A stretch of 64,000 nucleotides of DNA from Streptomyces griseofuscus (GTDB lineage Bacteria; Actinomycetota; Actinomycetes; Streptomycetales; Streptomycetaceae). The position numbers were made by a program, and so were the translations under genes. The stretch lies in NCBI RefSeq assembly GCF_014673495.1, contig NZ_CP051006.1:8493001-8557000 (forward strand), given 5' to 3'. Every line of letters starts with the position of its first letter. The stretch's first letter is position 1. Below are positions 1-64,000 of this stretch, in pieces. The notes below the pieces were generated by a model. It made no database searches. It was given only the letters and a program-made list of their open reading frames with translations, and was not told the origin of the DNA.

Positions 1-3000
1 GTGAGCGGCGGCCGGATCGGTTTCGTCTTCTGCGGGAACGGCTCGCAGTGGGCGGGCATGGGGGCCGAACTCCTCGGCAGGGACCGTGCGTTCACCACCG
101 AGGTCGAGGCCCTCAGCGACGAACTCGAGCCACTGCTGGGTTGGACGGTGCGCGAGGAGCTGGCCCACCCCGATGCCTCCCGTTGGGACCGTACGGAAGT
201 CGCCCAGCCGATGCTGTTCGCCGTCCAGGCGGGCCTGGTCGCCGCCTTGGCCGCCCGGGGCGTCGAGCCGCACGCCGTCCTGGGACACAGCGTCGGGGAA
301 GTGGCCGCCGCGTACTGCGCCGGTGCCCTCACCCGGGCCCAAGCCTGCCGCGTCATCGCCGCCCGCAGCCGCGCGCAGGCCGCCACCGCAGGTTCCGGAG
401 GCATGGCCGCGGTGGGCCTGGGTGAACATGCGGCCAGGGAGCGGCTCGAACGGGCTCAGCTGAGCGACCGCGTGGATATCGCCGCGATCAACTCCGACCA
501 GGACGTCACCCTCGCGGGCTCGCAGGAGGACCTCGCGGCTCTCGGCGCCGTGCTGGACGCGGACGGCGTCTTCTTCCGGGACCTGCGCCTCGACTACGCG
601 TTCCACACGAGGGCCATGGACCCCGTGCGTGACCAGCTGGGCCGCGCACTGAAGTCCCTGGCCCCCGGGCCCCTCCGCATACCGATGATCTCCACGGTCA
701 CCGGCCGTGCCGAGCGGGGGGAGGGTTTGGACGCCGAGTACTGGTGGGCCAATGTCCGCCGCCCGGTCCGCTTCCACCAGGCCGCCACCGACCTGATGAC
801 CGGGGACGCCGCCTGCGACGTCCTGGTCGAGATCGGCCCGCATCCCGCTCTGACCGCCTATCTGCGACGTGCCACCGCCGACGCTCCCACCCCCGGCGTG
901 ATCGTGCCCACTCTCTCCCGGACGTTCGCCACCGTGGACGCGCTGCAACAGACCGTCCTGCGCGTGCTCGCCGCCGGCGCGGCGGTGGACTGGGACAGCT
1001 ATTTCCCTCGTCCCGGCGCGGTGGCCGACCTGCCGACGGTCGCGTGGCAGCGCGAACGACACTGGAACGGCGACCCGTCCTGGTGGCAGGAAGACACCCC
1101 CGGCGAGGACGCCGCCGCCCACCTCCTCCTCGGAGCCCGCCAAGCCGGGCCGGAGGCATCGTGGCTGAACCGCCTGGATGCGGACCGGCTGTCCTGGATA
1201 CAGGACCATCGGGTCGCGGGAGCTGTGGTCTGGCCCGCCGCGGGCTTCGTGGAAATGGCACTGGCCGCCGCACGGAGCCGACACGACGAAGCACTCGAAA
1301 TCACCGGACTGTCCATCGACCGAGCCCTGACCCTCGAGTGGAGCGCCGACGCGGCGAGCCCGACGGACGGCGACGACGTCCACCTGGCCACTCATCTTGC
1401 CCAGGACGGCCGGCTCACCATCCGAAGCCGCACAGGTGAACAGGACTGGACCGAGCACGCCCGCGCCGGCGTGCGGAGTCTGCTGCGTCCACAGCGCCCC
1501 CGTCTGGACATCGCCGCCCTGAAACGCCGTCTTCCGAACCAGCGGCTCGCCCTCGAACACTACGCGGCCGCCCAGGAGGCCGGTCTCGACTACGGGCCGG
1601 CGTTCCGGACCGTGACCCACCTGCACATCGGGCAGGACGAGACCGCGGGGCGCTACGAGTTCACCGCGCCCGTACCGCCCGAACCCGGAGTCATCGCCCA
1701 CCCGACGCTGGTGGACGGCGCCCTGCAGACCTGTCTGCCGCTGATGTTCACCGCCGACCGCCCCGCCCCGTTCCTGCCCGCCCACATCACCACGATCCGT
1801 AGCTGGCGAGCCCTGCCCTCCTCCGGGTTCACCCACGTCACCCGTGCCGCCGGCCCCGACGCCCTGTGGGACATCGTCGTGTGCGACGACGACGGTGACG
1901 TGTGCATGGAACTTCTCGGCTGCGCACTGCGGCGCCTGGAAACCGTGACCACCGACGAGCAGGACCGCCTGACGGAAGTACTGCGCGCGGCGCCCGTACC
2001 CGGCCAACCCCGGCCCGGACCAAGCCCGCTGCCCGCCCCGCAGTCACTGCCGGAACTGGTCAGCAGGCGGCACGACGCCCATCTGGACCGGCTGCACCAG
2101 ATCAGCGACGCGCTCAAGCCGCGTCTGCTGGAGGTCTGCGCCCACTTCACGGCCCAGGCCGTGCGCCGGCTGCTCCCGGCAGCGAAGCACTCCTCCTTCG
2201 GCCCGGCCGACCTCATCGGCGCGGGAGTCGAGGCCAAGCACGCCAAGCTCCTCGACGTCCTGCTGCCCCAGGCCGTCAGCCATGGCGCCCTCGACACCAC
2301 CGGGCCCGACACCTGGGCCATCCCGGCCGCGCCGCGTCCCGGGGAACTCTTCAGCCGACTGCTCGAGGACTTTCCCGGCCAGTCCGTCACCCTCCTCACC
2401 TACGGTGTGTGCGGGGACCGCCTCGCCGATGTCCTCACCGGTGACGCCGACCCGCTGGAACTCCTCTTCTCCGAGCCCGACAATCTGGTCCAACGGTTCT
2501 ACGGGGACAGCACCTTCTTCGCCCCGCACACCCATGCGCTCGTCGGCTGGATCCGCGACGTCGTCGAGGGCTGGCCCGCCGACCGGCCGCTGCGTGTCCT
2601 CGAGGTCGGTGCGGGCACCGGCGCAACCACCGCGGCCTTGCTTCCCCATCTGCCGCCGGAGCGTGTCCACTACACCTTCACCGACGTGTCACCCGCGTTC
2701 TTCCCCGCCGCGGCGGAGCGCTTCGGCCCCTGCGACTTCCTCACCTACCAGGTCCTGGACGCAGGCAGCGATCCCGTCGCCCAAGGCTTTGAACCAGGCG
2801 CCTACGACCTCGTCATCGCCGCGAACATCCTGCACGCCACCAGTGACATCTCCCGCGCCCTGCGCGGCATGGCCGCCCTGCTCGCCGACGACGGCCACCT
2901 GATCGCCCTGGAGACCCACAGCGTGGAACTCCTGGCTCCGGTGTTCGGTCTGCTGGACTCCTTCTGGCTCTCCACCGACCAGAACGTCCGCCCCGATGGT

Positions 3001-5949
3001 CCACTGGTGCCCTACGACCGCTGGCCCGGGCTCCTCGCCGACAGCGGCTTCGCCACGACGGGACAGTACGACGGCTCCGACGCCGACCGGCCCTACGTCT
3101 CCCTCATCGTCGCGGGGCGCGACGCCCGCGCCGTCCCCGGCAAGGCACCGGACCGTACGTCGTCCGGCGACGCGACGCGACGGTCCTGGCTGCTGAGCAC
3201 ACCGACCGCCGACGCTCCCACCGACTTGGCGCACCGGCTGACCCGAGCGCTGCGCGCCGCATGCCCTGACGGCCGCGTCCGGCACGTCGCGGAGACGAGC
3301 GGGGCGGACGACTGGGCCCGCGAGATGACCGGCGCGGCAGACGGACCCGGGGCGCCCCGGCCGGTGAGCGACGTGATCGTACTCGCCGAGCCGGCCAGCG
3401 AAACGGGACCACGGCGACACACCGAGGACGCCGTACGTCAGCTTGCCGTGCTGCGTGACCTCAGCCGTGCCTGGAGCCGGAGCGCCCGGGCAAGCGAGGG
3501 CGGCCTGCGTGTCTGGATCATCGACGCCGACAGCCTGCGGCCTCCCACCCCGCCGCCCTCACCCCATGGCGCCCCCCTGTGGGGCGCCGCGCGAAGCCTG
3601 GCGAACGAACACCCCTCACTGAGCGTCCGCTGCATCGCCCTGACCGACGCCGGCGACGACGGCACATTCGAGCGTCTCCTGCACGAACTGCATCACCTTC
3701 AGGGCAGCGCGGGCGCGACGGGCGGCTCACAGGAACCCGTCGACGACGAGGTGGTCCTCACCCCGCACGGGCGTTTCGCCTCGCGCGTCACCCCGCTGCC
3801 CGCCACCGCGGCCGGGCCCGGACCCCACTACGCACTGCACGTCGACGTCCCCGGACGGCACCCCGTCTTCAGCTGGCGCGCGACCACCGCGTTGCACCCG
3901 GCGGCAGGAGAGGTCCTCATCCGTACCGCGGCCGCGGCGCTGAACCACCAGGACCTGCTGACCGCGGCCGGCACCAGTTCCCTGCCCGCGGCCCGGCGCC
4001 ATGGATTCCTCGGCCTCGGCCTGGACTGCGCGGGCACCATCACGGCGGTCGGCGCCGGTGTCGACCATCTCGCACCGGGCGACCGCGTCGCGGCCATGGC
4101 CCACACCGCCATGGCCTCCCATGTCCTCGCTTCCAGCGATCACGTCATACCGTTGCCCGGCACCATGGAATTCATCGAGGCGGCCACCCTCCCCACCGCG
4201 TTCCACACCGCCCACCACGCCCTCCAGCAGTGCGCCGGCCTGAGCGAGGACGACACCGTCCTCGTGCACGCCGCCGCCGGTGGTGTCGGGCTGGCCGCCC
4301 TGCGCCTCGCGCAGCGTGCCGGTGCGCGCGTCATCGCGACGGCCGGTACTCCCGCCAAACGCAGCCTGCTGCGCCTGCTGGGCGTCGAGCATGTCCTGGA
4401 CTCGCGCACCCTGGACTTCGCCGAGCAGGTCGCGGACCTGACCGGCGGCCGCGGCGTGGACGTCGTCCTCAGCTCGCTGCCCGGCGAAGCCCGCCTGCGC
4501 AGCCTCCACTTGCTCGCCCCGCAGGGGCGCTTCGTCGAACTCGGCCGGCGTGCGGAGGAACGGAACGATCCACCGCTCGTCTCCCCGCCGGCCCGCAACG
4601 CCTCGTTCTTCGACGTGGACACCCTGGACCTGCACGCCCGGCGAACTCCCCTTGTCCGGCGTCACTTCACGGAGCTGGCCGAAGCCGTCACCACCGGCCG
4701 CCGGAGGCCGCTTCCCCACCACACCTTCCCCGCGCACCGCTTTGAGGACGCCTTCAGCCTGCTGAAGCAAGCCCGGCACATCGGGAAGGTCGTCATCAGT
4801 TTCGACAACCCGCCGCCGGTCGTCGACCCCGCTCCGGCGAGCGCACTCGACCCCGACGCCGCGTACGTCATCACCGGCGGACTCACGGGATTCGGTGCGG
4901 CCACGGCCCGCCACCTCGCCGAACACGGCGCCCGACACCTCCATCTGGTCGGACGCCGAGGATCCCGGACGCCCGGTGCCGCGCGACTGCTCGACGAGCT
5001 TCGCACCGCGGGAGTCGAGGTCACCGCGCACAGCGCCGACATCACCCGGCCCGGGGCCCTCGAACCCGTACGCACCGCCCTGCGGGAACGGCGCCTGGCC
5101 GGTGTCGTACACGCCGCCATGGTCCTCGCGGACGCTCCCCTGGCCGACTTCACCGACACCCAGCTGGAAAGTGTCCTCGCGCCCAAGATCACGGGATTCC
5201 ACGCGCTCCGGGCCCTCGCCGAAGGCCACGACCTCGACTTCTTCCTCGCCTACAGTTCGATAGCCGCCCTCGACGGCAACATCCGACAAGCCCCCTACGT
5301 CGCCGCCAACACCGCGATGGAGGCGCTGATCCGCGCCCGGCACCGAAGTGGCAGGCCCGCCCTCGCCGTTCAATGGGGTGTCATCGCAGACGCGGGATAC
5401 GTCCACCGCACCGGGCGCGTCGACGAGATGGCCTCCTACGGCATGGCCCCCGTCGCCGCCGCCGAAGCGCTCAGCGCACTCGACCGGCTTCTCGACACCC
5501 GTACGGGTCCTGTCGTCGCCCTCGGCCGGTTCGACTGGGACAGCATCAGCCGCGTTCTGCCCCGTCTCGGGGCGCCCAGGACCGGCGCACTGCTCCAACA
5601 GCGTGAGGTGAGCACCGACAGTGTCAGCACCTTGCGCGATCGAGTCGCCGCGATGAGCGACGGCGAGGCCATCGTCTTGATCGAGGACAAGGTCGCCGAG
5701 CTTGCCGCCGCCGTCCTGTACACCCCGGTGGAGCGCCTCGACCGCACCTGCCGTCTGGACCTGCTCGGCATCGACTCCCTGATGTTCCTCGAACTCTCCG
5801 CGGCACTGCGCCAACACCTCGGCTGCGACATCCCCACCCTGGAACTGATGGGCGCCGCCCACCTCCCCGACATCGCCAGGCGAGCCCTGCGGCGCCTGCG
5901 GCAGTCCGCCGGTGCGGTCGCCGTCCCAGAGCGGAGCGGAAACGCGTGA
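1..5949 (+). CDS. Reducing type I polyketide synthase, 3' part (AT-DH-MT-ER-KR-ACP)
   Basis: Partial: the frame is open at the left edge and begins just inside the acyltransferase, so a ketosynthase is expected upstream. Visible domains: AT with GHSVGE (Ser97) and a YAFH substrate motif; DH with HxxxGxxxxP (His403 to Pro412) and DGALQ (Asp572); C-methyltransferase with SAM motif VGAGTG (about 869-874); ER with the NADPH loop AAAGGVG (about 1424-1430); KR with TGGLTGFG (about 1625-1632) and catalytic Tyr in PYVAAN; ACP with GIDSL (Ser1926). The AT-DH-MT-ER-KR-ACP order is that of highly reducing iterative synthases, so the product is probably a methylated, reduced acyl chain. There is no terminal thioesterase domain; release may depend on the next gene or another enzyme. 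Confidence 0.9.
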   Translation: MSGGRIGFVFCGNGSQWAGMGAELLGRDRAFTTEVEALSDELEPLLGWTVREELAHPDASRWDRTEVAQPMLFAVQAGLVAALAARGVEPHAVLGHSVGEVAAAYCAGALTRAQACRVIAARSRAQAATAGSGGMAAVGLGEHAARERLERAQLSDRVDIAAINSDQDVTLAGSQEDLAALGAVLDADGVFFRDLRLDYAFHTRAMDPVRDQLGRALKSLAPGPLRIPMISTVTGRAERGEGLDAEYWWANVRRPVRFHQAATDLMTGDAACDVLVEIGPHPALTAYLRRATADAPTPGVIVPTLSRTFATVDALQQTVLRVLAAGAAVDWDSYFPRPGAVADLPTVAWQRERHWNGDPSWWQEDTPGEDAAAHLLLGARQAGPEASWLNRLDADRLSWIQDHRVAGAVVWPAAGFVEMALAAARSRHDEALEITGLSIDRALTLEWSADAASPTDGDDVHLATHLAQDGRLTIRSRTGEQDWTEHARAGVRSLLRPQRPRLDIAALKRRLPNQRLALEHYAAAQEAGLDYGPAFRTVTHLHIGQDETAGRYEFTAPVPPEPGVIAHPTLVDGALQTCLPLMFTADRPAPFLPAHITTIRSWRALPSSGFTHVTRAAGPDALWDIVVCDDDGDVCMELLGCALRRLETVTTDEQDRLTEVLRAAPVPGQPRPGPSPLPAPQSLPELVSRRHDAHLDRLHQISDALKPRLLEVCAHFTAQAVRRLLPAAKHSSFGPADLIGAGVEAKHAKLLDVLLPQAVSHGALDTTGPDTWAIPAAPRPGELFSRLLEDFPGQSVTLLTYGVCGDRLADVLTGDADPLELLFSEPDNLVQRFYGDSTFFAPHTHALVGWIRDVVEGWPADRPLRVLEVGAGTGATTAALLPHLPPERVHYTFTDVSPAFFPAAAERFGPCDFLTYQVLDAGSDPVAQGFEPGAYDLVIAANILHATSDISRALRGMAALLADDGHLIALETHSVELLAPVFGLLDSFWLSTDQNVRPDGPLVPYDRWPGLLADSGFATTGQYDGSDADRPYVSLIVAGRDARAVPGKAPDRTSSGDATRRSWLLSTPTADAPTDLAHRLTRALRAACPDGRVRHVAETSGADDWAREMTGAADGPGAPRPVSDVIVLAEPASETGPRRHTEDAVRQLAVLRDLSRAWSRSARASEGGLRVWIIDADSLRPPTPPPSPHGAPLWGAARSLANEHPSLSVRCIALTDAGDDGTFERLLHELHHLQGSAGATGGSQEPVDDEVVLTPHGRFASRVTPLPATAAGPGPHYALHVDVPGRHPVFSWRATTALHPAAGEVLIRTAAAALNHQDLLTAAGTSSLPAARRHGFLGLGLDCAGTITAVGAGVDHLAPGDRVAAMAHTAMASHVLASSDHVIPLPGTMEFIEAATLPTAFHTAHHALQQCAGLSEDDTVLVHAAAGGVGLAALRLAQRAGARVIATAGTPAKRSLLRLLGVEHVLDSRTLDFAEQVADLTGGRGVDVVLSSLPGEARLRSLHLLAPQGRFVELGRRAEERNDPPLVSPPARNASFFDVDTLDLHARRTPLVRRHFTELAEAVTTGRRRPLPHHTFPAHRFEDAFSLLKQARHIGKVVISFDNPPPVVDPAPASALDPDAAYVITGGLTGFGAATARHLAEHGARHLHLVGRRGSRTPGAARLLDELRTAGVEVTAHSADITRPGALEPVRTALRERRLAGVVHAAMVLADAPLADFTDTQLESVLAPKITGFHALRALAEGHDLDFFLAYSSIAALDGNIRQAPYVAANTAMEALIRARHRSGRPALAVQWGVIADAGYVHRTGRVDEMASYGMAPVAAAEALSALDRLLDTRTGPVVALGRFDWDSISRVLPRLGAPRTGALLQQREVSTDSVSTLRDRVAAMSDGEAIVLIEDKVAELAAAVLYTPVERLDRTCRLDLLGIDSLMFLELSAALRQHLGCDIPTLELMGAAHLPDIARRALRRLRQSAGAVAVPERSGNA

Positions 5950-6827
5950 ACACTTCTCATCAGACGGGCGGTTTCCGCCCCACAACCGGCTTCGACCAGC
6001 CGGATTTCGTCGCCCTGCGCCCGGACACCGGTGACGAACACGTCCTGCGTCTCTACTGCATGCCGCCCGCGGGGATGAGCGCCTCCTTCTTCCACGCCTT
6101 CACCTCCCACCTGCCGGATGCCGTCAGCGTGCACGGCCTGCAACTTCCCGGCCGCGGACGCGCCACGGGCGCACCGGTACACACCGACCCGCGCCACCTC
6201 GGACAACTCCTCGCGGACCGCATCCGCCACGACGACAGCGGCCACCCGTACGCCGTGTTCGGTCACAGCGTGGGAGCGCTCATCGCCTACGAGACCGTCA
6301 CATGCCTCGTCCGGCAGGGGCACCGTCCGCCCACCCTGCTCGCTCTGTCCGCCATGGCCGCCCCTCACCACCCCGACTTCGCCGCCAAGGCCCCGAGCGT
6401 CCTGCTCGGCGGGCGAAAGGGACTCGAAGAACTCTTCGGCCGGCTGCCCGACCACGCCGGTCACGGCCCCGACGCGCTGATCAGCGCGTGGATCCCGATG
6501 CTCGCCGATCTTCTGCTCGCCCTGCAATTCCGGCCCCACCAAGGACCACCGCTGGACACCCAATTCGCCCTCTACGGAGGCGAGGAAGACCCCGTCATCT
6601 CCCCGGAAGCCCTGGCCGGATGGAACGACATCAGCAGTCAGCCGGCCACCCCACGCTTTTTCCCCGGCGACCACACCTACCTCCTCGACAACGTCGAAGC
6701 CATCAGCTCCCGGCTCACCACCGACATCGTCACCTCCCTGCGAGGCTGGGCGTGCCCGGCCGACGACCCCGGCTCGCCTTCGGGCGAGTGCTCCCTGGGC
6801 AACCTTCGGGGCAGGACCCGGTCCTGA
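5946..6827 (+). CDS. Type II thioesterase
   Basis: An alpha/beta hydrolase of 293 residues starting at GTG within the stop codon of the synthase (GTGA overlap), so the two are translationally coupled. The nucleophile elbow is GHSVG (Ser108) and the late catalytic His lies in GDHTYLL. Length and motifs fit stand-alone (type II) thioesterases that remove stalled acyl groups from carrier domains. Because the synthase lacks its own thioesterase domain, a direct product-release role is possible. Its 3' end runs into a strong hairpin. Confidence 0.88.
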   Translation: MNTSHQTGGFRPTTGFDQPDFVALRPDTGDEHVLRLYCMPPAGMSASFFHAFTSHLPDAVSVHGLQLPGRGRATGAPVHTDPRHLGQLLADRIRHDDSGHPYAVFGHSVGALIAYETVTCLVRQGHRPPTLLALSAMAAPHHPDFAAKAPSVLLGGRKGLEELFGRLPDHAGHGPDALISAWIPMLADLLLALQFRPHQGPPLDTQFALYGGEEDPVISPEALAGWNDISSQPATPRFFPGDHTYLLDNVEAISSRLTTDIVTSLRGWACPADDPGSPSGECSLGNLRGRTRS

Positions 6828-6841
6828 TCCGAAGGTTGCCC
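6797..6841 (+). terminator. Long nested hairpin at the end of the PKS-thioesterase operon
   Basis: GGGCAACCTTCGG (6797-6809) pairs perfectly with CCGAAGGTTGCCC (6829-6841). The loop itself contains CAGGACC/GGTCCTG. The stem overlaps the thioesterase stop codon. There is no T-run, as is common for Streptomyces terminators. Confidence 0.65.
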
Positions 6842-7090
6842 GACGAGCGCATGGGTGTTAACCGACGGGACCCTGGAGCGCGGTCCGACGAGGAGCGGCA
6901 ACCAGGGCGGCCGCCGCCCCGTCGGCACGTCCGACGCCGTACGCACCGCGTCCGGGACGCTGTGTAGCGCGATCGGGTGATCCAGGCCGTCTTGCCCAGT
7001 CCACGCGCGAGGCGGCGGCGGATTACCGGTGCCTGGTCGCCGCATGCGGCCGGTCGGCGGCGGAAGCCGTCGCGACAAGGAGAAAGGCAC

Positions 7091-7354
7091 GTGAACATGA
7101 TGTCTCTGCGGTCTCGGGTGATGCGTGGAACGGCTCTGCTGGCCGCCGCGGGTGCGGTCGTGCTCGGCGGCGCGATGGCCGCCGCGGGCGACACCGGAAC
7201 GCAGGGGGCGGCGGTCGGCTCGCCGGGTGTCCTGTCGGGCAACGTGATCCAGGTCCCGGTCGACATCCCGGTCAACGTCTGCGGCGACACCGTCGACGTG
7301 ATCGGCTTGCTCAACCCCGCCTTCGGCAACGCCTGCGCCAACACGCGCAGGTGA
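7091..7354 (+). CDS. Short chaplin (hydrophobic surface protein)
   Basis: An 87-residue secreted protein: an N-terminal signal peptide with a hydrophobic core (LLAAAGAVVLGG) followed by one chaplin domain, recognisable from SPGVLSGNVIQVPVDIPVNV and a NACAN-type end, with two cysteines as in short chaplins. Short chaplins coat aerial hyphae as amyloid-like fibres and lower surface tension at the air interface. The start is GTG at 7091 because AAGGAG lies 8 bases upstream; ATG at 7097 is an alternative. No sortase motif or membrane anchor is present, so it belongs to the short rather than the long class. Monocistronic by spacing. Confidence 0.85.
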   Translation: MNMMSLRSRVMRGTALLAAAGAVVLGGAMAAAGDTGTQGAAVGSPGVLSGNVIQVPVDIPVNVCGDTVDVIGLLNPAFGNACANTRR

Positions 7355-7722
7355 CGCACCACCCGCTCCGCCGGCGGGACGGGCGATCTGGGTCACTCCG
7401 CCGCCTCTGACAGGCTGGTGCCGTGGCCCGGTATCCCCACCGTGCGCGCAGTGCCGGTCCTGCTGCTGCGCGCGCCGGCGGTGCGGCTCCGGCGAGTCGG
7501 GCCGCCGGGGACCTTCCCCTCGGGCTCAGCGGAGCGGCCGTCATCGGTGGGCCCGAACCCATCGGCTCCGACGGCTTGTCCGCGGCGGCGACTGCCGCGA
7601 CCCGGGACGCGGCGGCGCGCACGCCCGGCCGACCGCTGCCCAAAGGCAGGAACGAGGGGTGCGGACGGCCACCCGCCGACCGCGCGAGCGAACTCGCGAG
7701 CCGATACATCTAGGCTGCGGTC
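7355..7722. other. Intergenic stretch without a supported gene
   Basis: Between the chaplin and the carbonic anhydrase. Open frames here are Ala/Arg/Pro-rich with no recognisable family. The last 30 bases hold a possible -10 element (TAGGCT about 10 bases before the carbonic anhydrase ATG), which would give a very short leader. Confidence 0.4.
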
Positions 7723-8370
7723 ATGACTGAGACCCGCCTCCCGACTCCGACGCCGCGCGAAGCCTACGAACTGCTGCTGGCCGGTAACCAGCGCTTCGTC
7801 GCCGGCATCCCCGACCACCCCAACCAGGACGTCACCCGCCGTGCCGAGGTCGCGCCGTCCCAGCAGCCCTTCGCCGTGCTGTTCGGCTGTTCCGACTCCC
7901 GGCTGGCCGCAGAGATCATTTTCGATCGCGGCCTCGGCGACCTGTTCGTGGTCCGCACCGCGGGCCACGTCATGGGACCGGAGGTGCTGGGCAGCATCGA
8001 ATTCGGCGTGGACGTGCTGGGCTGCCCGCTGGTCGTGGTCCTTGGCCATGACTCGTGCGGGGCGGTCGGCGCGGCGTGCGCCGCACTCCAGAACGGCATG
8101 ACGCCGGCCGGGTACGTCCGGGACGTCGTCGAACGGGTGACCCCGAGCGTGCTCGCCGCGCACGCGGCCGGACAGGTCGAACCCGAGGAGATCCTCGCCA
8201 CGCACATAGGGCACACCGTCGACCTGCTGCTCGACCGCTCCCGGGTCCTCGCGGAGAAAGTCGCCGCCGGCCGGGCGGCCGTGGTGGGCCTGCGCTACGG
8301 GCTGGCGGACGGCCGTGCGCACCTGGTCACCTCGCGCGGCCTCGATACGCCGGTACCCGGCGCGGTCTGA
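7723..8370 (+). CDS. Beta-class carbonic anhydrase
   Basis: A 215-residue cytosolic zinc enzyme interconverting CO2 and bicarbonate. The zinc-site motifs are present: CSDSR (Cys56, Asp58, Arg60) and GHDSCG (His109, Cys112), together with the RTAGH segment. Length fits the bacterial beta class. It stands alone and faces the convergent Sua5-type gene; a perfect inverted repeat lies between them. It is not next to a SulP transporter, so it is probably a housekeeping enzyme for bicarbonate supply. Confidence 0.92.
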   Translation: MTETRLPTPTPREAYELLLAGNQRFVAGIPDHPNQDVTRRAEVAPSQQPFAVLFGCSDSRLAAEIIFDRGLGDLFVVRTAGHVMGPEVLGSIEFGVDVLGCPLVVVLGHDSCGAVGAACAALQNGMTPAGYVRDVVERVTPSVLAAHAAGQVEPEEILATHIGHTVDLLLDRSRVLAEKVAAGRAAVVGLRYGLADGRAHLVTSRGLDTPVPGAV

Positions 8371-8448
8371 CCGCCGCCGCCCGAGGCGGGAAGCGCACCC
8401 GACCCGCCCGAGGGCCGGTGGCGGGGCGCCCGCCGGACGTTCCACAGC

Positions 8449-8482
8449 GGGGCGCGCTCGCCGTCGGCCGCGAGCGCGCCCC
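8449..8482. terminator. Bidirectional terminator between convergent genes
   Basis: GGGGCGCGCTCGC (8449-8461) and GCGAGCGCGCCCC (8470-8482) form a perfect 13-bp stem with an 8-base loop, lying midway between the converging carbonic anhydrase and Sua5-type genes. Confidence 0.65.
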
Positions 8483-8592
8483 GCCGTGCGGACGCCGGAG
8501 GACACTCGCTGTCCCTCCTGCGTCCCGGCCCTGACCCGTCCGCCCCGCCCGCGGCGCGGAAACGGATCGTGCGGGCGCGGCACCGGCACCGG

Positions 8593-9570
8593 TCACACGA
8601 TGGGTCGAGGCCCCGCGGCGCGGCGCAGCCGGTTGGCGATCGCCAGTCCGAGCCCCTCCTCCACCGGCAAGGACGCGAAGATCAGGTCGCACCCCCGCTC
8701 GTCAAGCTCGCGCAGGAACCCGTACAGCCCGCGCGCGTAATCGACCGGCGAACGGGGGAGGGGGACCACGGCATGCACCTTCGTCACGCCATCGGCGAAG
8801 GAGGCGGGGAGGAAGACGCCCACCCGGTGGCCCAGCTCCTGCGCCAGCTCCGCTTCGGCGACCACCTTGTCCGGCTCGACGAGGACGACCCGTGCCCGCG
8901 GCGCGTAGTGCGACGGGTGCTGGCCGGGCACTCGCACGCGGCTCGACGAAGGGACTTCGAGCGGGCATCCCACCACCGCTTCGAGTTCCTCGCGCGTCAC
9001 GCCACCCGGCCGGAGGATGCTCGGCGTATCGCCCGTGACGTCGACGATGGTCGACTCGACGCCGACCGCGCAGGGGCCGCCTTCCAGCACGAAGTCGACC
9101 GCGCCGCCGAGCTCGGCACGGACATGGTCCGTCGTGGTGGGACTGACCGAGCCGAACCGGTTGGCGGACGGGGCCGTGACCCCGCCGCCGAAGGCGGTCA
9201 GCAGGGCCAGCGCGACGGGGTGGTCGGGTACGCGCACGGCCACCGTCTCGAGACCACCGGTCGCCTCCAGAGGCACCCGGCGGCCACGCCGCAGCACCAG
9301 GGTGAGCGGCCCCGGCCACAGATGCTCGGCCAGCAGACGCGCCGCCGCGGGCACGTCCTCGACCCAGTCGTCCAGCAGATCGGCGTGGCCGATGTGGACG
9401 ATCAGGGGGTGGGTGGACGGCCGCCCCTTGACCTGGAAGATGCGCGCGACGGCGGCGGGGTCCTCGGCGTTGGCGCCGAGGCCGTAGACGGTCTCGGTCG
9501 GGAGGGCGACCAGCCCCCCGGCGCGCAGCACGCCGACCGCCTGCTTGATGTCACTTGTACTTGCTGTCAC
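8593..9570 (-). CDS. L-threonylcarbamoyladenylate synthase, Sua5 type
   Basis: A 325-residue protein with an N-terminal YrdC/Sua5 domain (PTETVYGLGANA, then the KGRPSTHPL segment that binds ATP and threonine) and a C-terminal Sua5 extension (PGQHPSHYAPRARV linker onward). The enzyme makes threonylcarbamoyl-AMP from threonine, bicarbonate and ATP for the t6A37 modification of ANN-decoding tRNAs. The long form fits Sua5, not the short TsaC. It uses bicarbonate, and the neighbouring gene is a carbonic anhydrase, though the genes are convergent. The start is GTG at 9570. Confidence 0.9.
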   Translation of the reverse strand: MTASTSDIKQAVGVLRAGGLVALPTETVYGLGANAEDPAAVARIFQVKGRPSTHPLIVHIGHADLLDDWVEDVPAAARLLAEHLWPGPLTLVLRRGRRVPLEATGGLETVAVRVPDHPVALALLTAFGGGVTAPSANRFGSVSPTTTDHVRAELGGAVDFVLEGGPCAVGVESTIVDVTGDTPSILRPGGVTREELEAVVGCPLEVPSSSRVRVPGQHPSHYAPRARVVLVEPDKVVAEAELAQELGHRVGVFLPASFADGVTKVHAVVPLPRSPVDYARGLYGFLRELDERGCDLIFASLPVEEGLGLAIANRLRRAAGPRPIV

Positions 9571-9757
9571 CCGCGCAATCCTAGGAGCAGAAGGTCCGGC
9601 ACAGACGTGATCATGCTCGGACCAGCACGGCCAGGCTCCGATGCGGCCACCAAGGGGTGGGGCCCTCTGGTGCTGGAAAGTTTCGCGAGCATCCGTAATA
9701 GCATGAAAAGGAACATTCTGGTCATGTCAGGGTGGGGCCTGGACGGGAGGCCCGGTT

Positions 9758-10399
9758 GTGCGGGAAGAGTTCACTTGGAGCATGGACGAGACGGACGAGC
9801 TGACGGGGGTTTTCATCCACCGGGTGAAGGACGGCACCTGGTGGTGGTCGGACGAGATGTACCGCCTGCACGGCTACCCGCCCGACTCGGTCGAACCGAC
9901 GAGCGAACTGCTGCGTGAACACCAGCACGCCGACGACCGCGAACGGGTGGGAAAGGCACTCGCGGCGGTCCGCGAGGACGGGAAGCCGATCGGCTGCTAC
10001 CACCGCATCGCGGACGCTTCCGGGAAGGAACACGCGGTCGTCATGGTGGCCGACGCCAGAAGCGACGACGCCGGCGGTGTGGTGACAGTGCGCGGCTTTG
10101 TCGTCGACATCACGGACCCCCTCAGCAGGCACGCCCGCTCCCTCGCCGATGGCGACGTGAGCAAGGCCCGGCTCAGCCAGGAGGACATCGACCTGGCGCG
10201 CGGGATCCTCATGGCTCAGTACGGAGTGGACGCCGACGTGGCGCTACGCATCATGCGCTGGCAGTCCCAGCACACGAACCGGAGGATGCGGGACGTCGCC
10301 GGTGCGCTCGTGGCCGCGGCCCCGACGCCGGCCGGCGAGCCGCAGCACCACCTGGCTCACAGGGTCGGCGCTGTGCTGTACCCCTCCGAGAACGGCTGA
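9758..10399 (+). CDS. PAS-ANTAR regulator
   Basis: A 213-residue protein with an N-terminal PAS-like fold (about 10-115; WWWSDEMYRLHGYPP is typical of PAS beta/alpha segments) and a C-terminal ANTAR domain (about 130-190; DIDLARGILMAQYGVDAD). ANTAR domains bind paired hairpins in RNA and prevent transcription termination, so this is likely a cytoplasmic sensor acting on nascent transcripts. The GTG start is supported by GGGAGG 7 bases upstream. It is divergent from the Sua5-type gene. The ligand of the PAS domain cannot be told from sequence. Confidence 0.85.
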   Translation: MREEFTWSMDETDELTGVFIHRVKDGTWWWSDEMYRLHGYPPDSVEPTSELLREHQHADDRERVGKALAAVREDGKPIGCYHRIADASGKEHAVVMVADARSDDAGGVVTVRGFVVDITDPLSRHARSLADGDVSKARLSQEDIDLARGILMAQYGVDADVALRIMRWQSQHTNRRMRDVAGALVAAAPTPAGEPQHHLAHRVGAVLYPSENG

Positions 10400-10616
10400 C
10401 GGCTCGCGTGCCGCGTCCGCCAGAGCCGACCCGTTGCGCCCCGACGGGGAGCGGTCACCGCCTGCTCGCCGCTCCCGATCCGTTGCCGTCCGCTTCCCGC
10501 GCATCGTGCTGGAGGTATGTGCGCCATGGACGAGTGGCCGCTCAGGTCGTGGCCGCGATACGTGCGCGGACGGACTCGGGGTATCCGAACCCAGGTAGGG
10601 GCCCCTGCGAGCGTCT

Positions 10617-10640
10617 GTTGCCATTTGACAATAATGGTCT
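10617..10640. promoter_or_regulatory. TTGCCAT/CAATAAT motif, copy 1, in a 370-bp gene-free stretch
   Basis: GTTGCCATTTGACAATAATGG resembles a second copy at 12619 (GTTGCCAT..G.CAATAAT shared). Inside it CCATT and AATGG form an inverted repeat, and TTGACA could be a -35 box. The rest of 10400-10769 shows no supported gene. Confidence 0.4.
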
Positions 10641-10769
10641 TGGGGCAAGAAAGTGACCGTGTCGGCCGCACGGGGAAGGGCGGGGCATGTTCCGGTGGGC
10701 GGAGGTCGCTCCGTGCGATGGGCGCCGACGTTCTGCGGCGTCGGGGGAGCCGGTGAAGCGCTCCGGTGT

Positions 10770-11255
10770 TCAGGCGGTCCGGTCGTCCGACTGCTCGGCG
10801 GTTTCGTGCATCTGCGATGCCGCCGCGCGGCAGAACGCCTCCAGGCCCTCCAGCAGCGCCGTTCGCTTGCCTGCGGGCATGAGGGCCAGAACCGCCTCCA
10901 GTTCCTTCTCCCTGCGTGCGCGCAGGTCCACGAGGAAGGCCCGGCCCTTGGTGCTGAGGTGCAGGCGCACTTCGCGCCGGTTGACCGCGCTTGTCACGCG
11001 TTCGACGAGGCCGGCGGCGACCAGGCGGTCGCACAGCCGACTGGTGGACGGAGGCGTGGAGGCGAGGGCGTCGCTGAGTGTGCGCAGATTGATGCCGTCC
11101 TGGTGCTCCAGGGTGAGCAGCACCCGCATCTGGGATGCCGACGCCGGGGCGGTGGACGCCCGGCCCCACAGGACTTCCAGCAACTCTCCAGCCGTCGCGG
11201 TCACGCGGGCGACCTCGACGGGCTCCGGGCGGGGGCGGAAAGCAGCCACTGTCAC
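10770..11255 (-). CDS. MarR-family regulator (paralogue 1)
   Basis: A 161-residue protein with a winged helix: the recognition helix STSRLCDRLVAAGLVER is followed by the wing (NRREVRLHLSTKG). It is paralogous to the MarR gene at 17253, sharing SRLCDRL.AAGL and RREVRL. It is divergent from a GAF/SpoIIE phosphatase, and an equivalent phosphatase sits beside the other copy, so the pair looks like a duplicated module controlling stressosome-linked phosphatases. Ligand unknown; no redox-cysteine pattern typical of OhrR is evident. Confidence 0.82.
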   Translation of the reverse strand: MTVAAFRPRPEPVEVARVTATAGELLEVLWGRASTAPASASQMRVLLTLEHQDGINLRTLSDALASTPPSTSRLCDRLVAAGLVERVTSAVNRREVRLHLSTKGRAFLVDLRARREKELEAVLALMPAGKRTALLEGLEAFCRAAASQMHETAEQSDDRTA

Positions 11256-11412
11256 ACTCTCGCAGGCACTGGGACGGCCGCCAGCCTACTAGGCGCTCGC
11301 ATTGGCTGTAGAGCTTTGGTCGGCCCTGGCGGCTCGACCTGACTGAATCGTATGACCTCGTCACAGGAGCGGGGCCGTTGAGCCTCCGGTGGAAAGTGGT
11401 GTTTTTACCATC

Positions 11413-12573
11413 GTGAACAGATTTGTGACCGCCGAGCGCGCGCTGCGCACGGCGACGCCCCACGGGTTGCTCGACGCCGTTCGTCGGGTGCTGACCGAGC
11501 AGTACGACGCGGAGTCGGTAGAGCTGTTCATGGCCGACTACGGCCTGACGGTGCTTCAGCCGGTTTCGGTGCTGCCGCACGTCAGGAATCCAGTCTCCGT
11601 GCACAACAGCGTCGTGGGCCGGGCTTTCAGCGCCCAGGAGCCGGTCGTCGAGGCCGGTGCCGGCCATTCCGTGCGCGTACACCTGCCGGTCAGCGTGCGC
11701 GGGGACCGGCTGGGTGTGCTCTCGGTGACGCTCCCGGACGAGGGCCAGGTGCGCGGCCTGCTGGGCGAGTTGACGGACATCGCCGAGGTGCTGGGCCACG
11801 AGGTGGTCGTCGCCGAACGGGACACCGACGTCTATCTGCAGGCGCGACGCAAGGACCGGCTCACCCTGGCCGCCGAGATGCAGTGGCAGCTGTTGCCCGG
11901 GCGTTCCTGCTCCCGCCCCGAGTACGACCTGGGCGCGCAGCTGGAGCCGGCATACGCGATCTACGGGGACAACTTCGACTGGTCCACGACGGCCGATCGC
12001 CTCATGTTGTACGTCACCAACGGGATGGGGGAGGGCATAGAGGCGTCTTTGCTGACGAACTTGGCGATCAACGCACTGCGGAACGCCCGGCGTGCCGGGA
12101 TCGCCATCGCCGACCAGGCGGCCCTGGCCGACCAGGCGGTGTACGCCCATTACCAGGGCCGCTGCTACCTGTCGGTGCTGATGTTCGACTTCGACCTCGC
12201 GACGGGCCGCGCCAGCGTGGTGGATGCCGGTTCACCGCAACTGCTGCGGCTGCGCGCCGGCGCCGTGGAGCGCGTCGCCTTCGAGGCGCAACTTCCGTTG
12301 GGCATGTTCGAGGAGACCGACTACGTGACCCAGGACTTTCGGGTCGAGCCCGGCGACCGGCTCGTCTTCGTCAGCGACGGGGTGCACGCGGTCGCCGGCC
12401 CTAAAGGCGAGGCCGACGGCGACCTCGCGTTGGCCCGTGCGATCCAGGCCACCCGCCTGCTCCCCGCGGCCGAGGTGCCGCGCGCCATCCTTCGGGAGCT
12501 GGCCGGACACCGCGGTCAGTCGGTGGCGGACGACGACGCCCTCGTCGTCTGCCTCGACTGGCGCGGACGCTGA
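11413..12573 (+). CDS. GAF/SpoIIE-type PP2C phosphatase with altered metal site (RsbU-like, paralogue 1)
   Basis: About 386 residues: an N-terminal GAF-like sensor (to about 150) and a SpoIIE/PP2C domain (about 155-385) starting at LTLAAEMQWQLLPG. Such phosphatases dephosphorylate anti-sigma antagonists. Closely similar to the gene at 16030, but the second metal-binding motif reads TNGMGEG (Asn203), where the paralogue has TDGMGQG (Asp207); PP2C enzymes normally need that Asp. Activity may be reduced or lost. Start chosen at GTG 11413 by alignment with the paralogue; GTG 11389 is in frame, and neither has a strong ribosome site. It is divergent from MarR paralogue 1. Confidence 0.82.
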   Translation: MNRFVTAERALRTATPHGLLDAVRRVLTEQYDAESVELFMADYGLTVLQPVSVLPHVRNPVSVHNSVVGRAFSAQEPVVEAGAGHSVRVHLPVSVRGDRLGVLSVTLPDEGQVRGLLGELTDIAEVLGHEVVVAERDTDVYLQARRKDRLTLAAEMQWQLLPGRSCSRPEYDLGAQLEPAYAIYGDNFDWSTTADRLMLYVTNGMGEGIEASLLTNLAINALRNARRAGIAIADQAALADQAVYAHYQGRCYLSVLMFDFDLATGRASVVDAGSPQLLRLRAGAVERVAFEAQLPLGMFEETDYVTQDFRVEPGDRLVFVSDGVHAVAGPKGEADGDLALARAIQATRLLPAAEVPRAILRELAGHRGQSVADDDALVVCLDWRGR

Positions 12574-12618
12574 CTGTGTCGATCGTGTGTTGGTCGCGCA
12601 CCACTCCAGCGCCTACGG

Positions 12619-12640
12619 TTGCCATGAGGCAATAATTGCC
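12619..12640. promoter_or_regulatory. Alternating TTGCC/GGCAA half-sites upstream of the stressosome operon
   Basis: TTGCC (12620-12624), GGCAA (12628-12632) and TTGCC (12636-12640) alternate, giving overlapping inverted repeats; GTTGCCAT..G.CAATAAT is shared with 10617. It lies about 50 bases before the RsbR start, where a MarR-type repressor would act. Confidence 0.5.
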
Positions 12641-12686
12641 TTTCGGTGATCGAACGCTGGCCGTCGGGCCTCTACACAAGGAGACG

Positions 12687-13571
12687 ATGCAGTTGTCGGA
12701 GCAAGAGACGGTCGCATCTTCAGCGCGCGCGTTGACCGGCTTTCTGACGCGCCGCCGGGAGCAGATCGCTCAGCGATGGGCCGACGTCCCGCTCTTCCGG
12801 TCGGTGTTCACCGTCTCGCGCGACGAAGCCGTGGAAGCGTGCAAGTCGGTCGTGGACGCCCTTGCCGTCGTGGCGTCGACCGGGCGGCTCGAGGACATCG
12901 AGGCCCCCGGGTTCGACACCGTCCGCGAGCAACTGGGCAGCATGTCCGGATCCCGCAGCCGCATCGGTTTGAGCCCGGCCCGGATCGCCGAGGAGGTGGC
13001 TGCCCTGCGTCCGTCGGTGGCCGAGCTGCTCCGGGCGGAATTCCCGGACCCCGCCGCCACGGAGGCCACCGAGGGGCTGCTGGACCTGACGATCCTCATG
13101 GGCACCCTGCGACTGGTGACGATGCAGACGGCGCTCAGCGCGGGGGAGGAGCTGATCGCGCGACAGAGGCAGCAGTTGCACGAGGTGGCCACCCCGGTGA
13201 TCAACCTGTGGGAGGGCATCGTCGCGGTGCCGCTGATCGGCACGCTGGACAGCGCACGCAGTCAGGTCGTCATGGAGTCGCTGCTGCAGAGCATCGTCAC
13301 GCAGCGTGCGCGATACGTCATCCTGGACATCACCGGCGTTCCCACGGTCGACTCGCTCGTGGCACAGCACCTGATGAAGACGGTCGCCGCCGCCCGCCTG
13401 ATGGGCGCCGACTGCGTAGTCTCCGGCATCCGTCCGGCTACCGCGCAGACCATCGTCCAACTCGGCATCGACCTGGGTTCCGTCCTCACCCGTGCCTCGC
13501 TCGCCGACGCCTTGGCCTACGCCCTCCGCCACCAGGACATCGACGTGTCCGCGAGGGCGAGCCTGCGGTGA
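12687..13571 (+). CDS. rsbR: RsbR-type stressosome scaffold/sensor protein
   Basis: A 294-residue protein with an N-terminal helical sensor region (RsbRD-like, about 1-170; no haem-globin signature seen) and a C-terminal STAS domain (about 175-285). The two threonines phosphorylated by RsbT in Bacillus RsbR have counterparts at Thr216 (DITGV) and Thr252 (IRPAT). The RsbR-RsbS icosahedral complex holds RsbT until stress releases it. ATG 12687 is chosen because AAGGAG lies just upstream. First gene of a tightly coupled operon: its stop overlaps the RsbS start (GTGA). Confidence 0.88.
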   Translation: MQLSEQETVASSARALTGFLTRRREQIAQRWADVPLFRSVFTVSRDEAVEACKSVVDALAVVASTGRLEDIEAPGFDTVREQLGSMSGSRSRIGLSPARIAEEVAALRPSVAELLRAEFPDPAATEATEGLLDLTILMGTLRLVTMQTALSAGEELIARQRQQLHEVATPVINLWEGIVAVPLIGTLDSARSQVVMESLLQSIVTQRARYVILDITGVPTVDSLVAQHLMKTVAAARLMGADCVVSGIRPATAQTIVQLGIDLGSVLTRASLADALAYALRHQDIDVSARASLR

Positions 13572-13981
13572 CCGCGAGCATCCCGGACCGCGCGACAGCG
13601 GTGCCGGTCCTGGCGCTGGGGCAGACGCTGCTGGTCAGTGTCCAAGGGGAGTTGTACGACACCCTGGCCGAGCAGCTCCAGCACGACATCACCCTCCGCG
13701 TCGCCGACAGCGAGGTCTCCGGCGTGATCATCGACATCTCCGGAGTGGAGATCGTCGACTCCTACCTGGGACGCGTACTGGCCGAGATCGCCGCGGGCGC
13801 GCGTCTGATGGCGGCTCGCACCGTGCTGGCCGGCATGCGGCCCGACGTGGCGATCACACTGGTCGAGCTGGGCCTGACCCTGCCCGGCCTGATCACCGCC
13901 CTCGACGTGGAATGCGCGCTGGAACTCCTCGCGCGGCCATCGGCGCCGAACGGCTCCGGTCTGCCCGAGAGGGCGGCGTGA
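13568..13981 (+). CDS. rsbS: RsbS, STAS-domain antagonist of RsbT
   Basis: A 137-residue single STAS domain. The phosphorylatable Ser58 sits in DISGVEIVDSY, the position of Ser59 in Bacillus RsbS. Non-phosphorylated RsbS sequesters the RsbT kinase within the stressosome. It starts at GTG overlapping the RsbR stop and ends overlapping the RsbT ATG, so stoichiometry is probably set by translational coupling. Its STAS domain resembles that of the upstream RsbR, in line with a shared scaffold. Confidence 0.88.
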   Translation: MTASIPDRATAVPVLALGQTLLVSVQGELYDTLAEQLQHDITLRVADSEVSGVIIDISGVEIVDSYLGRVLAEIAAGARLMAARTVLAGMRPDVAITLVELGLTLPGLITALDVECALELLARPSAPNGSGLPERAA

Positions 13982-14427
13982 TGGCGGCCCGCGACCCCGC
14001 CATGACGATACGCGTGCCGATCCGCTCGGACGCGGACCTCTCCTGGGTAAGACAGCAGGTACGTCGGCGCGCGGCCGAACTCGCCTTCGGACTCGTCCAG
14101 CAGACGAAACTGGTCACCGCGGCCAGCGAACTGGCCCGCAACACCCTGGTCTACGGAGGCGGCGGGCACATGGAGATCACTTCGCTGGGGCACGGCGGGA
14201 CCGATGGCCTGTGCCTCTCCTTCGTCGACGACGGTCCGGGAATTCGCGATGTCCGGCTCGCCATGACCGACGGGTACACCACGGGCGACGGTCTCGGGCT
14301 CGGCCTGAGCGGCGCCCGACGCCTGGTGGACGAATTCACGATCGACACCGAACCCGGCCGGGGCACCGCCGTCACCGTCATCACCTGGGCCGCAGATCTG
14401 CCCGTGGCCGAGCGGGCGGTGCGATGA
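13981..14427 (+). CDS. rsbT: RsbT, serine/threonine kinase of the stressosome
   Basis: A 148-residue GHKL ATPase-type kinase. The N box is in ASELARNTLVYGGGG, the G1 box is DDGPGI and the G2 box is GLGLGLSGARRL. RsbT phosphorylates RsbS and RsbR; once released it activates a partner phosphatase, normally RsbU. The neighbouring GAF/SpoIIE phosphatases are candidate partners, although they lack an obvious N-terminal RsbU-type RsbT-binding domain. Its ATG shares a base with the RsbS stop. Confidence 0.9.
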   Translation: MAARDPAMTIRVPIRSDADLSWVRQQVRRRAAELAFGLVQQTKLVTAASELARNTLVYGGGGHMEITSLGHGGTDGLCLSFVDDGPGIRDVRLAMTDGYTTGDGLGLGLSGARRLVDEFTIDTEPGRGTAVTVITWAADLPVAERAVR

Positions 14428-15467
14428 CGCGCGTCTGGGACATCCCGGTGCACGACTCCACCCGCGTACGGGATGTTCGGGTAGCGGCCGAGGCGGCGTG
14501 CCTCCTCGCGGGCATCGACCCGCACCGCACCGCGCTGGCCGCTCTGGCCGCCACCGAACTGGCCACCAACCTGCTCAAGCACGCCGGGGGCGGCCGCATG
14601 GTGATCGGTCTCGTCGACCATCCGCCGCAGGGGGCGCGCGCCGCGGCGGTCCAGCTCACCGCCCTCGACCACGGCCCCGGCATCGCCGACGTCAACGCCG
14701 CGATGCGTGACGGCCACAGCACCAGCGACGCGTCTCTGGGTGCCGGTCTGGGGACGTGCCTGCGCATTTCCAGCGCCTTCGACCTCTACAGCACACACCG
14801 GGGCACCGTCGCCGTCTCCCGTATCGGCCAGGACGACAAGGAAAAGGCCCGGTCAGACGTCCGGACGGGCGGGATCAACGTTGCGCGCGCCCATGACGAG
14901 CACTCGGGGGACGCCTACTGCTGGACACGCTCCGGTGCCCGGGTGACGGTCATGCTCGCCGACGGCCTCGGCCACGGAGGCAAGGCCGCGGACGCCTCCC
15001 ACACCGCGGTCGGCGAGCTGTACCGCGCCGCACATCTGCCGGTCGCCGAGATCCTGCGCCGGATGCACCTCGCCCTGCGACCCACCCGCGGGGCGGCCGT
15101 CGCCGTCGCCCAGCTCGACACGGACGGTGGGGAACTGACCTTCGCCGGGGTCGGCGACATCGGCGCCCGGCTCTACACGGAGGGCTCATGGGAGCACCTC
15201 GTCTCCCACCCCGGCATAGTCGGCGCCCAATTGCCTGTGGCGGTGCCCGTACGGTGCCTGACCTGGAGGCCGGACAGTCTGCTTGTCCTGCACAGCGACG
15301 GCTTGCCCAGCCGCTGGGTGCCGCCTGAGGACGGCGACCTCCTCGCCCGCGACCCGGCGGTGGTGGCCGCGACCATCCTGCGGGACGCCAGCAGCCCTGC
15401 CAGCCCCACCCACGACGACACCTGCGTGGCCGTCCTCGCCGGGGACACGGCCGATCGGCGCCCGTGA
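14424..15467 (+). CDS. RsbT-like ATPase fused to an RsbX-like PP2C phosphatase
   Basis: A 347-residue fusion. Residues about 1-135 form a second GHKL ATPase domain (ELATNLLKHAGGG, DHGPGI, GAGLGT). Residues about 150-345 form a small SpoIIE/PP2C domain with intact acidic motifs (HSGDAY, LADGLGHGG, HSDG, HDDT). RsbX dephosphorylates RsbR and RsbS to reset the stressosome; here kinase-like and phosphatase modules share one chain, so the protein could both drive and reverse the switch. It overlaps RsbT by ATGA and ends the operon. Confidence 0.87.
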   Translation: MTRVWDIPVHDSTRVRDVRVAAEAACLLAGIDPHRTALAALAATELATNLLKHAGGGRMVIGLVDHPPQGARAAAVQLTALDHGPGIADVNAAMRDGHSTSDASLGAGLGTCLRISSAFDLYSTHRGTVAVSRIGQDDKEKARSDVRTGGINVARAHDEHSGDAYCWTRSGARVTVMLADGLGHGGKAADASHTAVGELYRAAHLPVAEILRRMHLALRPTRGAAVAVAQLDTDGGELTFAGVGDIGARLYTEGSWEHLVSHPGIVGAQLPVAVPVRCLTWRPDSLLVLHSDGLPSRWVPPEDGDLLARDPAVVAATILRDASSPASPTHDDTCVAVLAGDTADRRP

Positions 15468-16029
15468 CCGCCCCGACGACCGCGCGCCGCGCCGTCGCGG
15501 CACGCACCACCACCCTGGCCGCGCTCGCGGCCGCTCCGCCCTGATTCCCCGCTGATTCCTCCGCGCGGCGTCGCCGGCGTCTCGGTGGCCGGGGTTCGGA
15601 AATCCACCCCCAGCCGTCCGGCAGCCCGGCCGGGCCGTACCGGGCGGGGCCCGATGGGGAGGCCACCCCGGCCCGGCGGCCTGGGACGACGACTGAGCGG
15701 AGGCCGTCCTCCTGGCGGACGGGCAGACCGCGGCGACCCCGGCGAGGCTGGACATGAGGGAGCGGCCGCTCGCCTGCACCGCGACGGACGCCGCCTGGCA
15801 GCCAGGGCGTGGAGCGCCCTGCCCGCAGGTTCCACCTGGGAGCCGAACCGCCCTGCCCCGCCCCGGGCGCCCTCGACGAGCCACGTCCGGAAGATCTCGA
15901 AGAGCGCGCCGAGCCGCTGCCCGAGCCGGTGGGCACGGCTGCGCACGCACCGACGACGTCCGCCCGGCCGCGGAGCGGAACCCGCTCGTGCCGCGATATC
16001 GTGAAGGCCACATGGGGAGGGTGGAGGCC
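15468..16029. other. Gene-free spacer before the second GAF/SpoIIE gene
   Basis: I see no supported gene. Long frames exist on both strands but are Arg/Pro/Ala-rich without motifs. The only signal is a purine-rich ribosome-site region (GGGGAGG at 16014-16020) for the following gene. Confidence 0.4.
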
Positions 16030-17238
16030 GTGAATACCGCTGAACCGTTTTCGTCCGCGGAGAGCCGACTGCGGGCCGTACCGCCCCACGCACTGGTCGC
16101 CACCGCCGCCTCCCTCCTGGCCGAGGATTTCGGTGCCGAGGACGTCACCCTGCTTCTCGCCGACTACGGCCTGACCGTGCTTCAGCCGATCACGCACCTG
16201 CCGCACACCAGTGATCCGGTCTCGGCGCACGACGGACCGGCCGGTACCGCGTTCACCACGCAGACGCCGGTGGTCGAGGTCGTCGCCGGCACCACGGCGG
16301 AACGTGTGCACCTGCCCATCACCGTCCGAGGTGACCGGCTCGGCATCCTGTCCGTCGGCGTACCCGCCGCCTACGCCGACCCGGCAGCCATCTTGAGGCT
16401 CGTCGAGTTCGCCACCGCTCTGGGTCACGAGATCGCCGTCGCGGGCCGGGACACCGACCTGTATCTGCAGGCTCGCCGTACCCGCCGCCTCACCCTCGCC
16501 GCCGAGATGCAGTGGCAGCTCCTGCCGGGACGGGGCTGCGCCCGCCGGGAGTACACCATCGGCGCGCACCTGGAGCCCGCCTACGCCGTCGGCGGTGACA
16601 ACTTCGACTGGTCCACCAGCGCCGACCACCTCGACCTCACCGTGACCGACGGCATGGGCCAGGGCATCGACGCCTCCCTGCTCACGAACCTCGCCGTGAG
16701 CGCGCTGCGCAACGCCCGCCGTGCCGGCCTCACCCTCGCCGACCAGGCCGCCCTCGCGGACCAGGCCGTCTACGCCCAGTACGGCGGCAAGGTGTACGCC
16801 GCCACGCTGCTCCTCCGCTTCGACCTGGACACCGGGATCGTGCACGCCGTCGACGCCGGTTCTCCCCAGCTCTACCGCCTGCGCGACACCGGCATCGAAC
16901 TGATCGAACTGGAAGCGCAGCTCCCGCTCGGCATGTTCGAAGAGACTCCGTACGAGGAGCAGACCTTCGAGGTGGCACCGGGCGATCGTCTGGTCGCCAT
17001 CAGCACCGGTGTGCACGGCACCCGCTCAGCCACCGGAGACGTCTTCGGGGAACGCGCCCTGAGACAGATTTTGAGCGCGACACGGCAGACCCCTCCGCAC
17101 GAGACGGCACGCGCGGTCGTCGCCGGACTGATCGAACACTTCGGCAGCAAGGACCTCGTCTCGGATGCGGCGGTGATCTGCGCCGACTGGACGGGCAGGG
17201 GCATCGACACGGCACGTCCGATCTCCACAGGCGCCTGA
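16030..17238 (+). CDS. GAF/SpoIIE-type PP2C phosphatase (RsbU-like, paralogue 2)
   Basis: A 402-residue protein: GAF-like N-terminus (to about 155) and SpoIIE/PP2C domain. The metal motifs are intact (GGDNFDW and TDGMGQG, Asp207), unlike paralogue 1 at 11413, with which it shares long blocks such as LADYGLTVLQP and AEMQWQLLPG. It presumably dephosphorylates an anti-sigma antagonist in response to the GAF ligand or to RsbT. GTG 16030 is chosen for GGGGAGG 9 bases upstream; ATG 16012 and GTG 16021 are in-frame alternatives. It converges on MarR paralogue 2. Confidence 0.85.
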   Translation: MNTAEPFSSAESRLRAVPPHALVATAASLLAEDFGAEDVTLLLADYGLTVLQPITHLPHTSDPVSAHDGPAGTAFTTQTPVVEVVAGTTAERVHLPITVRGDRLGILSVGVPAAYADPAAILRLVEFATALGHEIAVAGRDTDLYLQARRTRRLTLAAEMQWQLLPGRGCARREYTIGAHLEPAYAVGGDNFDWSTSADHLDLTVTDGMGQGIDASLLTNLAVSALRNARRAGLTLADQAALADQAVYAQYGGKVYAATLLLRFDLDTGIVHAVDAGSPQLYRLRDTGIELIELEAQLPLGMFEETPYEEQTFEVAPGDRLVAISTGVHGTRSATGDVFGERALRQILSATRQTPPHETARAVVAGLIEHFGSKDLVSDAAVICADWTGRGIDTARPISTGA

Positions 17239-17252
17239 CCCCGAGCTCGTCA

Positions 17253-17801
17253 TCATGCGTCGGGCGTCCCTCCCGGAGGTGATGTCATACCGCTGAGAGC
17301 GGCGAGAAACGCCTTCATGCCGCGGCTCAGCGCCGACCGTTCCGCCGGCTCCATGGCCGCGAGGGCGGCCGCCAGTGCCTGGGCACGCCGCGCCGCCACG
17401 TCGCCCAGCACCCGGTGGCCCTGCACGGTGAGACGAAGACGGACCTCACGGCGCTTCTCCGGGTGCAGCGCACGGTCCAGCAGACCCGCGGCCTCCAGCC
17501 GGTCGCACAGCCGGCTCGCCGTGGGGAGCCCGATGTCCAGCCGCTCGGCCAGCGCGGTGAGATTCAGCTCTCGGGTCGCATCAAGTGCACGCAGGGCCCG
17601 CAACTGGTGCGGGGACAGGCGCAGGGCCGCTTCCTGAGCGGCAAGTGACCACAGGTCAGCGAGACTCTCCACGGCGTCGGCGATCTCCAGCGCAACGGCG
17701 TCCGGGCGAGTGTCCGGTCCCTGCACATGATCGCCGCCAGAGTCGTCGAGCCGGGTCACGAGCACATCGCTTTCAGTGAGTTCCGCGTGCTGCCGAGACA
17801 A
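17253..17801 (-). CDS. MarR-family regulator (paralogue 2)
   Basis: A 182-residue winged-helix protein. The recognition helix TASRLCDRLEAAGLLDR and the wing RREVRLRLTVQG match the MarR gene at 10770. The apparent start is TTG at 17801; shorter in-frame GTG starts cannot be excluded. It is convergent with phosphatase paralogue 2, ending 14 bases away. A near-palindrome 16 bases upstream suggests self-repression. No diagnostic ligand or redox residues are seen. Confidence 0.8.
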   Translation of the reverse strand: MSRQHAELTESDVLVTRLDDSGGDHVQGPDTRPDAVALEIADAVESLADLWSLAAQEAALRLSPHQLRALRALDATRELNLTALAERLDIGLPTASRLCDRLEAAGLLDRALHPEKRREVRLRLTVQGHRVLGDVAARRAQALAAALAAMEPAERSALSRGMKAFLAALSGMTSPPGGTPDA

Positions 17802-17816
17802 TCCTCATGGAATCGC

Positions 17817-17839
17817 TGTACCCGAAGGCAAGGGGTACA
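17817..17839. promoter_or_regulatory. Inverted repeat upstream of MarR paralogue 2
   Basis: TGTACCC (17817-17823) and GGGTACA (17833-17839) form a perfect 7-bp dyad with a 9-base spacer, just before the MarR start on the minus strand. It is a candidate autoregulatory operator. Confidence 0.5.
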
Positions 17840-18216
17840 CGCAGCCCCCGCTGAGACTGACACCGTCCGTGCACGACGTGCCCCTTTGAGGGTCACGATG
17901 TTGACGACCGGCGGCCCAGCACCGGCGATGAAGACGCCGGGAGGCCCTCGGCCGGGCTTGGCCGTCTCCCGCGTGTCGGTCGGGTGCTCCCGGTCGGCCC
18001 GGGCGGACATCCGGTCCCGAACGGGGGAGGGGGGTCCCACCCCGGCGCGGGCCCCGAGCCGAGCGTTCATCCTGTTGTCCGACGCCGGGGGTCCCGGGGC
18101 GTCCCGTCGGCGACTTCTGGCCGGTGGGCATGGGCGGTGGTCGGGACGGACCTGCTTCAGGGTCTCGACCAGGGCCGCGGCCGGTGGCTCGGTGGGGAGC
18201 CCGTGACAAGCAGGGT
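17840..18216. other. Gene-free stretch
   Basis: Between MarR paralogue 2 and the YihY gene I see only low-complexity Gly/Pro/Arg frames and no recognisable family on either strand. Confidence 0.4.
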
Positions 18217-19110
18217 TCACCCGCCCTCGCCGCGCGTCCTGCTCAGTTCGGCGGTGAATTGCGCACCGGCCAGCAGGGCGAGGTTGGACAACCACAGCCA
18301 GATCAGGAAGACCACCGTCCCGGCGAGGGATCCGTACAGACGGCTGTAGGTGCCGAGGAGCGCCGTGTACAGGGTGAAGCCGGCGGAGACGATCAGCCAC
18401 AGGGCGGCGGCCAGGACACCGCCCGGCAGGCTCTGGCGGCGCCTGCGCGCCGGGCCGGGGCCGGTGTGGAAGACGACCACGACCAGTACGGCGACGAGGC
18501 ACAGGAGCACCGGCCACCGTGCGATGCTCCAGATGAGGGGGGCGGTGGAGCCCAGGTGCAGCAGTCGGCCGAGTGTCGCGGCGACCGGGCCGGACAGCAG
18601 CAGGACAAGACCGCTGACGACGAGCAAGGAGAGCAGGACCAGAGCGGTGAGCACGATCCGGGGGGCTCTGCGCCAGGGCGAGCGGCGATCGGGGGCTCGG
18701 TGCATGCGGTGCAGGGCGCGGCGGAAGACGGCGAGGTAGCTGCACGCCGACCACAGCGCGCTCGCGGTTCCGGTGGCGAGCAGTGTCCAGACGGCCGAGT
18801 GCTGCGTGAGCATGCTTTCGAGCACGCCGTGGAGCGCGGCGCCGGACTGGCCTGGGGCGTAGTCGGTGACCTGGGTGATGAAGTCCTCTGCGGTGCCGGG
18901 GCTGAAGAGCCCGAAGGCGAGAACGGCGACCAGCAGCGTGGGCAGCAGGGCGAGGATCGCGTAGTAGGTCAGTGCGGCCGCGTAGTCGGTGATGTCGTCG
19001 TTCCACATCGACACCGGCGTGCGGCGCAGGGCGGGCCACCAGTTGCGGCCGGGCCCCGCGGACATGCGGCAGGCCCTGCGCGGTGGTGCGGGCAAGGGGT
19101 CAGGGGACAT
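18217..19110 (-). CDS. YihY/BrkB-family inner-membrane protein
   Basis: A 297-residue polytopic membrane protein. The family hallmark DYAAALTYYAILALLPTLL follows a short cytoplasmic N-terminus, and about six hydrophobic segments are visible (near 45-65, 105-125, 150-175, 190-210, 225-245, 260-285). The family (YihY, formerly tied to RNase BN by mistake) has no firmly established biochemical role; proposals include transport or export. The start may be GTG/ATG near 19110 or an internal Met about 15 residues in. No operon partner is intact: remnants lie upstream. Confidence 0.85.
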   Translation of the reverse strand: MSPDPLPAPPRRACRMSAGPGRNWWPALRRTPVSMWNDDITDYAAALTYYAILALLPTLLVAVLAFGLFSPGTAEDFITQVTDYAPGQSGAALHGVLESMLTQHSAVWTLLATGTASALWSACSYLAVFRRALHRMHRAPDRRSPWRRAPRIVLTALVLLSLLVVSGLVLLLSGPVAATLGRLLHLGSTAPLIWSIARWPVLLCLVAVLVVVVFHTGPGPARRRRQSLPGGVLAAALWLIVSAGFTLYTALLGTYSRLYGSLAGTVVFLIWLWLSNLALLAGAQFTAELSRTRGEGG

Positions 19111-19188
19111 GAGGCATTCGGTGTGTGCGGTTGCCGAGTCGGACGCGGGTCCGGAGCGGCTTTGGAGGGCGTAGGTGGTGACGGAGCG

Positions 19189-19386
19189 TCAGGCTCCGTC
19201 GATGGAGGTGGCCCGCTCGGTGAGCGCCTGCTCCACGGCGTGCGTGCGCAGTGTGCCTCCAGGCGCGGTCAGCGGCAGCCGGGAGGCCGTACGGGCGGTG
19301 GCCGGCCGGCATCCGACGAGCGTCAGGACCGGACCAGCGATCGTCAGCACGCAGCGGTCGACGGTGGTGCGGGGCTGGCTCCTCAT
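19189..19386 (-). pseudogene. Possible AmaP-like membrane-anchor remnant
   Basis: A 65-residue frame joins a segment resembling the first transmembrane helix of AmaP (alkaline-shock anchor) proteins (RTTVDRCVLTIAGPVLTLVG) to one resembling their C-terminal region (TLRTHAVEQALTERA), as if the middle were deleted. The rest of 19111-19790 shows no intact gene. Asp23/AmaP genes commonly sit near such stress loci, but none is whole here. The assignment is tentative. Confidence 0.3.
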
Positions 19387-19790
19387 CGGCCACCCTCCAC
19401 GGCGACGAGGCCGGGCTTCCCGGCGGCCGGGGCCGGCGGCGGGGGACCGGCCCTGTCATCTTCAAGCGGGGGGTGCGGCTCGGGCCGCAGCCGGCCGGCG
19501 CCTGCCGGGCGGCCGCCATCACCTGCTCAACGGTCACCGTCTCGATGCCGGGCACACTCCCGGCGGTGTCGCGCACCAGGACGACGAGCGCGTCACCCGG
19601 GCCGTGCCCGGCCAGCGGCTCCACCAGACGCATCCTTCACCTTCACCTTCGCCGAGTCCGCCGACGGCGGTGTGCTGACGATCCTCATCGTCCCCCCACC
19701 GGCATCGTCGTGCTGAAGATCCACGGAAGCCGGGCGACCGCGTCCGTGCGGGCTCCCGGCTTCACGTGATCGTCCGACCGGTGGGGCCGG

Positions 19791-20147
19791 TCAGTGTCCC
19801 GGGCCGTCGGCTCCGTAGTGGCCGCTGATCTGGTCCCGGTAGGCGGGATCGCCCAGGTGCGTGTCCTTGTCGAACTCCGGCGCGTTCTTGATCTGTTCCT
19901 TGGACCGGGCGACGCTGACGGTCCTCGCCTCGTGGTCGATGAGGGTGATCGTCGCGGCCGGGAGCAGAACCTCCTTACCGAAGATCCACACACCGGTGTC
20001 GACGACGATGTACTGCGATCCGACCTCGCTGGAGTGCTTGTCGACCTTGCCGATGTGCCCGTCCCTCGCCTCCACCGTGTAGCCGGTGAGATCGGCGTCG
20101 GGGGTGTGGCCCGCCGTGGGGGCGTAGTTCCACATGTTCTCGGTCAA
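19791..20147 (-). CDS. PRC-barrel domain protein
   Basis: A 118-residue soluble protein. An N-terminal PRC-barrel-like domain (LTGYTVEARDGHIGKVDKHS, then a beta-rich stretch YIVVDTGVWIFGKEVLLPA) is followed by a charged tail. PRC barrels occur in RimM and photosynthetic reaction-centre H subunits, but stand-alone actinobacterial forms have no assigned role; several are stress-induced. TTG 20147 is the likely start (GGAGG upstream); ATG 20135 is in frame. Single gene. Confidence 0.8.
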   Translation of the reverse strand: MTENMWNYAPTAGHTPDADLTGYTVEARDGHIGKVDKHSSEVGSQYIVVDTGVWIFGKEVLLPAATITLIDHEARTVSVARSKEQIKNAPEFDKDTHLGDPAYRDQISGHYGADGPGH

Positions 20148-20255
20148 CCTGGTCCTCCGCTGGTGCTGTGGACGGGATGCCCGAGCATCCCGTCCTCCGT
20201 TTCGAGAGACTTAACCTGTCCGCGCGGCGGATCCGTAAACGCCGTTCCGAAGCGC

Positions 20256-22010
20256 TCAGTGGCCGCTGGTGTCCCCTTGGCTCCGTACGACCTCCTTCAC
20301 CTTGGCCACCGCGAACCCCCAGCCCTGCTCGACGGTCGGCTTGGCCGGAACGGCGATCTCGTCCGGATTGGTGAGGACGTCGAGCAGGACCGGGCCCGGA
20401 GTGTCGAAGGCCCTTCGCACCGCGCCCTCCACGTCCGAGGGGTCCGTCACCCGGATGCCGGTGATGCCCATGGCCTCGGCCACGGCGGCGAAGTCGGGAT
20501 TGTCGAGCACGGTGCCGAACTCGGGCAGACCGGCCTGTTCCTGTTCGAGCTTCACCATCCCCAGCCGGCGGTTGTCGAAGACGACGAGCTTGACGGGGAG
20601 GCGCTGGGTCTTGAGGGTCATGAGGTCGCCGAGGAGCATGCTCAGTCCACCGTCACCGCAGAAGGCCACGACCTGGCGCTCACGGTCCAGGCACTGCGCG
20701 CCCAGGGCCTGCGGCATGGCGTTGGCCATCGAACCGAGGTTGTACGAGCCGATGAGGCGCCGTTCACCGCGCATCTCGACGAAACGGGAGAGCCACACCG
20801 TGGCCATGCCCGTGTCGGACGTGAAGACGGCGTCGTCGGCCGCGGCACGGTCCACCGCCGCGGCCAGCACCTCGGGCCTGATGTCATGGGCACGGTTGTC
20901 CAGTGCGGAGCGGAGCCGTCCCACGAGGCCCTTGTCGTGATCGGGGTCGGCGAGCCGGGCCTGGCCGGCGCGCCACCGGTCGAAGTGTTCGCGCGCCTTG
21001 TCCAGGTGCGAACGGTCACGGGCGCCCACGGTCACCGTGCCGAGGTGCTCCAAGAGGTCGCGTACGGTGGCGCCGGTGTCGCCCACGAGCCCGACGTCGA
21101 CCGGCACTCGGCGTCCGATGTGGGTGGCCTCGGTGTCGACCTGGATCACCGTCCGGCCCTCGGGATACCAGTCCCGGTAGGGGAAGTCGGTGCCGAGCAG
21201 CAGGAGCGTGTCCGCGTCCTGGAGGGCCTCCGCCGCGGCGGGGTTGCCGATCAGACCGGTCTGGCCGACCTGGAACGGGTTGTGATCGCCCTCGAAACCC
21301 GCTTTCGCCTTCAGTGTGAGCACCATCGGCGCGGCCAGGCGTTCGGCGAGGGCGAGGACGTCCTCGCGGGCGGCGCGTGCACCCTCCCCGACGAGCAGAG
21401 TGACGCGCTCGGACCGGTCGAGGAGTTCCGCGGCGCGCCGGGCGGCCGAACCGTCCGGACGGGTCACCGCAGGGGCCAGGGAGAACCGGGGCGGCCGGTC
21501 GTCGGTCAGTTCCCGCTCTCCCAGGTCGCCCGGCACGGTGAGCACGGCGACCCCCTTGCGGCCGATCGCCGTGCGCACCGCGGTCTCCAGCATCTGCGGC
21601 AGTTGGTCGGGCGAGGTGATGGTGGCGCGGAAGACGGCCACGTCGCTGAAGAGGGCGTCGTTGTCGACCTCCTGGAAGTAGTCGCTGCCGAGTTCGGCGA
21701 GCGGTACCTGGCCGGTGATGGCCAGCACCGGGGCGTGGCTCTTGGCGGCGTCGTACAACCCGTTGAGGAGGTGGACGGAACCGGGTCCGACGGTGCCCAT
21801 GCACACGCCGAGGGTTCCGGTGAGCTGGGACTGGGCGCTCGCGGCGAAGGCGGCCGCCTCCTCGTGCCGGCAACCCACCCATTCCAGGCTCTCGGTGCCG
21901 CGGATGGCGTCGGTCACGGGATTGAGCGCGTCTCCCACCACGCCGAACACCTGACGCACGCCGAGTTCGCTCAGCGCGTCCACGATGACGCGGGCAACAG
22001 TACGGGACAT
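20256..22010 (-). CDS. Thiamine-diphosphate enzyme, pyruvate oxidase/dehydrogenase-like
   Basis: A 584-residue three-domain ThDP protein: the N-terminal PYR domain carries the catalytic Glu in GCRHEEAAAFAA, a middle domain follows, and the C-terminal PP domain has the ThDP/Mg motif CGDGGLSMLLGDLMTLK plus the downstream DNRRLG segment. Closest in layout to PoxB-like pyruvate:quinone or acetolactate-type enzymes; the true acceptor cannot be read from sequence. ATG 22010 starts the family-like MSRTVARVIVDAL. It lies 14 bases downstream of the FMN glutamate-synthase-like gene, so the two are probably co-transcribed. Confidence 0.85.
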   Translation of the reverse strand: MSRTVARVIVDALSELGVRQVFGVVGDALNPVTDAIRGTESLEWVGCRHEEAAAFAASAQSQLTGTLGVCMGTVGPGSVHLLNGLYDAAKSHAPVLAITGQVPLAELGSDYFQEVDNDALFSDVAVFRATITSPDQLPQMLETAVRTAIGRKGVAVLTVPGDLGERELTDDRPPRFSLAPAVTRPDGSAARRAAELLDRSERVTLLVGEGARAAREDVLALAERLAAPMVLTLKAKAGFEGDHNPFQVGQTGLIGNPAAAEALQDADTLLLLGTDFPYRDWYPEGRTVIQVDTEATHIGRRVPVDVGLVGDTGATVRDLLEHLGTVTVGARDRSHLDKAREHFDRWRAGQARLADPDHDKGLVGRLRSALDNRAHDIRPEVLAAAVDRAAADDAVFTSDTGMATVWLSRFVEMRGERRLIGSYNLGSMANAMPQALGAQCLDRERQVVAFCGDGGLSMLLGDLMTLKTQRLPVKLVVFDNRRLGMVKLEQEQAGLPEFGTVLDNPDFAAVAEAMGITGIRVTDPSDVEGAVRRAFDTPGPVLLDVLTNPDEIAVPAKPTVEQGWGFAVAKVKEVVRSQGDTSGH

Positions 22011-22024
22011 GTGGATCCTCCGGG

Positions 22025-23668
22025 TCAGACGGTGAAACGGTCGGGGTCGGCGGCTGCCCAGTCGGCCGCCCAGGACTCGGGCGGCTCGGCGAGCAACTGT
22101 CCCGGCTCCAGCCACTCGTACAGCTCTTCGTAGGAGCGTTCGGTGAGGGGGTCGATGCGGCGGTGGAGCATGTGGGGGCGTAGGTCGGCGGGGTCGGTGA
22201 CGCCCATGGATGCCATGATCTGAAGGGCGCCGGCCACGGTCGCCTCCTGGAAGCGGTGGACGCGGGGGGTCTTGTCGCGGACGTCCAGGGCGCGGGCGCG
22301 GTGGGGGTCCTGGGTGGTGACGCCGGTGGGGCAGGTGTTGGTGTGACAGCGCTGTGCCTGGATGCAGCCGACGGCGAACATCATGGCCCGGGCGGCGTTG
22401 GCGTAGTCGGCGCCCTGGACCATGCGTTTGACGAGATCGGTGCCGGTGGCGATCTTGCCGCTCGCACCGATCTTTATCCGGTCGCGCAGGCCCGCCCCCA
22501 CCAGGGCGTTGTGCACGGTGAGCAGGCCCTCGGTGAGCGGGGTGCCCATGTGGTCGGCGAACTCCAGCGGTGCCGCGCCGGTCCCGCCCTCCGCGCCGTC
22601 CACCACGATGAAGTCGGGCGCCGTGCCCTCCTCCAGCATGGCCTTGCACACGGCCAGGAACTGCCGCCGCGAGCCCACGCACAGCTTGAACCCGGCCGGC
22701 TTGCCACCGGACAGCTCACGCATGCGGGCGATGAAACGCACCAGTTCACGCGGGGTGGAGAACACCCGGTGGTACGGCGGGGAGACGACCGTACGTCCCT
22801 CGGGCACGCCCCGGACCCGGGCGATCTCGGCGTTCACCTTGGCCCCCGGCAGTACACCGCCGATGCCGGGCTTCGCACCCTGGGACAGCTTCAGGGACAC
22901 GCACTTGACGTGGTCGTGCGCCGCCTTGTCGGCGAACTGTGCCGCGTCGAAGTCCCCGTCCCGGGTACGGCAGCCGAAGTACCCGGTACCGATCTCCCAC
23001 ACCAGGTCACCCCCGGGACGCAGGTGATACTCCGACAGCCCGCCCTCGCCCGTGTCCTGGGCGAAATTCCCCGCCGCGGCCCCGCCGTTCAGCGCCAGGA
23101 CCGCGTTGGCCGACAACGAGCCGAAACTCATCGCCGACACGTTCAGCAGAGCCATCTCGTACGGCCGGTCGCAGTCCGGGCCGCCGATCCGCACCCGCGG
23201 CGCGCTCTTCGGCACCGGGCACGGCGCCATCGACGGCACCAGGAACTCATGACCCGGCCGGTACACATCGCGCTCGGTGCCGAACGGCTCCTCCGCGTCC
23301 GTACCCTTGGCCCGCTCGTACACGATGCTGCGCACGTCCCGGTCGAACGGACGGCCGTCGAAGTTCCGCTCGACGAAGTACTGCTGAAGCTCCGGACGCA
23401 GGCGCTCCAGCAGGAAGCGGGCGTGGCCGAGCACGGGATAGTTGCGCAGCACCGAATGCCGGCGCTGCGCCAGGTCCCACCCGCCCAGCAGACCCAGGAA
23501 CAGCAGCGGAAGAGCCAAGAACCACCAGTAGGGCGAGCTTACGACCGCCACCGCGGCGCTCGCGACGGCGACGAACAGGGTCAGGAAGACGATCACAATG
23601 CGTGTCACCACTCGCGCATTGCCCGCCAACCGCTCTCCATGCCCTCGGGCCTCCCAAGAACCCGTCAT
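22025..23668 (-). CDS. FMN-binding glutamate-synthase-like protein, membrane-anchored
   Basis: About 547 residues. One or two N-terminal hydrophobic helices (IVIVFLTLFVAVASAAVAVV and a second nearby) precede a GltS/FMN-binding barrel (LLNVSAMSFGSLSANAV, GEGGLSEYH, PGIGGVLPGAKV, DGAEGGTGAAP) and a Cys-bearing stretch (CIQAQRCHTNTCPTG) like the 3Fe-4S site of glutamate synthase alpha subunits. It lacks the glutaminase domain, so it is not a complete GOGAT; the substrate is unknown. The start is uncertain: ATG 23668 or GTG codons 19-20 residues in. It is followed closely by the ThDP enzyme. Confidence 0.8.
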   Translation of the reverse strand: MTGSWEARGHGERLAGNARVVTRIVIVFLTLFVAVASAAVAVVSSPYWWFLALPLLFLGLLGGWDLAQRRHSVLRNYPVLGHARFLLERLRPELQQYFVERNFDGRPFDRDVRSIVYERAKGTDAEEPFGTERDVYRPGHEFLVPSMAPCPVPKSAPRVRIGGPDCDRPYEMALLNVSAMSFGSLSANAVLALNGGAAAGNFAQDTGEGGLSEYHLRPGGDLVWEIGTGYFGCRTRDGDFDAAQFADKAAHDHVKCVSLKLSQGAKPGIGGVLPGAKVNAEIARVRGVPEGRTVVSPPYHRVFSTPRELVRFIARMRELSGGKPAGFKLCVGSRRQFLAVCKAMLEEGTAPDFIVVDGAEGGTGAAPLEFADHMGTPLTEGLLTVHNALVGAGLRDRIKIGASGKIATGTDLVKRMVQGADYANAARAMMFAVGCIQAQRCHTNTCPTGVTTQDPHRARALDVRDKTPRVHRFQEATVAGALQIMASMGVTDPADLRPHMLHRRIDPLTERSYEELYEWLEPGQLLAEPPESWAADWAAADPDRFTV

Positions 23669-24099
23669 TTCCCTGTGTGGCGAGCGCACGGCTGCCTCGC
23701 ATGCCGAGTTCGAGGGACAGGACCAGCTCGGTGAGCCGGTGGTGGCGTAGGTCAACGTGCTCACCGGGCCTCCGGGGGGCTCGCCGGACCTCGATGTGGT
23801 CACCCCAAGCTCACCCGGATGAGGGGAGAGTGCGATCCGCGAACCGGCCGCGAAGGGCCCATGAGCTGCGAATTTGTCCGCGCGCATGCGATGGACGCCC
23901 TGATCTGCGACAACACGGCGGACCTGGCGCACGCTTTCAGGAGGTGGCCATGGCCAAGGCTTCATTCGCCACGAAGTTAGTCAATCCCGGCCTTCTGGGA
24001 TAGACCCGGGCGGCCCCACGCGCGTCCGGTTCACCCGCCACCGGTGACTTCCTGGACGCGGACCGCGACGTGCGCGAGCTGATCGCAGCGCATGCGCCG

Positions 24100-24577
24100 G
24101 ATCAAGGCGGCTGTGAGATGTCGCCACACCAGTGATCCGGATCCGGAACGCGACGGCACCTGTCGTTCCGGCACCGCAAGCCTGACGGGGCGGCCTGGTG
24201 ATAGAGGGGGCCGATGTCGGCCCGGCACCGTAGCCGAGCGCTGTCCATACCATCGTCCAGAATGCGGCACCGAACGCGTTGGCGGCGGAAAACCGTGCAT
24301 GCGAGAGGCGGTTGGCTCCGGCGAGCAGGCCGTTGGTCTGGCGCAGCCCGTCCACGAAGCGGGAGACCAGCACGATCGGTATGCCATGGCGCAGGTAAAA
24401 GACCTCGGCGCGCGCATAGCGCTGGGGATTGAGGCCGACGTAGCGCCCGTAACGGCCGATCAGAGTGCTGCCCCGGCGGCGGCCGAGCAGGTACGCGGCC
24501 TCCGCCGCGGTGGTGGCTGCCGCATCCCACGCAAGTGGCGAGTTCGACTGAGTCCCATCTTTGTTTGCGGACAGTCA
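24100..24577 (-). pseudogene. Truncated, frameshifted DedA-family membrane protein
   Basis: The minus strand reads a DedA C-terminal half without a start codon: AAYLLGRRRGSTLIGRYGRY, then HGIPIVLVSRFVDGLRQTNG and FGAAFWTMVWTALGYGAG. Right after GYGAG the frame shifts, and the expected family end (ADIGPLYHQAA) continues in another frame. The N-terminal half is missing; a stop precedes the open segment. No other gene is supported between 23669 and 24722. Confidence 0.7.
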
Positions 24578-24722
24578 AGCCCCGCTCAACATCTCGTCTC
24601 GCTCATGACATGTACACAACTCGGGTGCCATTATCGCCTCGCAACCCGCACAAGCGTCACAACTGACAAACCTGCGGGCCCACTTGCTTCCAAGGCGGCC
24701 CCAACCCCCCACAAGGAGCCCC

Positions 24723-26372
24723 GTGACTCCCCTCCACATGCGTCACAAGCGCATCACTCTGGCCATCGCCACCGCTGTTGCCGCAGGCACCCTGCTTTCC
24801 ACGGGCCTGACCACCAGCGCAGCTGCCGCGGGCAAGGTGGACAACAGGATCGCCGGTGCGCCGGCCGGGCTGTCCACCGCCGCTCACGCCTCGCTCATGC
24901 AGCAGGCGGAGGCCACTGCGGCCGGGACCGCAAAGAAGATAGGTCTCGGCGCCAAGGAGAAGTTGGTCGTCAAGGACGTCGTCAAGGACGTCGACGGCAC
25001 GGTCCACACCCGCTACGAGCGCACCTACGCGGGCCTGCCGGTCCTCGGTGGCGACCTGGTCGTCCACACCGCGAGGTCCGGCAAGACCGAGGGCGTCACC
25101 AGAGCGACGAAGGCTGCCATCAAGGTGGCCTCGCTCAAGCCGCAGGTCTCGACCGCCAGGGCTCAGAAACTGGCGATGGCCGCTGCGAAGTCCCTCGGTT
25201 CGGCAAAGTCCAGCGCGGACGGCTCACGCAAGGTGATCTGGGCCGGCTCGGGGAAGCCAGTCCTCGCCTACGAGACGGTCGTCGGCGGCTTCCAGGACGA
25301 CGGCACCCCGAACCAGCTGCACGTGATCACCGACGCGGCCACGGGCAAGAAGCTGTTCCAGTACCAGGGCATCGAGAACGCGACCGGCACCGGCAAGACC
25401 CTGTACTCCGGCACGGTCGGCCTGAGCACCACGCAGTCGGGCTCGACGTACCAGCTCACCGACTCCACCCGCGGCGGCCACAAGACGTACAACCTGGCCC
25501 GCAGAACATCCGGTACGGGCACCCTGGTGGCCAGTTCGAGCGACGTCTTCGGAACCGGCACCGCCTCCAGTTCCTCCTCCGACCAGACCGCTGCCGCGGA
25601 TGCCGCATACGGCGCTCAGGAGACCTGGGACTTCTACAAGAACACCTTCGGCCGCAACGGCATCAAGAACAACGGTGTCGGCGCCTACTCACGCGTTCAC
25701 TACGGAAGTTCGTACGTGAACGCGTTCTGGGACGACAGCTGCTTCTGCATGACGTACGGCGACGGCTCCGGCAACGTCGACCCGCTGACCTCGCTGGACG
25801 TGGCCGGCCACGAGATGAGCCACGGCGTCACCTCCAACACCGCCGGCCTCGACTACTCGGGTGAGTCCGGTGGCCTGAACGAGGCGACCAGCGACATCAT
25901 GGGCACCGGCGTGGAGTTCTACGCGAACAACGCGTCCGACAAGGGTGACTACCTCATCGGCGAGAAGATCAACATCAACGGCGACGGCACCCCGCTGCGC
26001 TACATGGACCAGCCCAGCAAGGACGGCGCATCGGCGGACTACTGGTCCTCGGACGTCGGTGATCTGGACGTCCACTACTCCTCCGGCGTGGCGAACCACT
26101 TCTTCTACCTCCTCTCGGAGGGCAGCGGCGCCAAGACCATCAACGGCGTCTCCTACGACTCGCCGACCTACGACGGTTCCACCGTCACCGGCATCAGCCG
26201 GGCCAAGGCGCTGCAGATCTGGTACAAGGCGCTCACCGAGTACTTCACGTCCACGACCGATTACGCGGCCGCCCGTCAAGGCACTCTGCAGGCGGCGGCG
26301 GACCTCTATGGCTCCGCCAGCGACGAATACAACGCCGTGGCGGCTGCCTGGTCCGCCGTCAACGTGAACTGA
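24723..26372 (+). CDS. Secreted M4 (thermolysin-type) metalloprotease
   Basis: A 549-residue preproenzyme. A signal peptide (about 1-35, ending in an AAAA stretch) is followed by an FTP/PepSY-type propeptide (about 50-200) and the M4 catalytic domain. The zinc ligands are His363 and His367 in HEMSH and Glu387 in GLNEATSD. The C-terminal M4 helical domain continues to the end without an extra binding domain. It is exported for extracellular protein degradation and matured by removal of the propeptide. GTG 24723 is chosen because AAGGAG lies 4 bases upstream. Monocistronic; a hairpin follows. Confidence 0.93.
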   Translation: MTPLHMRHKRITLAIATAVAAGTLLSTGLTTSAAAAGKVDNRIAGAPAGLSTAAHASLMQQAEATAAGTAKKIGLGAKEKLVVKDVVKDVDGTVHTRYERTYAGLPVLGGDLVVHTARSGKTEGVTRATKAAIKVASLKPQVSTARAQKLAMAAAKSLGSAKSSADGSRKVIWAGSGKPVLAYETVVGGFQDDGTPNQLHVITDAATGKKLFQYQGIENATGTGKTLYSGTVGLSTTQSGSTYQLTDSTRGGHKTYNLARRTSGTGTLVASSSDVFGTGTASSSSSDQTAAADAAYGAQETWDFYKNTFGRNGIKNNGVGAYSRVHYGSSYVNAFWDDSCFCMTYGDGSGNVDPLTSLDVAGHEMSHGVTSNTAGLDYSGESGGLNEATSDIMGTGVEFYANNASDKGDYLIGEKININGDGTPLRYMDQPSKDGASADYWSSDVGDLDVHYSSGVANHFFYLLSEGSGAKTINGVSYDSPTYDGSTVTGISRAKALQIWYKALTEYFTSTTDYAAARQGTLQAAADLYGSASDEYNAVAAAWSAVNVN

Positions 26373-26534
26373 GGCATCCGGGGGTCAGGTCGGCATCCCC
26401 AGGGCCCGGACGCCGACCTGGCGCTCACCCGATGTACTCCCGGGCGCGGCCGGCCCCGCAGACGTGGGCCGGCCGCGCAGCGCACGTCATGCCCCGACCT
26501 GCTGCCGGACCCGCCGGTTCCAGCCCAGCGTCTT

Positions 26535-26592
26535 AGGGCCTCTCGTTTGGATCATGCCGGGCTGATCCGGCCTGATCCAAACGAAAGACCCT
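26535..26592. repeat. Solo transposon-like terminal inverted repeats (MITE-like), also a hairpin
   Basis: Arms of 20 bp (26535-26554 and 26573-26592) match at 18 of 20 positions around an 18-base centre; the minus-strand arm begins AGGGTCTTTCGTTTGGATCA. The ends abut TTA/CTA, a plausible short target duplication. It resembles abutted termini of an IS5-type element without a transposase and may double as the protease terminator. The remainder of 26373-26692 shows no gene. Confidence 0.55.
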
Positions 26593-26692
26593 AGGGCCGG
26601 CCGCCGAGCCGGCTGCTCGGCGGCTCCGGATCCGATCGATTCCTGCCGGGGTCCGTTCTGTTCGTTCCCCGAACGTCGTGCGGGTCCTGTGG

Positions 26693-27445
26693 TCAGACCT
26701 GAGCCAGACCACCGTCGACGAAGAACTCCCCGCCTGTGCTGAAGGAACTCTCGTCGCCGGCCAGGAAGAGCGCGAGGGCGGCGACCTCGTCCGTACGCCC
26801 CATCCGGCCGAGCGGGACCTGGGTGGTGAAGCTGTCCGTCAGTCGTCGGCGGGCCGCAGGGTTGTCACCCGCGAGACCGAGGATGCCAGGAGTCTCGATC
26901 GGACCGGGGCTCACGGCGTTGACGCGGATACCGCGCTCAGCCAGTTCCGCGGCCCAGGAGCGGGCGAGACTGCGGATGGCCGCCTTCGTCGCGCTGTAGA
27001 CGCTCATGGCGGGCACGCCCTTGGAGGCGTTGGTGGAGGACAGCAGGATGATCGAGCCTCCCCGGTCCAGCAGCGGCAGCGCCTTCTGGGCGGTGAAGAC
27101 GATGCCTTTGACGTTGATCGCGAAGGTACGGTCGTAGTCCTCCTCGGTGATGTCCCCCAGTCGTGCCAGTTCACCGCCGCCCGCGTTGGCGACGAGGATG
27201 TCCAGACGGCCCGAGCGGTCATGGATCTCGGTGAAGAGGCGGTCGATGTCGTCGAGGTCGGACACGTCACCGCGGACCGGGACGGCCCTGTCGCCGAGCT
27301 GTTCGGCCGCGGCCTTCAGCTCGTTCTCGCGGCGGCCGGTGATGTAGACGGTCGCGCCCTCCTTGACGAAGCGTTCGGCTATGCCGAGACCGATACCGGT
27401 CGAGGCACCGGTGACGAGGGCGATCTTGTTGTCGAGCTGTCCCAT
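26693..27445 (-). CDS. Short-chain dehydrogenase/reductase
   Basis: A 250-residue classical SDR: cofactor motif TGASTGIG (about 13-20), NAG motif (VANAGGG), catalytic Ser in LLSSTNAS and Tyr/Lys in YSATK, and an SPGPIETP segment. GRR after the second strand suggests NADP(H). Substrate unknown. ATG 27445 has AAGGAG upstream. Its promoter carries an operator almost identical to that in front of the adjacent Rrf2 gene, so it is a likely target of that regulator. Confidence 0.88.
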   Translation of the reverse strand: MGQLDNKIALVTGASTGIGLGIAERFVKEGATVYITGRRENELKAAAEQLGDRAVPVRGDVSDLDDIDRLFTEIHDRSGRLDILVANAGGGELARLGDITEEDYDRTFAINVKGIVFTAQKALPLLDRGGSIILLSSTNASKGVPAMSVYSATKAAIRSLARSWAAELAERGIRVNAVSPGPIETPGILGLAGDNPAARRRLTDSFTTQVPLGRMGRTDEVAALALFLAGDESSFSTGGEFFVDGGLAQV

Positions 27446-27457
27446 GGTTCCGCTCCT

Positions 27458-27476
27458 TGTAACTGTGACGGTTACA
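27458..27476. promoter_or_regulatory. Rrf2-type operator upstream of the SDR gene
   Basis: TGTAAC-N7-GTTACA palindrome. It matches the reverse complement of the site at 27976-27994 at 18 of 19 positions and lies immediately upstream of the SDR ribosome site. Confidence 0.8.
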
Positions 27477-27526
27477 TCTATGGGCGACGCCGGGTCTCCC
27501 GTACGCCGCATGGTCGCGGCCCGCCG

Positions 27527-27958
27527 TCAGCGCGCGGCGAGAACGCCGCGCAGGACGTCGGCCAGGCTCGACGCGGCAAGCTCCTGCCGCACCGCGGCCT
27601 CCGCACGGTCGTACACCTCCCCGAGGGAGGGCTGGATTCCCCGGCCGACCGGACACTCCTGATTGGGCAGGGCGCGGTGCATGGCGAACAGGGGCCCCGA
27701 CTCGACGGCGTCGTACACCTCCAGGAGGCTGATCCGCGCCGGGTCATGGACCAGGGCCCAGCCCGCGCCCGCGCCTCGCCGGGAGGAGACGAGGCCGGCC
27801 TTGCGCAGGTCGCCGAGCAGGCGCCGGATCACAACCGGATTGGTGTTCACGCTCTCGGAGATCTGCTCGGACGTGGCCACCGTGCCGCCCTGGCGCCGGT
27901 ACAGCTCCATCCATACGAGCACATGGGCCGCGACCGTCAGTCGGCTGTTGGCACTCAC
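27527..27958 (-). CDS. Rrf2-family transcriptional repressor
   Basis: A 143-residue winged-helix protein: helix-turn-helix (TSEQISESVNTNPVVIRRLL), wing (RRGAGAGWAL) and the dimerisation helix typical of Rrf2. Only one Cys (NQECPVG) is present in the usual cluster region, so an Fe-S cluster with three Cys ligands is unlikely; this resembles cluster-free members such as YwnA/CymR types. GTG 27958 gives MSANSRLTV, as in the family, with AGGAGG about 7 bases upstream. A palindrome lies upstream of it and a near-identical one upstream of the SDR gene. Confidence 0.85.
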   Translation of the reverse strand: MSANSRLTVAAHVLVWMELYRRQGGTVATSEQISESVNTNPVVIRRLLGDLRKAGLVSSRRGAGAGWALVHDPARISLLEVYDAVESGPLFAMHRALPNQECPVGRGIQPSLGEVYDRAEAAVRQELAASSLADVLRGVLAAR

Positions 27959-27975
27959 CCGTACCACCTCCTAGA

Positions 27976-27994
27976 TGTAACCGTAACAGTTACA
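27976..27994. promoter_or_regulatory. Rrf2-type operator upstream of the Rrf2 gene
   Basis: TGTAACCGTAACAGTTACA, extended by GA/TC to a symmetrical GATGTAAC-N7-GTTACATC. It overlaps the expected promoter of the Rrf2 gene, pointing to autoregulation. Confidence 0.8.
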
Positions 27995-28057
27995 TCGGCG
28001 CTGTGCGCGCTCCGAGCCGTTTCCGTCGGCGCGGACGGAGGGGCTCTCATACCCATG

Positions 28058-28909
28058 TCACGCCGTAATCGCGTCCTCGCCGGCCAGGAACGGGCGCAGC
28101 AGCGCGAGGAGGGCGTGCGGTCGGTGCAGCGGGATGATGTGGCCGCAGTCCTCGATGACGTGTCCGGTGAGGTCGTCGGTGACCGGGCGGAGCTGGTTCT
28201 CCAGCGCGGTGCCGACGGGCCAGGCCCCCAGCGCCATGGTCGGCACGGTCAGACGGGTGGTGGTGAGGGCCCGCTCGATCTGCAGTGCGCTCTCGGGCAG
28301 GGCCCGGTAGTACGAGAACGCCCGGCTCAGCGCATCCCTGCCGGTGTACGCGCGGACGAAGGCATCCCGGATGGCGGGTGGCACTCCGTCGCCGAGCGTG
28401 CCGGTGTGCAGGAACCAGTCGACGTAGGCGGCCTCATGGCCTTGCAGCACGGTCTCGGCGAGTCCGGGCGCGGCGGCGTGGAAGCCGAACCACCACGGCG
28501 GCCCGTCGGCAAGGAAGTCCTCGGCGCCGGGCAGCCGGCCCAGCAGGGACTCCATGACGACCAGGCGCCGGACGAGACCGGGGTGACGCAGGGCGAGAAG
28601 GAAGGCCGGTGGGGTGCCCGCGTCGATCCCGACGACCGCGGCCCGGGACACGCCGAGCGCGGTGAGAAGGGCGGTGGCGTCGTCGGCCAGGGTTCCGGCG
28701 TCGTATCCGGAGGTGGCCCCGCCGCTCGCACCGAAGCCGCGCAGGTCCGGCGCGATGACGCGGTAGCGGTCGGACAAGTCGGCCATGATGTCCGTCCACA
28801 GCTCCCAGGTGTGCGGAAAGCCGTGCAGCAGTAGGACGGCCGGGCCCGATCCGGCGAGGGCGACGTTCAGTTCGACGCCGTTGACAGGGATGCGCCGCAG
28901 CTCAGGCAC
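28058..28909 (-). CDS. Alpha/beta hydrolase, epoxide hydrolase/dehalogenase-like
   Basis: A 283-residue protein with the HGFPHTWELW oxyanion segment, an LRGFGAS loop and a nucleophile elbow VGIDAGTP in which Asp replaces the usual Ser, as in epoxide hydrolases and haloacid/haloalkane dehalogenases. The late His is in DCGHIIPLHRP. Start GTG 28909. It is divergent from an HxlR regulator, with palindromes between, suggesting induction by an electrophilic or xenobiotic compound. The exact substrate is unknown. Confidence 0.82.
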   Translation of the reverse strand: MPELRRIPVNGVELNVALAGSGPAVLLLHGFPHTWELWTDIMADLSDRYRVIAPDLRGFGASGGATSGYDAGTLADDATALLTALGVSRAAVVGIDAGTPPAFLLALRHPGLVRRLVVMESLLGRLPGAEDFLADGPPWWFGFHAAAPGLAETVLQGHEAAYVDWFLHTGTLGDGVPPAIRDAFVRAYTGRDALSRAFSYYRALPESALQIERALTTTRLTVPTMALGAWPVGTALENQLRPVTDDLTGHVIEDCGHIIPLHRPHALLALLRPFLAGEDAITA

Positions 28910-28936
28910 GGGAGGACTCCAGGGCAGTGAGGAATG

Positions 28937-28982
28937 GTGACAAGGTCACGTTAGGGAACTACCCTGGGCCGTCCAAGACGGC
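28937..28982. promoter_or_regulatory. Paired palindromes between hydrolase and HxlR genes
   Basis: GTGAC-AAG-GTCAC (28937-28949) and GCCGTC-CAA-GACGGC (28968-28982) lie in the 100-bp divergent promoter region; both are perfect dyads with 3-base centres and are candidate HxlR sites. Confidence 0.5.
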
Positions 28983-29009
28983 ACTTTTCCCTCAGGTGGT
29001 GAGCTCCGG

Positions 29010-29447
29010 GTGACCACATCGAGGTCCGATGGACCCGGTCAGCGGTCCGGTGCGCGCGGTGATCTGCTGGATCCACGCTGCCCGACCCGCCGGCTGCTCG
29101 ACCGTGTCGGCACCAAGTGGACGTCGATGGTGGTCAAGGTGCTGGCCGAGGCGGAACCCGGCGAGCTCCGCTTCGCGGAACTGAGGCGCCGTATTCCGGG
29201 CATCTCACAGAAGATGCTGTCGGTCACGTTGCAGAGCCTCGCTCGTGACGGCCTGGTCGCGCGCCGGGTCGAACCCACCGTGCCGCCCGCCGTCCACTAT
29301 CGGCTCACCGAGCTCGGCATGTCCCTCGAAGGGCCACTTTCCGCGCTGCGGGTGTGGGCCGAGACGCACATGCCGGAGATCGACCGGAGTAACCAGCTCT
29401 TTGAAGCCCGGCAGACGTGGCGGGAAGAGCCGCCGGCCCTAGGTTGA
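29010..29447 (+). CDS. HxlR-family transcriptional regulator
   Basis: A 145-residue winged-helix protein with the family pattern: DPRCPTRRLLDRVGTKWT start, RFAELRRRIPGISQKMLSVT recognition region and the wing VPPAVHYRLTELG. The single Cys in the N-terminal CPTR is the position used for redox or aldehyde sensing in HypR/YodB-like members. GTG 29010 is the start. It is divergent from the alpha/beta hydrolase and probably controls it. Confidence 0.85.
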   Translation: MTTSRSDGPGQRSGARGDLLDPRCPTRRLLDRVGTKWTSMVVKVLAEAEPGELRFAELRRRIPGISQKMLSVTLQSLARDGLVARRVEPTVPPAVHYRLTELGMSLEGPLSALRVWAETHMPEIDRSNQLFEARQTWREEPPALG

Positions 29448-29754
29448 TGACGGGGGCGAGTACGGCCATCTCGTAGCGGACTGCCGGATCGGTCGCGTCG
29501 TGCGGCAACGGCGCTGCGCCTCTCGGCAGTTGGCCCCGCACCCCGCGCCGCGATCCGCACACCGCCGCCGGTGGGCTTGAGGCCCCCCGGAGTCGGTCTC
29601 GCCCGGGCCACGTAGAACGGTTGTACCGCTGCGGCCGCGCGGCGCATGTGGAATCAGGTTTCGGGGGGAGTACTACCCGGGTGCTCGGGGTCAGCTGGCG
29701 CGGAAGGCGGCGGCGCGGACGGGAACCGCGCACCTTCGGACACGTCAGCCTTCC

Positions 29755-29950
29755 CGGGTCCACGACGTCGACACGGCCCATGCCGGCGTAGCCGGCCTCG
29801 TCGGGAACGGCGTCCTGTACGCCCTGGCCCCGGGCCAGGGGTTCCTCGCCCCCCGTGAAGTCGGCGATGTCATCCACACCTACGTCGTGCTGCGCCGACC
29901 CGCGGAGTGGTTCGACGCTGTCGACTTGATGACGGCATCGGGGCCCGGTG
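29755..29950 (+). pseudogene. Fragment of an FAD-dependent monooxygenase
   Basis: One frame reads HDVDTAHAGVAGLVGNGVLY, then LAPGQGFLAPREVGDVIHTY and LRRPAEWFDAVD, matching the mid-region of TetX-like aromatic-ring monooxygenases. There is no Rossmann start (GxGxxG) upstream and the similarity stops after about 65 residues. It is an isolated remnant. Confidence 0.55.
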
Positions 29951-30358
29951 CGTGGGTCATCGGCGTACGCCGCGTGCGGCGATGGTGTGGTGGGCGGGGC
30001 GAGCGTCCGGTCGCAAGCACGACCTGCCGATCTCGGACGGCTCCGCTCAGCGGCTGCACACGGCCTTCATGATCTCAGCACCACTCCAAAGGAACAGCCA
30101 CGATCCGACCTTGCCTTCCTCAAGTCACCAGCATTCCAGAGCGACTTGAGCCGCACGTCGTAGACACAGTCGACGTGTTGACACCGCTTTCCGGGCCTCG
30201 ACTGTCGGCATGTGGGGGAGGGGAGGTGGACGCGGGGGCGCACGACTTCGGGCCGTCCCGCCCCCAACCGCTGCATGCTCGGGCAGGACCGGTCGGCGAG
30301 GCCGTCGGACGCTCGGGACGTCCCTCGCGACCAGAAACGGGCCGAGCAGGGAGACGTT
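29951..30358. other. Gene-free stretch with an inverted repeat
   Basis: No supported gene. A somewhat AT-richer patch holds CTCAAGTC (30119-30126) and GACTTGAG (30143-30150), a perfect 8-bp inverted repeat of unknown role. Confidence 0.35.
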
Positions 30359-31216
30359 CTACCGGCGGACCGCCGAGATCAGTCCGCCCGGCCCCTCCTC
30401 GTGCTGCGGCGGAGTGCTGATGGGGCGGCCGTAGGCGGCGGCGCGCTCGCGCAGGGTGTGGCTGTCGGCCTCCCAGCCGTATCCGGCCAGCCAGCCCACC
30501 GGATCGTCGGGCATCTCCGAGACCCACATGGAAGCCGCCGATCCCGGCGCGGCGTCCGCGCCGAAGCGCTCGATCACACCCCGCGAGCCCAAGGTCAGCC
30601 CCATCCGGCTGCCCGCCGCCGACTGCGCGCTGATCCGGGCCAGCAGCAACTCCACGGCGTCCTCGGGCAGATAGATCAGCAGACCTTCGGCGATCCACAC
30701 GGTCGGTACCGCCGGGTCGTGCCCCGCGGCCACCAGCGCGCCCGGCCAGTCCTCCCGCAGATCCACCGGGACGGTGATCCGCTCGCAGCGTGCGACGGCC
30801 TGCTCCTGGCGCAGCACCGAAGCCTTGAAGTCCAGTGGCGCGGCGGTGTCGACCTCGAAGAGCCGGGTGCCCGCGGGCCAGTCCATCCGGAAGGCCCGGC
30901 TGTCCATACCGGCGCCGAGCAGCACGACCTGCCGTATCCCGGACGCGGAGGCCTGTCGCAGCAGATCGTCGAGGAACTTCGTCCTGATGACGATGGAGAA
31001 CGCGACACCCAGCCGACGCCGTCGCGCGGCCTCGTCACCGGGCAGCGTCGGCACGGAGGGCCCCAGACCACCGGCCGTGGCGAATGCCTGTGCGAGCGGG
31101 TCGCGGAACAGCGCGTTCTCCCGCTCGGTCTCCAGCGCCCGCACCCTGGCCACCCCAACCGCCGTGGCCCACACTCCGGACGGCTGCACGTGCTCATGCT
31201 TCTGTTCATCGGTCAC
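30359..31216 (-). CDS. SAM-dependent methyltransferase, leucine-carboxyl-methyltransferase-like
   Basis: A 285-residue protein of the PPM1/LCMT-type family common in Mycobacterium and Streptomyces. Motifs: VGVARVRALETER start, LLGAGMDSRAF (SAM site), VDTAAPLDFK and the WIAEGLLIYLP signature. These are thought to O-methylate carboxyl groups of small metabolites; the substrate is unknown. It stands alone between pseudogene-rich DNA and a divergent hypothetical gene. Confidence 0.85.
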   Translation of the reverse strand: MTDEQKHEHVQPSGVWATAVGVARVRALETERENALFRDPLAQAFATAGGLGPSVPTLPGDEAARRRRLGVAFSIVIRTKFLDDLLRQASASGIRQVVLLGAGMDSRAFRMDWPAGTRLFEVDTAAPLDFKASVLRQEQAVARCERITVPVDLREDWPGALVAAGHDPAVPTVWIAEGLLIYLPEDAVELLLARISAQSAAGSRMGLTLGSRGVIERFGADAAPGSAASMWVSEMPDDPVGWLAGYGWEADSHTLRERAAAYGRPISTPPQHEEGPGGLISAVRR

Positions 31217-31367
31217 AGCGCCAGCCTATGGGCTGTGCCTGGGAGCTGATCCTGAACGCGGCTTCTGCGCCCCGTCGGTACGGAGGCCACCCTCCCACCC
31301 GGACCGGACGCCTCGGCCCGCCGAACGGAGCCATCTGGCAACTGCCCAGGTCAGCTACGGTGAACCC

Positions 31368-31730
31368 ATGACCGAAGCCCTGCCTGCCGACGTTGCCCAC
31401 GTGCTGGACGCCATTCTGAGCATGGGGAACGACCCGGGGTTCGCACTCTTTCCGCAGACGCGGCATCTCCGGGTGCAGACGCGCTGTGCGTGCGGCTGCG
31501 GTTCCGCGGACTTCAGCATCGACGCGGGTGCCGTCGCTCCTGTCCCTGCGATCACGGGCACGCGAGTGGTGGCTGAGATGGAACTGTTCGGCGCGGGTGG
31601 AGAGACCGTCGGCGAGGTACTGGTGTTCGTCACGGACGGGTATCTGTCGCGGCTTGAGGTCTGCTCGTGGAGCGACGAACTTCGGACACTGCCCGACGCA
31701 CACCGAATTCTGTGCCCATGCGACCGATGA
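31368..31730 (+). CDS. Conserved-looking hypothetical protein with a CxCGC motif
   Basis: A 120-residue protein with no family I recognise. It has an N-terminal helical part (ADVAHVLDAILSMGND), a Cys-rich motif RCACGCGSADFSID (possibly metal-binding) and a beta-rich C-terminus ending in CPCDR. No signal peptide or membrane segment. ATG 31368; balanced composition unlike the surrounding shadow frames supports it being real. It is divergent from the methyltransferase. Confidence 0.6.
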   Translation: MTEALPADVAHVLDAILSMGNDPGFALFPQTRHLRVQTRCACGCGSADFSIDAGAVAPVPAITGTRVVAEMELFGAGGETVGEVLVFVTDGYLSRLEVCSWSDELRTLPDAHRILCPCDR

Positions 31731-31905
31731 ACGGTCAAACGCCCCGCGCGGAGGTCTGTCGCACCAGGACAATGGCGCAACCGGACCGGCGCTGGGCACG
31801 CGGATCTCCCAACGCTCGTGCACCGCGAGTCCGTTCTTCGTGTCGAACAAAGCGGTACGGCCCGGGGGAGTGGGGTACCCCGGGCCTGTGGCTGTCCGCC
31901 GCCGG

Positions 31906-32442
31906 TTACAGCCCGACCGGGTTGATGTAGGTACCCGGGTGGGTGGCGCCGTCCTGCTTGAGGATCTGGCCGCCGAACGGCCACTTCAGGGTGAAGTGCG
32001 TCGTCTCGTTCGGCGGGGTGACGAGGAACTTCGCCGGGACGAACTTCTCCTTCGGGGCCGTGGACTTGGCGACGGGGAGCAGCGTGATGCTGAAGTCGAC
32101 CGTGCTGCCCTGCTGGAGGGTCATCTTCGGGGGCTTCTTGGCGGAGCGCGCCAGGGACCAGGTGCCGTCGGTCTTCTGGGCGCCGACCATGTCGACACCG
32201 GCGAAGCCCGCCAGGGTGCAGGCGTGCTTGCTCTTGTTGGTGAACCAGATGAACGCCTGGGTCTGCTTCTTGGTCTGCCCCATCTCCGGCGTTGCGTCGC
32301 CCCCCGTGGCGAAGCCGGCCTTCAGATCGGCGGTGTGGCAGCGGGCCGGAGCGGCGGGGGCGGCCGAGGCCGGGACGGCGGCAGCGGCGGTGCCGGCGAC
32401 GACAACGGCTGCCAGAGCCACGGCGGTCAGCTTGTGCTTCAT
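31906..32442 (-). CDS. Secreted DUF4232-domain protein
   Basis: A 178-residue exported protein: signal peptide (AVALAAVVVAGTAAA, cleavage near ASA-AP) then a DUF4232 beta-sandwich with two Cys (RCHTADL; HACTLAGF), probably disulfide-bonded, and the C-terminal signature VTPPNETTHF...YINPVG. It shares this signature with the lipoprotein at 56780 but has no lipobox. Function unknown; likely extracellular or cell-wall-associated. Confidence 0.8.
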   Translation of the reverse strand: MKHKLTAVALAAVVVAGTAAAAVPASAAPAAPARCHTADLKAGFATGGDATPEMGQTKKQTQAFIWFTNKSKHACTLAGFAGVDMVGAQKTDGTWSLARSAKKPPKMTLQQGSTVDFSITLLPVAKSTAPKEKFVPAKFLVTPPNETTHFTLKWPFGGQILKQDGATHPGTYINPVGL

Positions 32443-32698
32443 GAAAATTCGGTCCCCTTCGACTACGAATCGGCGCGCGAGGTCAATGCGCGCCTGCACA
32501 CCTGAAGATGCACGAAGACCGGGGAAGGTTCGGTGGGGGAGGAGAGTCCTTCACGGCCGAGGGGCGCTCATCGCCGCCGCCCCATGGTCACTCGGTCCCG
32601 CCGATGAGCGGACACGTCCGCCGGCCCCCGGGGGAAACCCGTTGCGAGCGACCCGTATCGGATGTCTGATAGGGCGGCCACTGACTGGGGAGGGAAAC

Positions 32699-33277
32699 AT
32701 GAGGATGCCGCTGCCGCCCCCCTCGTTGCACACCGCTCGTCTTCGACTACGTGCCTTCGAAGACGCCGATGTGGACGATCTCTTCGCCCTGCAGAGCAAC
32801 GCTCACATCTTGCGTTACTGGGACTCGCCACCGTGGACCGAACGCTCGCGCGCCGAGAAGTTCATCGCTTCCTGCCGGCGTATGGAACAGGAGGGCACGG
32901 GGGCACGGTTGGCCGTCGATCGTGTCTGCGACGGGGCGTTCATCGGCTGGTGCACCCTGAACAGTTGGAATCCGGACTTCCGCAGCGCGTCGCTCGGCTA
33001 CTGCTACGACGACGCGGCCTGGGGCCAGGGCTATGCGACCGAGGCGGCGCGTGCGCTGCTGGACTGGGCGTTCGACACGCTGGACCTGAATCGCGTCCAG
33101 GCCGAGGCCGATACGCGCAACACGGCTTCCGCCCGCGTACTGGAGAAGCTCGGCTTCCTGCGCGAGGGGACGTTGCGGGAGGACTGCGTCGTCAACGGCG
33201 ACGTATCCGACTCGTGGGTCTACGGGCTGCTCCGACGCGAGTGGCAGCCGTCGTCGGAGCCGGTTCCCACCCACTGA
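32699..33277 (+). CDS. GNAT N-acetyltransferase, RimJ/RimL type
   Basis: A 192-residue protein beginning with the RimJ-like TARLRLRAFEDADVDDLFAL and carrying the acetyl-CoA loop WGQGYATEAARALLDWAF, then NTASARVLEKLGF, the standard GNAT motif B. These enzymes acetylate N-termini or small amines; the target is unknown. ATG 32699 has GGGAGGG upstream. Not obviously part of an operon. Confidence 0.87.
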   Translation: MRMPLPPPSLHTARLRLRAFEDADVDDLFALQSNAHILRYWDSPPWTERSRAEKFIASCRRMEQEGTGARLAVDRVCDGAFIGWCTLNSWNPDFRSASLGYCYDDAAWGQGYATEAARALLDWAFDTLDLNRVQAEADTRNTASARVLEKLGFLREGTLREDCVVNGDVSDSWVYGLLRREWQPSSEPVPTH

Positions 33278-33444
33278 CTCCCGGACTGTGCGGTCTCAAC
33301 CGCCTCGACGGCTGCTGACCTGCAGGGAACCCATTGCCTCGTCGTCGGCGGCCCTACGCGTGTACGGGACGTGGGTGCGGCGAGAGCCGCGCCGAACGCG
33401 GCCGTGCGCACGGCGTTACATATGCGGTGGTTCACGGGGGGCCT

Positions 33445-33910
33445 TCATGTGCTGCCGCAGTCGTCCGCCACCTGGTTCTCGCGGACGGCGACCAACTGCC
33501 AGTGGATGACGCCGGTTGTCATCTCGGCGGGAACGGCCACGGCGGAGTCGCTGGCGAGGTCGAGGATCCGTCCCCAGCCGCGTTCCTTCATCCCGGGCAG
33601 GTAGGCGCGGACGAGGCGGACGGCGGACAGGACGTTGACCTCGAAGTGGCGGCGCCATTCGGCGTCGTCGAGCGCAGGCACGGCCCGCAGCACATCGGCG
33701 GCGCCCCGCTCGGTCGCGAGGTCACCCGCGGCGCCGGTGACGTCCTCGCTGCCGGAGCCGGCGCGTACGGTGCGCACGGCGTCGGCGACGCGTTCCTCCC
33801 CGCGGCCGTTGACGACGACGCGGGCGCCCGCGCGGGCGAGTCCGGTGGCGATGGCGAGGCCGATGCCCTGGGCGGAGCCGGTGACCAGGGCGGTGCGGCG
33901 GGGGGTGTTG
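33445..33910 (-). pseudogene. Broken SDR oxidoreductase gene abutting the tRNA-like element
   Basis: The minus-strand frame begins without a start codon immediately after the tRNA-like 3' end and reads RRTALVTGSAQGIGLAIATG. The stretch that should carry the NNAG motif is missing between VLRAVPALD and DAEWRRHFEVNVLS, and the frame leaves the family after VPAEMTTGVIHW, before the catalytic YxxxK. N-terminus, a middle piece and C-terminus are thus all lost. 33278-33444 shows no gene. Confidence 0.7.
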
Positions 33911-34003
33911 CGGAGAGGGCAGGATTCGAACCTGCGTGGACCTGTAAGGTCCGACTTCGGGCTGCTGCCCTGGTCCCCGATAAGCCGCTCCGGGCACCTC
34001 TCC
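33911..34003 (-). tRNA. tRNA-shaped element with abnormal anticodon arm (class II size, identity not assignable)
   Basis: A 93-nt sequence folds as a class II tRNA. The acceptor is perfect (GGAGAGG with CCTCTCC, then G). The D stem is CCCG/CGGG. The variable arm is GGACC-TTACA-GGTCC, and the T arm is GCAGG-TTCGAAT-CCTGC. The anticodon arm (33953-33975) is 23 nt, closed only by GAC/GTC, with an inner GGGC-AGCA-GCCC hairpin and no U33-type loop, so no anticodon can be read. CCA is not encoded. It may be a pseudo-tRNA or an atypical tRNA. Confidence 0.5.
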
Positions 34004-34249
34004 TCGTGTTCGGCCTGTGCTGTAGCGCCGTTCACGAGTACTACCGTGCCAGAACCCGCTGACACGCCCCTGACCGCCTGCTGACCGGCCCACCCGGCAC
34101 CGAAGGCGCATGACGTACGACGCCCCGGGTTCACGCGAGCACGCCCGTCCCCGTCACCACCGTCCGAACGCCCCAACCGGCATAAGGCGCGCGGGTGATC
34201 GAGCCTCTGTGCCTCCAACGACCCCGAGGTCAAGCGCCCGTCCGCACTC

Positions 34250-34628
34250 TCCCGCGAGGCGTTTCGCCGCCGCGGCAGCGCTGAGCGGCCTCGTCTTCGT
34301 CGGCCTCAGCGTCGACATTCGTACTCGAAGCCCTGGCCGCGTTCCTCATCGTCCTGCTTGTCAGCATCGTCGCGCCGGCCCCGGACCCCGCCGCGGCGTG
34401 CTGGCCGCCTTCCTCCTCCTCTAACGCCGCCGCGAGCGCGGTCTCGACCTCAGGGCCGCCCGCAGCGGCCGCGGCAAGGGCACACTGCACTCCGCCGCGT
34501 TCCTCTTCGCGGTCACAGTCGCCGCCGTCGCCGCTGAGTGCTCCTCGTCGAGGTCGAGGTCCCGCGGCGACGCGGACCGCGGGCGGGGCCCGGCGCCGGG
34601 CGCCTTCGAGGGCCGGGCGGGGGGCGTC
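34250..34628 (+). pseudogene. Possible remnant of a small membrane protein
   Basis: Hydrophobic pieces appear in successive frames: LSGLVFVGLSVD, then VLEALAAFLIVLLVSIVA, then FLFAVTVAAVAA, as in a multi-helix membrane protein with frameshifts. No intact reading frame exists; family uncertain. Between 34004 and 34250 I see nothing. Confidence 0.35.
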
Positions 34629-36599
34629 TCAGCCGACGGGGCCGACGAGATCCGGTGCCCGCAGGACGGCGGCCGGGATGCCCCAGGCGTCGACGAGGTC
34701 GACGGCGAGGGGACGCACCTTGCGACAGAGCTCGTTCACCTCGCGGCTGATCGCCTTGGACCGCTGGACGGTCAGCCGGCCGTGTTCCATGAACCAGGCG
34801 CGGTCGGCTTCGATGGCCGAGAGCGCGAACAGGTCGCACAGCAAGCCGAGGGCGTCCTTTCCGGCGCCCTCGGGAAGAGCACGCACCTTGTCGACGAAGG
34901 CTTCCGTGATCAGCCGTTCGACATGGGCCCGGGCGAGGGCGATGACGTGGTCCTGGACGTGCGAGAAGACCGCCCCGGGCGCATCCTGCCGGTCTATACC
35001 GCGCTTGATGCGGCGGGCGAGGCCGGCGAGCATGTGCTCCTCGCGGAAGCGGACCATGGCCAGCTGGTACTCGGAGTCGAGGAGTCCGGCCTCCCGGTCC
35101 CAGGCGTCACCGCCGGGCAGCAGGTCACGGACGCGTTCCAGGAGTTTGTGCGCCGAGGTCCGCTCGATGACGGTCTCTACGGCGAGGCCGGTGACATAGC
35201 GGACCATGCCGAGCTGGTCGAGGTCCTCGAACTCGCTGGCGTGGTCGGTGAGCAGGCCCTTGGCCACGAGCTGCAGGAGCACGTGGTTGTCGCCCTCGAA
35301 GGTGGTGAAGACGTCGCTGTCGCGTTTGAGGGCGGCGAAACGGTTCTCGGCGAGGTAGCCGGCGCCGCCGCACGCCTCACGGCACTCCTGGACGACGCCG
35401 GTGGCGTGCCAGGTGGCGAGCGCCTTGATGCCGGCGGCCCGCGACTCGAGGCGGCGCCGTGCCTGCGGATCGTTCTCGGCGCCGGAGAAGACCTCGTGCA
35501 GCTGGGATCGTACGACGTCCTGGGCGAAGTGCAGCGCGTAGGTGCGGGCGAGGAGGGGGAGCAGGCGACGCTGGTGGAGACCGTAGTCGAGGAGCACCTG
35601 CTCCCCGGTGTCCGGGGACGCCTCGAACTGGCGCCGCCGGTCGGCGTACTTGGTGGCCACCGTCAGCGCGACCTTGGCGACGCTGACACCGGCTCCGGCG
35701 ACGCTGACCCGGCCCTGCACGAGGGTGCCGAGCATGGTGAAGAAGCGCCGGCCGGGGTCCTCGATGGCGCTCTCATAGGTACCTTCCGGGGTGACCCGGG
35801 CGAAGCGGTCGAGGAGCGCCTCGCGGGGGACGCGCACACCGTCGAAGCGGATACGGCCGTTGTCGACGCCGTTGAGGCCCATCTTCCGGCCGTCGTCCTC
35901 GATGACGACACCGGGCAGGACCCGGCCGTCCGACCGGAGGGGGACGACGAAGGCATGGACACCCTCGGACCGGCCGTCGACCTCCAGCTGGGCGAAGACG
36001 ACGGCAAGTTCGGCGTGACGGGCGGCGTTGCCGATGTAGTCCTTGCGGGCCTGCTCGTCGGGGGTGGTGAGGACGAACTCCTGGCTCTCTGGGTCGTAGC
36101 GGGCGACGGTCCCGAGCGCCTGGACGTTGGAACCGTGACCCGACTCGGTCATCGCGAAGCAGCCCATCAGCTCTCCGGTGACAAGGCGGGGCAGATAGGC
36201 CTTGTGGTGGTGACCGGTGCCGAGATGCAGGATGGCTCCGCCGAAGAGCCCGAACTGGACACCGACCTTCACGAGCACGGAGAGGTCGCCGAACGCCAGG
36301 GTCTCGAACGCGGCTATCGACGCGCCGACGTCATTCCCGCCCCCGTACGCGGCGGGAAAGCCCATACCGGTCTGACCGGTCGCGGCCAGCTGGACGACGA
36401 CCTCGCGGACCCTCTCACGGAACGCGTCGATACCGAGCGCTTCGGCCTCGTCGAGGATGCCGGCATGGGCGACCAGGTTGGTCCGGACAAGCTCCCGGAT
36501 TCCGGCGTACTCACCGTCGAGGACCGCGGTGAGAGACGGGACGTCTATCTCGGGCCGGTGCCGGCCGATGGTGGGGGCGGAGGTGTTCTCGGTGGCCAT
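34629..36599 (-). CDS. Acyl-CoA oxidase/dehydrogenase family flavoprotein
   Basis: A 656-residue protein, the length of acyl-CoA oxidases rather than dehydrogenases (about 380). It has the FAD/substrate region CFAMTESGHGSNVQALGTVA, the middle beta domain (KDYIGNAARHAE), a four-helix C-domain with REACGGAGYLAENRF and the FTTFEGDNHVLLQ signature, and a second C-terminal helical domain. It would introduce the 2,3-double bond in acyl-CoA, passing electrons to O2. Start ATG 36599. No beta-oxidation partners are adjacent. Confidence 0.88.
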   Translation of the reverse strand: MATENTSAPTIGRHRPEIDVPSLTAVLDGEYAGIRELVRTNLVAHAGILDEAEALGIDAFRERVREVVVQLAATGQTGMGFPAAYGGGNDVGASIAAFETLAFGDLSVLVKVGVQFGLFGGAILHLGTGHHHKAYLPRLVTGELMGCFAMTESGHGSNVQALGTVARYDPESQEFVLTTPDEQARKDYIGNAARHAELAVVFAQLEVDGRSEGVHAFVVPLRSDGRVLPGVVIEDDGRKMGLNGVDNGRIRFDGVRVPREALLDRFARVTPEGTYESAIEDPGRRFFTMLGTLVQGRVSVAGAGVSVAKVALTVATKYADRRRQFEASPDTGEQVLLDYGLHQRRLLPLLARTYALHFAQDVVRSQLHEVFSGAENDPQARRRLESRAAGIKALATWHATGVVQECREACGGAGYLAENRFAALKRDSDVFTTFEGDNHVLLQLVAKGLLTDHASEFEDLDQLGMVRYVTGLAVETVIERTSAHKLLERVRDLLPGGDAWDREAGLLDSEYQLAMVRFREEHMLAGLARRIKRGIDRQDAPGAVFSHVQDHVIALARAHVERLITEAFVDKVRALPEGAGKDALGLLCDLFALSAIEADRAWFMEHGRLTVQRSKAISREVNELCRKVRPLAVDLVDAWGIPAAVLRAPDLVGPVG

Positions 36600-37109
36600 G
36601 CCGCTCCGCTACCCCGAGCCGCGACGATCAACCGGCGCGGCCCCGGCGCCTATGGCGGTCGGCGTGGGGCCCGGGTCCCCGCTCGCCGCAGCAGGGGGCC
36701 CGGGTGCCTGCGCCCGGACCGCGGCCGTGCGGGAGGCACCCGCCAACGGCCCCGAGGTCAGCGGGCGTTGAGCGTTTCCGGTGCCGGCTGCGTCGAACCG
36801 GTCCAAGGCGGACCATGGTCCAGGGACGGCGAGCGGGCGCGCGCCGGCGCCCACGGCCCCGGCCACGGCCCGCCCCGTGCGACGGCCCGGACACCGCACA
36901 CCCAACGGCCTGGCACCGGCACACACCGGGCTCCACCCGACCGTTCGGTTGTCAGGAGAAGCGGTCACGGCCGGATCGACGTACGGAGGACCTGAGAGTT
37001 CCCTCGTACCTGGTGGCAGGCCCGGTGCCATTTCCCCGCGACCGGGGTGCCGCCGCCGGCCGCCGGGCCCGGCAGCACTGCCGCAGCCCTCGGCATGAAA
37101 TCGACGTCT
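36600..37109. other. Gene-free stretch
   Basis: Low-complexity Pro/Gly/Ala/Arg frames only; no recognisable gene or RNA structure seen. Confidence 0.4.
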
Positions 37110-37438
37110 TCACCTCGAAGGAGAAGCCGTTGCACGCACGGCGTCGGCACGCACTTCGTTCTCGGAGAGCCCGGTGTGCGCGGCGATGTCCGCGCGGGTG
37201 GGTTCGGGAGCGCCGGGGACCTGGGTCACTTCCCTGCGCGCCATCCGGACCCGGTTTCGTAGTTCCTGAACCCGGCGGGGGACGCGCAGCGCCCACAGCC
37301 GGTCGCGGAAGCGGGAGGCGATGCGGTGGGCCATGGGCAGCCAGAGAGCGACGAGCTCGTCCCGCAGAACGGGGCGCTCCGGGCCGTCCCTCTGTTCCGC
37401 CAGCCGGGTGAATTGCTCAGCCGTGTGCGGGGCGTCAT
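37110..37438 (-). pseudogene. Deleted SigB/SigF-type sigma factor
   Basis: The minus strand shows sigma-70 family pieces: AEQFTRLAEQRDGPERPVLR and ELVALWLPMAHRIASRFRDR (region 2 start), directly joined to LWALRVPRRVQELRNRVRMA and PTRADIAAHTGLSENEV (region 3). The core of region 2, which binds the -10 element, is missing: in intact homologues FRDR occurs twice, and the deletion runs from one copy to the other. A 1-nt frameshift separates the ATG (MTPRT) from the rest, and region 4 is absent. Confidence 0.75.
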
Positions 37439-37858
37439 GGTGGACGCGCCGTCCTGGCCCGCTGGTGACGGCGTCGCTGCGGGACGGGCGGCGAGAGAGG
37501 GCGAGTTGTTGGTGAGCGCGCGGAATCGCTCCTGAAACGTGTGTTCAGGGCACGACCGGAAAGGGGTGTTCAGCCGTGCGGCCTGATCGGCGGAGTAAGG
37601 GTCAAACACACCACTGACAACGTTTGTCGGCGGCCGGTTCTCCACCCAGCCGTTGGGCCGCGGGGCGCGCGGCACCCGCGTGCACGGTGCGCCCCCGCCG
37701 CCCGAGAACCCGCGGGAGCGGCTCCGTCGCCATCTGTCCGCCCACAGCGGCGACGGATTGCCGGACGACATCGAGGCGCTCACCCGTCTGCCTCACTGTC
37801 AAGGAACCACCACCGACGTGCCGGACGAGCATCGGCCGGTACGGCGCGGGCGTCCGGG
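37439..37858. other. Gene-free stretch
   Basis: Upstream of the sigma remnant and downstream of the mycothiol-type enzyme; no supported gene. Confidence 0.35.
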
Positions 37859-38665
37859 TCAGAACGCCGTGTGAGCGAACCAGTGGTCCAGGAGCGCCGT
37901 GTCCCCCGACAGGGCGAAGACCGGTTCCCGGCAGGTTCGACGGCCGTACAGCAGCAGCAGGAGGTCCGCGGCGGGACCCCGGACCGCTGCGGAGGCCGCC
38001 CGGGCGCTGTTCCTGCCATCTGGCACCGGTCGGAAACCGTCCGGTTCGAGCCGCACCCGCCACTCCTCGCCGGCCGCGCCCCCGGCGTCCGTGCACCCGA
38101 ACGTGAGGATCTCGCCGTCGCCGCGCAACTCGGTCACTCCGGGAGCGAAGAGCCCCGCGTGCGGCAGGTTGACCAGGAACTCGTCGACGCCGTCCGCCGC
38201 CAGCACGGGATCGACACCGGAGTCGCGGCCGACGGAACGCTCCGCGTCCACTCGATGCACCAGCGTCTCGAAGAGCATCCGCCGGGCCCAGAACCGCGCG
38301 TGCGGATCGGCGCCCCAGGTCCACATCGCCGCGGCGGGATCGGTGTCGCGCAGCACCGCCGCCACCTCGGGCACGCCCGCCGCCAGCCAGTCGGCGTAGT
38401 CCCGTACGTTCTCGGGCAGCCCCAGCTCGACGTCGCGGCTGCGGGGCGCCTCCTGCACCCGCTGGGACAGCAGGGCGCAGAACCAACGCTGCAGGGCTCC
38501 GACATGCCGGGTGAGATCGGCGAGCGTCCAGTCGGGGCAGGACGGCACGGCACCGGCCGGGTCGGCGTCCCGCACCGCGTCTGCGAACCGGCGGGTATCC
38601 TGCTCGATCGCCTCCCGGTAGGTGTCGTACGGCAGGGGGTGCCTCGCCTGGTTCGTCTTGGTCAT
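37859..38665 (-). CDS. Mycothiol-dependent maleylpyruvate isomerase-family protein
   Basis: About 268 residues. The N-terminal DinB-like/MDMPI helical bundle is seen in SCPDWTLADLTRHVGALQRW and in RFWARRMLFETLVHRVDAE, which carries the metal-binding His pattern; a C-terminal MDMPI domain (ADLLLLLYGRR) follows. Members use mycothiol as thiol cofactor or act as metal-dependent transferases; the substrate is unknown. ATG 38665 is preferred because the family usually starts this way; GTG 38692 is nine codons upstream. Single gene. Confidence 0.82.
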   Translation of the reverse strand: MTKTNQARHPLPYDTYREAIEQDTRRFADAVRDADPAGAVPSCPDWTLADLTRHVGALQRWFCALLSQRVQEAPRSRDVELGLPENVRDYADWLAAGVPEVAAVLRDTDPAAAMWTWGADPHARFWARRMLFETLVHRVDAERSVGRDSGVDPVLAADGVDEFLVNLPHAGLFAPGVTELRGDGEILTFGCTDAGGAAGEEWRVRLEPDGFRPVPDGRNSARAASAAVRGPAADLLLLLYGRRTCREPVFALSGDTALLDHWFAHTAF

Positions 38666-39292
38666 CTGCAGCCGCCGTTCTGTGTCGGGCACTCGGTGTC
38701 GCGATCAGTGTGGCGGCTGGAGCGCACTCCAAGGCAAACCGGCCCCGGGACCGGCGGGCCGACAGCCCGAAGCAGGCGAGCAGGTCCGCCGCTTCCGCCC
38801 TGGCCTGCCGGCGCGCGGACCCGGAACTGCCGGCGCGCCGACCTACATCCTCCATCCCCCGCATGGGCGCCGCACCGGGACGCCCCTGCCCGTGGGGTCG
38901 CGGAGATCCGTCCCTACCACCCGGGTCGTAGATCCGGTGCTGACGGCGCGGCCGCACCTTCAGACGCGTGCCAGCCTCTTCGCCGGTGGGCAGAGGGATC
39001 GTTTCCTCGATGGCCGCGCAGGCGTAGGCGACACAGCCGGCGAGCTCGCGGACGCACACGATCACGACGGCAGGATGCGTCCTGTTGTTGATCAATACAG
39101 CGAGGATGAATATCTGGCCCGACCCCATTGGGATATGTCCCGGTCGATCTCACCCGCCGCGTCAGCCGCAGCCTGGACCTGCCGGCGGACGGAGGGGACA
39201 GCCGCCTCGCAGAGCCGCGAAGCACCTGACGAAGAAGGCGGCGAGCGAGGCTACGGACCCTCCGGGGCCCTGGCGATGGGCCGGGCGGATAC
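38666..39292. other. Gene-free stretch at the left border of the nucleoside cluster
   Basis: About 630 bases with no supported gene. A slightly AT-richer patch near 39080-39140 has short open frames but no motif or ribosome site that I would trust. Confidence 0.35.
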
Positions 39293-40132
39293 CTACGGCT
39301 TCGTGGCGCGAATGCTGAAGAGGACCGGAAGGGGGTACTCCCAGAGTTGCAGCCGCCAGAGCCCGTCGGCCCCCTGGGTGAGGACGCCGTCCCGGTCGTT
39401 CCGTTCACTCGTCAGGTGTTCCTCCACGGTGTCGATCCGCAGGCCGGCGGCTGCGAATGCGGACACCAGCTCGCCGAGGGAGTGGGACCACTGGACGGTC
39501 TCCCGGTTCTCCAGCGGCCTGTCGGGGGCGGCGTAGCTCGTCGCGCTGGAATAGTGGTGCGGCCCGTCGTCGGCGTACGGGGAGTCGACCACGAGGGGAT
39601 TTCGTTGCTCGATCATGCGCGCGAGCGGATGGAGATCGACAACGGCGAGTCGGCCGCCCGGCCGTAGGGCCCGTGCGGCGCTCCGTGCCCACGCCCGGAG
39701 GTCTCCGATCCAGGCGAACACGCCGTAGGAGGCCCATACGACGTCGAAGCTTCCCGTCAGGTCCGCGGGCAGGTCGAGAACGTCTGCGGTGACGAAGTCG
39801 GCAGCCAGGCCGGTGCGCCGGGCGAGTTCCCGTGCGCGCCCGATCGCCACCGGTGAGAAGTCCACTCCGGTGACGCGGGCGCCTTGCCGGGACCAGCTCA
39901 GGCTGTCGAGTCCGAAGTGGCACTGGAGATGGAGGAGATCACGTCCGTCGACGTCCCCGGCCAGTTCGACATCCAGGTCCCGGAGCGTGCTGCCGCCGGC
40001 GAGGAAGCTCTCCGTGTCGTAGTACGACGGGTTCTGCCCATGGGCCAGTGCGCGCTCGTCCCAGCTGCGCCGGTTCAGATCTCGCGCTTCGTCCCCGGGG
40101 ATGACGTCCCTGTGTTCCGTGGCTCCCGACAT
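39293..40132 (-). CDS. Class I SAM-dependent methyltransferase
   Basis: A 279-residue protein with SAM motif I around LLHLQCHFGLDSLSWSRQGA (an HxQCHxGxD variant), an acidic loop VTGVDFSP, motif II (SFDVVWASYGVF) and motif III (LRPGGRLAVVDLHP). It starts 42 bases downstream of the sulfotransferase gene on the same strand, so it may be the last gene of the leftward nucleoside-cluster operon, or a neighbour read independently. The methyl acceptor cannot be predicted. Confidence 0.8.
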   Translation of the reverse strand: MSGATEHRDVIPGDEARDLNRRSWDERALAHGQNPSYYDTESFLAGGSTLRDLDVELAGDVDGRDLLHLQCHFGLDSLSWSRQGARVTGVDFSPVAIGRARELARRTGLAADFVTADVLDLPADLTGSFDVVWASYGVFAWIGDLRAWARSAARALRPGGRLAVVDLHPLARMIEQRNPLVVDSPYADDGPHHYSSATSYAAPDRPLENRETVQWSHSLGELVSAFAAAGLRIDTVEEHLTSERNDRDGVLTQGADGLWRLQLWEYPLPVLFSIRATKP

Positions 40133-40174
40133 GTCGGGAGCCTACCCCGTAGGAACCGGCATCCGGCCGCATGC

Positions 40175-40912
40175 TCATGCACCACCGCCCCATCCGGTGT
40201 GGCGCCAGCCCGGATAGAGCACATCCATGATCTCGCCGCAGTGTGTCTCGAACGTCGCACGCATGGCCGGCGTCCAGTCCTGTGGGCCGGTCGCCCGCCG
40301 CCTGTTGAGTACGGCGAACTTCGCCTTGCCGAACCGATCGTGGTTCTTGCGTGGCAGCGCATCGGGCAGCGGCGACAGCCCGAGCGCTTCGCACAGCCGG
40401 TTCCGCTCCGGGCCGGGGACGAGGATGTCCTCCATGCGGAAGATCGGCGCATCCCAGTCCAGCAGCCTGCGGTAGGTCCACGACCAGAAGCGGCAGCACT
40501 TCTCGAAACGGTCGCCGGGGAAGGCGGGTTGCAGCCGTGACCAGTGGGCCTCGCGTGGCCGCACGGTCCAGTAGTACCACCCGTCGTTCATCCCGGAGGC
40601 CACGGTTTTGCGGCCGTCCCGGCACAGGGCGACGAGCGGCACCTCGGGCAGCGGCCGGTTGTCGAGGAACACCAGGTACGGCGAGACCTCTATTCCGGGT
40701 CCGATGCTGTGCAACAGGGCGACGGCGCCTTCCTGGTCACCGGCGAGCAGACGGCGGACCAGTTCCCTCGCGTGTGTCTCGTGCCGTGCCCGGACGCGGG
40801 TGCCCGCGCGGGAGACGGCCGTGCGGTCGAGGGCCGCGGCGAGAGATGTCGTACCGCAGCGGCCGGAACCGGTGACGAAGCCGTGCGGTGGGAAACCCTG
40901 GTGACTGGCCAC
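40175..40912 (-). CDS. Sulfotransferase-family protein
   Basis: A 245-residue P-loop protein. GFVTGSGRCGTTSLAAAL near the N-terminus matches the 5'-phosphosulfate loop of PAPS-dependent sulfotransferases, and CRDGRKTVASGMND the 3'-phosphate-binding segment. GTG 40912 is chosen for the GGAGGAG site just upstream; upstream in-frame codons overlap the TS-like gene and are Ser/Pro-rich. It lies 25 bases after the TS-like gene and probably sulfates an OH or NH of the cluster product. Sulfation would be unusual for this class of nucleoside. Confidence 0.78.
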   Translation of the reverse strand: MASHQGFPPHGFVTGSGRCGTTSLAAALDRTAVSRAGTRVRARHETHARELVRRLLAGDQEGAVALLHSIGPGIEVSPYLVFLDNRPLPEVPLVALCRDGRKTVASGMNDGWYYWTVRPREAHWSRLQPAFPGDRFEKCCRFWSWTYRRLLDWDAPIFRMEDILVPGPERNRLCEALGLSPLPDALPRKNHDRFGKAKFAVLNRRRATGPQDWTPAMRATFETHCGEIMDVLYPGWRHTGWGGGA

Positions 40913-40937
40913 TGCTCTCCTCCGCTCCTTCCGCGCG

Positions 40938-41933
40938 TCAGATCGCTGCCATGAGATCGGTGACCGCAGGGGTGACGGCGGGGCTCTTGACGACGGTCTC
41001 GGCGTCGCCGAGTTTGCGGTAGGCGAAGGTGGTGAGGCAGGCCCTGGCGACCTCGGTGAAGGCGAAGGACGCTTTCGTGGCGGCGAAGCGGTCCACGGCC
41101 GCGCTGTCACCCGCTTCGGCCGCCGTACGCAGTCCGCGTTCGAGGTCCACGAGTTCTCGTACGGCGGCGCGCACGTCGTCCGGGCCGCTGGGCAGGGCGG
41201 GCAGCTCCACCGGTGTCACCGGTTGTGAGATCAGCCTGCCGACCAACTCGACCTCGTTCTCGTACACATGGAAGGTGCCGGACTGATGGATGTAGGGGCC
41301 GCAGGCGGCATCCAGCAGGGCGGCGGCGACCTGGTGCATCACCATGAACAAGAAGGCGTCGTAGGGCAGCACGGTCAGGGCCTGCTGCGCCCGCATCACG
41401 GTGATCCAGGTGAGCGCGCCGTCACGCAGGAACAGCTGGACGCCGGCGGCACAGGGGTGCTCGCGGGACTGTGTGAAGTGGTCCGATGAATCGAGGATGA
41501 CTGCGAATGTCCGGCGATGCGCCGGGTCCCGCCGGATCCGATCGATGATCGCTTCCAACTGGTTCCCCGACGCCGCGGCGAGCAGCCGTCGGCCGAACGC
41601 CCCGCTCAACGTGTGCTGGTCGTCGGAGTATTCGTAGGCGCCGCGACGGTAGTAGGCGGGTGTGCCGACATCGTCCCTGCCGTCCAGCGACCATGCCGCC
41701 AGGCCGAAGCAGTAGGGGAGGTGGACCGGCAGCAGGGGCGTGAAGGCCAGGCAGGACCGCGGTGAGCCGATGCGTAAGGTGTGTGCGAGCAGCTCACGGT
41801 AGGGCCTGTCCTGACCACCGAAGCCGGAAGCCTTGGACAGCGGATCCCGCACGGACGGGACCTTGGCGCCCTGGGACAGGATGTTCTCCAGCTCTCCGGC
41901 ATAGGCCTGTGCGAACGTGTCGTAGGGGGGCAT
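40938..41933 (-). CDS. Thymidylate-synthase homologue, predicted CMP (hydroxymethyl)ase
   Basis: A 331-residue protein with the thymidylate-synthase core: paired Arg in DPAHRRTFAVI (Arg140/141), nucleophile Cys161 in EHPCAAGVQLFLRDG, Arg181 in RAQQALTVLPYD, and the late HVYENE. The residue matching the uracil-recognising Asn of ThyA (PFN) is Asp192 (PYD), as in phage dCMP hydroxymethylases, so a cytosine nucleotide is the likely substrate. MilA of mildiomycin biosynthesis is the known precedent. AGGAG precedes the ATG. It has extra N- and C-terminal sequence relative to ThyA (about 264 residues). Confidence 0.75.
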   Translation of the reverse strand: MPPYDTFAQAYAGELENILSQGAKVPSVRDPLSKASGFGGQDRPYRELLAHTLRIGSPRSCLAFTPLLPVHLPYCFGLAAWSLDGRDDVGTPAYYRRGAYEYSDDQHTLSGAFGRRLLAAASGNQLEAIIDRIRRDPAHRRTFAVILDSSDHFTQSREHPCAAGVQLFLRDGALTWITVMRAQQALTVLPYDAFLFMVMHQVAAALLDAACGPYIHQSGTFHVYENEVELVGRLISQPVTPVELPALPSGPDDVRAAVRELVDLERGLRTAAEAGDSAAVDRFAATKASFAFTEVARACLTTFAYRKLGDAETVVKSPAVTPAVTDLMAAI

Positions 41934-41942
41934 CTGTGCTCC

Positions 41943-43190
41943 TCAGCGGTTGGAGAACTGTCGGATGGAACGAGATGTGGTGGCGCACGCCATCATCGTG
42001 AGCGCGCCCACGGCCAGTGCCGCACCTGTCGCGGGGAAGCCTCCCCAGCTCACCAGTGCTCCCACGACCGCCGGCGCCAATGGCGTGACGGCATTGCTGA
42101 GCAGGTTCACCGCCGAGTGCACGCGGCCCTGCAACTCGTCCGGTGCGTGCGCCGTCTGATAGCCGAAGATGATGCTCTGTGTCGGGGCGATGGTCGTAGC
42201 GAGTAGAAAGATCACGATCGCCACGGCCCAGGGTGCCGAGCTGACGGCGAGGACCGCGAGCATCGGGGGCCACAGCCACCCCAGGGCGATCAGCAGGGCG
42301 CCGTCACGGTACTTCGTGCGCAGTTGCGGCACGGCCAGCGCCCCGGCGGCCCCGCCGATACCGCCGCACGCGAGCAGTATCCCGATGACCGCCGGTGCGA
42401 CACCGGCCGTACGCAGACCGACGATGACGCCCAGCGGCATCGCCGCGACGATCGCGTTGATGCCGCAGAGATAGACCAGGCTCGCCCGGCCCGGCCGGTC
42501 GTGCCAGACCCAGCGCATGCCCTGGAACAGTTCCGACGTGGCCAGCGGCACCTTGTGCTCCGTGCCGGAGAGGCGGGTGGTGATGCCCAGCACGGCGGCA
42601 AGCGACACGAGGTAGGACCCGGTGTCGACGAGGAACGGCACCGGCGCTCCGAGCGAGAACAGAAACCCGCCGACGGGCGCTCCGGCGATGGTCGCGGCCT
42701 GGAGGTAGATCTGGTTGTGCGCGATGGCCTCGCTCAGCCGCGTGCGTGGGACGAGATACGGGAGCACCGCGCGCTCCGCCGAGAAGAAGAACACCGAGAA
42801 CGCACCTTCGAGGAAGGCCGCCCCCAGGATGAGGGGGTAGCCGGCCGTTCCGGTCACAACCGCCGCGGCAAGGCCACCGGCCGTGGCGGCCCGGCCGACG
42901 TCGCACCAGATCAGAACACGCTTCCTGGAGCAGACGTCGACCACCAGTCCTGCCACCAGGCGCAGCAGCAGTCGCGAACCCGTGCTCACCAGCCCGACGA
43001 GGCCCGCCTTGAACGGGGTCCCGCCAAGGTGCAGTACGAGCAGGGGGTAGGCCAGATCGCTGGCCGCCGAGCCCACGCTGGAGACTCCCTGCCCGAACCA
43101 CAGCAGCCAGAAGTCGCGGCCGAACCGGGGCCGACCCGGGCGGGTACCCGCCTCGGCCGGGCCGGACACCGGCGCCGGGTTCTCACTCAT
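41943..43190 (-). CDS. MFS transporter, probable product exporter
   Basis: A 415-residue membrane protein with about 12 hydrophobic helices. It has the MFS motif after helix 2 (LVVDVCSRKRVLIWCD, an unusual DxCSRKR form), and SELFQGMRWVWHDRP in the central cytoplasmic loop as in MFS_3 (EntS-like) drug or siderophore exporters. It lies 9 bases upstream of the TS-like gene and 8 after the GNAT gene, firmly inside the leftward operon, so export and self-protection are the natural role. Confidence 0.85.
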   Translation of the reverse strand: MSENPAPVSGPAEAGTRPGRPRFGRDFWLLWFGQGVSSVGSAASDLAYPLLVLHLGGTPFKAGLVGLVSTGSRLLLRLVAGLVVDVCSRKRVLIWCDVGRAATAGGLAAAVVTGTAGYPLILGAAFLEGAFSVFFFSAERAVLPYLVPRTRLSEAIAHNQIYLQAATIAGAPVGGFLFSLGAPVPFLVDTGSYLVSLAAVLGITTRLSGTEHKVPLATSELFQGMRWVWHDRPGRASLVYLCGINAIVAAMPLGVIVGLRTAGVAPAVIGILLACGGIGGAAGALAVPQLRTKYRDGALLIALGWLWPPMLAVLAVSSAPWAVAIVIFLLATTIAPTQSIIFGYQTAHAPDELQGRVHSAVNLLSNAVTPLAPAVVGALVSWGGFPATGAALAVGALTMMACATTSRSIRQFSNR

Positions 43191-43198
43191 CGCGACGG

Positions 43199-43771
43199 TC
43201 AGACCTGAGAGGTGTCCGACTGCCGGTGGAGCACCCTCATCCGCTCGGCGAACTCCTCGGCGAGGACGCCGTAGAGCACTGCGTCGACCGGGGTGCCATT
43301 GATCAGCCGGGCCTTGCGCGCGATCCCTTCCTGGACGGCGCCGGCCGCCTGACACGCGGCGGCCGCAGGCAGGTTCTGTGCGAGGACCCAGGCGTAGATG
43401 CGGCGCAGTCCCATGACGTGGAAGCCGAATTCGGCCATCAGCAGCGCGGCTTCGCGGCCGAGGCCAAGCCCTCGGTTGCTGATGTCCCCCAGTGCCAGCG
43501 AGACCTCGGCCGACCTGTCCTCGGAGCCGGGGTTACGCAGCGCACCGAGCCCGAGGGCGGCGCCGTCCTCGGGCGAGTACAGCATGAAGGTCGCGTCGTG
43601 GTACGAGGGTTTGCCGTGCCTTTCGATCCAGTCCCGCCAGCCGCCGCGGCCCACCGGGTAGCGGTAGCCGAACATGTCGCGGAAGTAATCCTCCTGGAAC
43701 CATGTGTAGACCACGTCGGCGTCCTCGGGTTCCAGGGCGCGTAGAGCAACCCGCTTTCCTGGTGTCACCAC
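43199..43771 (-). CDS. GNAT N-acetyltransferase (RimJ/RimL-like) of the nucleoside cluster
   Basis: A 190-residue protein. KRVALRALEPEDADVVYTWF is a RimL-like N-terminus, the acetyl-CoA loop is in NRGLGLGREAALLMAEFGF, and ACQAAGAVQEGIARKA corresponds to motif B. It could acetylate an amino group on the product or resistance target. GTG 43771 follows a GAGGAGAGGA site. Operon member with gaps of 8 and 32 bases. Confidence 0.82.
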   Translation of the reverse strand: MVTPGKRVALRALEPEDADVVYTWFQEDYFRDMFGYRYPVGRGGWRDWIERHGKPSYHDATFMLYSPEDGAALGLGALRNPGSEDRSAEVSLALGDISNRGLGLGREAALLMAEFGFHVMGLRRIYAWVLAQNLPAAAACQAAGAVQEGIARKARLINGTPVDAVLYGVLAEEFAERMRVLHRQSDTSQV

Positions 43772-43803
43772 GAACCGTCCTCTCCTCGAGCAGGGCAGTG
43801 CCG

Positions 43804-44529
43804 CTACTTCCGATCCAGCAACTGAGCGAAGCGTCGCTCCCAGGCGTCCTGATTTCCCTTGGCCTCCTGGACGAACCGGCTCCGGGCGATCCCTTGGATC
43901 ACCATGTTGTTGACCAGGGAGTACGGAAAGGCCATCGGCCGTACGACATCCATGAACAGCACGGCACGGTCCTCGTCGGTCCCGTTCCAGGCTTCATGTA
44001 CGTAGGTGTCGTCGAAGAACATCCCGGTCCCCTCACTCCAGTGCGCCTCTTGTCCGCCGACGCGAATACCACAGGCGTTCTCGGGCGACGGGATCTTCAG
44101 CGCGAGGTGATAGCGGACCACGCCCTTGTAGGGGCCGCGGTGCGGTGGCACATGTTTGTGCGGGCCGAGGATCGAGAAGAAGGCCGTTTTCAGACCGGGT
44201 ACCCGGGCCAGCAGTTCAGCTGTCCGCGGGCACCGTGCGCAGTTGGCGTCGAACCGGAACCCGTAACCGTAGAAGAAATAGGTCTTCCACTGGTCGTCGT
44301 CGGTGATGCGGCGTTGGTCGGTCGAGATGTCCTGGAAGTTGGGCAGGGCTTCGCGGTGCTCCAGCAGGGCGTCGAGTTCGGCTCTGACGTCACGCCAGTT
44401 GCCTTCGAGTCCACGGCTCCACGGGAACGCCGATTGTGGGATGAACGGGCTGTCGTCGAAGCGGGAGTGGTGGACCATCTGCTTTTCGATCCACTTCACC
44501 AGCATGGGAAGAATTCTCGGCACAACCAC
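43804..44529 (-). CDS. Aspartyl/asparaginyl beta-hydroxylase-like Fe(II)/2-oxoglutarate oxygenase
   Basis: A 241-residue protein. GPHKHVPPHRGPYKGVVRYH carries the first iron-ligand His, DDTYVHEAWNGTDEDRAVLF the second His and the Arg for 2-oxoglutarate, the layout of Asp/Asn beta-hydroxylases, which use two His and lack the usual carboxylate ligand. In this operon it may hydroxylate a free or tethered amino acid, or the nucleoside. The start is uncertain (GTG 44529 or 44523, or ATG 44505). No signal peptide. Confidence 0.82.
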   Translation of the reverse strand: MVVPRILPMLVKWIEKQMVHHSRFDDSPFIPQSAFPWSRGLEGNWRDVRAELDALLEHREALPNFQDISTDQRRITDDDQWKTYFFYGYGFRFDANCARCPRTAELLARVPGLKTAFFSILGPHKHVPPHRGPYKGVVRYHLALKIPSPENACGIRVGGQEAHWSEGTGMFFDDTYVHEAWNGTDEDRAVLFMDVVRPMAFPYSLVNNMVIQGIARSRFVQEAKGNQDAWERRFAQLLDRK

Positions 44530-44560
44530 ACCCCCGCGTACGTCAGTTCGCCTACCGGTC

Positions 44561-45118
44561 TCAGGTGCGTGGCGTCACGAGCTCGGCTCGGCCGCCGGCC
44601 GGAATGACCGGGCCGAGCAACTCGGTGGTGACCCGGTCGAGTTCGTCCGGATCGAATCTCCCGTCCTCGACACCGACGTATCGGACCGGAGCGATGGTGT
44701 GCACCCCCGCGACGAGCGGCGGCACTTCCTGACCTCGCTCGATGAGGAGGATCATGGGCTTGGCCATGGCCGACATCCAGCCGATCTCCACCATCGTGCC
44801 CGGCGAGGGCGGGTCTCCGGGATACGCTACGAAGAGTACGGCCTTGCGCAGTGCGAGATAGTCCAGCCGGGTGCACACGTCCGCGGCCATGACCTCGGCC
44901 CCCCAGGATTCCCGGCGATGGGCGTTGTCCACCTCGAACCCCAGCGCGGTGAAGTGGTCGATGAGAGCCCGGTAGTTGCTGCGGTGCCGGTCCGGAAGAA
45001 GCCCCGTCTCCGGGTCGAGCAGCCCTTTGAAGGGGCCACCGACGAAGACCAGCGGTCTGCTCCCGTCAGGGTGCGGTGGCTCGTCGGCGGACAGGGGAAG
45101 CGATTCGGGGTGGCTCAC
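44561..45118 (-). CDS. Nucleoside 2-deoxyribosyltransferase-superfamily protein, predicted (hydroxymethyl-)CMP N-glycosidase
   Basis: A 185-residue protein with the superfamily signature: FVGGPFKG at the start, an Asp in TRLDYLALRKAVLFVA and the catalytic Glu in GTMVEIGWMSAM. MilB and BlsM of mildiomycin and blasticidin clusters, which release cytosine or hydroxymethylcytosine from CMP, belong here. GTG 45118 is chosen for the GGAGGG site 9 bases upstream and normal family length; GTG 45253 would add 45 unmatched residues. First gene of the leftward operon. Confidence 0.75.
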   Translation of the reverse strand: MSHPESLPLSADEPPHPDGSRPLVFVGGPFKGLLDPETGLLPDRHRSNYRALIDHFTALGFEVDNAHRRESWGAEVMAADVCTRLDYLALRKAVLFVAYPGDPPSPGTMVEIGWMSAMAKPMILLIERGQEVPPLVAGVHTIAPVRYVGVEDGRFDPDELDRVTTELLGPVIPAGGRAELVTPRT

Positions 45119-45657
45119 CGAGAGGTTCCCTCCGTTGTAGAAGATTTGGTGTGGGACAGGTGCGGATTCTCCGGTGTCACGGGCGTTGATGACCCCGTGC
45201 GGTACACCTGACGTCAGTTCGCCGGCGATTCCGGCGCCCGCGGATTCCGACACCCGCGACAGGAGGTTTTCTCCTAAGGCCGAAACTTGCCACTCCCATG
45301 TGCTGCGACTTCACGGCGTCTGAGTGGCGAGCGCCGTGGCCTCTTCCAGGGCAGCGAGCCGCCTCGGGGTACCCGGCGTCCTGCTCGGCGCGGAAGAGTG
45401 AGTGATGGATTTCGCACGTGCGTTCCCCCGAGTTTTACTCGTCATTGCGGCAAATGACGGGTCGACTGCAAGCTTCGAGTGAACCGAAGTCCGTGTCAAG
45501 GCCACGGCCCGGATGATGTTGGCCAATAAGAGAGGTTGCGGGTGATTGGAAATCGATGTTACGGTCGGCCCGGTGTCTATTCAGCAGCGGTGGCCGACGA
45601 CTTCGGCAACGAAATCTTCCTGCTGCTGAGAGGATCTTTGCGCCAGGGGGCCGAGAC
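45119..45657. promoter_or_regulatory. Divergent promoter region of the nucleoside cluster
   Basis: About 540 bases between the two divergent operons, distinctly less GC-rich than its surroundings at 45420-45600. No gene is supported. AGGAG-GTTTT-CTCCT (45261-45275) is a small hairpin. No cluster-situated regulator is encoded in the region, so control probably comes from elsewhere plus the TTA codon at 45676. Confidence 0.5.
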
Positions 45658-46632
45658 GTGGACGCACAAATTCCGTTAAGCGCACCACCCTCCATGGAAC
45701 TGGTCTACTTCGGGCTGTTCGACAATTGCAATGCCCGGTGCAATATGTGTGAGTGCTGGCTCGCTCCGAGAGCCGATCTGCCACTCGCCCATTACCGGAA
45801 TGTACTGTCGGCGGTGCTGTCTCTCCGGCCACGCGCCGTGCGCTTCACCGGCGGTGAACCACTGATCTTCGCCGAGCTGCCGGAACTCGTAAGTCAGGCA
45901 GCCGCGGAAGGCGTTCGGGTATCGGTCATCTCCAACGGGCGCATTCTCGGCCCCGGTAAAATCCGTGCCTTGATCGACAGCGGATGCACGGAGATGGTGC
46001 TGAGCATCGATGCGCTGCGAGAGAAGCACGACCGGATACGCGGCACCCCAGGTCTCTTCGACCGCTGTATGGAGGCGGTCGCGGACCTCCACGAAGCGAA
46101 GATGGACTACGGCGTCAACACGGTGCTGCAGGCGCTGGGGGCGGACGACCTCGCATCGCTGGGCGAAACGCTCCGGACACAGCCCAACCCGCCGTCGTGG
46201 TGGCACCTCATCCCCGTCCGGGGCGACGACGCGCTCCGGCCCAGCGCGGTTCAGCGGGCGCGCATGCAGGAACTCATACCGAGACTTAGGGAACGGATGT
46301 CCCAGGCGGGGACCCGGATGGTCGCGGCCGACGACCCCTTCCTCGATGCCGGCCCCGAGCCCTGCACGGTGCCGACCTTCACCTCGTACGTGCGCGCTGA
46401 CACCGGCGACATCTTCGGGTGCAACATGCTCGTCTACGCCGATCCGCCGCTCGGAAACGTCCTGCGGTGGCGCGCGCAGGACGCCTGGAACAGCCTGGAG
46501 GCCCACAGTCTGCGGGACCGCTGCGCCACCGGCACGAACAGGTCATGCTCCCGGTGCGACCCGAGTTCCAAAGCGATGAACCACGTCCTGAGGGAATTGG
46601 CCGCTTCCGTCGCACCCGAGGAATCACTGTGA
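45658..46632 (+). CDS. Radical SAM enzyme, BlsE/MilG-like candidate
   Basis: A 324-residue protein. The 4Fe-4S/SAM motif is Cys24-x3-Cys28-x2-Cys31 (NCNARCNMC), followed by FTGGEPL. A SPASM-like Cys set lies near the C-terminus (EPCTVPTF, FGCNM, RDRC, SCSRC), implying auxiliary clusters. In blasticidin and mildiomycin pathways a radical SAM enzyme decarboxylates the cytosylglucuronate sugar; this is the matching candidate. GTG 45658 has AGGGGG 7 bases upstream. Codon 7 is TTA (45676-45678), a bldA-dependent codon. The stop overlaps the next GTG start. Confidence 0.85.
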   Translation: MDAQIPLSAPPSMELVYFGLFDNCNARCNMCECWLAPRADLPLAHYRNVLSAVLSLRPRAVRFTGGEPLIFAELPELVSQAAAEGVRVSVISNGRILGPGKIRALIDSGCTEMVLSIDALREKHDRIRGTPGLFDRCMEAVADLHEAKMDYGVNTVLQALGADDLASLGETLRTQPNPPSWWHLIPVRGDDALRPSAVQRARMQELIPRLRERMSQAGTRMVAADDPFLDAGPEPCTVPTFTSYVRADTGDIFGCNMLVYADPPLGNVLRWRAQDAWNSLEAHSLRDRCATGTNRSCSRCDPSSKAMNHVLRELAASVAPEESL

Positions 46633-47861
46633 CCACGAACACCAGGCCGGACTCCGGCATGCTCGCCATCAACGGTGGCTCCCCGGTCCGCGCGACGAAG
46701 AAGGCGGCGGATCCGGTCATCGCGGAGGCAGCCAAAGAAGAGGCCCTCCGCGTCCTGGACAGCGGTCAGCTCGCCAGGTTCTACGGCGGCACGAAAGTCG
46801 CCGAGTTCGAGGCGGCCTATGCCGAGTGGTTCGGCAGGCGCCATGCCGTCGCGGTCAGTTCGGGGACCGCTGCCCTGCACGTCTCCTACCTTGCCGCCCG
46901 ACTGCCCGAGCACAGCGAAGTGCTGGTCCCCGCCAACGCCTATGTATCGGCGCTGTCCGCGCTGATCCAGGCCGGTCTGGTCCCCGTGATCGTCGACATC
47001 GACCCGGCCGGCTGGGCGATGGATCCGGTCGACTGCGCCCGCAAGATCAGCGACCGCACGAGCGCGATCGTGCCGGTGCACATGTACGGACAGCCCTGCC
47101 CGATGACTGAACTGGCCACTCTGGCACGGCAGCACGGGCTCACCCTCGTCGAGGACTGCGGCCAAGCGCACGGCGCCCTCTGGGACGGCACGAAAACCGG
47201 CACATTCGGTCTCGCCGCGGCCTTCAGCCTCTGCTGCCGCAAGCACATCGCCGTCGGCGAGGGCGGCATCGTCGTCACCGACGACGAGCAGTTCGCCGAC
47301 ACCGCGCGGGCACTGGCGCACAAGGGCAAGGGCACCGGTTGGTTCGACTACCGGGAGATGGGCTTCAGCTACAACATGACGGAGATCCAGGCGGTGCTCG
47401 GCCGCTGGCAACTGTCCAGGCTGGAGACCGAGTTGCGGACCAGGACCAAACTCGCCGAGCTGCTGCGCGCGGGCCTGGCCGACCTCGGACTGCAATTCCC
47501 CGAGGTGGCTCCCGGCAGCACCCATGCGTACTTCAAGCAGAACGCCTTGCTGCCGGCCCGGCTCGCTGCGCACCGGAACGCCATCGTCGACGCCGTCCGC
47601 GCCGAGAACGTGGGCTGCGACCCCTCCCACCCGCATCTGCTCGACATCGACTGGATCCGTGAGCAGCGCCCCTCCCTCTACCGGGCGCTGCCCGCGGAGC
47701 ACCGTCCCGACTACGGCAGGAACACCGCGCCCCTCGCGCGGGGCGTGCTGTCCCGGCAGATCTGCATCGAGATGGGGCCGGGGCTGGACGAAGAGGACAT
47801 CGACTACACGATCAAGGCCATCCGGAAAGTGGTCACCATCTTCGGCCAGGAGGCCACGTGA
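46629..47861 (+). CDS. DegT/DnrJ/EryC1-type PLP aminotransferase
   Basis: A 410-residue sugar aminotransferase-fold protein: VSSGTAALHVSYLAA, the PLP-anchoring EDCGQAHGA, and the Schiff-base Lys in SLCCRKHIAVGEGG. It also has the family C-terminus (ARGVLSRQICIEMGPGLDEED). Members aminate keto-sugars; here it would act on the keto-pentose left by the radical SAM decarboxylation. GTGA overlap with both neighbours shows tight coupling. Confidence 0.88.
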   Translation: MTTNTRPDSGMLAINGGSPVRATKKAADPVIAEAAKEEALRVLDSGQLARFYGGTKVAEFEAAYAEWFGRRHAVAVSSGTAALHVSYLAARLPEHSEVLVPANAYVSALSALIQAGLVPVIVDIDPAGWAMDPVDCARKISDRTSAIVPVHMYGQPCPMTELATLARQHGLTLVEDCGQAHGALWDGTKTGTFGLAAAFSLCCRKHIAVGEGGIVVTDDEQFADTARALAHKGKGTGWFDYREMGFSYNMTEIQAVLGRWQLSRLETELRTRTKLAELLRAGLADLGLQFPEVAPGSTHAYFKQNALLPARLAAHRNAIVDAVRAENVGCDPSHPHLLDIDWIREQRPSLYRALPAEHRPDYGRNTAPLARGVLSRQICIEMGPGLDEEDIDYTIKAIRKVVTIFGQEAT

Positions 47862-48892
47862 CCGTCGACGATCCCACGGCCGGCGCCCCGGGTGGCGACA
47901 AGGCATCCGCGGACGCTCTGTACCTCGGCCTGCGGGACGGAGAAGCCCCCCTGACCCGAGAGCAGGCGTCCGCGCTCGTCCGCGCCGCCCATCCCGCGCA
48001 CTCGGACGTGCGCGCATGTGAGGCATGCGGGTCCGCCAGCACCCGACCAGCCACCTGGCGGCGCGGCTTCCGCATCGCCGAGTGCCTGGCCTGCGGCTTC
48101 CTCTGGGTCGATCCCATGCCGACCGCACAGGACATGTGGGCCTACTACAACAAACGAACATGGAAGCCCTACTCGCCCGAGGTGATCCGCAGCAAGTACG
48201 CACCATCGGTGGCAGCGGTACTGGCCAACGTCCCGCCCGGGCAGTCCGTCCTCGACGTCGGATGCGATCACGGGCACTTCGCGGCGCTCCTGCGCGACCG
48301 CGGATACGACGTCGCCGGGTCGGACATCGACGGGCTCGCCCTCACCTACGCCACCGAGCACTACGGGCTGACGGTCTACCAAGGGGACCTGCCCGACATC
48401 GACTTCGACCGACGATTCGACGCGGTGACCATCCTCAGCTCCCTCGAACACATGGTGAATCCCTTCCATGTCGTCCGGGCGGCAGCGCGGGCCCTGCGCC
48501 CCGGCGGAGTGCTGCTCATCTCGACGCCGAGGGCCGACGGGCTCGTCCACACCGTGAGCCGGAGAGTATTCGCCCCCGTACTGCACGCCTGGGAGTTCCT
48601 CGCACCCCCCAGCCACCTCACCTACTTCGGCCGGGGCTCGCTGCGCGCCATGCTCCGTCGCGCCGGATTCGCCACTGTCACCTTCAGCCACCAGGAACGC
48701 GACGCCGCCTACCGGGCCCGTGAGCTGTCGGAGACGCTCACGGAGTGCCCGGACGCGCCCGGCTGGGCCAAAGCCACCTATCCGCTCCTGCGCCATCTGC
48801 GCACCCCCGCCCGTCTGCTGGACCTGGGGGACATGATGCTGTGCGTCGGACGGACACCCATGCCGTCCGCACCCGGCACGGAAGGGCCCTGA
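47858..48892 (+). CDS. Class I methyltransferase with N-terminal CxxC zinc-finger-like region
   Basis: A 344-residue protein. Two CxxC pairs (ACEACGSAS and ECLACGFLW, about 50-85) resemble the zinc-binding N-terminus of many C-methyltransferase-like sugar enzymes. The SAM domain has SVLDVGCDHGHFAALLRDRG and a motif LRPGGVLLISTPRADG. Acceptor unknown: the base, sugar or side chain. It overlaps the aminotransferase stop by GTGA and is 2 bases from the glycosyltransferase start. Confidence 0.83.
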   Translation: MTVDDPTAGAPGGDKASADALYLGLRDGEAPLTREQASALVRAAHPAHSDVRACEACGSASTRPATWRRGFRIAECLACGFLWVDPMPTAQDMWAYYNKRTWKPYSPEVIRSKYAPSVAAVLANVPPGQSVLDVGCDHGHFAALLRDRGYDVAGSDIDGLALTYATEHYGLTVYQGDLPDIDFDRRFDAVTILSSLEHMVNPFHVVRAAARALRPGGVLLISTPRADGLVHTVSRRVFAPVLHAWEFLAPPSHLTYFGRGSLRAMLRRAGFATVTFSHQERDAAYRARELSETLTECPDAPGWAKATYPLLRHLRTPARLLDLGDMMLCVGRTPMPSAPGTEGP

Positions 48893-48894
48893 CC

Positions 48895-50130
48895 ATGGCC
48901 GGTGAAGACAGGACAGCCCCGGTACCGTGGCGGGACGTCCCGGCACCGGCCGGCGCCGCCCGGCCCACGGTCGTCTTCTGCGGGCACGACTTCGGCTGGG
49001 GGAGCGCCGGAAAACTGCACGCCGTCCTGACCGAACTCACGGCCCGCACCGCGCCCCCGCCACGGCTCATCGGAGTCGGCACGGTGCTCGGCCGATCTCT
49101 GCTCGCGAAGCTGCCCGTGGACACGTGGTACGACCAGCCGAGCAGCACCGGCGAACTCCGGGACCTGCTGCGACGGCACCAGGTGACCGCCGCCCTGGTT
49201 GTACTGGACTCGAAGTTCGCCGCGGCCCTGCTCGCCGCGGGCTGCCCCACGGTCTTCGTGGACAGCCTGCCCTACCTGTGGACCGACAAGGACACGATTC
49301 CCCACGACGTGACCCACTACTGCGCCCAGTTGTGCGAGTCCCTGCCCCGGACCTGTTGGGAGCAGTTGCGCAGAATAGAGCGGCTGACGTGGACCGAGGC
49401 GATCCTCAGCGCCCCGGCGCCCACCCAGCGGGCGCGTACGCCCGGCTTGGCCGTGCTCAACTTCGGTGGGCTGCACTCGCCCTTCAGCCAAGGCAGTGCC
49501 AACGCCTACTCCGGGCTGGTCGCGGAACCGGCCGTCCGGGCACTGTCGGACGCCGGCTTCCGCACCCTGGAGATCTGCGGCAACATCGACGCCACCGTGC
49601 TTCCGGAGCGGGACATCCCCACCGGCATCGCGGTGAACGCCGGGCCGCGCTCCCACGAGGAGTTCCTGGACCTCCTCGACCAGGCTCAGCTGCTGGTCAC
49701 CTCGCCGGGCCTGACCACGTTGCTGGAGGCCGGCCAGCGCTGCCTGCCCACCGTCTGCATTCCACCGCAGAACGTCAGCCAGATCCTCAACGGGGACCGC
49801 TTCGCCTCGGCGGTCGAGGCGGCCTGCCGGGTGCCGTGGCCGTCGGAAGTCCTCGATCCGCGGCAGGTCGACGCCGTACGAGCACGGGGTGAACACGCGG
49901 CCCTGTCAGTCGTCTACGGGGCGATCGAGCGCGCTGCGCGCCAGGCACATCCCTGGGTGCGGCACCGACTACAGCGGGATATCACCACCGCCATCGAGCA
50001 TTCCCGTGCGGTGCGGGACTGGGGCGGTCTGCTCGGCCGGACGGGCAGCCGCGGAGCACACCAGGTGGTGCAGCGCCTCACCGAAGTACTCGCGGAGCAG
50101 TCCGCGCCGGAGCGCCAGGAGGCCGGGTGA
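48895..50130 (+). CDS. GT-B glycosyltransferase-like protein, candidate cytosylglucuronate synthase
   Basis: A 411-residue protein with a GT-B layout. Its N-terminal Rossmann start is VVFCGHDFGWGSAGKLHAVL, and its C-terminal donor site reads LVTSPGLTTLLEAGQRCLPT and IPPQNVSQILNGDRF. Weak overall similarity to MGT-type transferases. In cytosine-nucleoside pathways (BlsD, MilC) the free base is joined to UDP-glucuronate by such an enzyme; context makes this the only candidate here, but the donor is not proven by motif. The stop overlaps the phosphatase GTG. Confidence 0.68.
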   Translation: MAGEDRTAPVPWRDVPAPAGAARPTVVFCGHDFGWGSAGKLHAVLTELTARTAPPPRLIGVGTVLGRSLLAKLPVDTWYDQPSSTGELRDLLRRHQVTAALVVLDSKFAAALLAAGCPTVFVDSLPYLWTDKDTIPHDVTHYCAQLCESLPRTCWEQLRRIERLTWTEAILSAPAPTQRARTPGLAVLNFGGLHSPFSQGSANAYSGLVAEPAVRALSDAGFRTLEICGNIDATVLPERDIPTGIAVNAGPRSHEEFLDLLDQAQLLVTSPGLTTLLEAGQRCLPTVCIPPQNVSQILNGDRFASAVEAACRVPWPSEVLDPRQVDAVRARGEHAALSVVYGAIERAARQAHPWVRHRLQRDITTAIEHSRAVRDWGGLLGRTGSRGAHQVVQRLTEVLAEQSAPERQEAG

Positions 50131-50798
50131 TCCTGGCCTTCCTCCGGCACACCGCGGCGATCAGCTCCTCGGAGGTCTACCTGCCCGACGACCGCCGGGT
50201 TCTGACCGAGGACGGGCGGACGCACGCCGTCGCCCTGCGTCCCGTCCTGCGGCGTTTCGCGCCCGACGCCGTCTGGTGTTCCCCGCTGCGCCGCGCGGTG
50301 GAGACCTGGACACTCGCGGGCACCGGACTCGGCCTCGACGCCCGTCTGCACGAGGACCTGGGGGAGCGCTCGTTCCCCTCCCTGGCCGGCCTCACGCTGC
50401 CGCAGATCGCGGCGCGGATCGGGCCGGCGCAGACGGCGCTGGCACGCGTCTCGACCGACCTGGTCGATCCTCCCGGAGAGGAGTCGGTACGCGCGGCGAG
50501 CCGGCGCTTGGTCGTGGCGATGAGGTCGGTGGCGCGGGAGGCCGCAGCGCTCGGCGCCGAGCGGGTGCTCGTCGTCTCGCACGGCGGCCCGTCGAGCTGG
50601 TTGCTGTGCCATCTGCTCGAGGTGCCCCTGGAGCGCAACCGGGTCTTCCGACACGACCAAGGACGCTTCCACCTGCTGGAAGTGGATGAAAACCTGACAC
50701 TGGCGACGGCAATCGCCCTGAACACCGCACAGTTGCCGGAGCCAAGAGGTGCTCCCGAGCCGCCGGGGCAGTTCACGGCACCGCCTTCATGGCATTGA
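50127..50798 (+). CDS. Histidine-phosphatase-family protein
   Basis: A 223-residue protein with the branch-1 signature LRHTAA (Arg and catalytic His; the usual Gly is Thr), WCSPLRRAVET, and the second His in VVSHGGPSS. Such enzymes remove phosphate from sugars or nucleotides, so it may dephosphorylate a pathway intermediate or a phosphorylated self-protected product. GTG start coupled to the glycosyltransferase gene. Confidence 0.8.
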   Translation: MILAFLRHTAAISSSEVYLPDDRRVLTEDGRTHAVALRPVLRRFAPDAVWCSPLRRAVETWTLAGTGLGLDARLHEDLGERSFPSLAGLTLPQIAARIGPAQTALARVSTDLVDPPGEESVRAASRRLVVAMRSVAREAAALGAERVLVVSHGGPSSWLLCHLLEVPLERNRVFRHDQGRFHLLEVDENLTLATAIALNTAQLPEPRGAPEPPGQFTAPPSWH

Positions 50799-50817
50799 CG
50801 ATTGGAATTGCAGCGCT

Positions 50818-51339
50818 ATGGCACATGTGCCCGTCATCGTGGTCACCGGGCCTTCCGGCACCGGCAAGACCGTCACCTGCTGGGAGATCCGCGAAATCCT
50901 GAGGGAACGTAAGGTCGCCCACGCCCTGATCGACATGGACAACATCCGTTGGTGCTACGTTCCCGACTCCCGCGACCGCTTCAACCGGGTACTCGGTGCC
51001 AAGAACCTCGCAGCCGTGTGGGCCAACTTCCGTGAGGCCGGCGCCGACCGGCTCGTCCTGAGCGGAGTCGTGGAAAGCCGCGAGGACACGCGGCTCATCG
51101 AACAGGCGGTGCCGGGCGCCGACATCTCGGTCTACCGGCTGCACGTGGACGAGGCGACGCTGGAAGACCGTATGCGCCAAAGGGAACGCGGTCGGGGACT
51201 CGCCCGCAATCTCGCCAGGGCGAAAGAACTCACCGACATCATGGCCCGGAACGGGATCGGGGACCATCTGATCGATGCGGACCGCGAACTCGACGAGATC
51301 GCTGAGGAAATCGTCGGCCTGAGCGGCTGGCTGTCCTGA
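50818..51339 (+). CDS. P-loop kinase/phosphotransferase of unknown substrate
   Basis: A 173-residue AAA-type small kinase. Walker A is VTGPSGTGKT (about 9-18), the second acidic motif is in HALIDMDNIRWCY, and a lid region rich in Arg (RMRQRERGRGLARN) follows. It resembles adenylylsulfate/gluconate kinase-size proteins and antibiotic phosphotransferases such as chloramphenicol 3'-O-phosphotransferase. With the phosphatase next door, a phosphorylate-then-activate self-resistance scheme is possible. ATG 50818 has no strong ribosome site. Confidence 0.72.
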   Translation: MAHVPVIVVTGPSGTGKTVTCWEIREILRERKVAHALIDMDNIRWCYVPDSRDRFNRVLGAKNLAAVWANFREAGADRLVLSGVVESREDTRLIEQAVPGADISVYRLHVDEATLEDRMRQRERGRGLARNLARAKELTDIMARNGIGDHLIDADRELDEIAEEIVGLSGWLS

Positions 51340-51359
51340 CGCTATCGGGGGAGCGTGCG

Positions 51360-52406
51360 ATGAAAGTGACCCTGCTCGTGACCGGTGAGGAGATGCGCGG
51401 GCTGTTGAGCTCGTCCGCGGTGAACGACCTGTGGTCGGGCGGTGCGCACCTGCCGTACTGGCAGCCGGCCGCCCTCGCCGCGCGCGTCAAAGCCATCGGG
51501 CGGCACGAGGTGGCGCTGTTGGTCATCGAAGGGGACGGCGGTATGGCCGTCGGCGTTCTTCGGCAGCGGCCAAACGGCGTCATCAGCACGCTCATACCGC
51601 GCGAGCCCTTTCTGGCCAACGAGCCTTTCGGTGACGCGGACATGTTGCGCACGCAGTTGCTCCGGTCCGTGGAGAGAATCGGCGCCAGGGCCTTTCATCT
51701 GCACGAGACGGAACGAAACGCCCCGGTCGTCGAGTGCCTGGCAGATCAGCCGGACACCGCAGTGGTGGTGCGCCTTCCGAATCCGGTCATCGACTGGCAC
51801 GACGACGGTGCGGACATGCTGATCGGAGCGCAACGGCATTTCGGCCGGACGTTCTGGCGCCGGGTCCGGCGCTGGGACCGGGAGTTCGAGGTGACGACGG
51901 TGCGTGAAGATGCCGCGATCGACATGATGGAAAACATCGAGAGACGATCATGGAAAGCGCGTCGGGGCACCCATCTCGACGCAGGGGAGCTGGCGTTCTA
52001 CCGCGCGCTGCTGAGGCGGGACGAGTGCCTGCTCACTCTCGCGACGGCCGGGGGTGTACCGGCCGCGTACTTCATGGAGATGCGCCTCGGTGACGTGGTC
52101 TACGGCATGCAGAGTTCCTACGCCGAGACCTTCGCCAGGCTGTCTCCCGGCGCGTTCCTGACCACCATCGGTCTGCACCGCCGGTGGCACGGCAGCGGTA
52201 TCGCGACCTACGACATGCTCGGCGGTAGCGGGCCGCTCAAGGACGCCCTGGCCTCGCGCGCGATCCCGCGTGTCGACGTGGCCTGGCCGGTATGCGCGGC
52301 GACCAGGGACCTGCTCGGGGAGCGAGTCAGGTTCGACCGACACAGGACAGCCGCGTCCGAGCGCGGACGGGGTGCGCGCCATGTCGCCGCGACCTACGGC
52401 AGCTGA
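51360..52406 (+). CDS. FemAB/BioF2-like GNAT acyltransferase
   Basis: A 348-residue protein with two GNAT-like halves. Its C-terminal part (IERRSWKARRGTHL, FYRALLRRDECLLTLATAGG, ATYDMLGGSGPLKD) matches the BioF2/FemAB acetyltransferase pattern. FemAB relatives move amino acids from aminoacyl-tRNA onto amines; others use acyl-CoA or carrier-bound acyl groups. In this cluster it could attach the side chain made by the downstream carrier-protein trio. ATG with CGGGGGAG upstream. Confidence 0.72.
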   Translation: MKVTLLVTGEEMRGLLSSSAVNDLWSGGAHLPYWQPAALAARVKAIGRHEVALLVIEGDGGMAVGVLRQRPNGVISTLIPREPFLANEPFGDADMLRTQLLRSVERIGARAFHLHETERNAPVVECLADQPDTAVVVRLPNPVIDWHDDGADMLIGAQRHFGRTFWRRVRRWDREFEVTTVREDAAIDMMENIERRSWKARRGTHLDAGELAFYRALLRRDECLLTLATAGGVPAAYFMEMRLGDVVYGMQSSYAETFARLSPGAFLTTIGLHRRWHGSGIATYDMLGGSGPLKDALASRAIPRVDVAWPVCAATRDLLGERVRFDRHRTAASERGRGARHVAATYGS

Positions 52407-52425
52407 GAGGCGGAGGTCTTTCCGG

Positions 52426-53349
52426 ATGAACCATCCCCCTGTGCAGGGTTCCTACGGTCCACTGGCCTGGGTCTCCGATGCGATGCACGGCATGTACCCG
52501 GACCGCGAGGGCCACCTGAGACGGCTCGGGATGCGGTCGGCGGACGACGAGATCAGCACAGAGCTGCCCGTGGTCGGTCTCCTGGGAGCAGCCGACTGGC
52601 GCGCCGCGACCTGTGTGCTGGCCTCGCCGTGCATCGACCACTCGTCCGGGCGGATATCCGGGCTCACCGCCTCCGTCGCGGGAGATCTCCTGATCGGGCT
52701 CCGGGTGGCGGAGGCGCTCGGACTGCCGATGGTCGGTTTCCTCGGAAGCGGCGAGGAAACGCACCTGGTGCCCAGCGGCGAGGAGCGGTGTGCGGACTGG
52801 CAACGGGTCGCCGAGTACGTCGCCGGCCTCGGGACCCGTTGGGCACGGGGCCGCGTCGACGCGACGTTCGTACGCACCGGTGAGCCGGTCGCATGGGCCA
52901 CCATCAAGGCACAGACCGCGGCGGACCACGACCGCGTTCCCCAGGCAGGCCTCGACGGCCTGCACCGCCTCGTCGACGACAACCCTTATCCGCGGGGGAC
53001 CCGTTTCACCTACCTCTACGACTACTACCGGTCAAACATCTCGCACTACCGCCGGCCCGTCATCGAGGCGTTGGCGGGCGTCGACACCACACATGTGCTG
53101 GTGGTCGAGAACGTGCAGCAGATCAAGTGCGTTGCCTGGGCCCGGGCCCTCAACGACGCCGACGGCATCCGCACCAGCCACCTGGTGACCTGCCCGGCAC
53201 CGGATGCCACCAACAGCGTCCGGGTGAGCCGGGCCGAGCCCCGGCACCGCATCATGCTCGCGGACGTCCTTTCCGGGCGGCAGCCCGGCAGTGCGCCCTA
53301 CTGGGCGTTCCTGTCGGCCCTGCGTGACCGCTTCGACGCGCATGGCTGA
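52426..53349 (+). CDS. Protein of unknown family in the nucleoside cluster
   Basis: A 307-residue protein I cannot assign. It is soluble, without signal peptide or membrane segments. Conspicuous segments: ASPCIDHSSGRISGLTASVA, VGFLGSGEETHLVPSG, a Tyr-rich run FTYLYDYYRSNISHYRRPVI and HVLVVENVQQIKCVAWARAL. The alternation of beta and alpha stretches suggests a Rossmann-like fold. ATG 52426 has GGAGG upstream. It overlaps the PLP decarboxylase by 8 bases, so the two are co-expressed and probably act in one step. Confidence 0.7.
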   Translation: MNHPPVQGSYGPLAWVSDAMHGMYPDREGHLRRLGMRSADDEISTELPVVGLLGAADWRAATCVLASPCIDHSSGRISGLTASVAGDLLIGLRVAEALGLPMVGFLGSGEETHLVPSGEERCADWQRVAEYVAGLGTRWARGRVDATFVRTGEPVAWATIKAQTAADHDRVPQAGLDGLHRLVDDNPYPRGTRFTYLYDYYRSNISHYRRPVIEALAGVDTTHVLVVENVQQIKCVAWARALNDADGIRTSHLVTCPAPDATNSVRVSRAEPRHRIMLADVLSGRQPGSAPYWAFLSALRDRFDAHG

Positions 53350-54640
53350 CCTCGGCGCCGCGGCATGGGAGGATCAGCTGGCCCAGTGCTACCCCGGCCC
53401 GGTGTACGTGTACGACCTGGATCGGGTGACGGCCGCCGTGGAAGACCTGCGAGCGACGCTTCCGGCACCGAGCCTCCTCTACTACTCCCTCAAGGCCAAC
53501 CCGCACGACGACGTCGTACGGGCACTGCGGATCGCCGGCTGCCGAGCGGAGATCAGCTCGGTGGGAGAGCTGGCCTGCGCGCTCGGTGCCGGGTTCCGCG
53601 GCGCCGAAATCCTGTACACAGGGCCCGGAAAGACGGACGGCGAGATCGCGCACGCCCTGCGGCACGGGGTCCTCGACTTCTCCGTGGAATCGGCGCACGA
53701 ACTGCGGCGGCTCGACCGGATCGCGGCCGTCGACGACCGCTGGCCGCGTGTACTGCTGCGCGTGAACGGGGCGCGTGCGGCCCCGGCCGGCGGCCTGCAC
53801 ATGACCGGTACACCCTCGCAGTTCGGAATCGACCTGGAACTCCTCGGCCCGGCGCTCGCGGCGGCCGCGCGGTGTCCGCGGATCGACCTCGCCGGCCTCC
53901 ACCTGTTCTCGATGACCAACGCCGTCGACGAACCGAGCCTGATCCAGGAACTCCGTCGCAGTATCGCCACTGCCGCGGAGGTATGCGACCAGTACGGGTT
54001 TGCACCGCGGATGCTGGACCTCGGCGGCGGCTTCGCCGCTCCCTACACGCAGTCCGGTCGACGGCCCGGCTACCCCGGGCTGGCACAGGTGCTCCGGCAG
54101 GACCTGGACCTGCTGTTCCCGGAGTGGCGCACGGGAGCCCCCGTGATCGCCTTCGAGTCGGGCAGACATCTCGTCGCCGACTGCGGCACGCTGATCTGCA
54201 CCGTCACCGAGGTGAAGAACAGCAAGGGAAAGCAGTTCGTGGTGCTCGACGCGGGGGTCAACGCGCTCGGCGGACTCTCCGGGACGGGGAGGTTGCTTCC
54301 CCTGTCCGTGGAGCCCGTCGATATCCCGCGGGCGGCCGACGCCTCCGACGCAGCCCAGGTCTCCGGCCCGGCCGTGACGTCAGCACGTATCGTCGGGCCG
54401 CTGTGCACTCCGGCCGACCTGCTCGGCCGGGAGGTGCCGGTACCGCGACTGCGGCCAGGCGACCGGATCGCAATCCCGAACGTCGGCGCCTACGGCCTGA
54501 CCACCGGCCTGCTCGGCTTCCTCAGCAGGCCCGCCCCGACCGAGCTGGTGGTACGCGGCGGGAGCGTCGTCTCCGCGTCCCGCCTGGAACTGAAACGTGT
54601 GCCTGTCGAAAGGGAGTGGGAAGACGATGCCATGGGATGA
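53342..54640 (+). CDS. PLP-dependent decarboxylase, fold type III (DAP/ornithine decarboxylase-like)
   Basis: A 432-residue alanine-racemase-fold decarboxylase: PLP Lys51 in YYSLKANP, HLFSMTN at the third segment, LDLGGGFAAPY, EPGR-like FESGRHLV, the catalytic Cys in GPLCTPADLL and the Tyr in NVGAYG. Followed at once by a carrier protein and a ligase, as with BtrK/BtrI of butirosin, where an amino acid is decarboxylated while bound to a carrier. It is therefore more likely a carrier-tethered amino-acid decarboxylase than lysine biosynthesis. Confidence 0.85.
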   Translation: MADLGAAAWEDQLAQCYPGPVYVYDLDRVTAAVEDLRATLPAPSLLYYSLKANPHDDVVRALRIAGCRAEISSVGELACALGAGFRGAEILYTGPGKTDGEIAHALRHGVLDFSVESAHELRRLDRIAAVDDRWPRVLLRVNGARAAPAGGLHMTGTPSQFGIDLELLGPALAAAARCPRIDLAGLHLFSMTNAVDEPSLIQELRRSIATAAEVCDQYGFAPRMLDLGGGFAAPYTQSGRRPGYPGLAQVLRQDLDLLFPEWRTGAPVIAFESGRHLVADCGTLICTVTEVKNSKGKQFVVLDAGVNALGGLSGTGRLLPLSVEPVDIPRAADASDAAQVSGPAVTSARIVGPLCTPADLLGREVPVPRLRPGDRIAIPNVGAYGLTTGLLGFLSRPAPTELVVRGGSVVSASRLELKRVPVEREWEDDAMG

Positions 54641-54884
54641 CCGATTCGAGGCACTGCTGCGCGCTGCGCTGCCCTATCTCTCTCCCGACGAGCCGCTGTC
54701 GCCCGATGCCGAGCTCATCGACCTCGGTATCGACTCCATGGCCGCGGTCGAGCTGCTGAGCACGTTGGAACAGGCGTATGACGTGCGCTTCCCCGACGAC
54801 AGCCTCCACCGCGAGACCTTCCGCACCGCCGCCGCCCTGTGGTCGGTCCTGAGCCGACAGCTCTCCCGGGAGCCGACGCTGTGA
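54627..54884 (+). CDS. Acyl/peptidyl carrier protein
   Basis: An 85-residue stand-alone carrier with the 4'-phosphopantetheine attachment Ser37 in DLGIDSMAAVELL. It overlaps the decarboxylase end and the ligase start (GTGA), forming a decarboxylase-carrier-ligase trio. It presumably holds the activated amino acid during decarboxylation and transfer. Needs a phosphopantetheinyl transferase, which is not in the window. Confidence 0.87.
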   Translation: MPWDDRFEALLRAALPYLSPDEPLSPDAELIDLGIDSMAAVELLSTLEQAYDVRFPDDSLHRETFRTAAALWSVLSRQLSREPTL

Positions 54885-56371
54885 CCGTCGAGGCACGGCA
54901 GGGGCCGACCCTGCGCCATGTCGTCGACGTGCTGGACCACGCGGCAGCCGCCCACGGGGGTGAGCTGGCCGTGACCGATGACGAGGGTGACTGGAGCTAC
55001 GCCGAACTCGCTGAGCACAGCTGTGAGTTCGCGCAGTGGCTGCGCCGCCGGGGCGTGTCCGCCGGGGACCGTGTGGTGGTGTGCGCCACCGCGAGCCGTG
55101 AGTTCGTCGCCATCCTCTACGGCTGTCTGCGGGCGGGGGCGGTCTTCGTGCCGCTCGGCCCCGCGACAACGGCGTACCAACTGGGCCAGGTCGTCGCGGA
55201 CGCCCGACCCCGCCTTGTCATCACCGACCGGATCGACGAGACAGCGGACACGGCGTGCAGCCTGCAAGAGGTCTGGGCGGAGGTAGGGCGACCGGGCGGC
55301 CCGATGACGCACCCGCGCGCCGAAGTCGCCCCGGCGCAAACCGCGTTGCTTATCTACACCTCCGGCAGCACCGCCGCACCCAAAGCGGTCGTCTCTCCAC
55401 ACGGGAGGGTCCTGTGGGCGACCCGCGCCGTCGCGGCGCGGCTGCGTTACCGGACGGACGACATCGTCCTCTGCCGCCTGCCCCTCTCCTTCGACTACGG
55501 CCTCTACCAGGTCTTCCTGTGCGCCCTGGCCGGTGCCCATCTGGTGCTGCTCTCCCGGAAGGCGGACCTGCGGCTGGCCGCCGTCGCGCGAGAACGCGGC
55601 GCCACCGTCGTGCCGTTGGTGCCCTCACTCGCGACCATGCTCCTGCACAGCGCCCGGCGCGACCCCGGACCGAGCCGGATCCGCCTCTTCACCAACACCG
55701 GTGAAGATCTCCCCCAGGCGGTGCGTGCCCAATTGCGCGAGCACTTTCCCCGCGCGGGCATCCAGTTGATGTACGGAACCACGGAGTGCAAGCGGATCTC
55801 CGTACTGGAGGTCGACGGCGACCTGCGCAGGCCCGGTTCGGTAGGCCGCGCGCTCGACGGCACACGCATCCGCATCCTGACGGCGGACGGTCTTCCCGCC
55901 GCACCCGGCGAGGCGGGCGAGATCGTGGTCAGCGGACCGCACGTGATGGCCGGGTACTGGCGGGCGCCCGAGCTGACCGCCGCGCGCTTCCGGACCGATC
56001 CGCACACCGGCGAGGTGCGGCTGCACACCGGGGACTTCGGGCATCTCGACGGCGACGGCTACCTCTACTTCCACGGTCGTGGCGACGACATGTTCAAGCG
56101 CCGCGGTGTGCGCACCAGCGCCGCCGAGATCGAGTCCGCCGCCCGGGACATACCGGGGGTGGACCATGCCGTGCTGCTGCCCCCCACCGACCGCCGGGAC
56201 ATGGTGCTCTGCGTGGTCACGACGCTCACGCCGACCGAGGTGCTGCGTCACCTCGGCACGCTGCTGGATCCGGCGCGCGTGCCCGATCGGTGCCGGGTCT
56301 TCGACCGGTTTCCGCTCAGCTCCAACGGGAAGACCGACCGGGCCCGGCTGTCCCGGCAGGAGGCCGGTTGA
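54881..56371 (+). CDS. AMP-forming ligase (adenylation enzyme)
   Basis: A 496-residue ANL-superfamily enzyme: A3 motif IYTSGSTAAPKAVV, A5 GTTECKRIS, A7/A8 HTGDFGHLDGDGYLYF and GRGDDMFKRRGVRTSAAEIE, and the A10 Lys in SSNGKTDRARL. Similar AMP-ligase, carrier and PLP-decarboxylase trios are known from exosortase-A-associated loci. It probably loads an amino acid or related acid onto the adjacent carrier. Last gene of the rightward operon; hairpins follow. Confidence 0.87.
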   Translation: MTVEARQGPTLRHVVDVLDHAAAAHGGELAVTDDEGDWSYAELAEHSCEFAQWLRRRGVSAGDRVVVCATASREFVAILYGCLRAGAVFVPLGPATTAYQLGQVVADARPRLVITDRIDETADTACSLQEVWAEVGRPGGPMTHPRAEVAPAQTALLIYTSGSTAAPKAVVSPHGRVLWATRAVAARLRYRTDDIVLCRLPLSFDYGLYQVFLCALAGAHLVLLSRKADLRLAAVARERGATVVPLVPSLATMLLHSARRDPGPSRIRLFTNTGEDLPQAVRAQLREHFPRAGIQLMYGTTECKRISVLEVDGDLRRPGSVGRALDGTRIRILTADGLPAAPGEAGEIVVSGPHVMAGYWRAPELTAARFRTDPHTGEVRLHTGDFGHLDGDGYLYFHGRGDDMFKRRGVRTSAAEIESAARDIPGVDHAVLLPPTDRRDMVLCVVTTLTPTEVLRHLGTLLDPARVPDRCRVFDRFPLSSNGKTDRARLSRQEAG

Positions 56372-56389
56372 GGCCCGCGCGCCGGCCCT

Positions 56390-56409
56390 CATCCAGGGTT
56401 GGCTGGATG
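56390..56409 (+). terminator. Hairpin downstream of the nucleoside cluster
   Basis: CATCCAG (56390-56396) and CTGGATG (56403-56409) form a 7-bp stem with a 6-base loop, 19 bases after the ligase stop. Confidence 0.5.
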
Positions 56410-56549
56410 CGGGGCCCTCGGCGGTTCAACGGCTTGGACCGCTCAAGCCCCTCCGGGATCGGCGTCGCGTTGTGACGCGGGGGCGGAAGCCCTTCGTGCA
56501 GATGTACAGCGGCCGGCCGGGAGCACAGCATCCCCCGTACCATGACCGC

Positions 56550-56771
56550 GTGACTGCCCGCCGCACACTTGGCGCCGGCCCTCAGGCCCCGCGCAGCATC
56601 CGCGCCGTCCGGACCGACCTGCTTGACGACCTCCCCGGAGTCCGTCTGCCCGACGTGGAGGAACTGCGCACCCGTGGCGTGCTCGGCGCCCAGCGGGCGG
56701 CGCCTCCGGCCCCCCGGCGGACCCTCGGCGCCGGCGCGCGTGCCGACGAGGCTCCCGGCCTCGCCGACTGA
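56550..56771 (+). CDS. Possible small hypothetical protein
   Basis: A 73-residue frame from GTG 56550. It has a plausible central helix (IRAVRTDLLDDLPGVRLPDV) and repeats RRTLGAG near both ends. There is no clear ribosome site and no family I recognise. It may be spurious. Confidence 0.3.
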   Translation: MTARRTLGAGPQAPRSIRAVRTDLLDDLPGVRLPDVEELRTRGVLGAQRAAPPAPRRTLGAGARADEAPGLAD

Positions 56772-56779
56772 CGCTGGAG

Positions 56780-57484
56780 TCACTTGCCGGTGCCGGTGTG
56801 GTAGCCGATGGGGTCGACGTAGACGTCGGGGGCGTTGCCGGTGGTGGCGGGGACGGTGATGTTCAGGCCGTCGAGGTTCATGACGTCGAAGACGGTTTCG
56901 TTGGGCGGGGTGACGGCGAGTTTGGTGTAGGTCTTGCCGGAGCCGCTGGTGTCGGGGATGTAGTGGAGGAGGAAGCGGGTCTCCTCGCCGGGGGCGATGG
57001 TCACGGTGGGCGCGGTGGTGTCGGTGCGGGCCGCGTCGGGGCCCTTGTCGCCCAGGCCGTCGGCACCGAGGAGCTGGACGCCGGGGAAGCCGTGCATGCT
57101 GCAGGTGGCGGAGCCGGTGTTCTTCAGGTTGACCACGATCTCGTTCTCGACTCCCGCGGACGCGGCGCTGAAGCCGAGGTGGTCGGTCTTGCACATGGCG
57201 CCCGACGCGGTCCCGGTCCGGGCGGCGGCCTTTTTCCCTGTGCTGCCGCTGGTGCCGGTGTCGTTCCCGCCGCTCGTGCTGCCGCTGGTCGAGGTTCCCG
57301 TGCTGCCGCTGGTGTCGCTGGAGGAAGCGCCGGTGGTGCCCTGGCCGCCTGCGGAGTTGCTCGCGGAAGCCGGCGTGCTGCTCTGCGCGGCCGTGCTCGA
57401 ACCGCCGCTGCCACCGCACGCGGTCAACGAGAGGCCTGCCGCGGCGACGATCACGGCGAGGGCGGAGATTTTCTTGACACGCAT
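56780..57484 (-). CDS. DUF4232-domain lipoprotein
   Basis: A 234-residue protein. The signal peptide ends in the lipobox LTAC (Cys22 or nearby), then a long Ser/Thr/Gly-rich linker (about 25-85) and a DUF4232 domain with VTPPNETVFDV...YVDPIG, the signature shared with the secreted protein at 31906. It is anchored on the outer face of the membrane; function unknown. ATG 57484 is chosen because AGGAG lies 5 bases upstream; the GTG two codons earlier overlaps that site. Confidence 0.83.
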   Translation of the reverse strand: MRVKKISALAVIVAAAGLSLTACGGSGGSSTAAQSSTPASASNSAGGQGTTGASSSDTSGSTGTSTSGSTSGGNDTGTSGSTGKKAAARTGTASGAMCKTDHLGFSAASAGVENEIVVNLKNTGSATCSMHGFPGVQLLGADGLGDKGPDAARTDTTAPTVTIAPGEETRFLLHYIPDTSGSGKTYTKLAVTPPNETVFDVMNLDGLNITVPATTGNAPDVYVDPIGYHTGTGK

Positions 57485-57699
57485 GTGCACTCCTGCGAAG
57501 TGGTCTTGTCCGGTCCGCTCGAACTGGCGAGCCGCTGTCGTTCGTTGTTGGGGATGTGCGCTTCCGGACGGGCCGTTGCGGTGAGGGTTGAATCAAGGTG
57601 CCGCTGTGACAGGCGAGTTGATGTTCCGTGACATTTCCTTGTGCGAAACGGGGCGAACCCGGTGATCCGGCGTTGCAGGCGGCTACGCCGCCGACCAGC

Positions 57700-57960
57700 A
57701 GGCGCCGGGCTTCGTCCCGTCCGATGGGACGGCCTCGCATGTCGGCGAGAACGCGGGCGCCGTGATGCGGGCGAGGCGGCGGTGGTGCATGAGCCGGCTG
57801 AAGGTGCGCTCGATGGTCCACCGCCGCGGGATGACCACGAGGCTGGTAGGCAACGCGCGGTTCGAGTCCACGGACTGAAGCTCCATCGCGGTCGGGTCAC
57901 CGCTGGGTGGGGCGGCGATCGGCCTGTTCAGCCCGGTCGTCACCGTGATCGCCGACGCGT
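57700..57960 (-). pseudogene. IS5-type transposase C-terminal remnant
   Basis: The minus strand reads ALPTSLVVIPRRWTIERTFSRLMHHRRLARI, here cited in part: PRRWTIERTFSRLMHHRRLA is the conserved C-terminal region of IS5/IS4 transposases. Upstream catalytic parts are missing and the frame is degraded. No inverted repeats are seen at its borders. Nothing else is supported in 57485-58035. Confidence 0.65.
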
Positions 57961-58035
57961 TCAGCTGCCTCCTGTCCGGCTGTGCCGGAGCGTGTCCGGT
58001 TGTCCCCGCCGATGTCTGTTCATGCCCGAATGTCA

Positions 58036-58097
58036 CCCGAATCTGTTTACTTTCCCGCGCTGCACGCCTAACCTCCTCGGTAAACGACAGATTCGGG
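58036..58097. promoter_or_regulatory. Operator of the fructose operon
   Basis: CCCGAATCTGT (58036-58046) and ACAGATTCGGG (58087-58097) form a perfect 11-bp inverted repeat, with a further CCCGAATGT at 58024-58032 and GTTTAC/GTAAAC elements inside. It lies directly upstream of the DeoR-type repressor gene and is a candidate self-regulation site. Confidence 0.65.
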
Positions 58098-58119
58098 CAT
58101 CGGCCGGAGGGAGACGGAC

Positions 58120-58881
58120 ATGTACGCAGCGGAGCGACAGCAGGAGATCCTCCGGCTCGCCCGTGACGGCGGCCGGGTGGACGTCGTGTCGCTCGCCGAG
58201 GAGCTCCAGGTGACGGCGGAGACGATCCGCCGCGACCTCAAGGCCCTCGACCGGGCCGGACTGCTGCGCCGGGTGCACGGCGGTGCCATCCCGGCCGGCC
58301 GCCTCGACTTCGAACCGGACCTCATCGAACGCGAGTCCACGGCGGCCGACGAGAAGGACCGCATCGCCAAGGCGGCCCTGGCCGAACTGCCCGTCGAGGG
58401 CTCCGTGATCCTCGACGCCGGCACCACTGTGGCCCGCCTGGCCGCCGCGCTCCCGCTGGACAGCGAGCTGACCGTCGTCACCCACTCCCTGCCCATCGCC
58501 GCCCGCCTCGCCGACCACCCCGGCCTCCAGCTCCACCTGGTCGGCGGCCGCGTACGGCACCGTACCCGGGCCGCCGTGGACGCCTGGGCGCTGCGCGCGT
58601 ACGGCGAGATCCGCGCCGACGTGTTGTTCGTCGCCGCCAACGGCTTCTCCACCGCGCACGGACTGACCACCCCCGACCTCGCCGAGGCCGCCGTGAAGCG
58701 GGCCGCCGTCGCCGCCGCCCGCCGGGTGGTGCTGCTCGCCGACTCCGACAAGCACGGCCAGGAGCACTTCGCCCGCTTCGGCGACCTGGAGGACGTGGAC
58801 CTGCTGATCACCGACAGCGCCCTGAGCTCAGAGGACGCCGCCGCCATCGAGCGCGCCGGCACGGAGGTGGTCCGCGCATGA
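58120..58881 (+). CDS. fruR: DeoR-family repressor of the fructose operon
   Basis: A 253-residue protein: N-terminal DeoR helix-turn-helix (RQQEILRLARDGGRVDVVSL, then TAETIRRDLKALDRAGLLRR) and a C-terminal sugar-phosphate sensor domain (DAGTTVARLAAAL, and DKHGQEHFARFG). It starts the fruR-fruK-fruA operon and overlaps fruK by ATGA. Fructose-1-phosphate is the usual inducer of such proteins. CGGAGGGAG precedes the ATG. Confidence 0.9.
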   Translation: MYAAERQQEILRLARDGGRVDVVSLAEELQVTAETIRRDLKALDRAGLLRRVHGGAIPAGRLDFEPDLIERESTAADEKDRIAKAALAELPVEGSVILDAGTTVARLAAALPLDSELTVVTHSLPIAARLADHPGLQLHLVGGRVRHRTRAAVDAWALRAYGEIRADVLFVAANGFSTAHGLTTPDLAEAAVKRAAVAAARRVVLLADSDKHGQEHFARFGDLEDVDLLITDSALSSEDAAAIERAGTEVVRA

Positions 58882-59825
58882 TCGTCACCGTCACCCCCAA
58901 CCCGTCCCTGGACCGCACCTACGAGGTCCCTTCCCTCGACCGCGGCGAGGTCGTCCGCGCCACTGGCGAACGCATGGACCCCGGTGGCAAGGGTGTCAAC
59001 GTCTCGCGCGCCGTGGCCGCCGCCGGCCGCCGCACCGTCGCCGTACTGCCCCTGGGCGGCGCGCCGGGCGCCCTCGTCGCCGAACTCCTCGCCGCGCAGG
59101 GGATCGAGGTCGCCCCGGTCCAGGTCGCCGGGACCACCCGTTCCAACATCGCCCTCGCCGAGGCGGACGGTGTCCTGACGAAGATCAACGCGCCCGGCCC
59201 GGAACTCGGCCCGGAGGAGAGGGAACTGCTCCTGCGGACCGTACGGCGCCAGGCGCACGGCGCCGACTGGATCGCCTGCTGCGGCAGCCTCCCGCGCGGC
59301 CTCGCCCCCTCCTGGTACGCCGACCTCGTCGCCCGGGCGCACGCCGCCGGGGTGCGCATCGCGCTGGACACCTCCGGGCCCGCCCTCCTGGCGGCACTGC
59401 GCGAGGGCCCGGACGTGGTCAAGCCCAATGCCGAGGAACTCGCCGAGGCCGTCGGGCGCCCCCTGGCGACGGTGGGCGACGCGCTGAAGGCGGCCGAGGA
59501 TCTGCGCTCGCTCGGCGCGGGCGCGGTGCTGGCGAGCCTCGGCGCCGACGGGCAACTCCTCGTGACCGGCGCGAGCGCCTGGTACGGCGGCGCGCCGGTG
59601 GCCGCCGTCCGCAGCAACGTCGGCGCGGGCGATGCCTCGCTGGCCGGTTTCCTCATCGCGGGCGGCGCGGGCCCCGAGGCCCTGGCCTCGGCCGTCGCGC
59701 ACGGCGCGGCCGCCGTCCAGCTGCCCGGCAGCGTGATGCCCACCCCGGCCGACCTGTCCCCGGCGGCGGTCACGGTGACGGCCGACGTCCCCCTCGACCG
59801 CCCCCTGACGGACCCTGCGCCATGA
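58878..59825 (+). CDS. fruK: 1-phosphofructokinase
   Basis: A 315-residue PfkB/ribokinase-fold kinase turning fructose-1-phosphate into fructose-1,6-bisphosphate with ATP. Seen: VTPNPSLDRTYEV start, PGGKGVNVSRAVAAAG, and the ATP-site motif NVGAGDASLAGF carrying the catalytic Asp (Ala in place of the usual Ser after it). It lies between the repressor and the PTS transporter of the same operon. Confidence 0.93.
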   Translation: MIVTVTPNPSLDRTYEVPSLDRGEVVRATGERMDPGGKGVNVSRAVAAAGRRTVAVLPLGGAPGALVAELLAAQGIEVAPVQVAGTTRSNIALAEADGVLTKINAPGPELGPEERELLLRTVRRQAHGADWIACCGSLPRGLAPSWYADLVARAHAAGVRIALDTSGPALLAALREGPDVVKPNAEELAEAVGRPLATVGDALKAAEDLRSLGAGAVLASLGADGQLLVTGASAWYGGAPVAAVRSNVGAGDASLAGFLIAGGAGPEALASAVAHGAAAVQLPGSVMPTPADLSPAAVTVTADVPLDRPLTDPAP

Positions 59826-60064
59826 CCCGCCCCACGGCCCCCGCCGCTCTCCGGGGAACCCAGCGCCGAATCCGGACCCGGAGCCCGACCGTGGGCTCTC
59901 CGCCCGCGGCCCACACGGCCGGTACGGCCTCCGCCGCGCCCCGCGGTACCCGTGCCGGGGTCCCGGCCCCAGCCCCCGCCGCCCCCCACGGCATCCCCGT
60001 CCCCACCCCCGCCCCGGCTTCCCCCGCCGCTCGGGCGACACGCGTGCGAAGGAGCCCGCGATGA
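59822..60064 (+). CDS. Pro/Ala-rich frame bridging fruK and fruA
   Basis: An 80-residue frame that starts inside the fruK stop (ATGA at 59822) and ends inside the fruA start (ATGA at 60061), filling the 235-base gap exactly. The sequence is low-complexity (Pro, Ala, Arg, Thr) with no domain. It might serve translational coupling across the gap, or be chance in GC-rich DNA. Confidence 0.3.
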   Translation: MTRPTAPAALRGTQRRIRTRSPTVGSPPAAHTAGTASAAPRGTRAGVPAPAPAAPHGIPVPTPAPASPAARATRVRRSPR

Positions 60065-62217
60065 GCGAGATGATCACCGCGGACCTGGTCGACCTCGACC
60101 TGTCCGCCGAAACCAAGGAAGCGGCGGCGCGCGCCCTCGCCGAGCGGATGGCGGCCCTGGGCCGGGTGACCGACCTGGCGGGCTTCCTCGCCGACGTGGC
60201 CACCCGCGAGGCGCAGATGCCGACCGGCCTGGACGGCGGCATCGGCATCCCGCACTGCCGCAGCGCCCACGTCACCGAGCCGACGCTCGCCTTCGGACGC
60301 AGCGCCGCCGGGATCGACTTCGGCGCCGCGGACGGCCCCGCCGACCTGGTCTTCCTGATCGCCGCACCGACGGGCGCGGACGACGCTCACCTGACGATCC
60401 TGTCCGCCCTGGCCCGCCAGCTGATGAACGCCGAGTTCACGGCCGCGCTGCGCTCGGCCGCCGACACGGCGACGGCGGCGGCGCTGATCCGGGGGGACGT
60501 GACTCCGCAGCAGGCCGCCGCGGCGCAGGCGGAGGCGGCCCCGCCCTCGGGTGAGGCGGCCTCGGGCTCCGCGCAGACCTCCCCGGCCGACGACGAGGCA
60601 CCGGCGGAGGCGGGCGCGCCGGACGCGGCCCCCACCCCCTCGGAAGCACCCGCCCCGAAGGACACAACGGGCCCCGCCACCGCCGGTCCCACCCCCGAGC
60701 ACCCCTTCAGGATCGTCGCCGTCACCTCCTGTCCCACCGGCATCGCGCACACGTACATGGCCGCCGAGTCGCTGGAGAACGCCGGCCGGGAGGCGGGCGT
60801 CGAACTCGTCGTCGAGACCCAGGGCTCGGCCGGCTTCACCCGCCTCGCCCCGGCGCTGATCGCCGCGGCGGACGGCGTGATCCTCGCCCACGACGTCCCC
60901 GTACGGGACAAGGACCGCTTCGCCGGGAAACCGACCGTGGACGTCGGCGTGAAGGCCGGCATCAACCGCCCCGGCGAACTGATTGCCGAGATCCGGCAGA
61001 AGGCCGCCCGGGGTGAGACGACCGCCCCGGCCGCCCCCGGCACCCCCGTCGAACGCACCGGTGAACCCGGCGAGGGCTACGGCACCAAGCTGCGCAAGTG
61101 GCTCATGTCGGGCGTCAGTTACATGGTCCCGTTCGTCGCGGCCGGCGGTCTGCTGATCGCGATCGGCTTCGCGCTCGGCGGCTACAAGGTCAACAAGGCC
61201 CCCTCGGTCATGGACCACTTCGTCTGGACCCAGACCGACAGCTGGGCCGCGCTGATGTTCCAGATCGGCGGGGTGGCCTTCGCCTTCCTCGTCCCGGTCC
61301 TGGCCGGCTACATCGCCTACGGCATCGCCGACCGCCCCGGCCTGGTCCCCGGCTTCGTCGGCGGTTCGATCGCGCTGACCATCAACGCCGGCTTCCTCGG
61401 TGGCCTGGCAGCCGGACTGATCTCCGGCGCCGTGGTGACGGCGATCCAGCGGGTGCGGATACCGCAGGCGCTGCGCGGCATCATGCCGGTGGTGGTGATC
61501 CCGCTGATCTCCTCGGCCGTCGTCGGGTTCCTGATGTTCGTCGTCATCGGCAAGCCCATCGCCACCGCGCAGAAGGGCATGACGGACTGGCTGTCCGGGC
61601 TCAGCGGCGCCAACGCCGTGCTGCTCGGCGCGCTGCTCGGCCTGATGATGTGCTTCGACCTCGGCGGCCCGGTCAACAAGGTCGCCTACACCTTCGCCAC
61701 CGCCGGGATCGCGGTCTCCGACCCGAGCGACTCGGCGATGAAGATCATGGCCGCGGTGATGGCGGCGGGCATGGTGCCCCCGCTGGCCATGGCCCTGGCC
61801 ACCACTGTGCGCGGCCGGCTCTTCACCGAGACCGAGCGGGAGAACGGCAAGGCCGCCTGGGTCCTGGGCGCCTCGTTCATCTCCGAGGGCGCGATCCCGT
61901 TCGCCGCGGCCGATCCGCTGCGGGTCATCCCGTCGGCGATGGCGGGCGGCGCGCTCACCGGAGCCCTGTCGATGGCCTTCGGCGCCACCCTGCGCGCCCC
62001 GCACGGCGGCGTCTTCGTGGTCCCGCTGATCGGCAACCCGTTCCTCTACCTGATCGCCGTCGCGGCAGGCGTGTGCGCCTCGACGGCCCTGGTGGTCGCC
62101 CTCAAGACCCTGCGCGGCTCCGCCCCGGGCGCCCCGGGCGGCAAGCGGGAGAAGGACGAGCACGGGCAGGCGGCGCGGGCTGGGTCGGCCGACCGCGAAC
62201 AGCCGGTGGCCGCCTGA
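60061..62217 (+). CDS. fruA: Fructose PTS permease EIIABC
   Basis: A 718-residue fused transporter. EIIA (about 1-150) has phospho-His65 in GIGIPHCRSAH; an Ala/Pro-rich linker follows (about 155-215); EIIB (about 215-320) has phospho-Cys224 in VTSCPTGIAHTYMA; EIIC (about 335-695) is the membrane channel with about ten helices and FDLGGPVNKVAYTF and EGAIPFAAADPLRV signatures. It imports fructose as fructose-1-phosphate, the substrate of fruK. GAAGGAG lies 5 bases before ATG. Confidence 0.94.
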   Translation: MSEMITADLVDLDLSAETKEAAARALAERMAALGRVTDLAGFLADVATREAQMPTGLDGGIGIPHCRSAHVTEPTLAFGRSAAGIDFGAADGPADLVFLIAAPTGADDAHLTILSALARQLMNAEFTAALRSAADTATAAALIRGDVTPQQAAAAQAEAAPPSGEAASGSAQTSPADDEAPAEAGAPDAAPTPSEAPAPKDTTGPATAGPTPEHPFRIVAVTSCPTGIAHTYMAAESLENAGREAGVELVVETQGSAGFTRLAPALIAAADGVILAHDVPVRDKDRFAGKPTVDVGVKAGINRPGELIAEIRQKAARGETTAPAAPGTPVERTGEPGEGYGTKLRKWLMSGVSYMVPFVAAGGLLIAIGFALGGYKVNKAPSVMDHFVWTQTDSWAALMFQIGGVAFAFLVPVLAGYIAYGIADRPGLVPGFVGGSIALTINAGFLGGLAAGLISGAVVTAIQRVRIPQALRGIMPVVVIPLISSAVVGFLMFVVIGKPIATAQKGMTDWLSGLSGANAVLLGALLGLMMCFDLGGPVNKVAYTFATAGIAVSDPSDSAMKIMAAVMAAGMVPPLAMALATTVRGRLFTETERENGKAAWVLGASFISEGAIPFAAADPLRVIPSAMAGGALTGALSMAFGATLRAPHGGVFVVPLIGNPFLYLIAVAAGVCASTALVVALKTLRGSAPGAPGGKREKDEHGQAARAGSADREQPVAA

Positions 62218-62282
62218 CGGCCCCGACGCGGCCCTGCCGCTTTGGGGTGTTGCGAACAGTTCACGCCACTTCGAGATACGTC

Positions 62283-62663
62283 ATGGTCCGGGGCCGATGC
62301 CCCGGACCGTGGTGTTCAACCGAGGCGCCGGAGGCGGCGCGCGTCGCGGCGGGACTGGGCGGACTTCTGGGACCGCTGCGGCGTGCCCTCCTGCGCGCCA
62401 CCCGCAACGCCGAGGGGCTGCCCGACCTGCCGGAGGCGCAGCTCGAACTCCTGCGGGTCCTGTCCTCCTCGCCCGAGGGCCTCAGCCCCGGCGCTGCGGC
62501 CACACGCGTGCGGGTGGCACCGTCCACCGTGAGCAACCTGGTCCGGGCGATGTCCGCCGCACGGCTGGTGGAACGGGTCCGGCCCGAGCACGACCAACGG
62601 ACGGTGGTGCTCAACGCGTCGAAGGAAGCCCTGAACCTGCTGGAGCCGGTCCAGAGCCGGTAG
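62283..62663 (+). CDS. Short MarR-like regulator, possibly C-terminally truncated
   Basis: A 126-residue protein with a MarR winged helix (LSPGAAATRVRVAPSTVSNL, then the wing VRPEHDQRTVVLNASKEAL). It ends soon after the wing (EPVQSR), some 25-30 residues before the usual C-terminal dimerisation helix, so it may be truncated. ATG 62283 lacks a clear ribosome site. It follows fruA by 65 bases but is not evidently part of that operon. Confidence 0.6.
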   Translation: MVRGRCPGPWCSTEAPEAARVAAGLGGLLGPLRRALLRATRNAEGLPDLPEAQLELLRVLSSSPEGLSPGAAATRVRVAPSTVSNLVRAMSAARLVERVRPEHDQRTVVLNASKEALNLLEPVQSR

Positions 62664-63025
62664 CGCCCCCCCGGTCGGCGTCGGACAGCTCCTCCACGAG
62701 GCGGGTGAGGGCCGTGGTGCCCGCCCGGTCGTAGGGCTGGTCACCGCACCGGAGAGCGGCGAAAGCGCCCCGTCGGACTCGGCCAGTCCATGATCGGACC
62801 GCGCCGCCCCGTCGAGTCCAACCCTGGACGGGTGTGGAAGGCGTTGTGGCAAGAGGACCCGGCTCGGCATACGGCCGGCTGCGTGTCTGGCAGTCGGTAC
62901 TGGCGCAGCGCGGCTGGTGTGGGCCGCCGCAGCGCGGTAGGTGTCGCCGCCCCGGCCACCCGGCGGCGGCGCGACTCCAGCAGCGACCGCTCGTGATGCG
63001 TCGCGTGATCAGCCGGACAGCACAC
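62664..63025. other. Gene-free stretch
   Basis: No supported gene between the MarR-like frame and the TetR stop. The part just after the MarR stop may be decayed coding DNA. Confidence 0.35.
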
Positions 63026-63730
63026 CTAGGGCGTGCTCCCCGGAGCCGCCGCGCCCAGCGCGTTCAGGATCAGTTCCAGCGCCGTCTCGAACGAACTGCC
63101 CGCCATCAGGCGCAACTCCGTGCGTGCCGCGGCCAGGTGCGGGTGGCCTGTGCCGGCCAGTTCGGCGTAGGCGCCGGTCCAGGCACGGTCGTCGGCCTCG
63201 CGGCGCTCCGGCGGGAGCGCCAGGTGGGCAGCGTCGAGGGCCGCGTGGCCGAGCACGGTGTCCACGAACGCCGAGTAGTGGCGCACAGCGTCGGCGTCGC
63301 CGAACCCGGCCCGGCGCAGCAGCCCGATCCCCGCGTCCACGGCCCTGATCTCGTGGGGCCGCCGTGTCACCCGGTACGCGGCGAGCGCGGCCACCCGCGG
63401 CTGCTTCCGGTAGCCGCGGTGGATCCGCAGGGCCATCTCGCGCAGCGCGTCCTGCCACGGCATACGGTCTGGCTCGAACCCGGCCATCGCCTCGCCGATG
63501 ATCCGGTCGGCGACGGCCAGCAACAGATCGTCGGTGTCGTGGAAGTACCGGTACAGCGCGCTCGGATCGCAGCCCAGCGCGGCGCCGAGCCGCCGCACGC
63601 TCAGCGCGTCCGGGCCGTGCTGCCCGACGAGCCGCAGCGCGCAGTCGACGATCACGTCCTCGGACAGCAGCACCCCCGACTTGGTCGGTCTGCGCCGTCG
63701 CCGCTCCGCTGGAATCCGCCCATCCGTCAC
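63026..63730 (-). CDS. TetR-family repressor
   Basis: A 234-residue regulator: N-terminal TetR helix-turn-helix (ALRLVGQHGPDALSVRRLGA, then GCDPSALYRYFHDTDDLL) and an all-helical ligand domain of the TetR_C type. Start GTG 63730. It is divergent from an amino-acid permease gene with a palindrome between, so it probably represses itself and the permease. Ligand unknown. Confidence 0.88.
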   Translation of the reverse strand: MTDGRIPAERRRRRPTKSGVLLSEDVIVDCALRLVGQHGPDALSVRRLGAALGCDPSALYRYFHDTDDLLLAVADRIIGEAMAGFEPDRMPWQDALREMALRIHRGYRKQPRVAALAAYRVTRRPHEIRAVDAGIGLLRRAGFGDADAVRHYSAFVDTVLGHAALDAAHLALPPERREADDRAWTGAYAELAGTGHPHLAAARTELRLMAGSSFETALELILNALGAAAPGSTP

Positions 63731-63777
63731 CGTACGCGCCCCTTCCCACGGCTCTCAGCCGTTCCGTGACCGTCTTA

Positions 63778-63805
63778 TGTCAACACCATTGACGCAATGT
63801 TGACA
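63778..63805. promoter_or_regulatory. Nested palindrome between TetR and permease genes
   Basis: TGTCAACA (63778-63785) and TGTTGACA (63798-63805) form a perfect dyad; CATTG-ACG-CAATG is nested within it. It sits in the 134-bp divergent promoter and is a candidate TetR operator. Confidence 0.65.
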
Positions 63806-63864
63806 AGGTCGGTTTGATCGCAGCCTCCTCCCACACCTCCCGTTCTCCGGTTTCAGGAGTGTCC

Positions 63865-64000
63865 ATGAGAAGTGAACCCCCCGGCCTGCGGCGTTCCCTG
63901 GGTGTCGTCGACGGCATCGCCATCGCGGCCTCCAGTACGGCCGCCACCACGAGCATCGGCATCGGGATGGGCTCGCTCGCCGCGACCGTGGGCCCTCAGG
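63865..64000 (+). CDS. APC-family amino-acid permease, 5' part
   Basis: Partial, cut by the right edge after about 45 codons. The visible N-terminus (PGLRRSLGVVDGIAIAAS, then TTSIGIGMGSLAATVG) matches the cytoplasmic start and first helix of actinobacterial APC permeases. ATG 63865 has CAGGAG upstream. Its substrate cannot be judged from this piece. Confidence 0.7.
   Translation, partial: MRSEPPGLRRSLGVVDGIAIAASSTAATTSIGIGMGSLAATVGPQ

Follow-up and report, generated by a model that had tools for sequence, protein, structure and literature searches.

A thymidylate-synthase homologue in a cytosylglucuronate-type gene cluster of Streptomyces griseofuscus: a candidate flavin-dependent CMP 5-hydroxylase

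In a 64,000-nucleotide stretch of Streptomyces griseofuscus DNA (contig NZ_CP051006.1, positions 8,493,001 to 8,557,000; "the window" denotes this whole stretch), the minus-strand gene at 40938..41933 encodes a 331-residue protein of the thymidylate synthase (TS) fold, proposed herein to be a flavin-dependent CMP 5-hydroxylase based on its Pfam PF00303 match, its best PDB match (MilA), its AlphaFold model, and its active-site signature. Its ATG start has GAGGAG upstream, and it is the last in a series of minus-strand genes with gaps of 31, 32, 8, and 9 bases (taking 43190 as the exporter start), encoding (i) a MilB/BlsM-type CMP N-glycosidase (44561..45253; BlsM at 5.1e-40 and MilB at 5.7e-36 in the PDB) whose Lys76 (numbered with the GTG at 45253 as start) falls where MilB has Arg23 (FVGGPFKGLL), (ii) an oxygenase of the aspartyl/asparaginyl beta-hydroxylase family (43804..44529; PF05118, 2.8e-53), (iii) a GNAT acetyltransferase (43199..43771; PF13302), (iv) an MFS exporter (41943..43190; PF07690; ATG candidate at 43190, longest ORF from 43355), and (v) the TS homologue itself. 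The five genes apparently form one operon. The original prediction had placed an N-glycosidase homologue adjacent to the TS homologue; the gene is indeed present on the same strand, but three others lie between the two. Downstream of the TS homologue, ORF 40175-41110 displays, by eye, a sulfotransferase-like P-loop (GSGRCGTTSL); this ORF was left out of the cluster because its match in S. natalensis covers only 65 of 311 residues.

The plus-strand genes that follow encode a radical SAM/SPASM protein (45556..46632), for which the best NCBIfam model is BlsE at 79.4 bits, below the cut-off of 400; a DegT/DnrJ/EryC1 aminotransferase (46419..47861 as the longest ORF; PF01041, 8.3e-84), the true start of which is probably later since this ORF overlaps that of the radical SAM protein; a SAM methyltransferase (47858..48892; PF13489); a cytosylglucuronate/hydroxymethylcytosylglucuronate (CGA) synthase (48745..50130 as the longest ORF; TIGR04467, 392.9 bits, cut-off 300); a histidine phosphatase (50127..50798; PF00300); a P-loop kinase-like protein (50749..51339; PF13238); a GNAT-domain transferase (51360..52406; PF13480) presumably resembling FemAB-type transferases; an ORF with no family match (52270..53349); a PLP-dependent decarboxylase of the Orn/DAP/Arg type (53291..54640; PF02784); a carrier protein (54597..54884; PF00550); and an adenylation enzyme (54839..56371; PF00501). 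Features of a CGA-type peptidyl nucleoside cluster are thus present, i.e., a CGA synthase above its curated cut-off and a CMP hydrolase. The CGA synthase has no solved relative at 0.01, and no flavin reductase family was matched among the cluster proteins scanned against Pfam and NCBIfam.

The TS homologue matches PF00303 at 48.9 bits (cut-off 24.3) and falls far under the cut-offs of all six NCBIfam thymidylate synthase models matched; the host genome also encodes a ThyX above cut-off, for dTMP. On these two grounds, a housekeeping ThyA was ruled out. By phmmer, the best PDB match is MilA (5b6d, 8.1e-21). With an AlphaFold model built from 31 sequences (pLDDT 89.6, pTM 0.90) as the Foldseek query, seven MilA chains ranked first (TM 0.80-0.84), and the phage enzyme AfhB was absent among the 50 matches listed. 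VIA-align superposed the model on MilA across 306 residues (Z 36.1, rmsd 2.1, ~25% identity), encompassing both the MilA-type TS fold and the C-terminal helical domain; next in order came AfhB (9iqc at Z 24.9 with rmsd 2.0, 9iqu at Z 24.3) and then E. coli TS (Z no higher than 23.8), the 9iqu score being level with that of ThyA. Relative to the S. natalensis orthologue, the gene has a dN/dS of 0.16, with ten neighbouring genes at 0.06-0.21, by which a pseudogene was ruled out.

Across 295 genomes of the genus, 41 contained a match at 1e-10, and only three encoded proteins of at least 60% identity (the own genome twice); across 396 genomes drawn phylum-wide, a match of at least 60% was found in the own genome only. 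A scan of named genomes yielded 18 loci. The resulting clade has 21 members, of which two (from the window and S. natalensis, 92% identical) reside in a CGA-type cluster. In 17 others, a B12-binding radical SAM gene and a methyltransferase-like gene follow the TS homologue, mostly together with a HAD phosphatase, a FemAB-like and a further transferase, and, in most, a divergent ECF transporter (L003:4542-17889, i.e., own genome C1 at about 209500-222900, plus L049-L058, L060-L064, and L148). The host's own paralogue (63%) belongs to this kind of operon, beyond which an MFS exporter, an ATP-grasp protein, and a PhyH-type oxygenase are encoded at L003. As for the two remaining members, the contig of L059 ends after the gene, and the S. 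hokutonensis member (L065:10001-10984, 54%) sits in neither known neighbourhood. The L148 member is carried on a linear plasmid of Streptomyces sp. NBC_01591, in a stretch without genes in the PLSDB table. A MilB homologue was absent from those B12 radical-SAM operon loci that extend at least 8 kb (1e-6; 1e-8 for L148), and proteins of this operon have no match in the window at 1e-5 except for the TS homologue and generic exporters; the operon probably makes a second nucleoside-type product. No description of either a 5-hydroxycytosine antibiotic or this operon was found among the matches listed and in open PMC papers. Scans of viral sequences detected no viral relatives of the clade.

The substrate side of the active site agrees with what had been predicted from the gene alone, namely that an Asp replaces the Asn with which ThyA recognises uracil, and that the nucleophile and Arg pairs are kept. 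An ungapped alignment pairs T187-V188-L189-P190-Y191-D192 with E. coli L172-G173-L174-P175-F176-N177, and D192 (codon GAC, 41358..41360, minus strand) falls opposite E. coli N177, T4 dCMP hydroxymethylase (T4 CH) D179, and MilA D186 (a number obtained by counting along the printed row of the phmmer alignment). Asp186 is reported to be common to MilA, BcmA, and T4 CH, with Asn in TS and dUH (SPO1 dUH) (PMC5175136). Asp at this position is invariant in 21/21 clade members, so Asp192 is no chance change. The nucleophile Cys161 (41451..41453, minus strand) is likewise retained, as are R140/R141 (E. coli R126/R127) and R181 (R166); together with D192, H222, and Y224, these residues are present in 20/20 clade members. 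Ala182 corresponds to the ribose-permitting Ala176 of MilA, a position at which AfhB has Ser. The helper Lys133 of MilA is Arg140 here, which is the state of the deoxyribose enzymes, so the ribose preference is not certain. A cytosine nucleotide as substrate is nonetheless well supported by D192, the MilA fold match, Ala182, and the Lys76-bearing glycosidase of its apparent operon, with CMP predicted as its likely sugar form.

The remainder of the catalytic apparatus is of another character. E. coli E58, Y94, D169, and G173 correspond to L78, F113, Q184, and V188 in the TS homologue, and the same four replacements occur in 21/21 clade members. Leu78 (41700..41702, minus strand) was placed at the position of the catalytic Glu of TS, CH, and MilA (Glu68 in MilA) by phmmer, MAFFT, and hhalign, and the T4 CH paper describes this Glu as highly conserved across all TS/CH/dCH members; at Gln184-Val188 (41370..41384, minus strand), the pterin-side Asp has become an amide and the Gly a Val. 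E, Y, D, and G are all retained in 27/27 MilA-like Streptomyces proteins and in the 15/15 MilA-like controls of a wider comparison (12 picked from those 27 plus three from the phylum-wide draw). ThyA controls have E58, Y94, and D169 in 12/12, with position 173 being G in seven and A in five, and other controls have E, Y, D, and G in 10/11. The four are also retained in the best 80 of 574 viral MilA/CH relatives, a set retrieved with two search patterns, one of which (MR..D...G) contains positions 169 and 173 and the other (.D.F) position 177. Due to the change of all four in the clade, a plain MilA orthologue was ruled out, and folate-dependent 5-hydroxymethylation is not supported. The original prediction of 5-hydroxymethylation (or methylation) of CMP, which overlooked these four changes, thus stands for its cytosine nucleotide and gives way for the group transferred, against which the active site argues. 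The single exception among the other controls, the TS homologue of Mycobacterium phage Candle (L149:768-1766), has R at 58, Y at 94, N at 169, and I at 173, so that positions 58, 169, and 173 can also change in another way; it has N at 177, and with its changed folate side it may act on uracil. In a common MilA-like group of Streptomyces (L009, L010, L012-L031; 22 of the 27), the Ser167 position holds Gly in 20 and Ser in two, and position 126 is Arg rather than Lys.

Among solved structures, a non-acidic 58, an amide at 169, and Val173 recur in AfhB. PDB titles give 9iqu as the dCMP hydroxylase AfhB of phage HY126 and 9iqc as a riboflavin-dependent monooxygenase with dCMP and FAD; AfhB is thus deposited as an FAD-dependent dCMP hydroxylase. 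A 114-residue stretch of 9iqu is present at 100% in phage records, one being that of a Mosigvirus. 5-Hydroxycytosine was recently reported as a base of phage DNA that an enzyme of the TS superfamily produces, with Mosigvirus making 5-hydroxy-dCMP via a 5-hodCMP synthase of that superfamily (PMC13390438); we infer that AfhB is this synthase. A profile of the clade retrieved AfhB from the PDB directly after MilA (3.6e-11; best ThyA 4.1e-8), and with the window protein alone as query, three ThyA (1e-10 to 9.7e-9) came ahead of AfhB (1.9e-8). In full-length phage AfhB-type sequences, positions 58, 143, 169, 173, and 177 are occupied by F, E, N, V, and D, respectively. The Glu at 143 is Glu158 of the TS homologue (41460..41462, minus strand; E. 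coli L143, T4 CH D145), part of an E-(H/Y)-P-C motif common to AfhB. A signature of non-acidic 58, E143, amide 169, V173, and D177 was carried by 21/21 clade members, by 44/44 AfhB-type rows (37 distinct, the rows including near-copies) plus Rhizobium phage AF3, and by 0/38 controls (15 MilA-like, 12 ThyA, 11 other); counts for the AfhB, clade, and viral sets are biased because signature positions lie within the search patterns (MRSQN for the AfhB set, YCFGL for the clade, MR..D...G and.D.F for the viral set). The L148 protein, found by tblastn with no signature pattern, carries the full signature.

E143 alone is not diagnostic, since one of the best 80 viral CH relatives has it, and position 94 is Phe in the clade and Tyr in AfhB, hence not a shared state. 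The AfhB residue at the Glu58 position was Phe in 6/6 profile comparisons; one MAFFT run, against the other alignments, puts a Glu of two AfhB proteins there, which, if right, would remove one position from the signature shared with the clade. Over 205 core columns, three states that are uncommon in the other groups (L147, E158, V188) occur in both the clade and AfhB, compared to 0 or 1 for the nine other group pairs. The two groups branched together with support of 94/87 in one tree run and apart in another, and also apart when signature columns were masked (p-AU 0.115); either common descent or parallel change may underlie the shared states. A single-sequence AlphaFold model of AfhB came out poor (pLDDT 37.6) and played no part in the comparison. 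As judged from the aligned residues, the five states would define an AfhB-type family.

The hydrolase of the same apparent operon bears on the product. The MilB Arg23 position is reported to be Arg or Lys in hydrolases linked to TS homologues and another residue in unlinked ones, with Arg/Lys tied to recognition of the 5-substituent (PMC4081090), a rule derived for 5-hydroxymethyl-CMP. All five TS-linked hydrolases compared herein have Lys (window, L037, L039, L048, L151). At 12 other CGA-synthase loci (11 above cut-off, including one of just 6 kb), the stretch fetched contained no TS homologue at 1e-6; a hydrolase was found at three, with V, V, and G at the position in question (L185, L186, L187), and at the other nine no hydrolase was found. 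These three, having no detected TS homologue, fit the published rule. Such a pattern supports a window product with a 5-substituted cytosine, while the Lys does not tell which substituent it would be. Near the Lys hydrolases of L037:8093-10453, L039:8382-10663, and L151:2995-5246 lie a MilA-like gene and either a ThiD-like (by eye) or a methyltransferase gene, and these Streptomyces loci look like bacimethrin clusters.

Taking the computed fold, residue states and their co-occurrence, gene order, and neighbours together, we lean, with modest confidence, towards a TS homologue that hydroxylates CMP at C5 in a flavin-dependent manner and supplies a pathway to a 5-hydroxycytosine nucleoside; flavin use, the 5-hydroxy product, the preference for ribose, and the order of pathway steps are what such a model would predict. 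Herein, an enzyme of MilA architecture would bind CMP, holding the phosphate via R140', R141', and R181 and the ribose via A182, H222, and Y224, with D192 reading and protonating cytosine N3. Following addition of C161 to cytosine C6, the C5 carbanion/enamine would take oxygen from a flavin hydroperoxide situated in the vacated folate-site space, with E158 near C5; i.e., reduced flavin and O2 would replace methylenetetrahydrofolate, and C5 would gain a hydroxyl rather than a hydroxymethyl group. Departure of C161 would release 5-hydroxy-CMP, from which the MilB-type hydrolase would free 5-hydroxycytosine, and the CGA synthase would join this base to glucuronic acid en route to a peptidyl-nucleoside antibiotic. 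At about even chances, the same reading may extend to the entire clade as bacterial flavin-dependent CMP 5-hydroxylases of secondary metabolism (in which flavin has taken over from folate and ribose from deoxyribose), which would found two undescribed antibiotic families: (i) a 5-hydroxycytosyl-glucuronate peptidyl nucleoside (window, S. natalensis), and (ii) a product based on 5-hydroxycytidine, involving a B12 radical-SAM enzyme, a FemAB-like and a further transferase, and an ECF transporter (17 loci).

Of the alternatives, the one that survives best, though improbable, is another folate-independent C5 chemistry on CMP, in which some other electrophile, be it an aldehyde or the product of partner enzymes, would react with the Cys adduct. 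The same folate-side changes and the B12 radical-SAM and methyltransferase-like genes beside 17/21 clade members speak for it; however, it leaves unexplained why positions 143, 169, and 173 agree with AfhB, and at 1e-5 the window has no counterpart of those operon proteins apart from the TS homologue and generic exporters. A divergent MilA-like CMP 5-hydroxymethylase still using methylenetetrahydrofolate, with another residue or a water in place of the missing Glu, is improbable as well and stands a little lower. It would sit well with the full-length MilA fold match including the C-terminal domain, with Asp192 and Ala182, with retention of an acid (as Glu158) where T4 CH has its water-activating Asp145, and with the Lys-bearing MilB homologue in the operon. 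Of the T4 CH folate contacts, Tyr56 is Tyr74 and retained in 20/20 clade members, and Asn53 corresponds to position 71, which is Asn in 18/20. Yet even this Asn is His in the window protein and S. natalensis, and the positions of Glu58 (described as conserved and catalytic throughout TS/CH/dCH), Tyr94, Asp169, and Gly173 are all changed in 21/21.

A catalytically dead TS relative retained for binding or regulation would also be expected to lack the catalytic Glu and Tyr, but we consider it highly improbable given that Cys161, Asp192, the three Arg, His222, and Tyr224 are invariant in 20/20 and that the dN/dS lies inside the range of the ten neighbours. An ordinary dTMP synthase, for which the PF00303 match speaks, can practically be dismissed in view of Asp for Asn177, Leu78 for Glu58, the changed folate-side residues, the sub-threshold NCBIfam scores, and the host ThyX.

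If the 5-hydroxylase reading is true, antibiotic clusters of Streptomyces would contain a ribonucleotide route to 5-hydroxycytosine, i.e., a new base for nucleoside drugs, and flavin chemistry on the TS fold would exist outside phages as well. The Asn-to-Asp rule alone could then not separate hydroxymethylation from hydroxylation, and positions 58, 143, 169, and 173 would have to be read alongside it. Phage-like hydroxylase residues in a TS relative from an antibiotic cluster would point to 5-hydroxycytosine antibiotics as a class yet to be explored.

Amongst characterized systems, MilA of the mildiomycin pathway (PDB 5jnh, 5b6d, 5b6e, 5jp9) is alike in fold, C-terminal helical domain, Cys, Asp186, and Ala176, as well as in a gene cluster with a MilB-type hydrolase and CGA synthase; it differs in having Glu68, Tyr, Asp178, and Gly182 against Leu78, Phe113, Gln184, and Val188 here, and Lys133 against Arg140. 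The mildiomycin and blasticidin S clusters share with the window the CGA synthase, CMP hydrolase, BlsE-like radical SAM protein, and DegT aminotransferase, whereas no mil gene named in the excerpts compared corresponds to the adenylation enzyme, PLP decarboxylase, or aspartyl-hydroxylase-type oxygenase of the window. In the bacimethrin system, BcmA is a TS homologue with a partner hydrolase, BcmB, bearing Lys at the MilB Arg23 position (PMC4081090), but BcmA is reported with the MilA-type Lys and Ala (PMC5175136), and the bacimethrin-like Streptomyces loci (L037, L039, L151), unlike the window, retain E, Y, D, and G. T4 dCMP hydroxymethylase (gp42) is similar in Asp179, Cys148, the Arg pair, and His216/Tyr218, and dissimilar in Glu60, Tyr96, Asp171, Gly175, and Ser169. 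AfhB of Mosigvirus-type phages (PDB 9iqc, 9iqu, 9ir2) is a 238-residue protein without the C-terminal domain, retains Tyr94, has Ser at 167, and serves DNA modification (PMC13390438); with the TS homologue of the window it nevertheless has in common a non-acidic residue at 58, the Glu of E-Y/H-P-C, an amide at 169, Val173, and Asp177.
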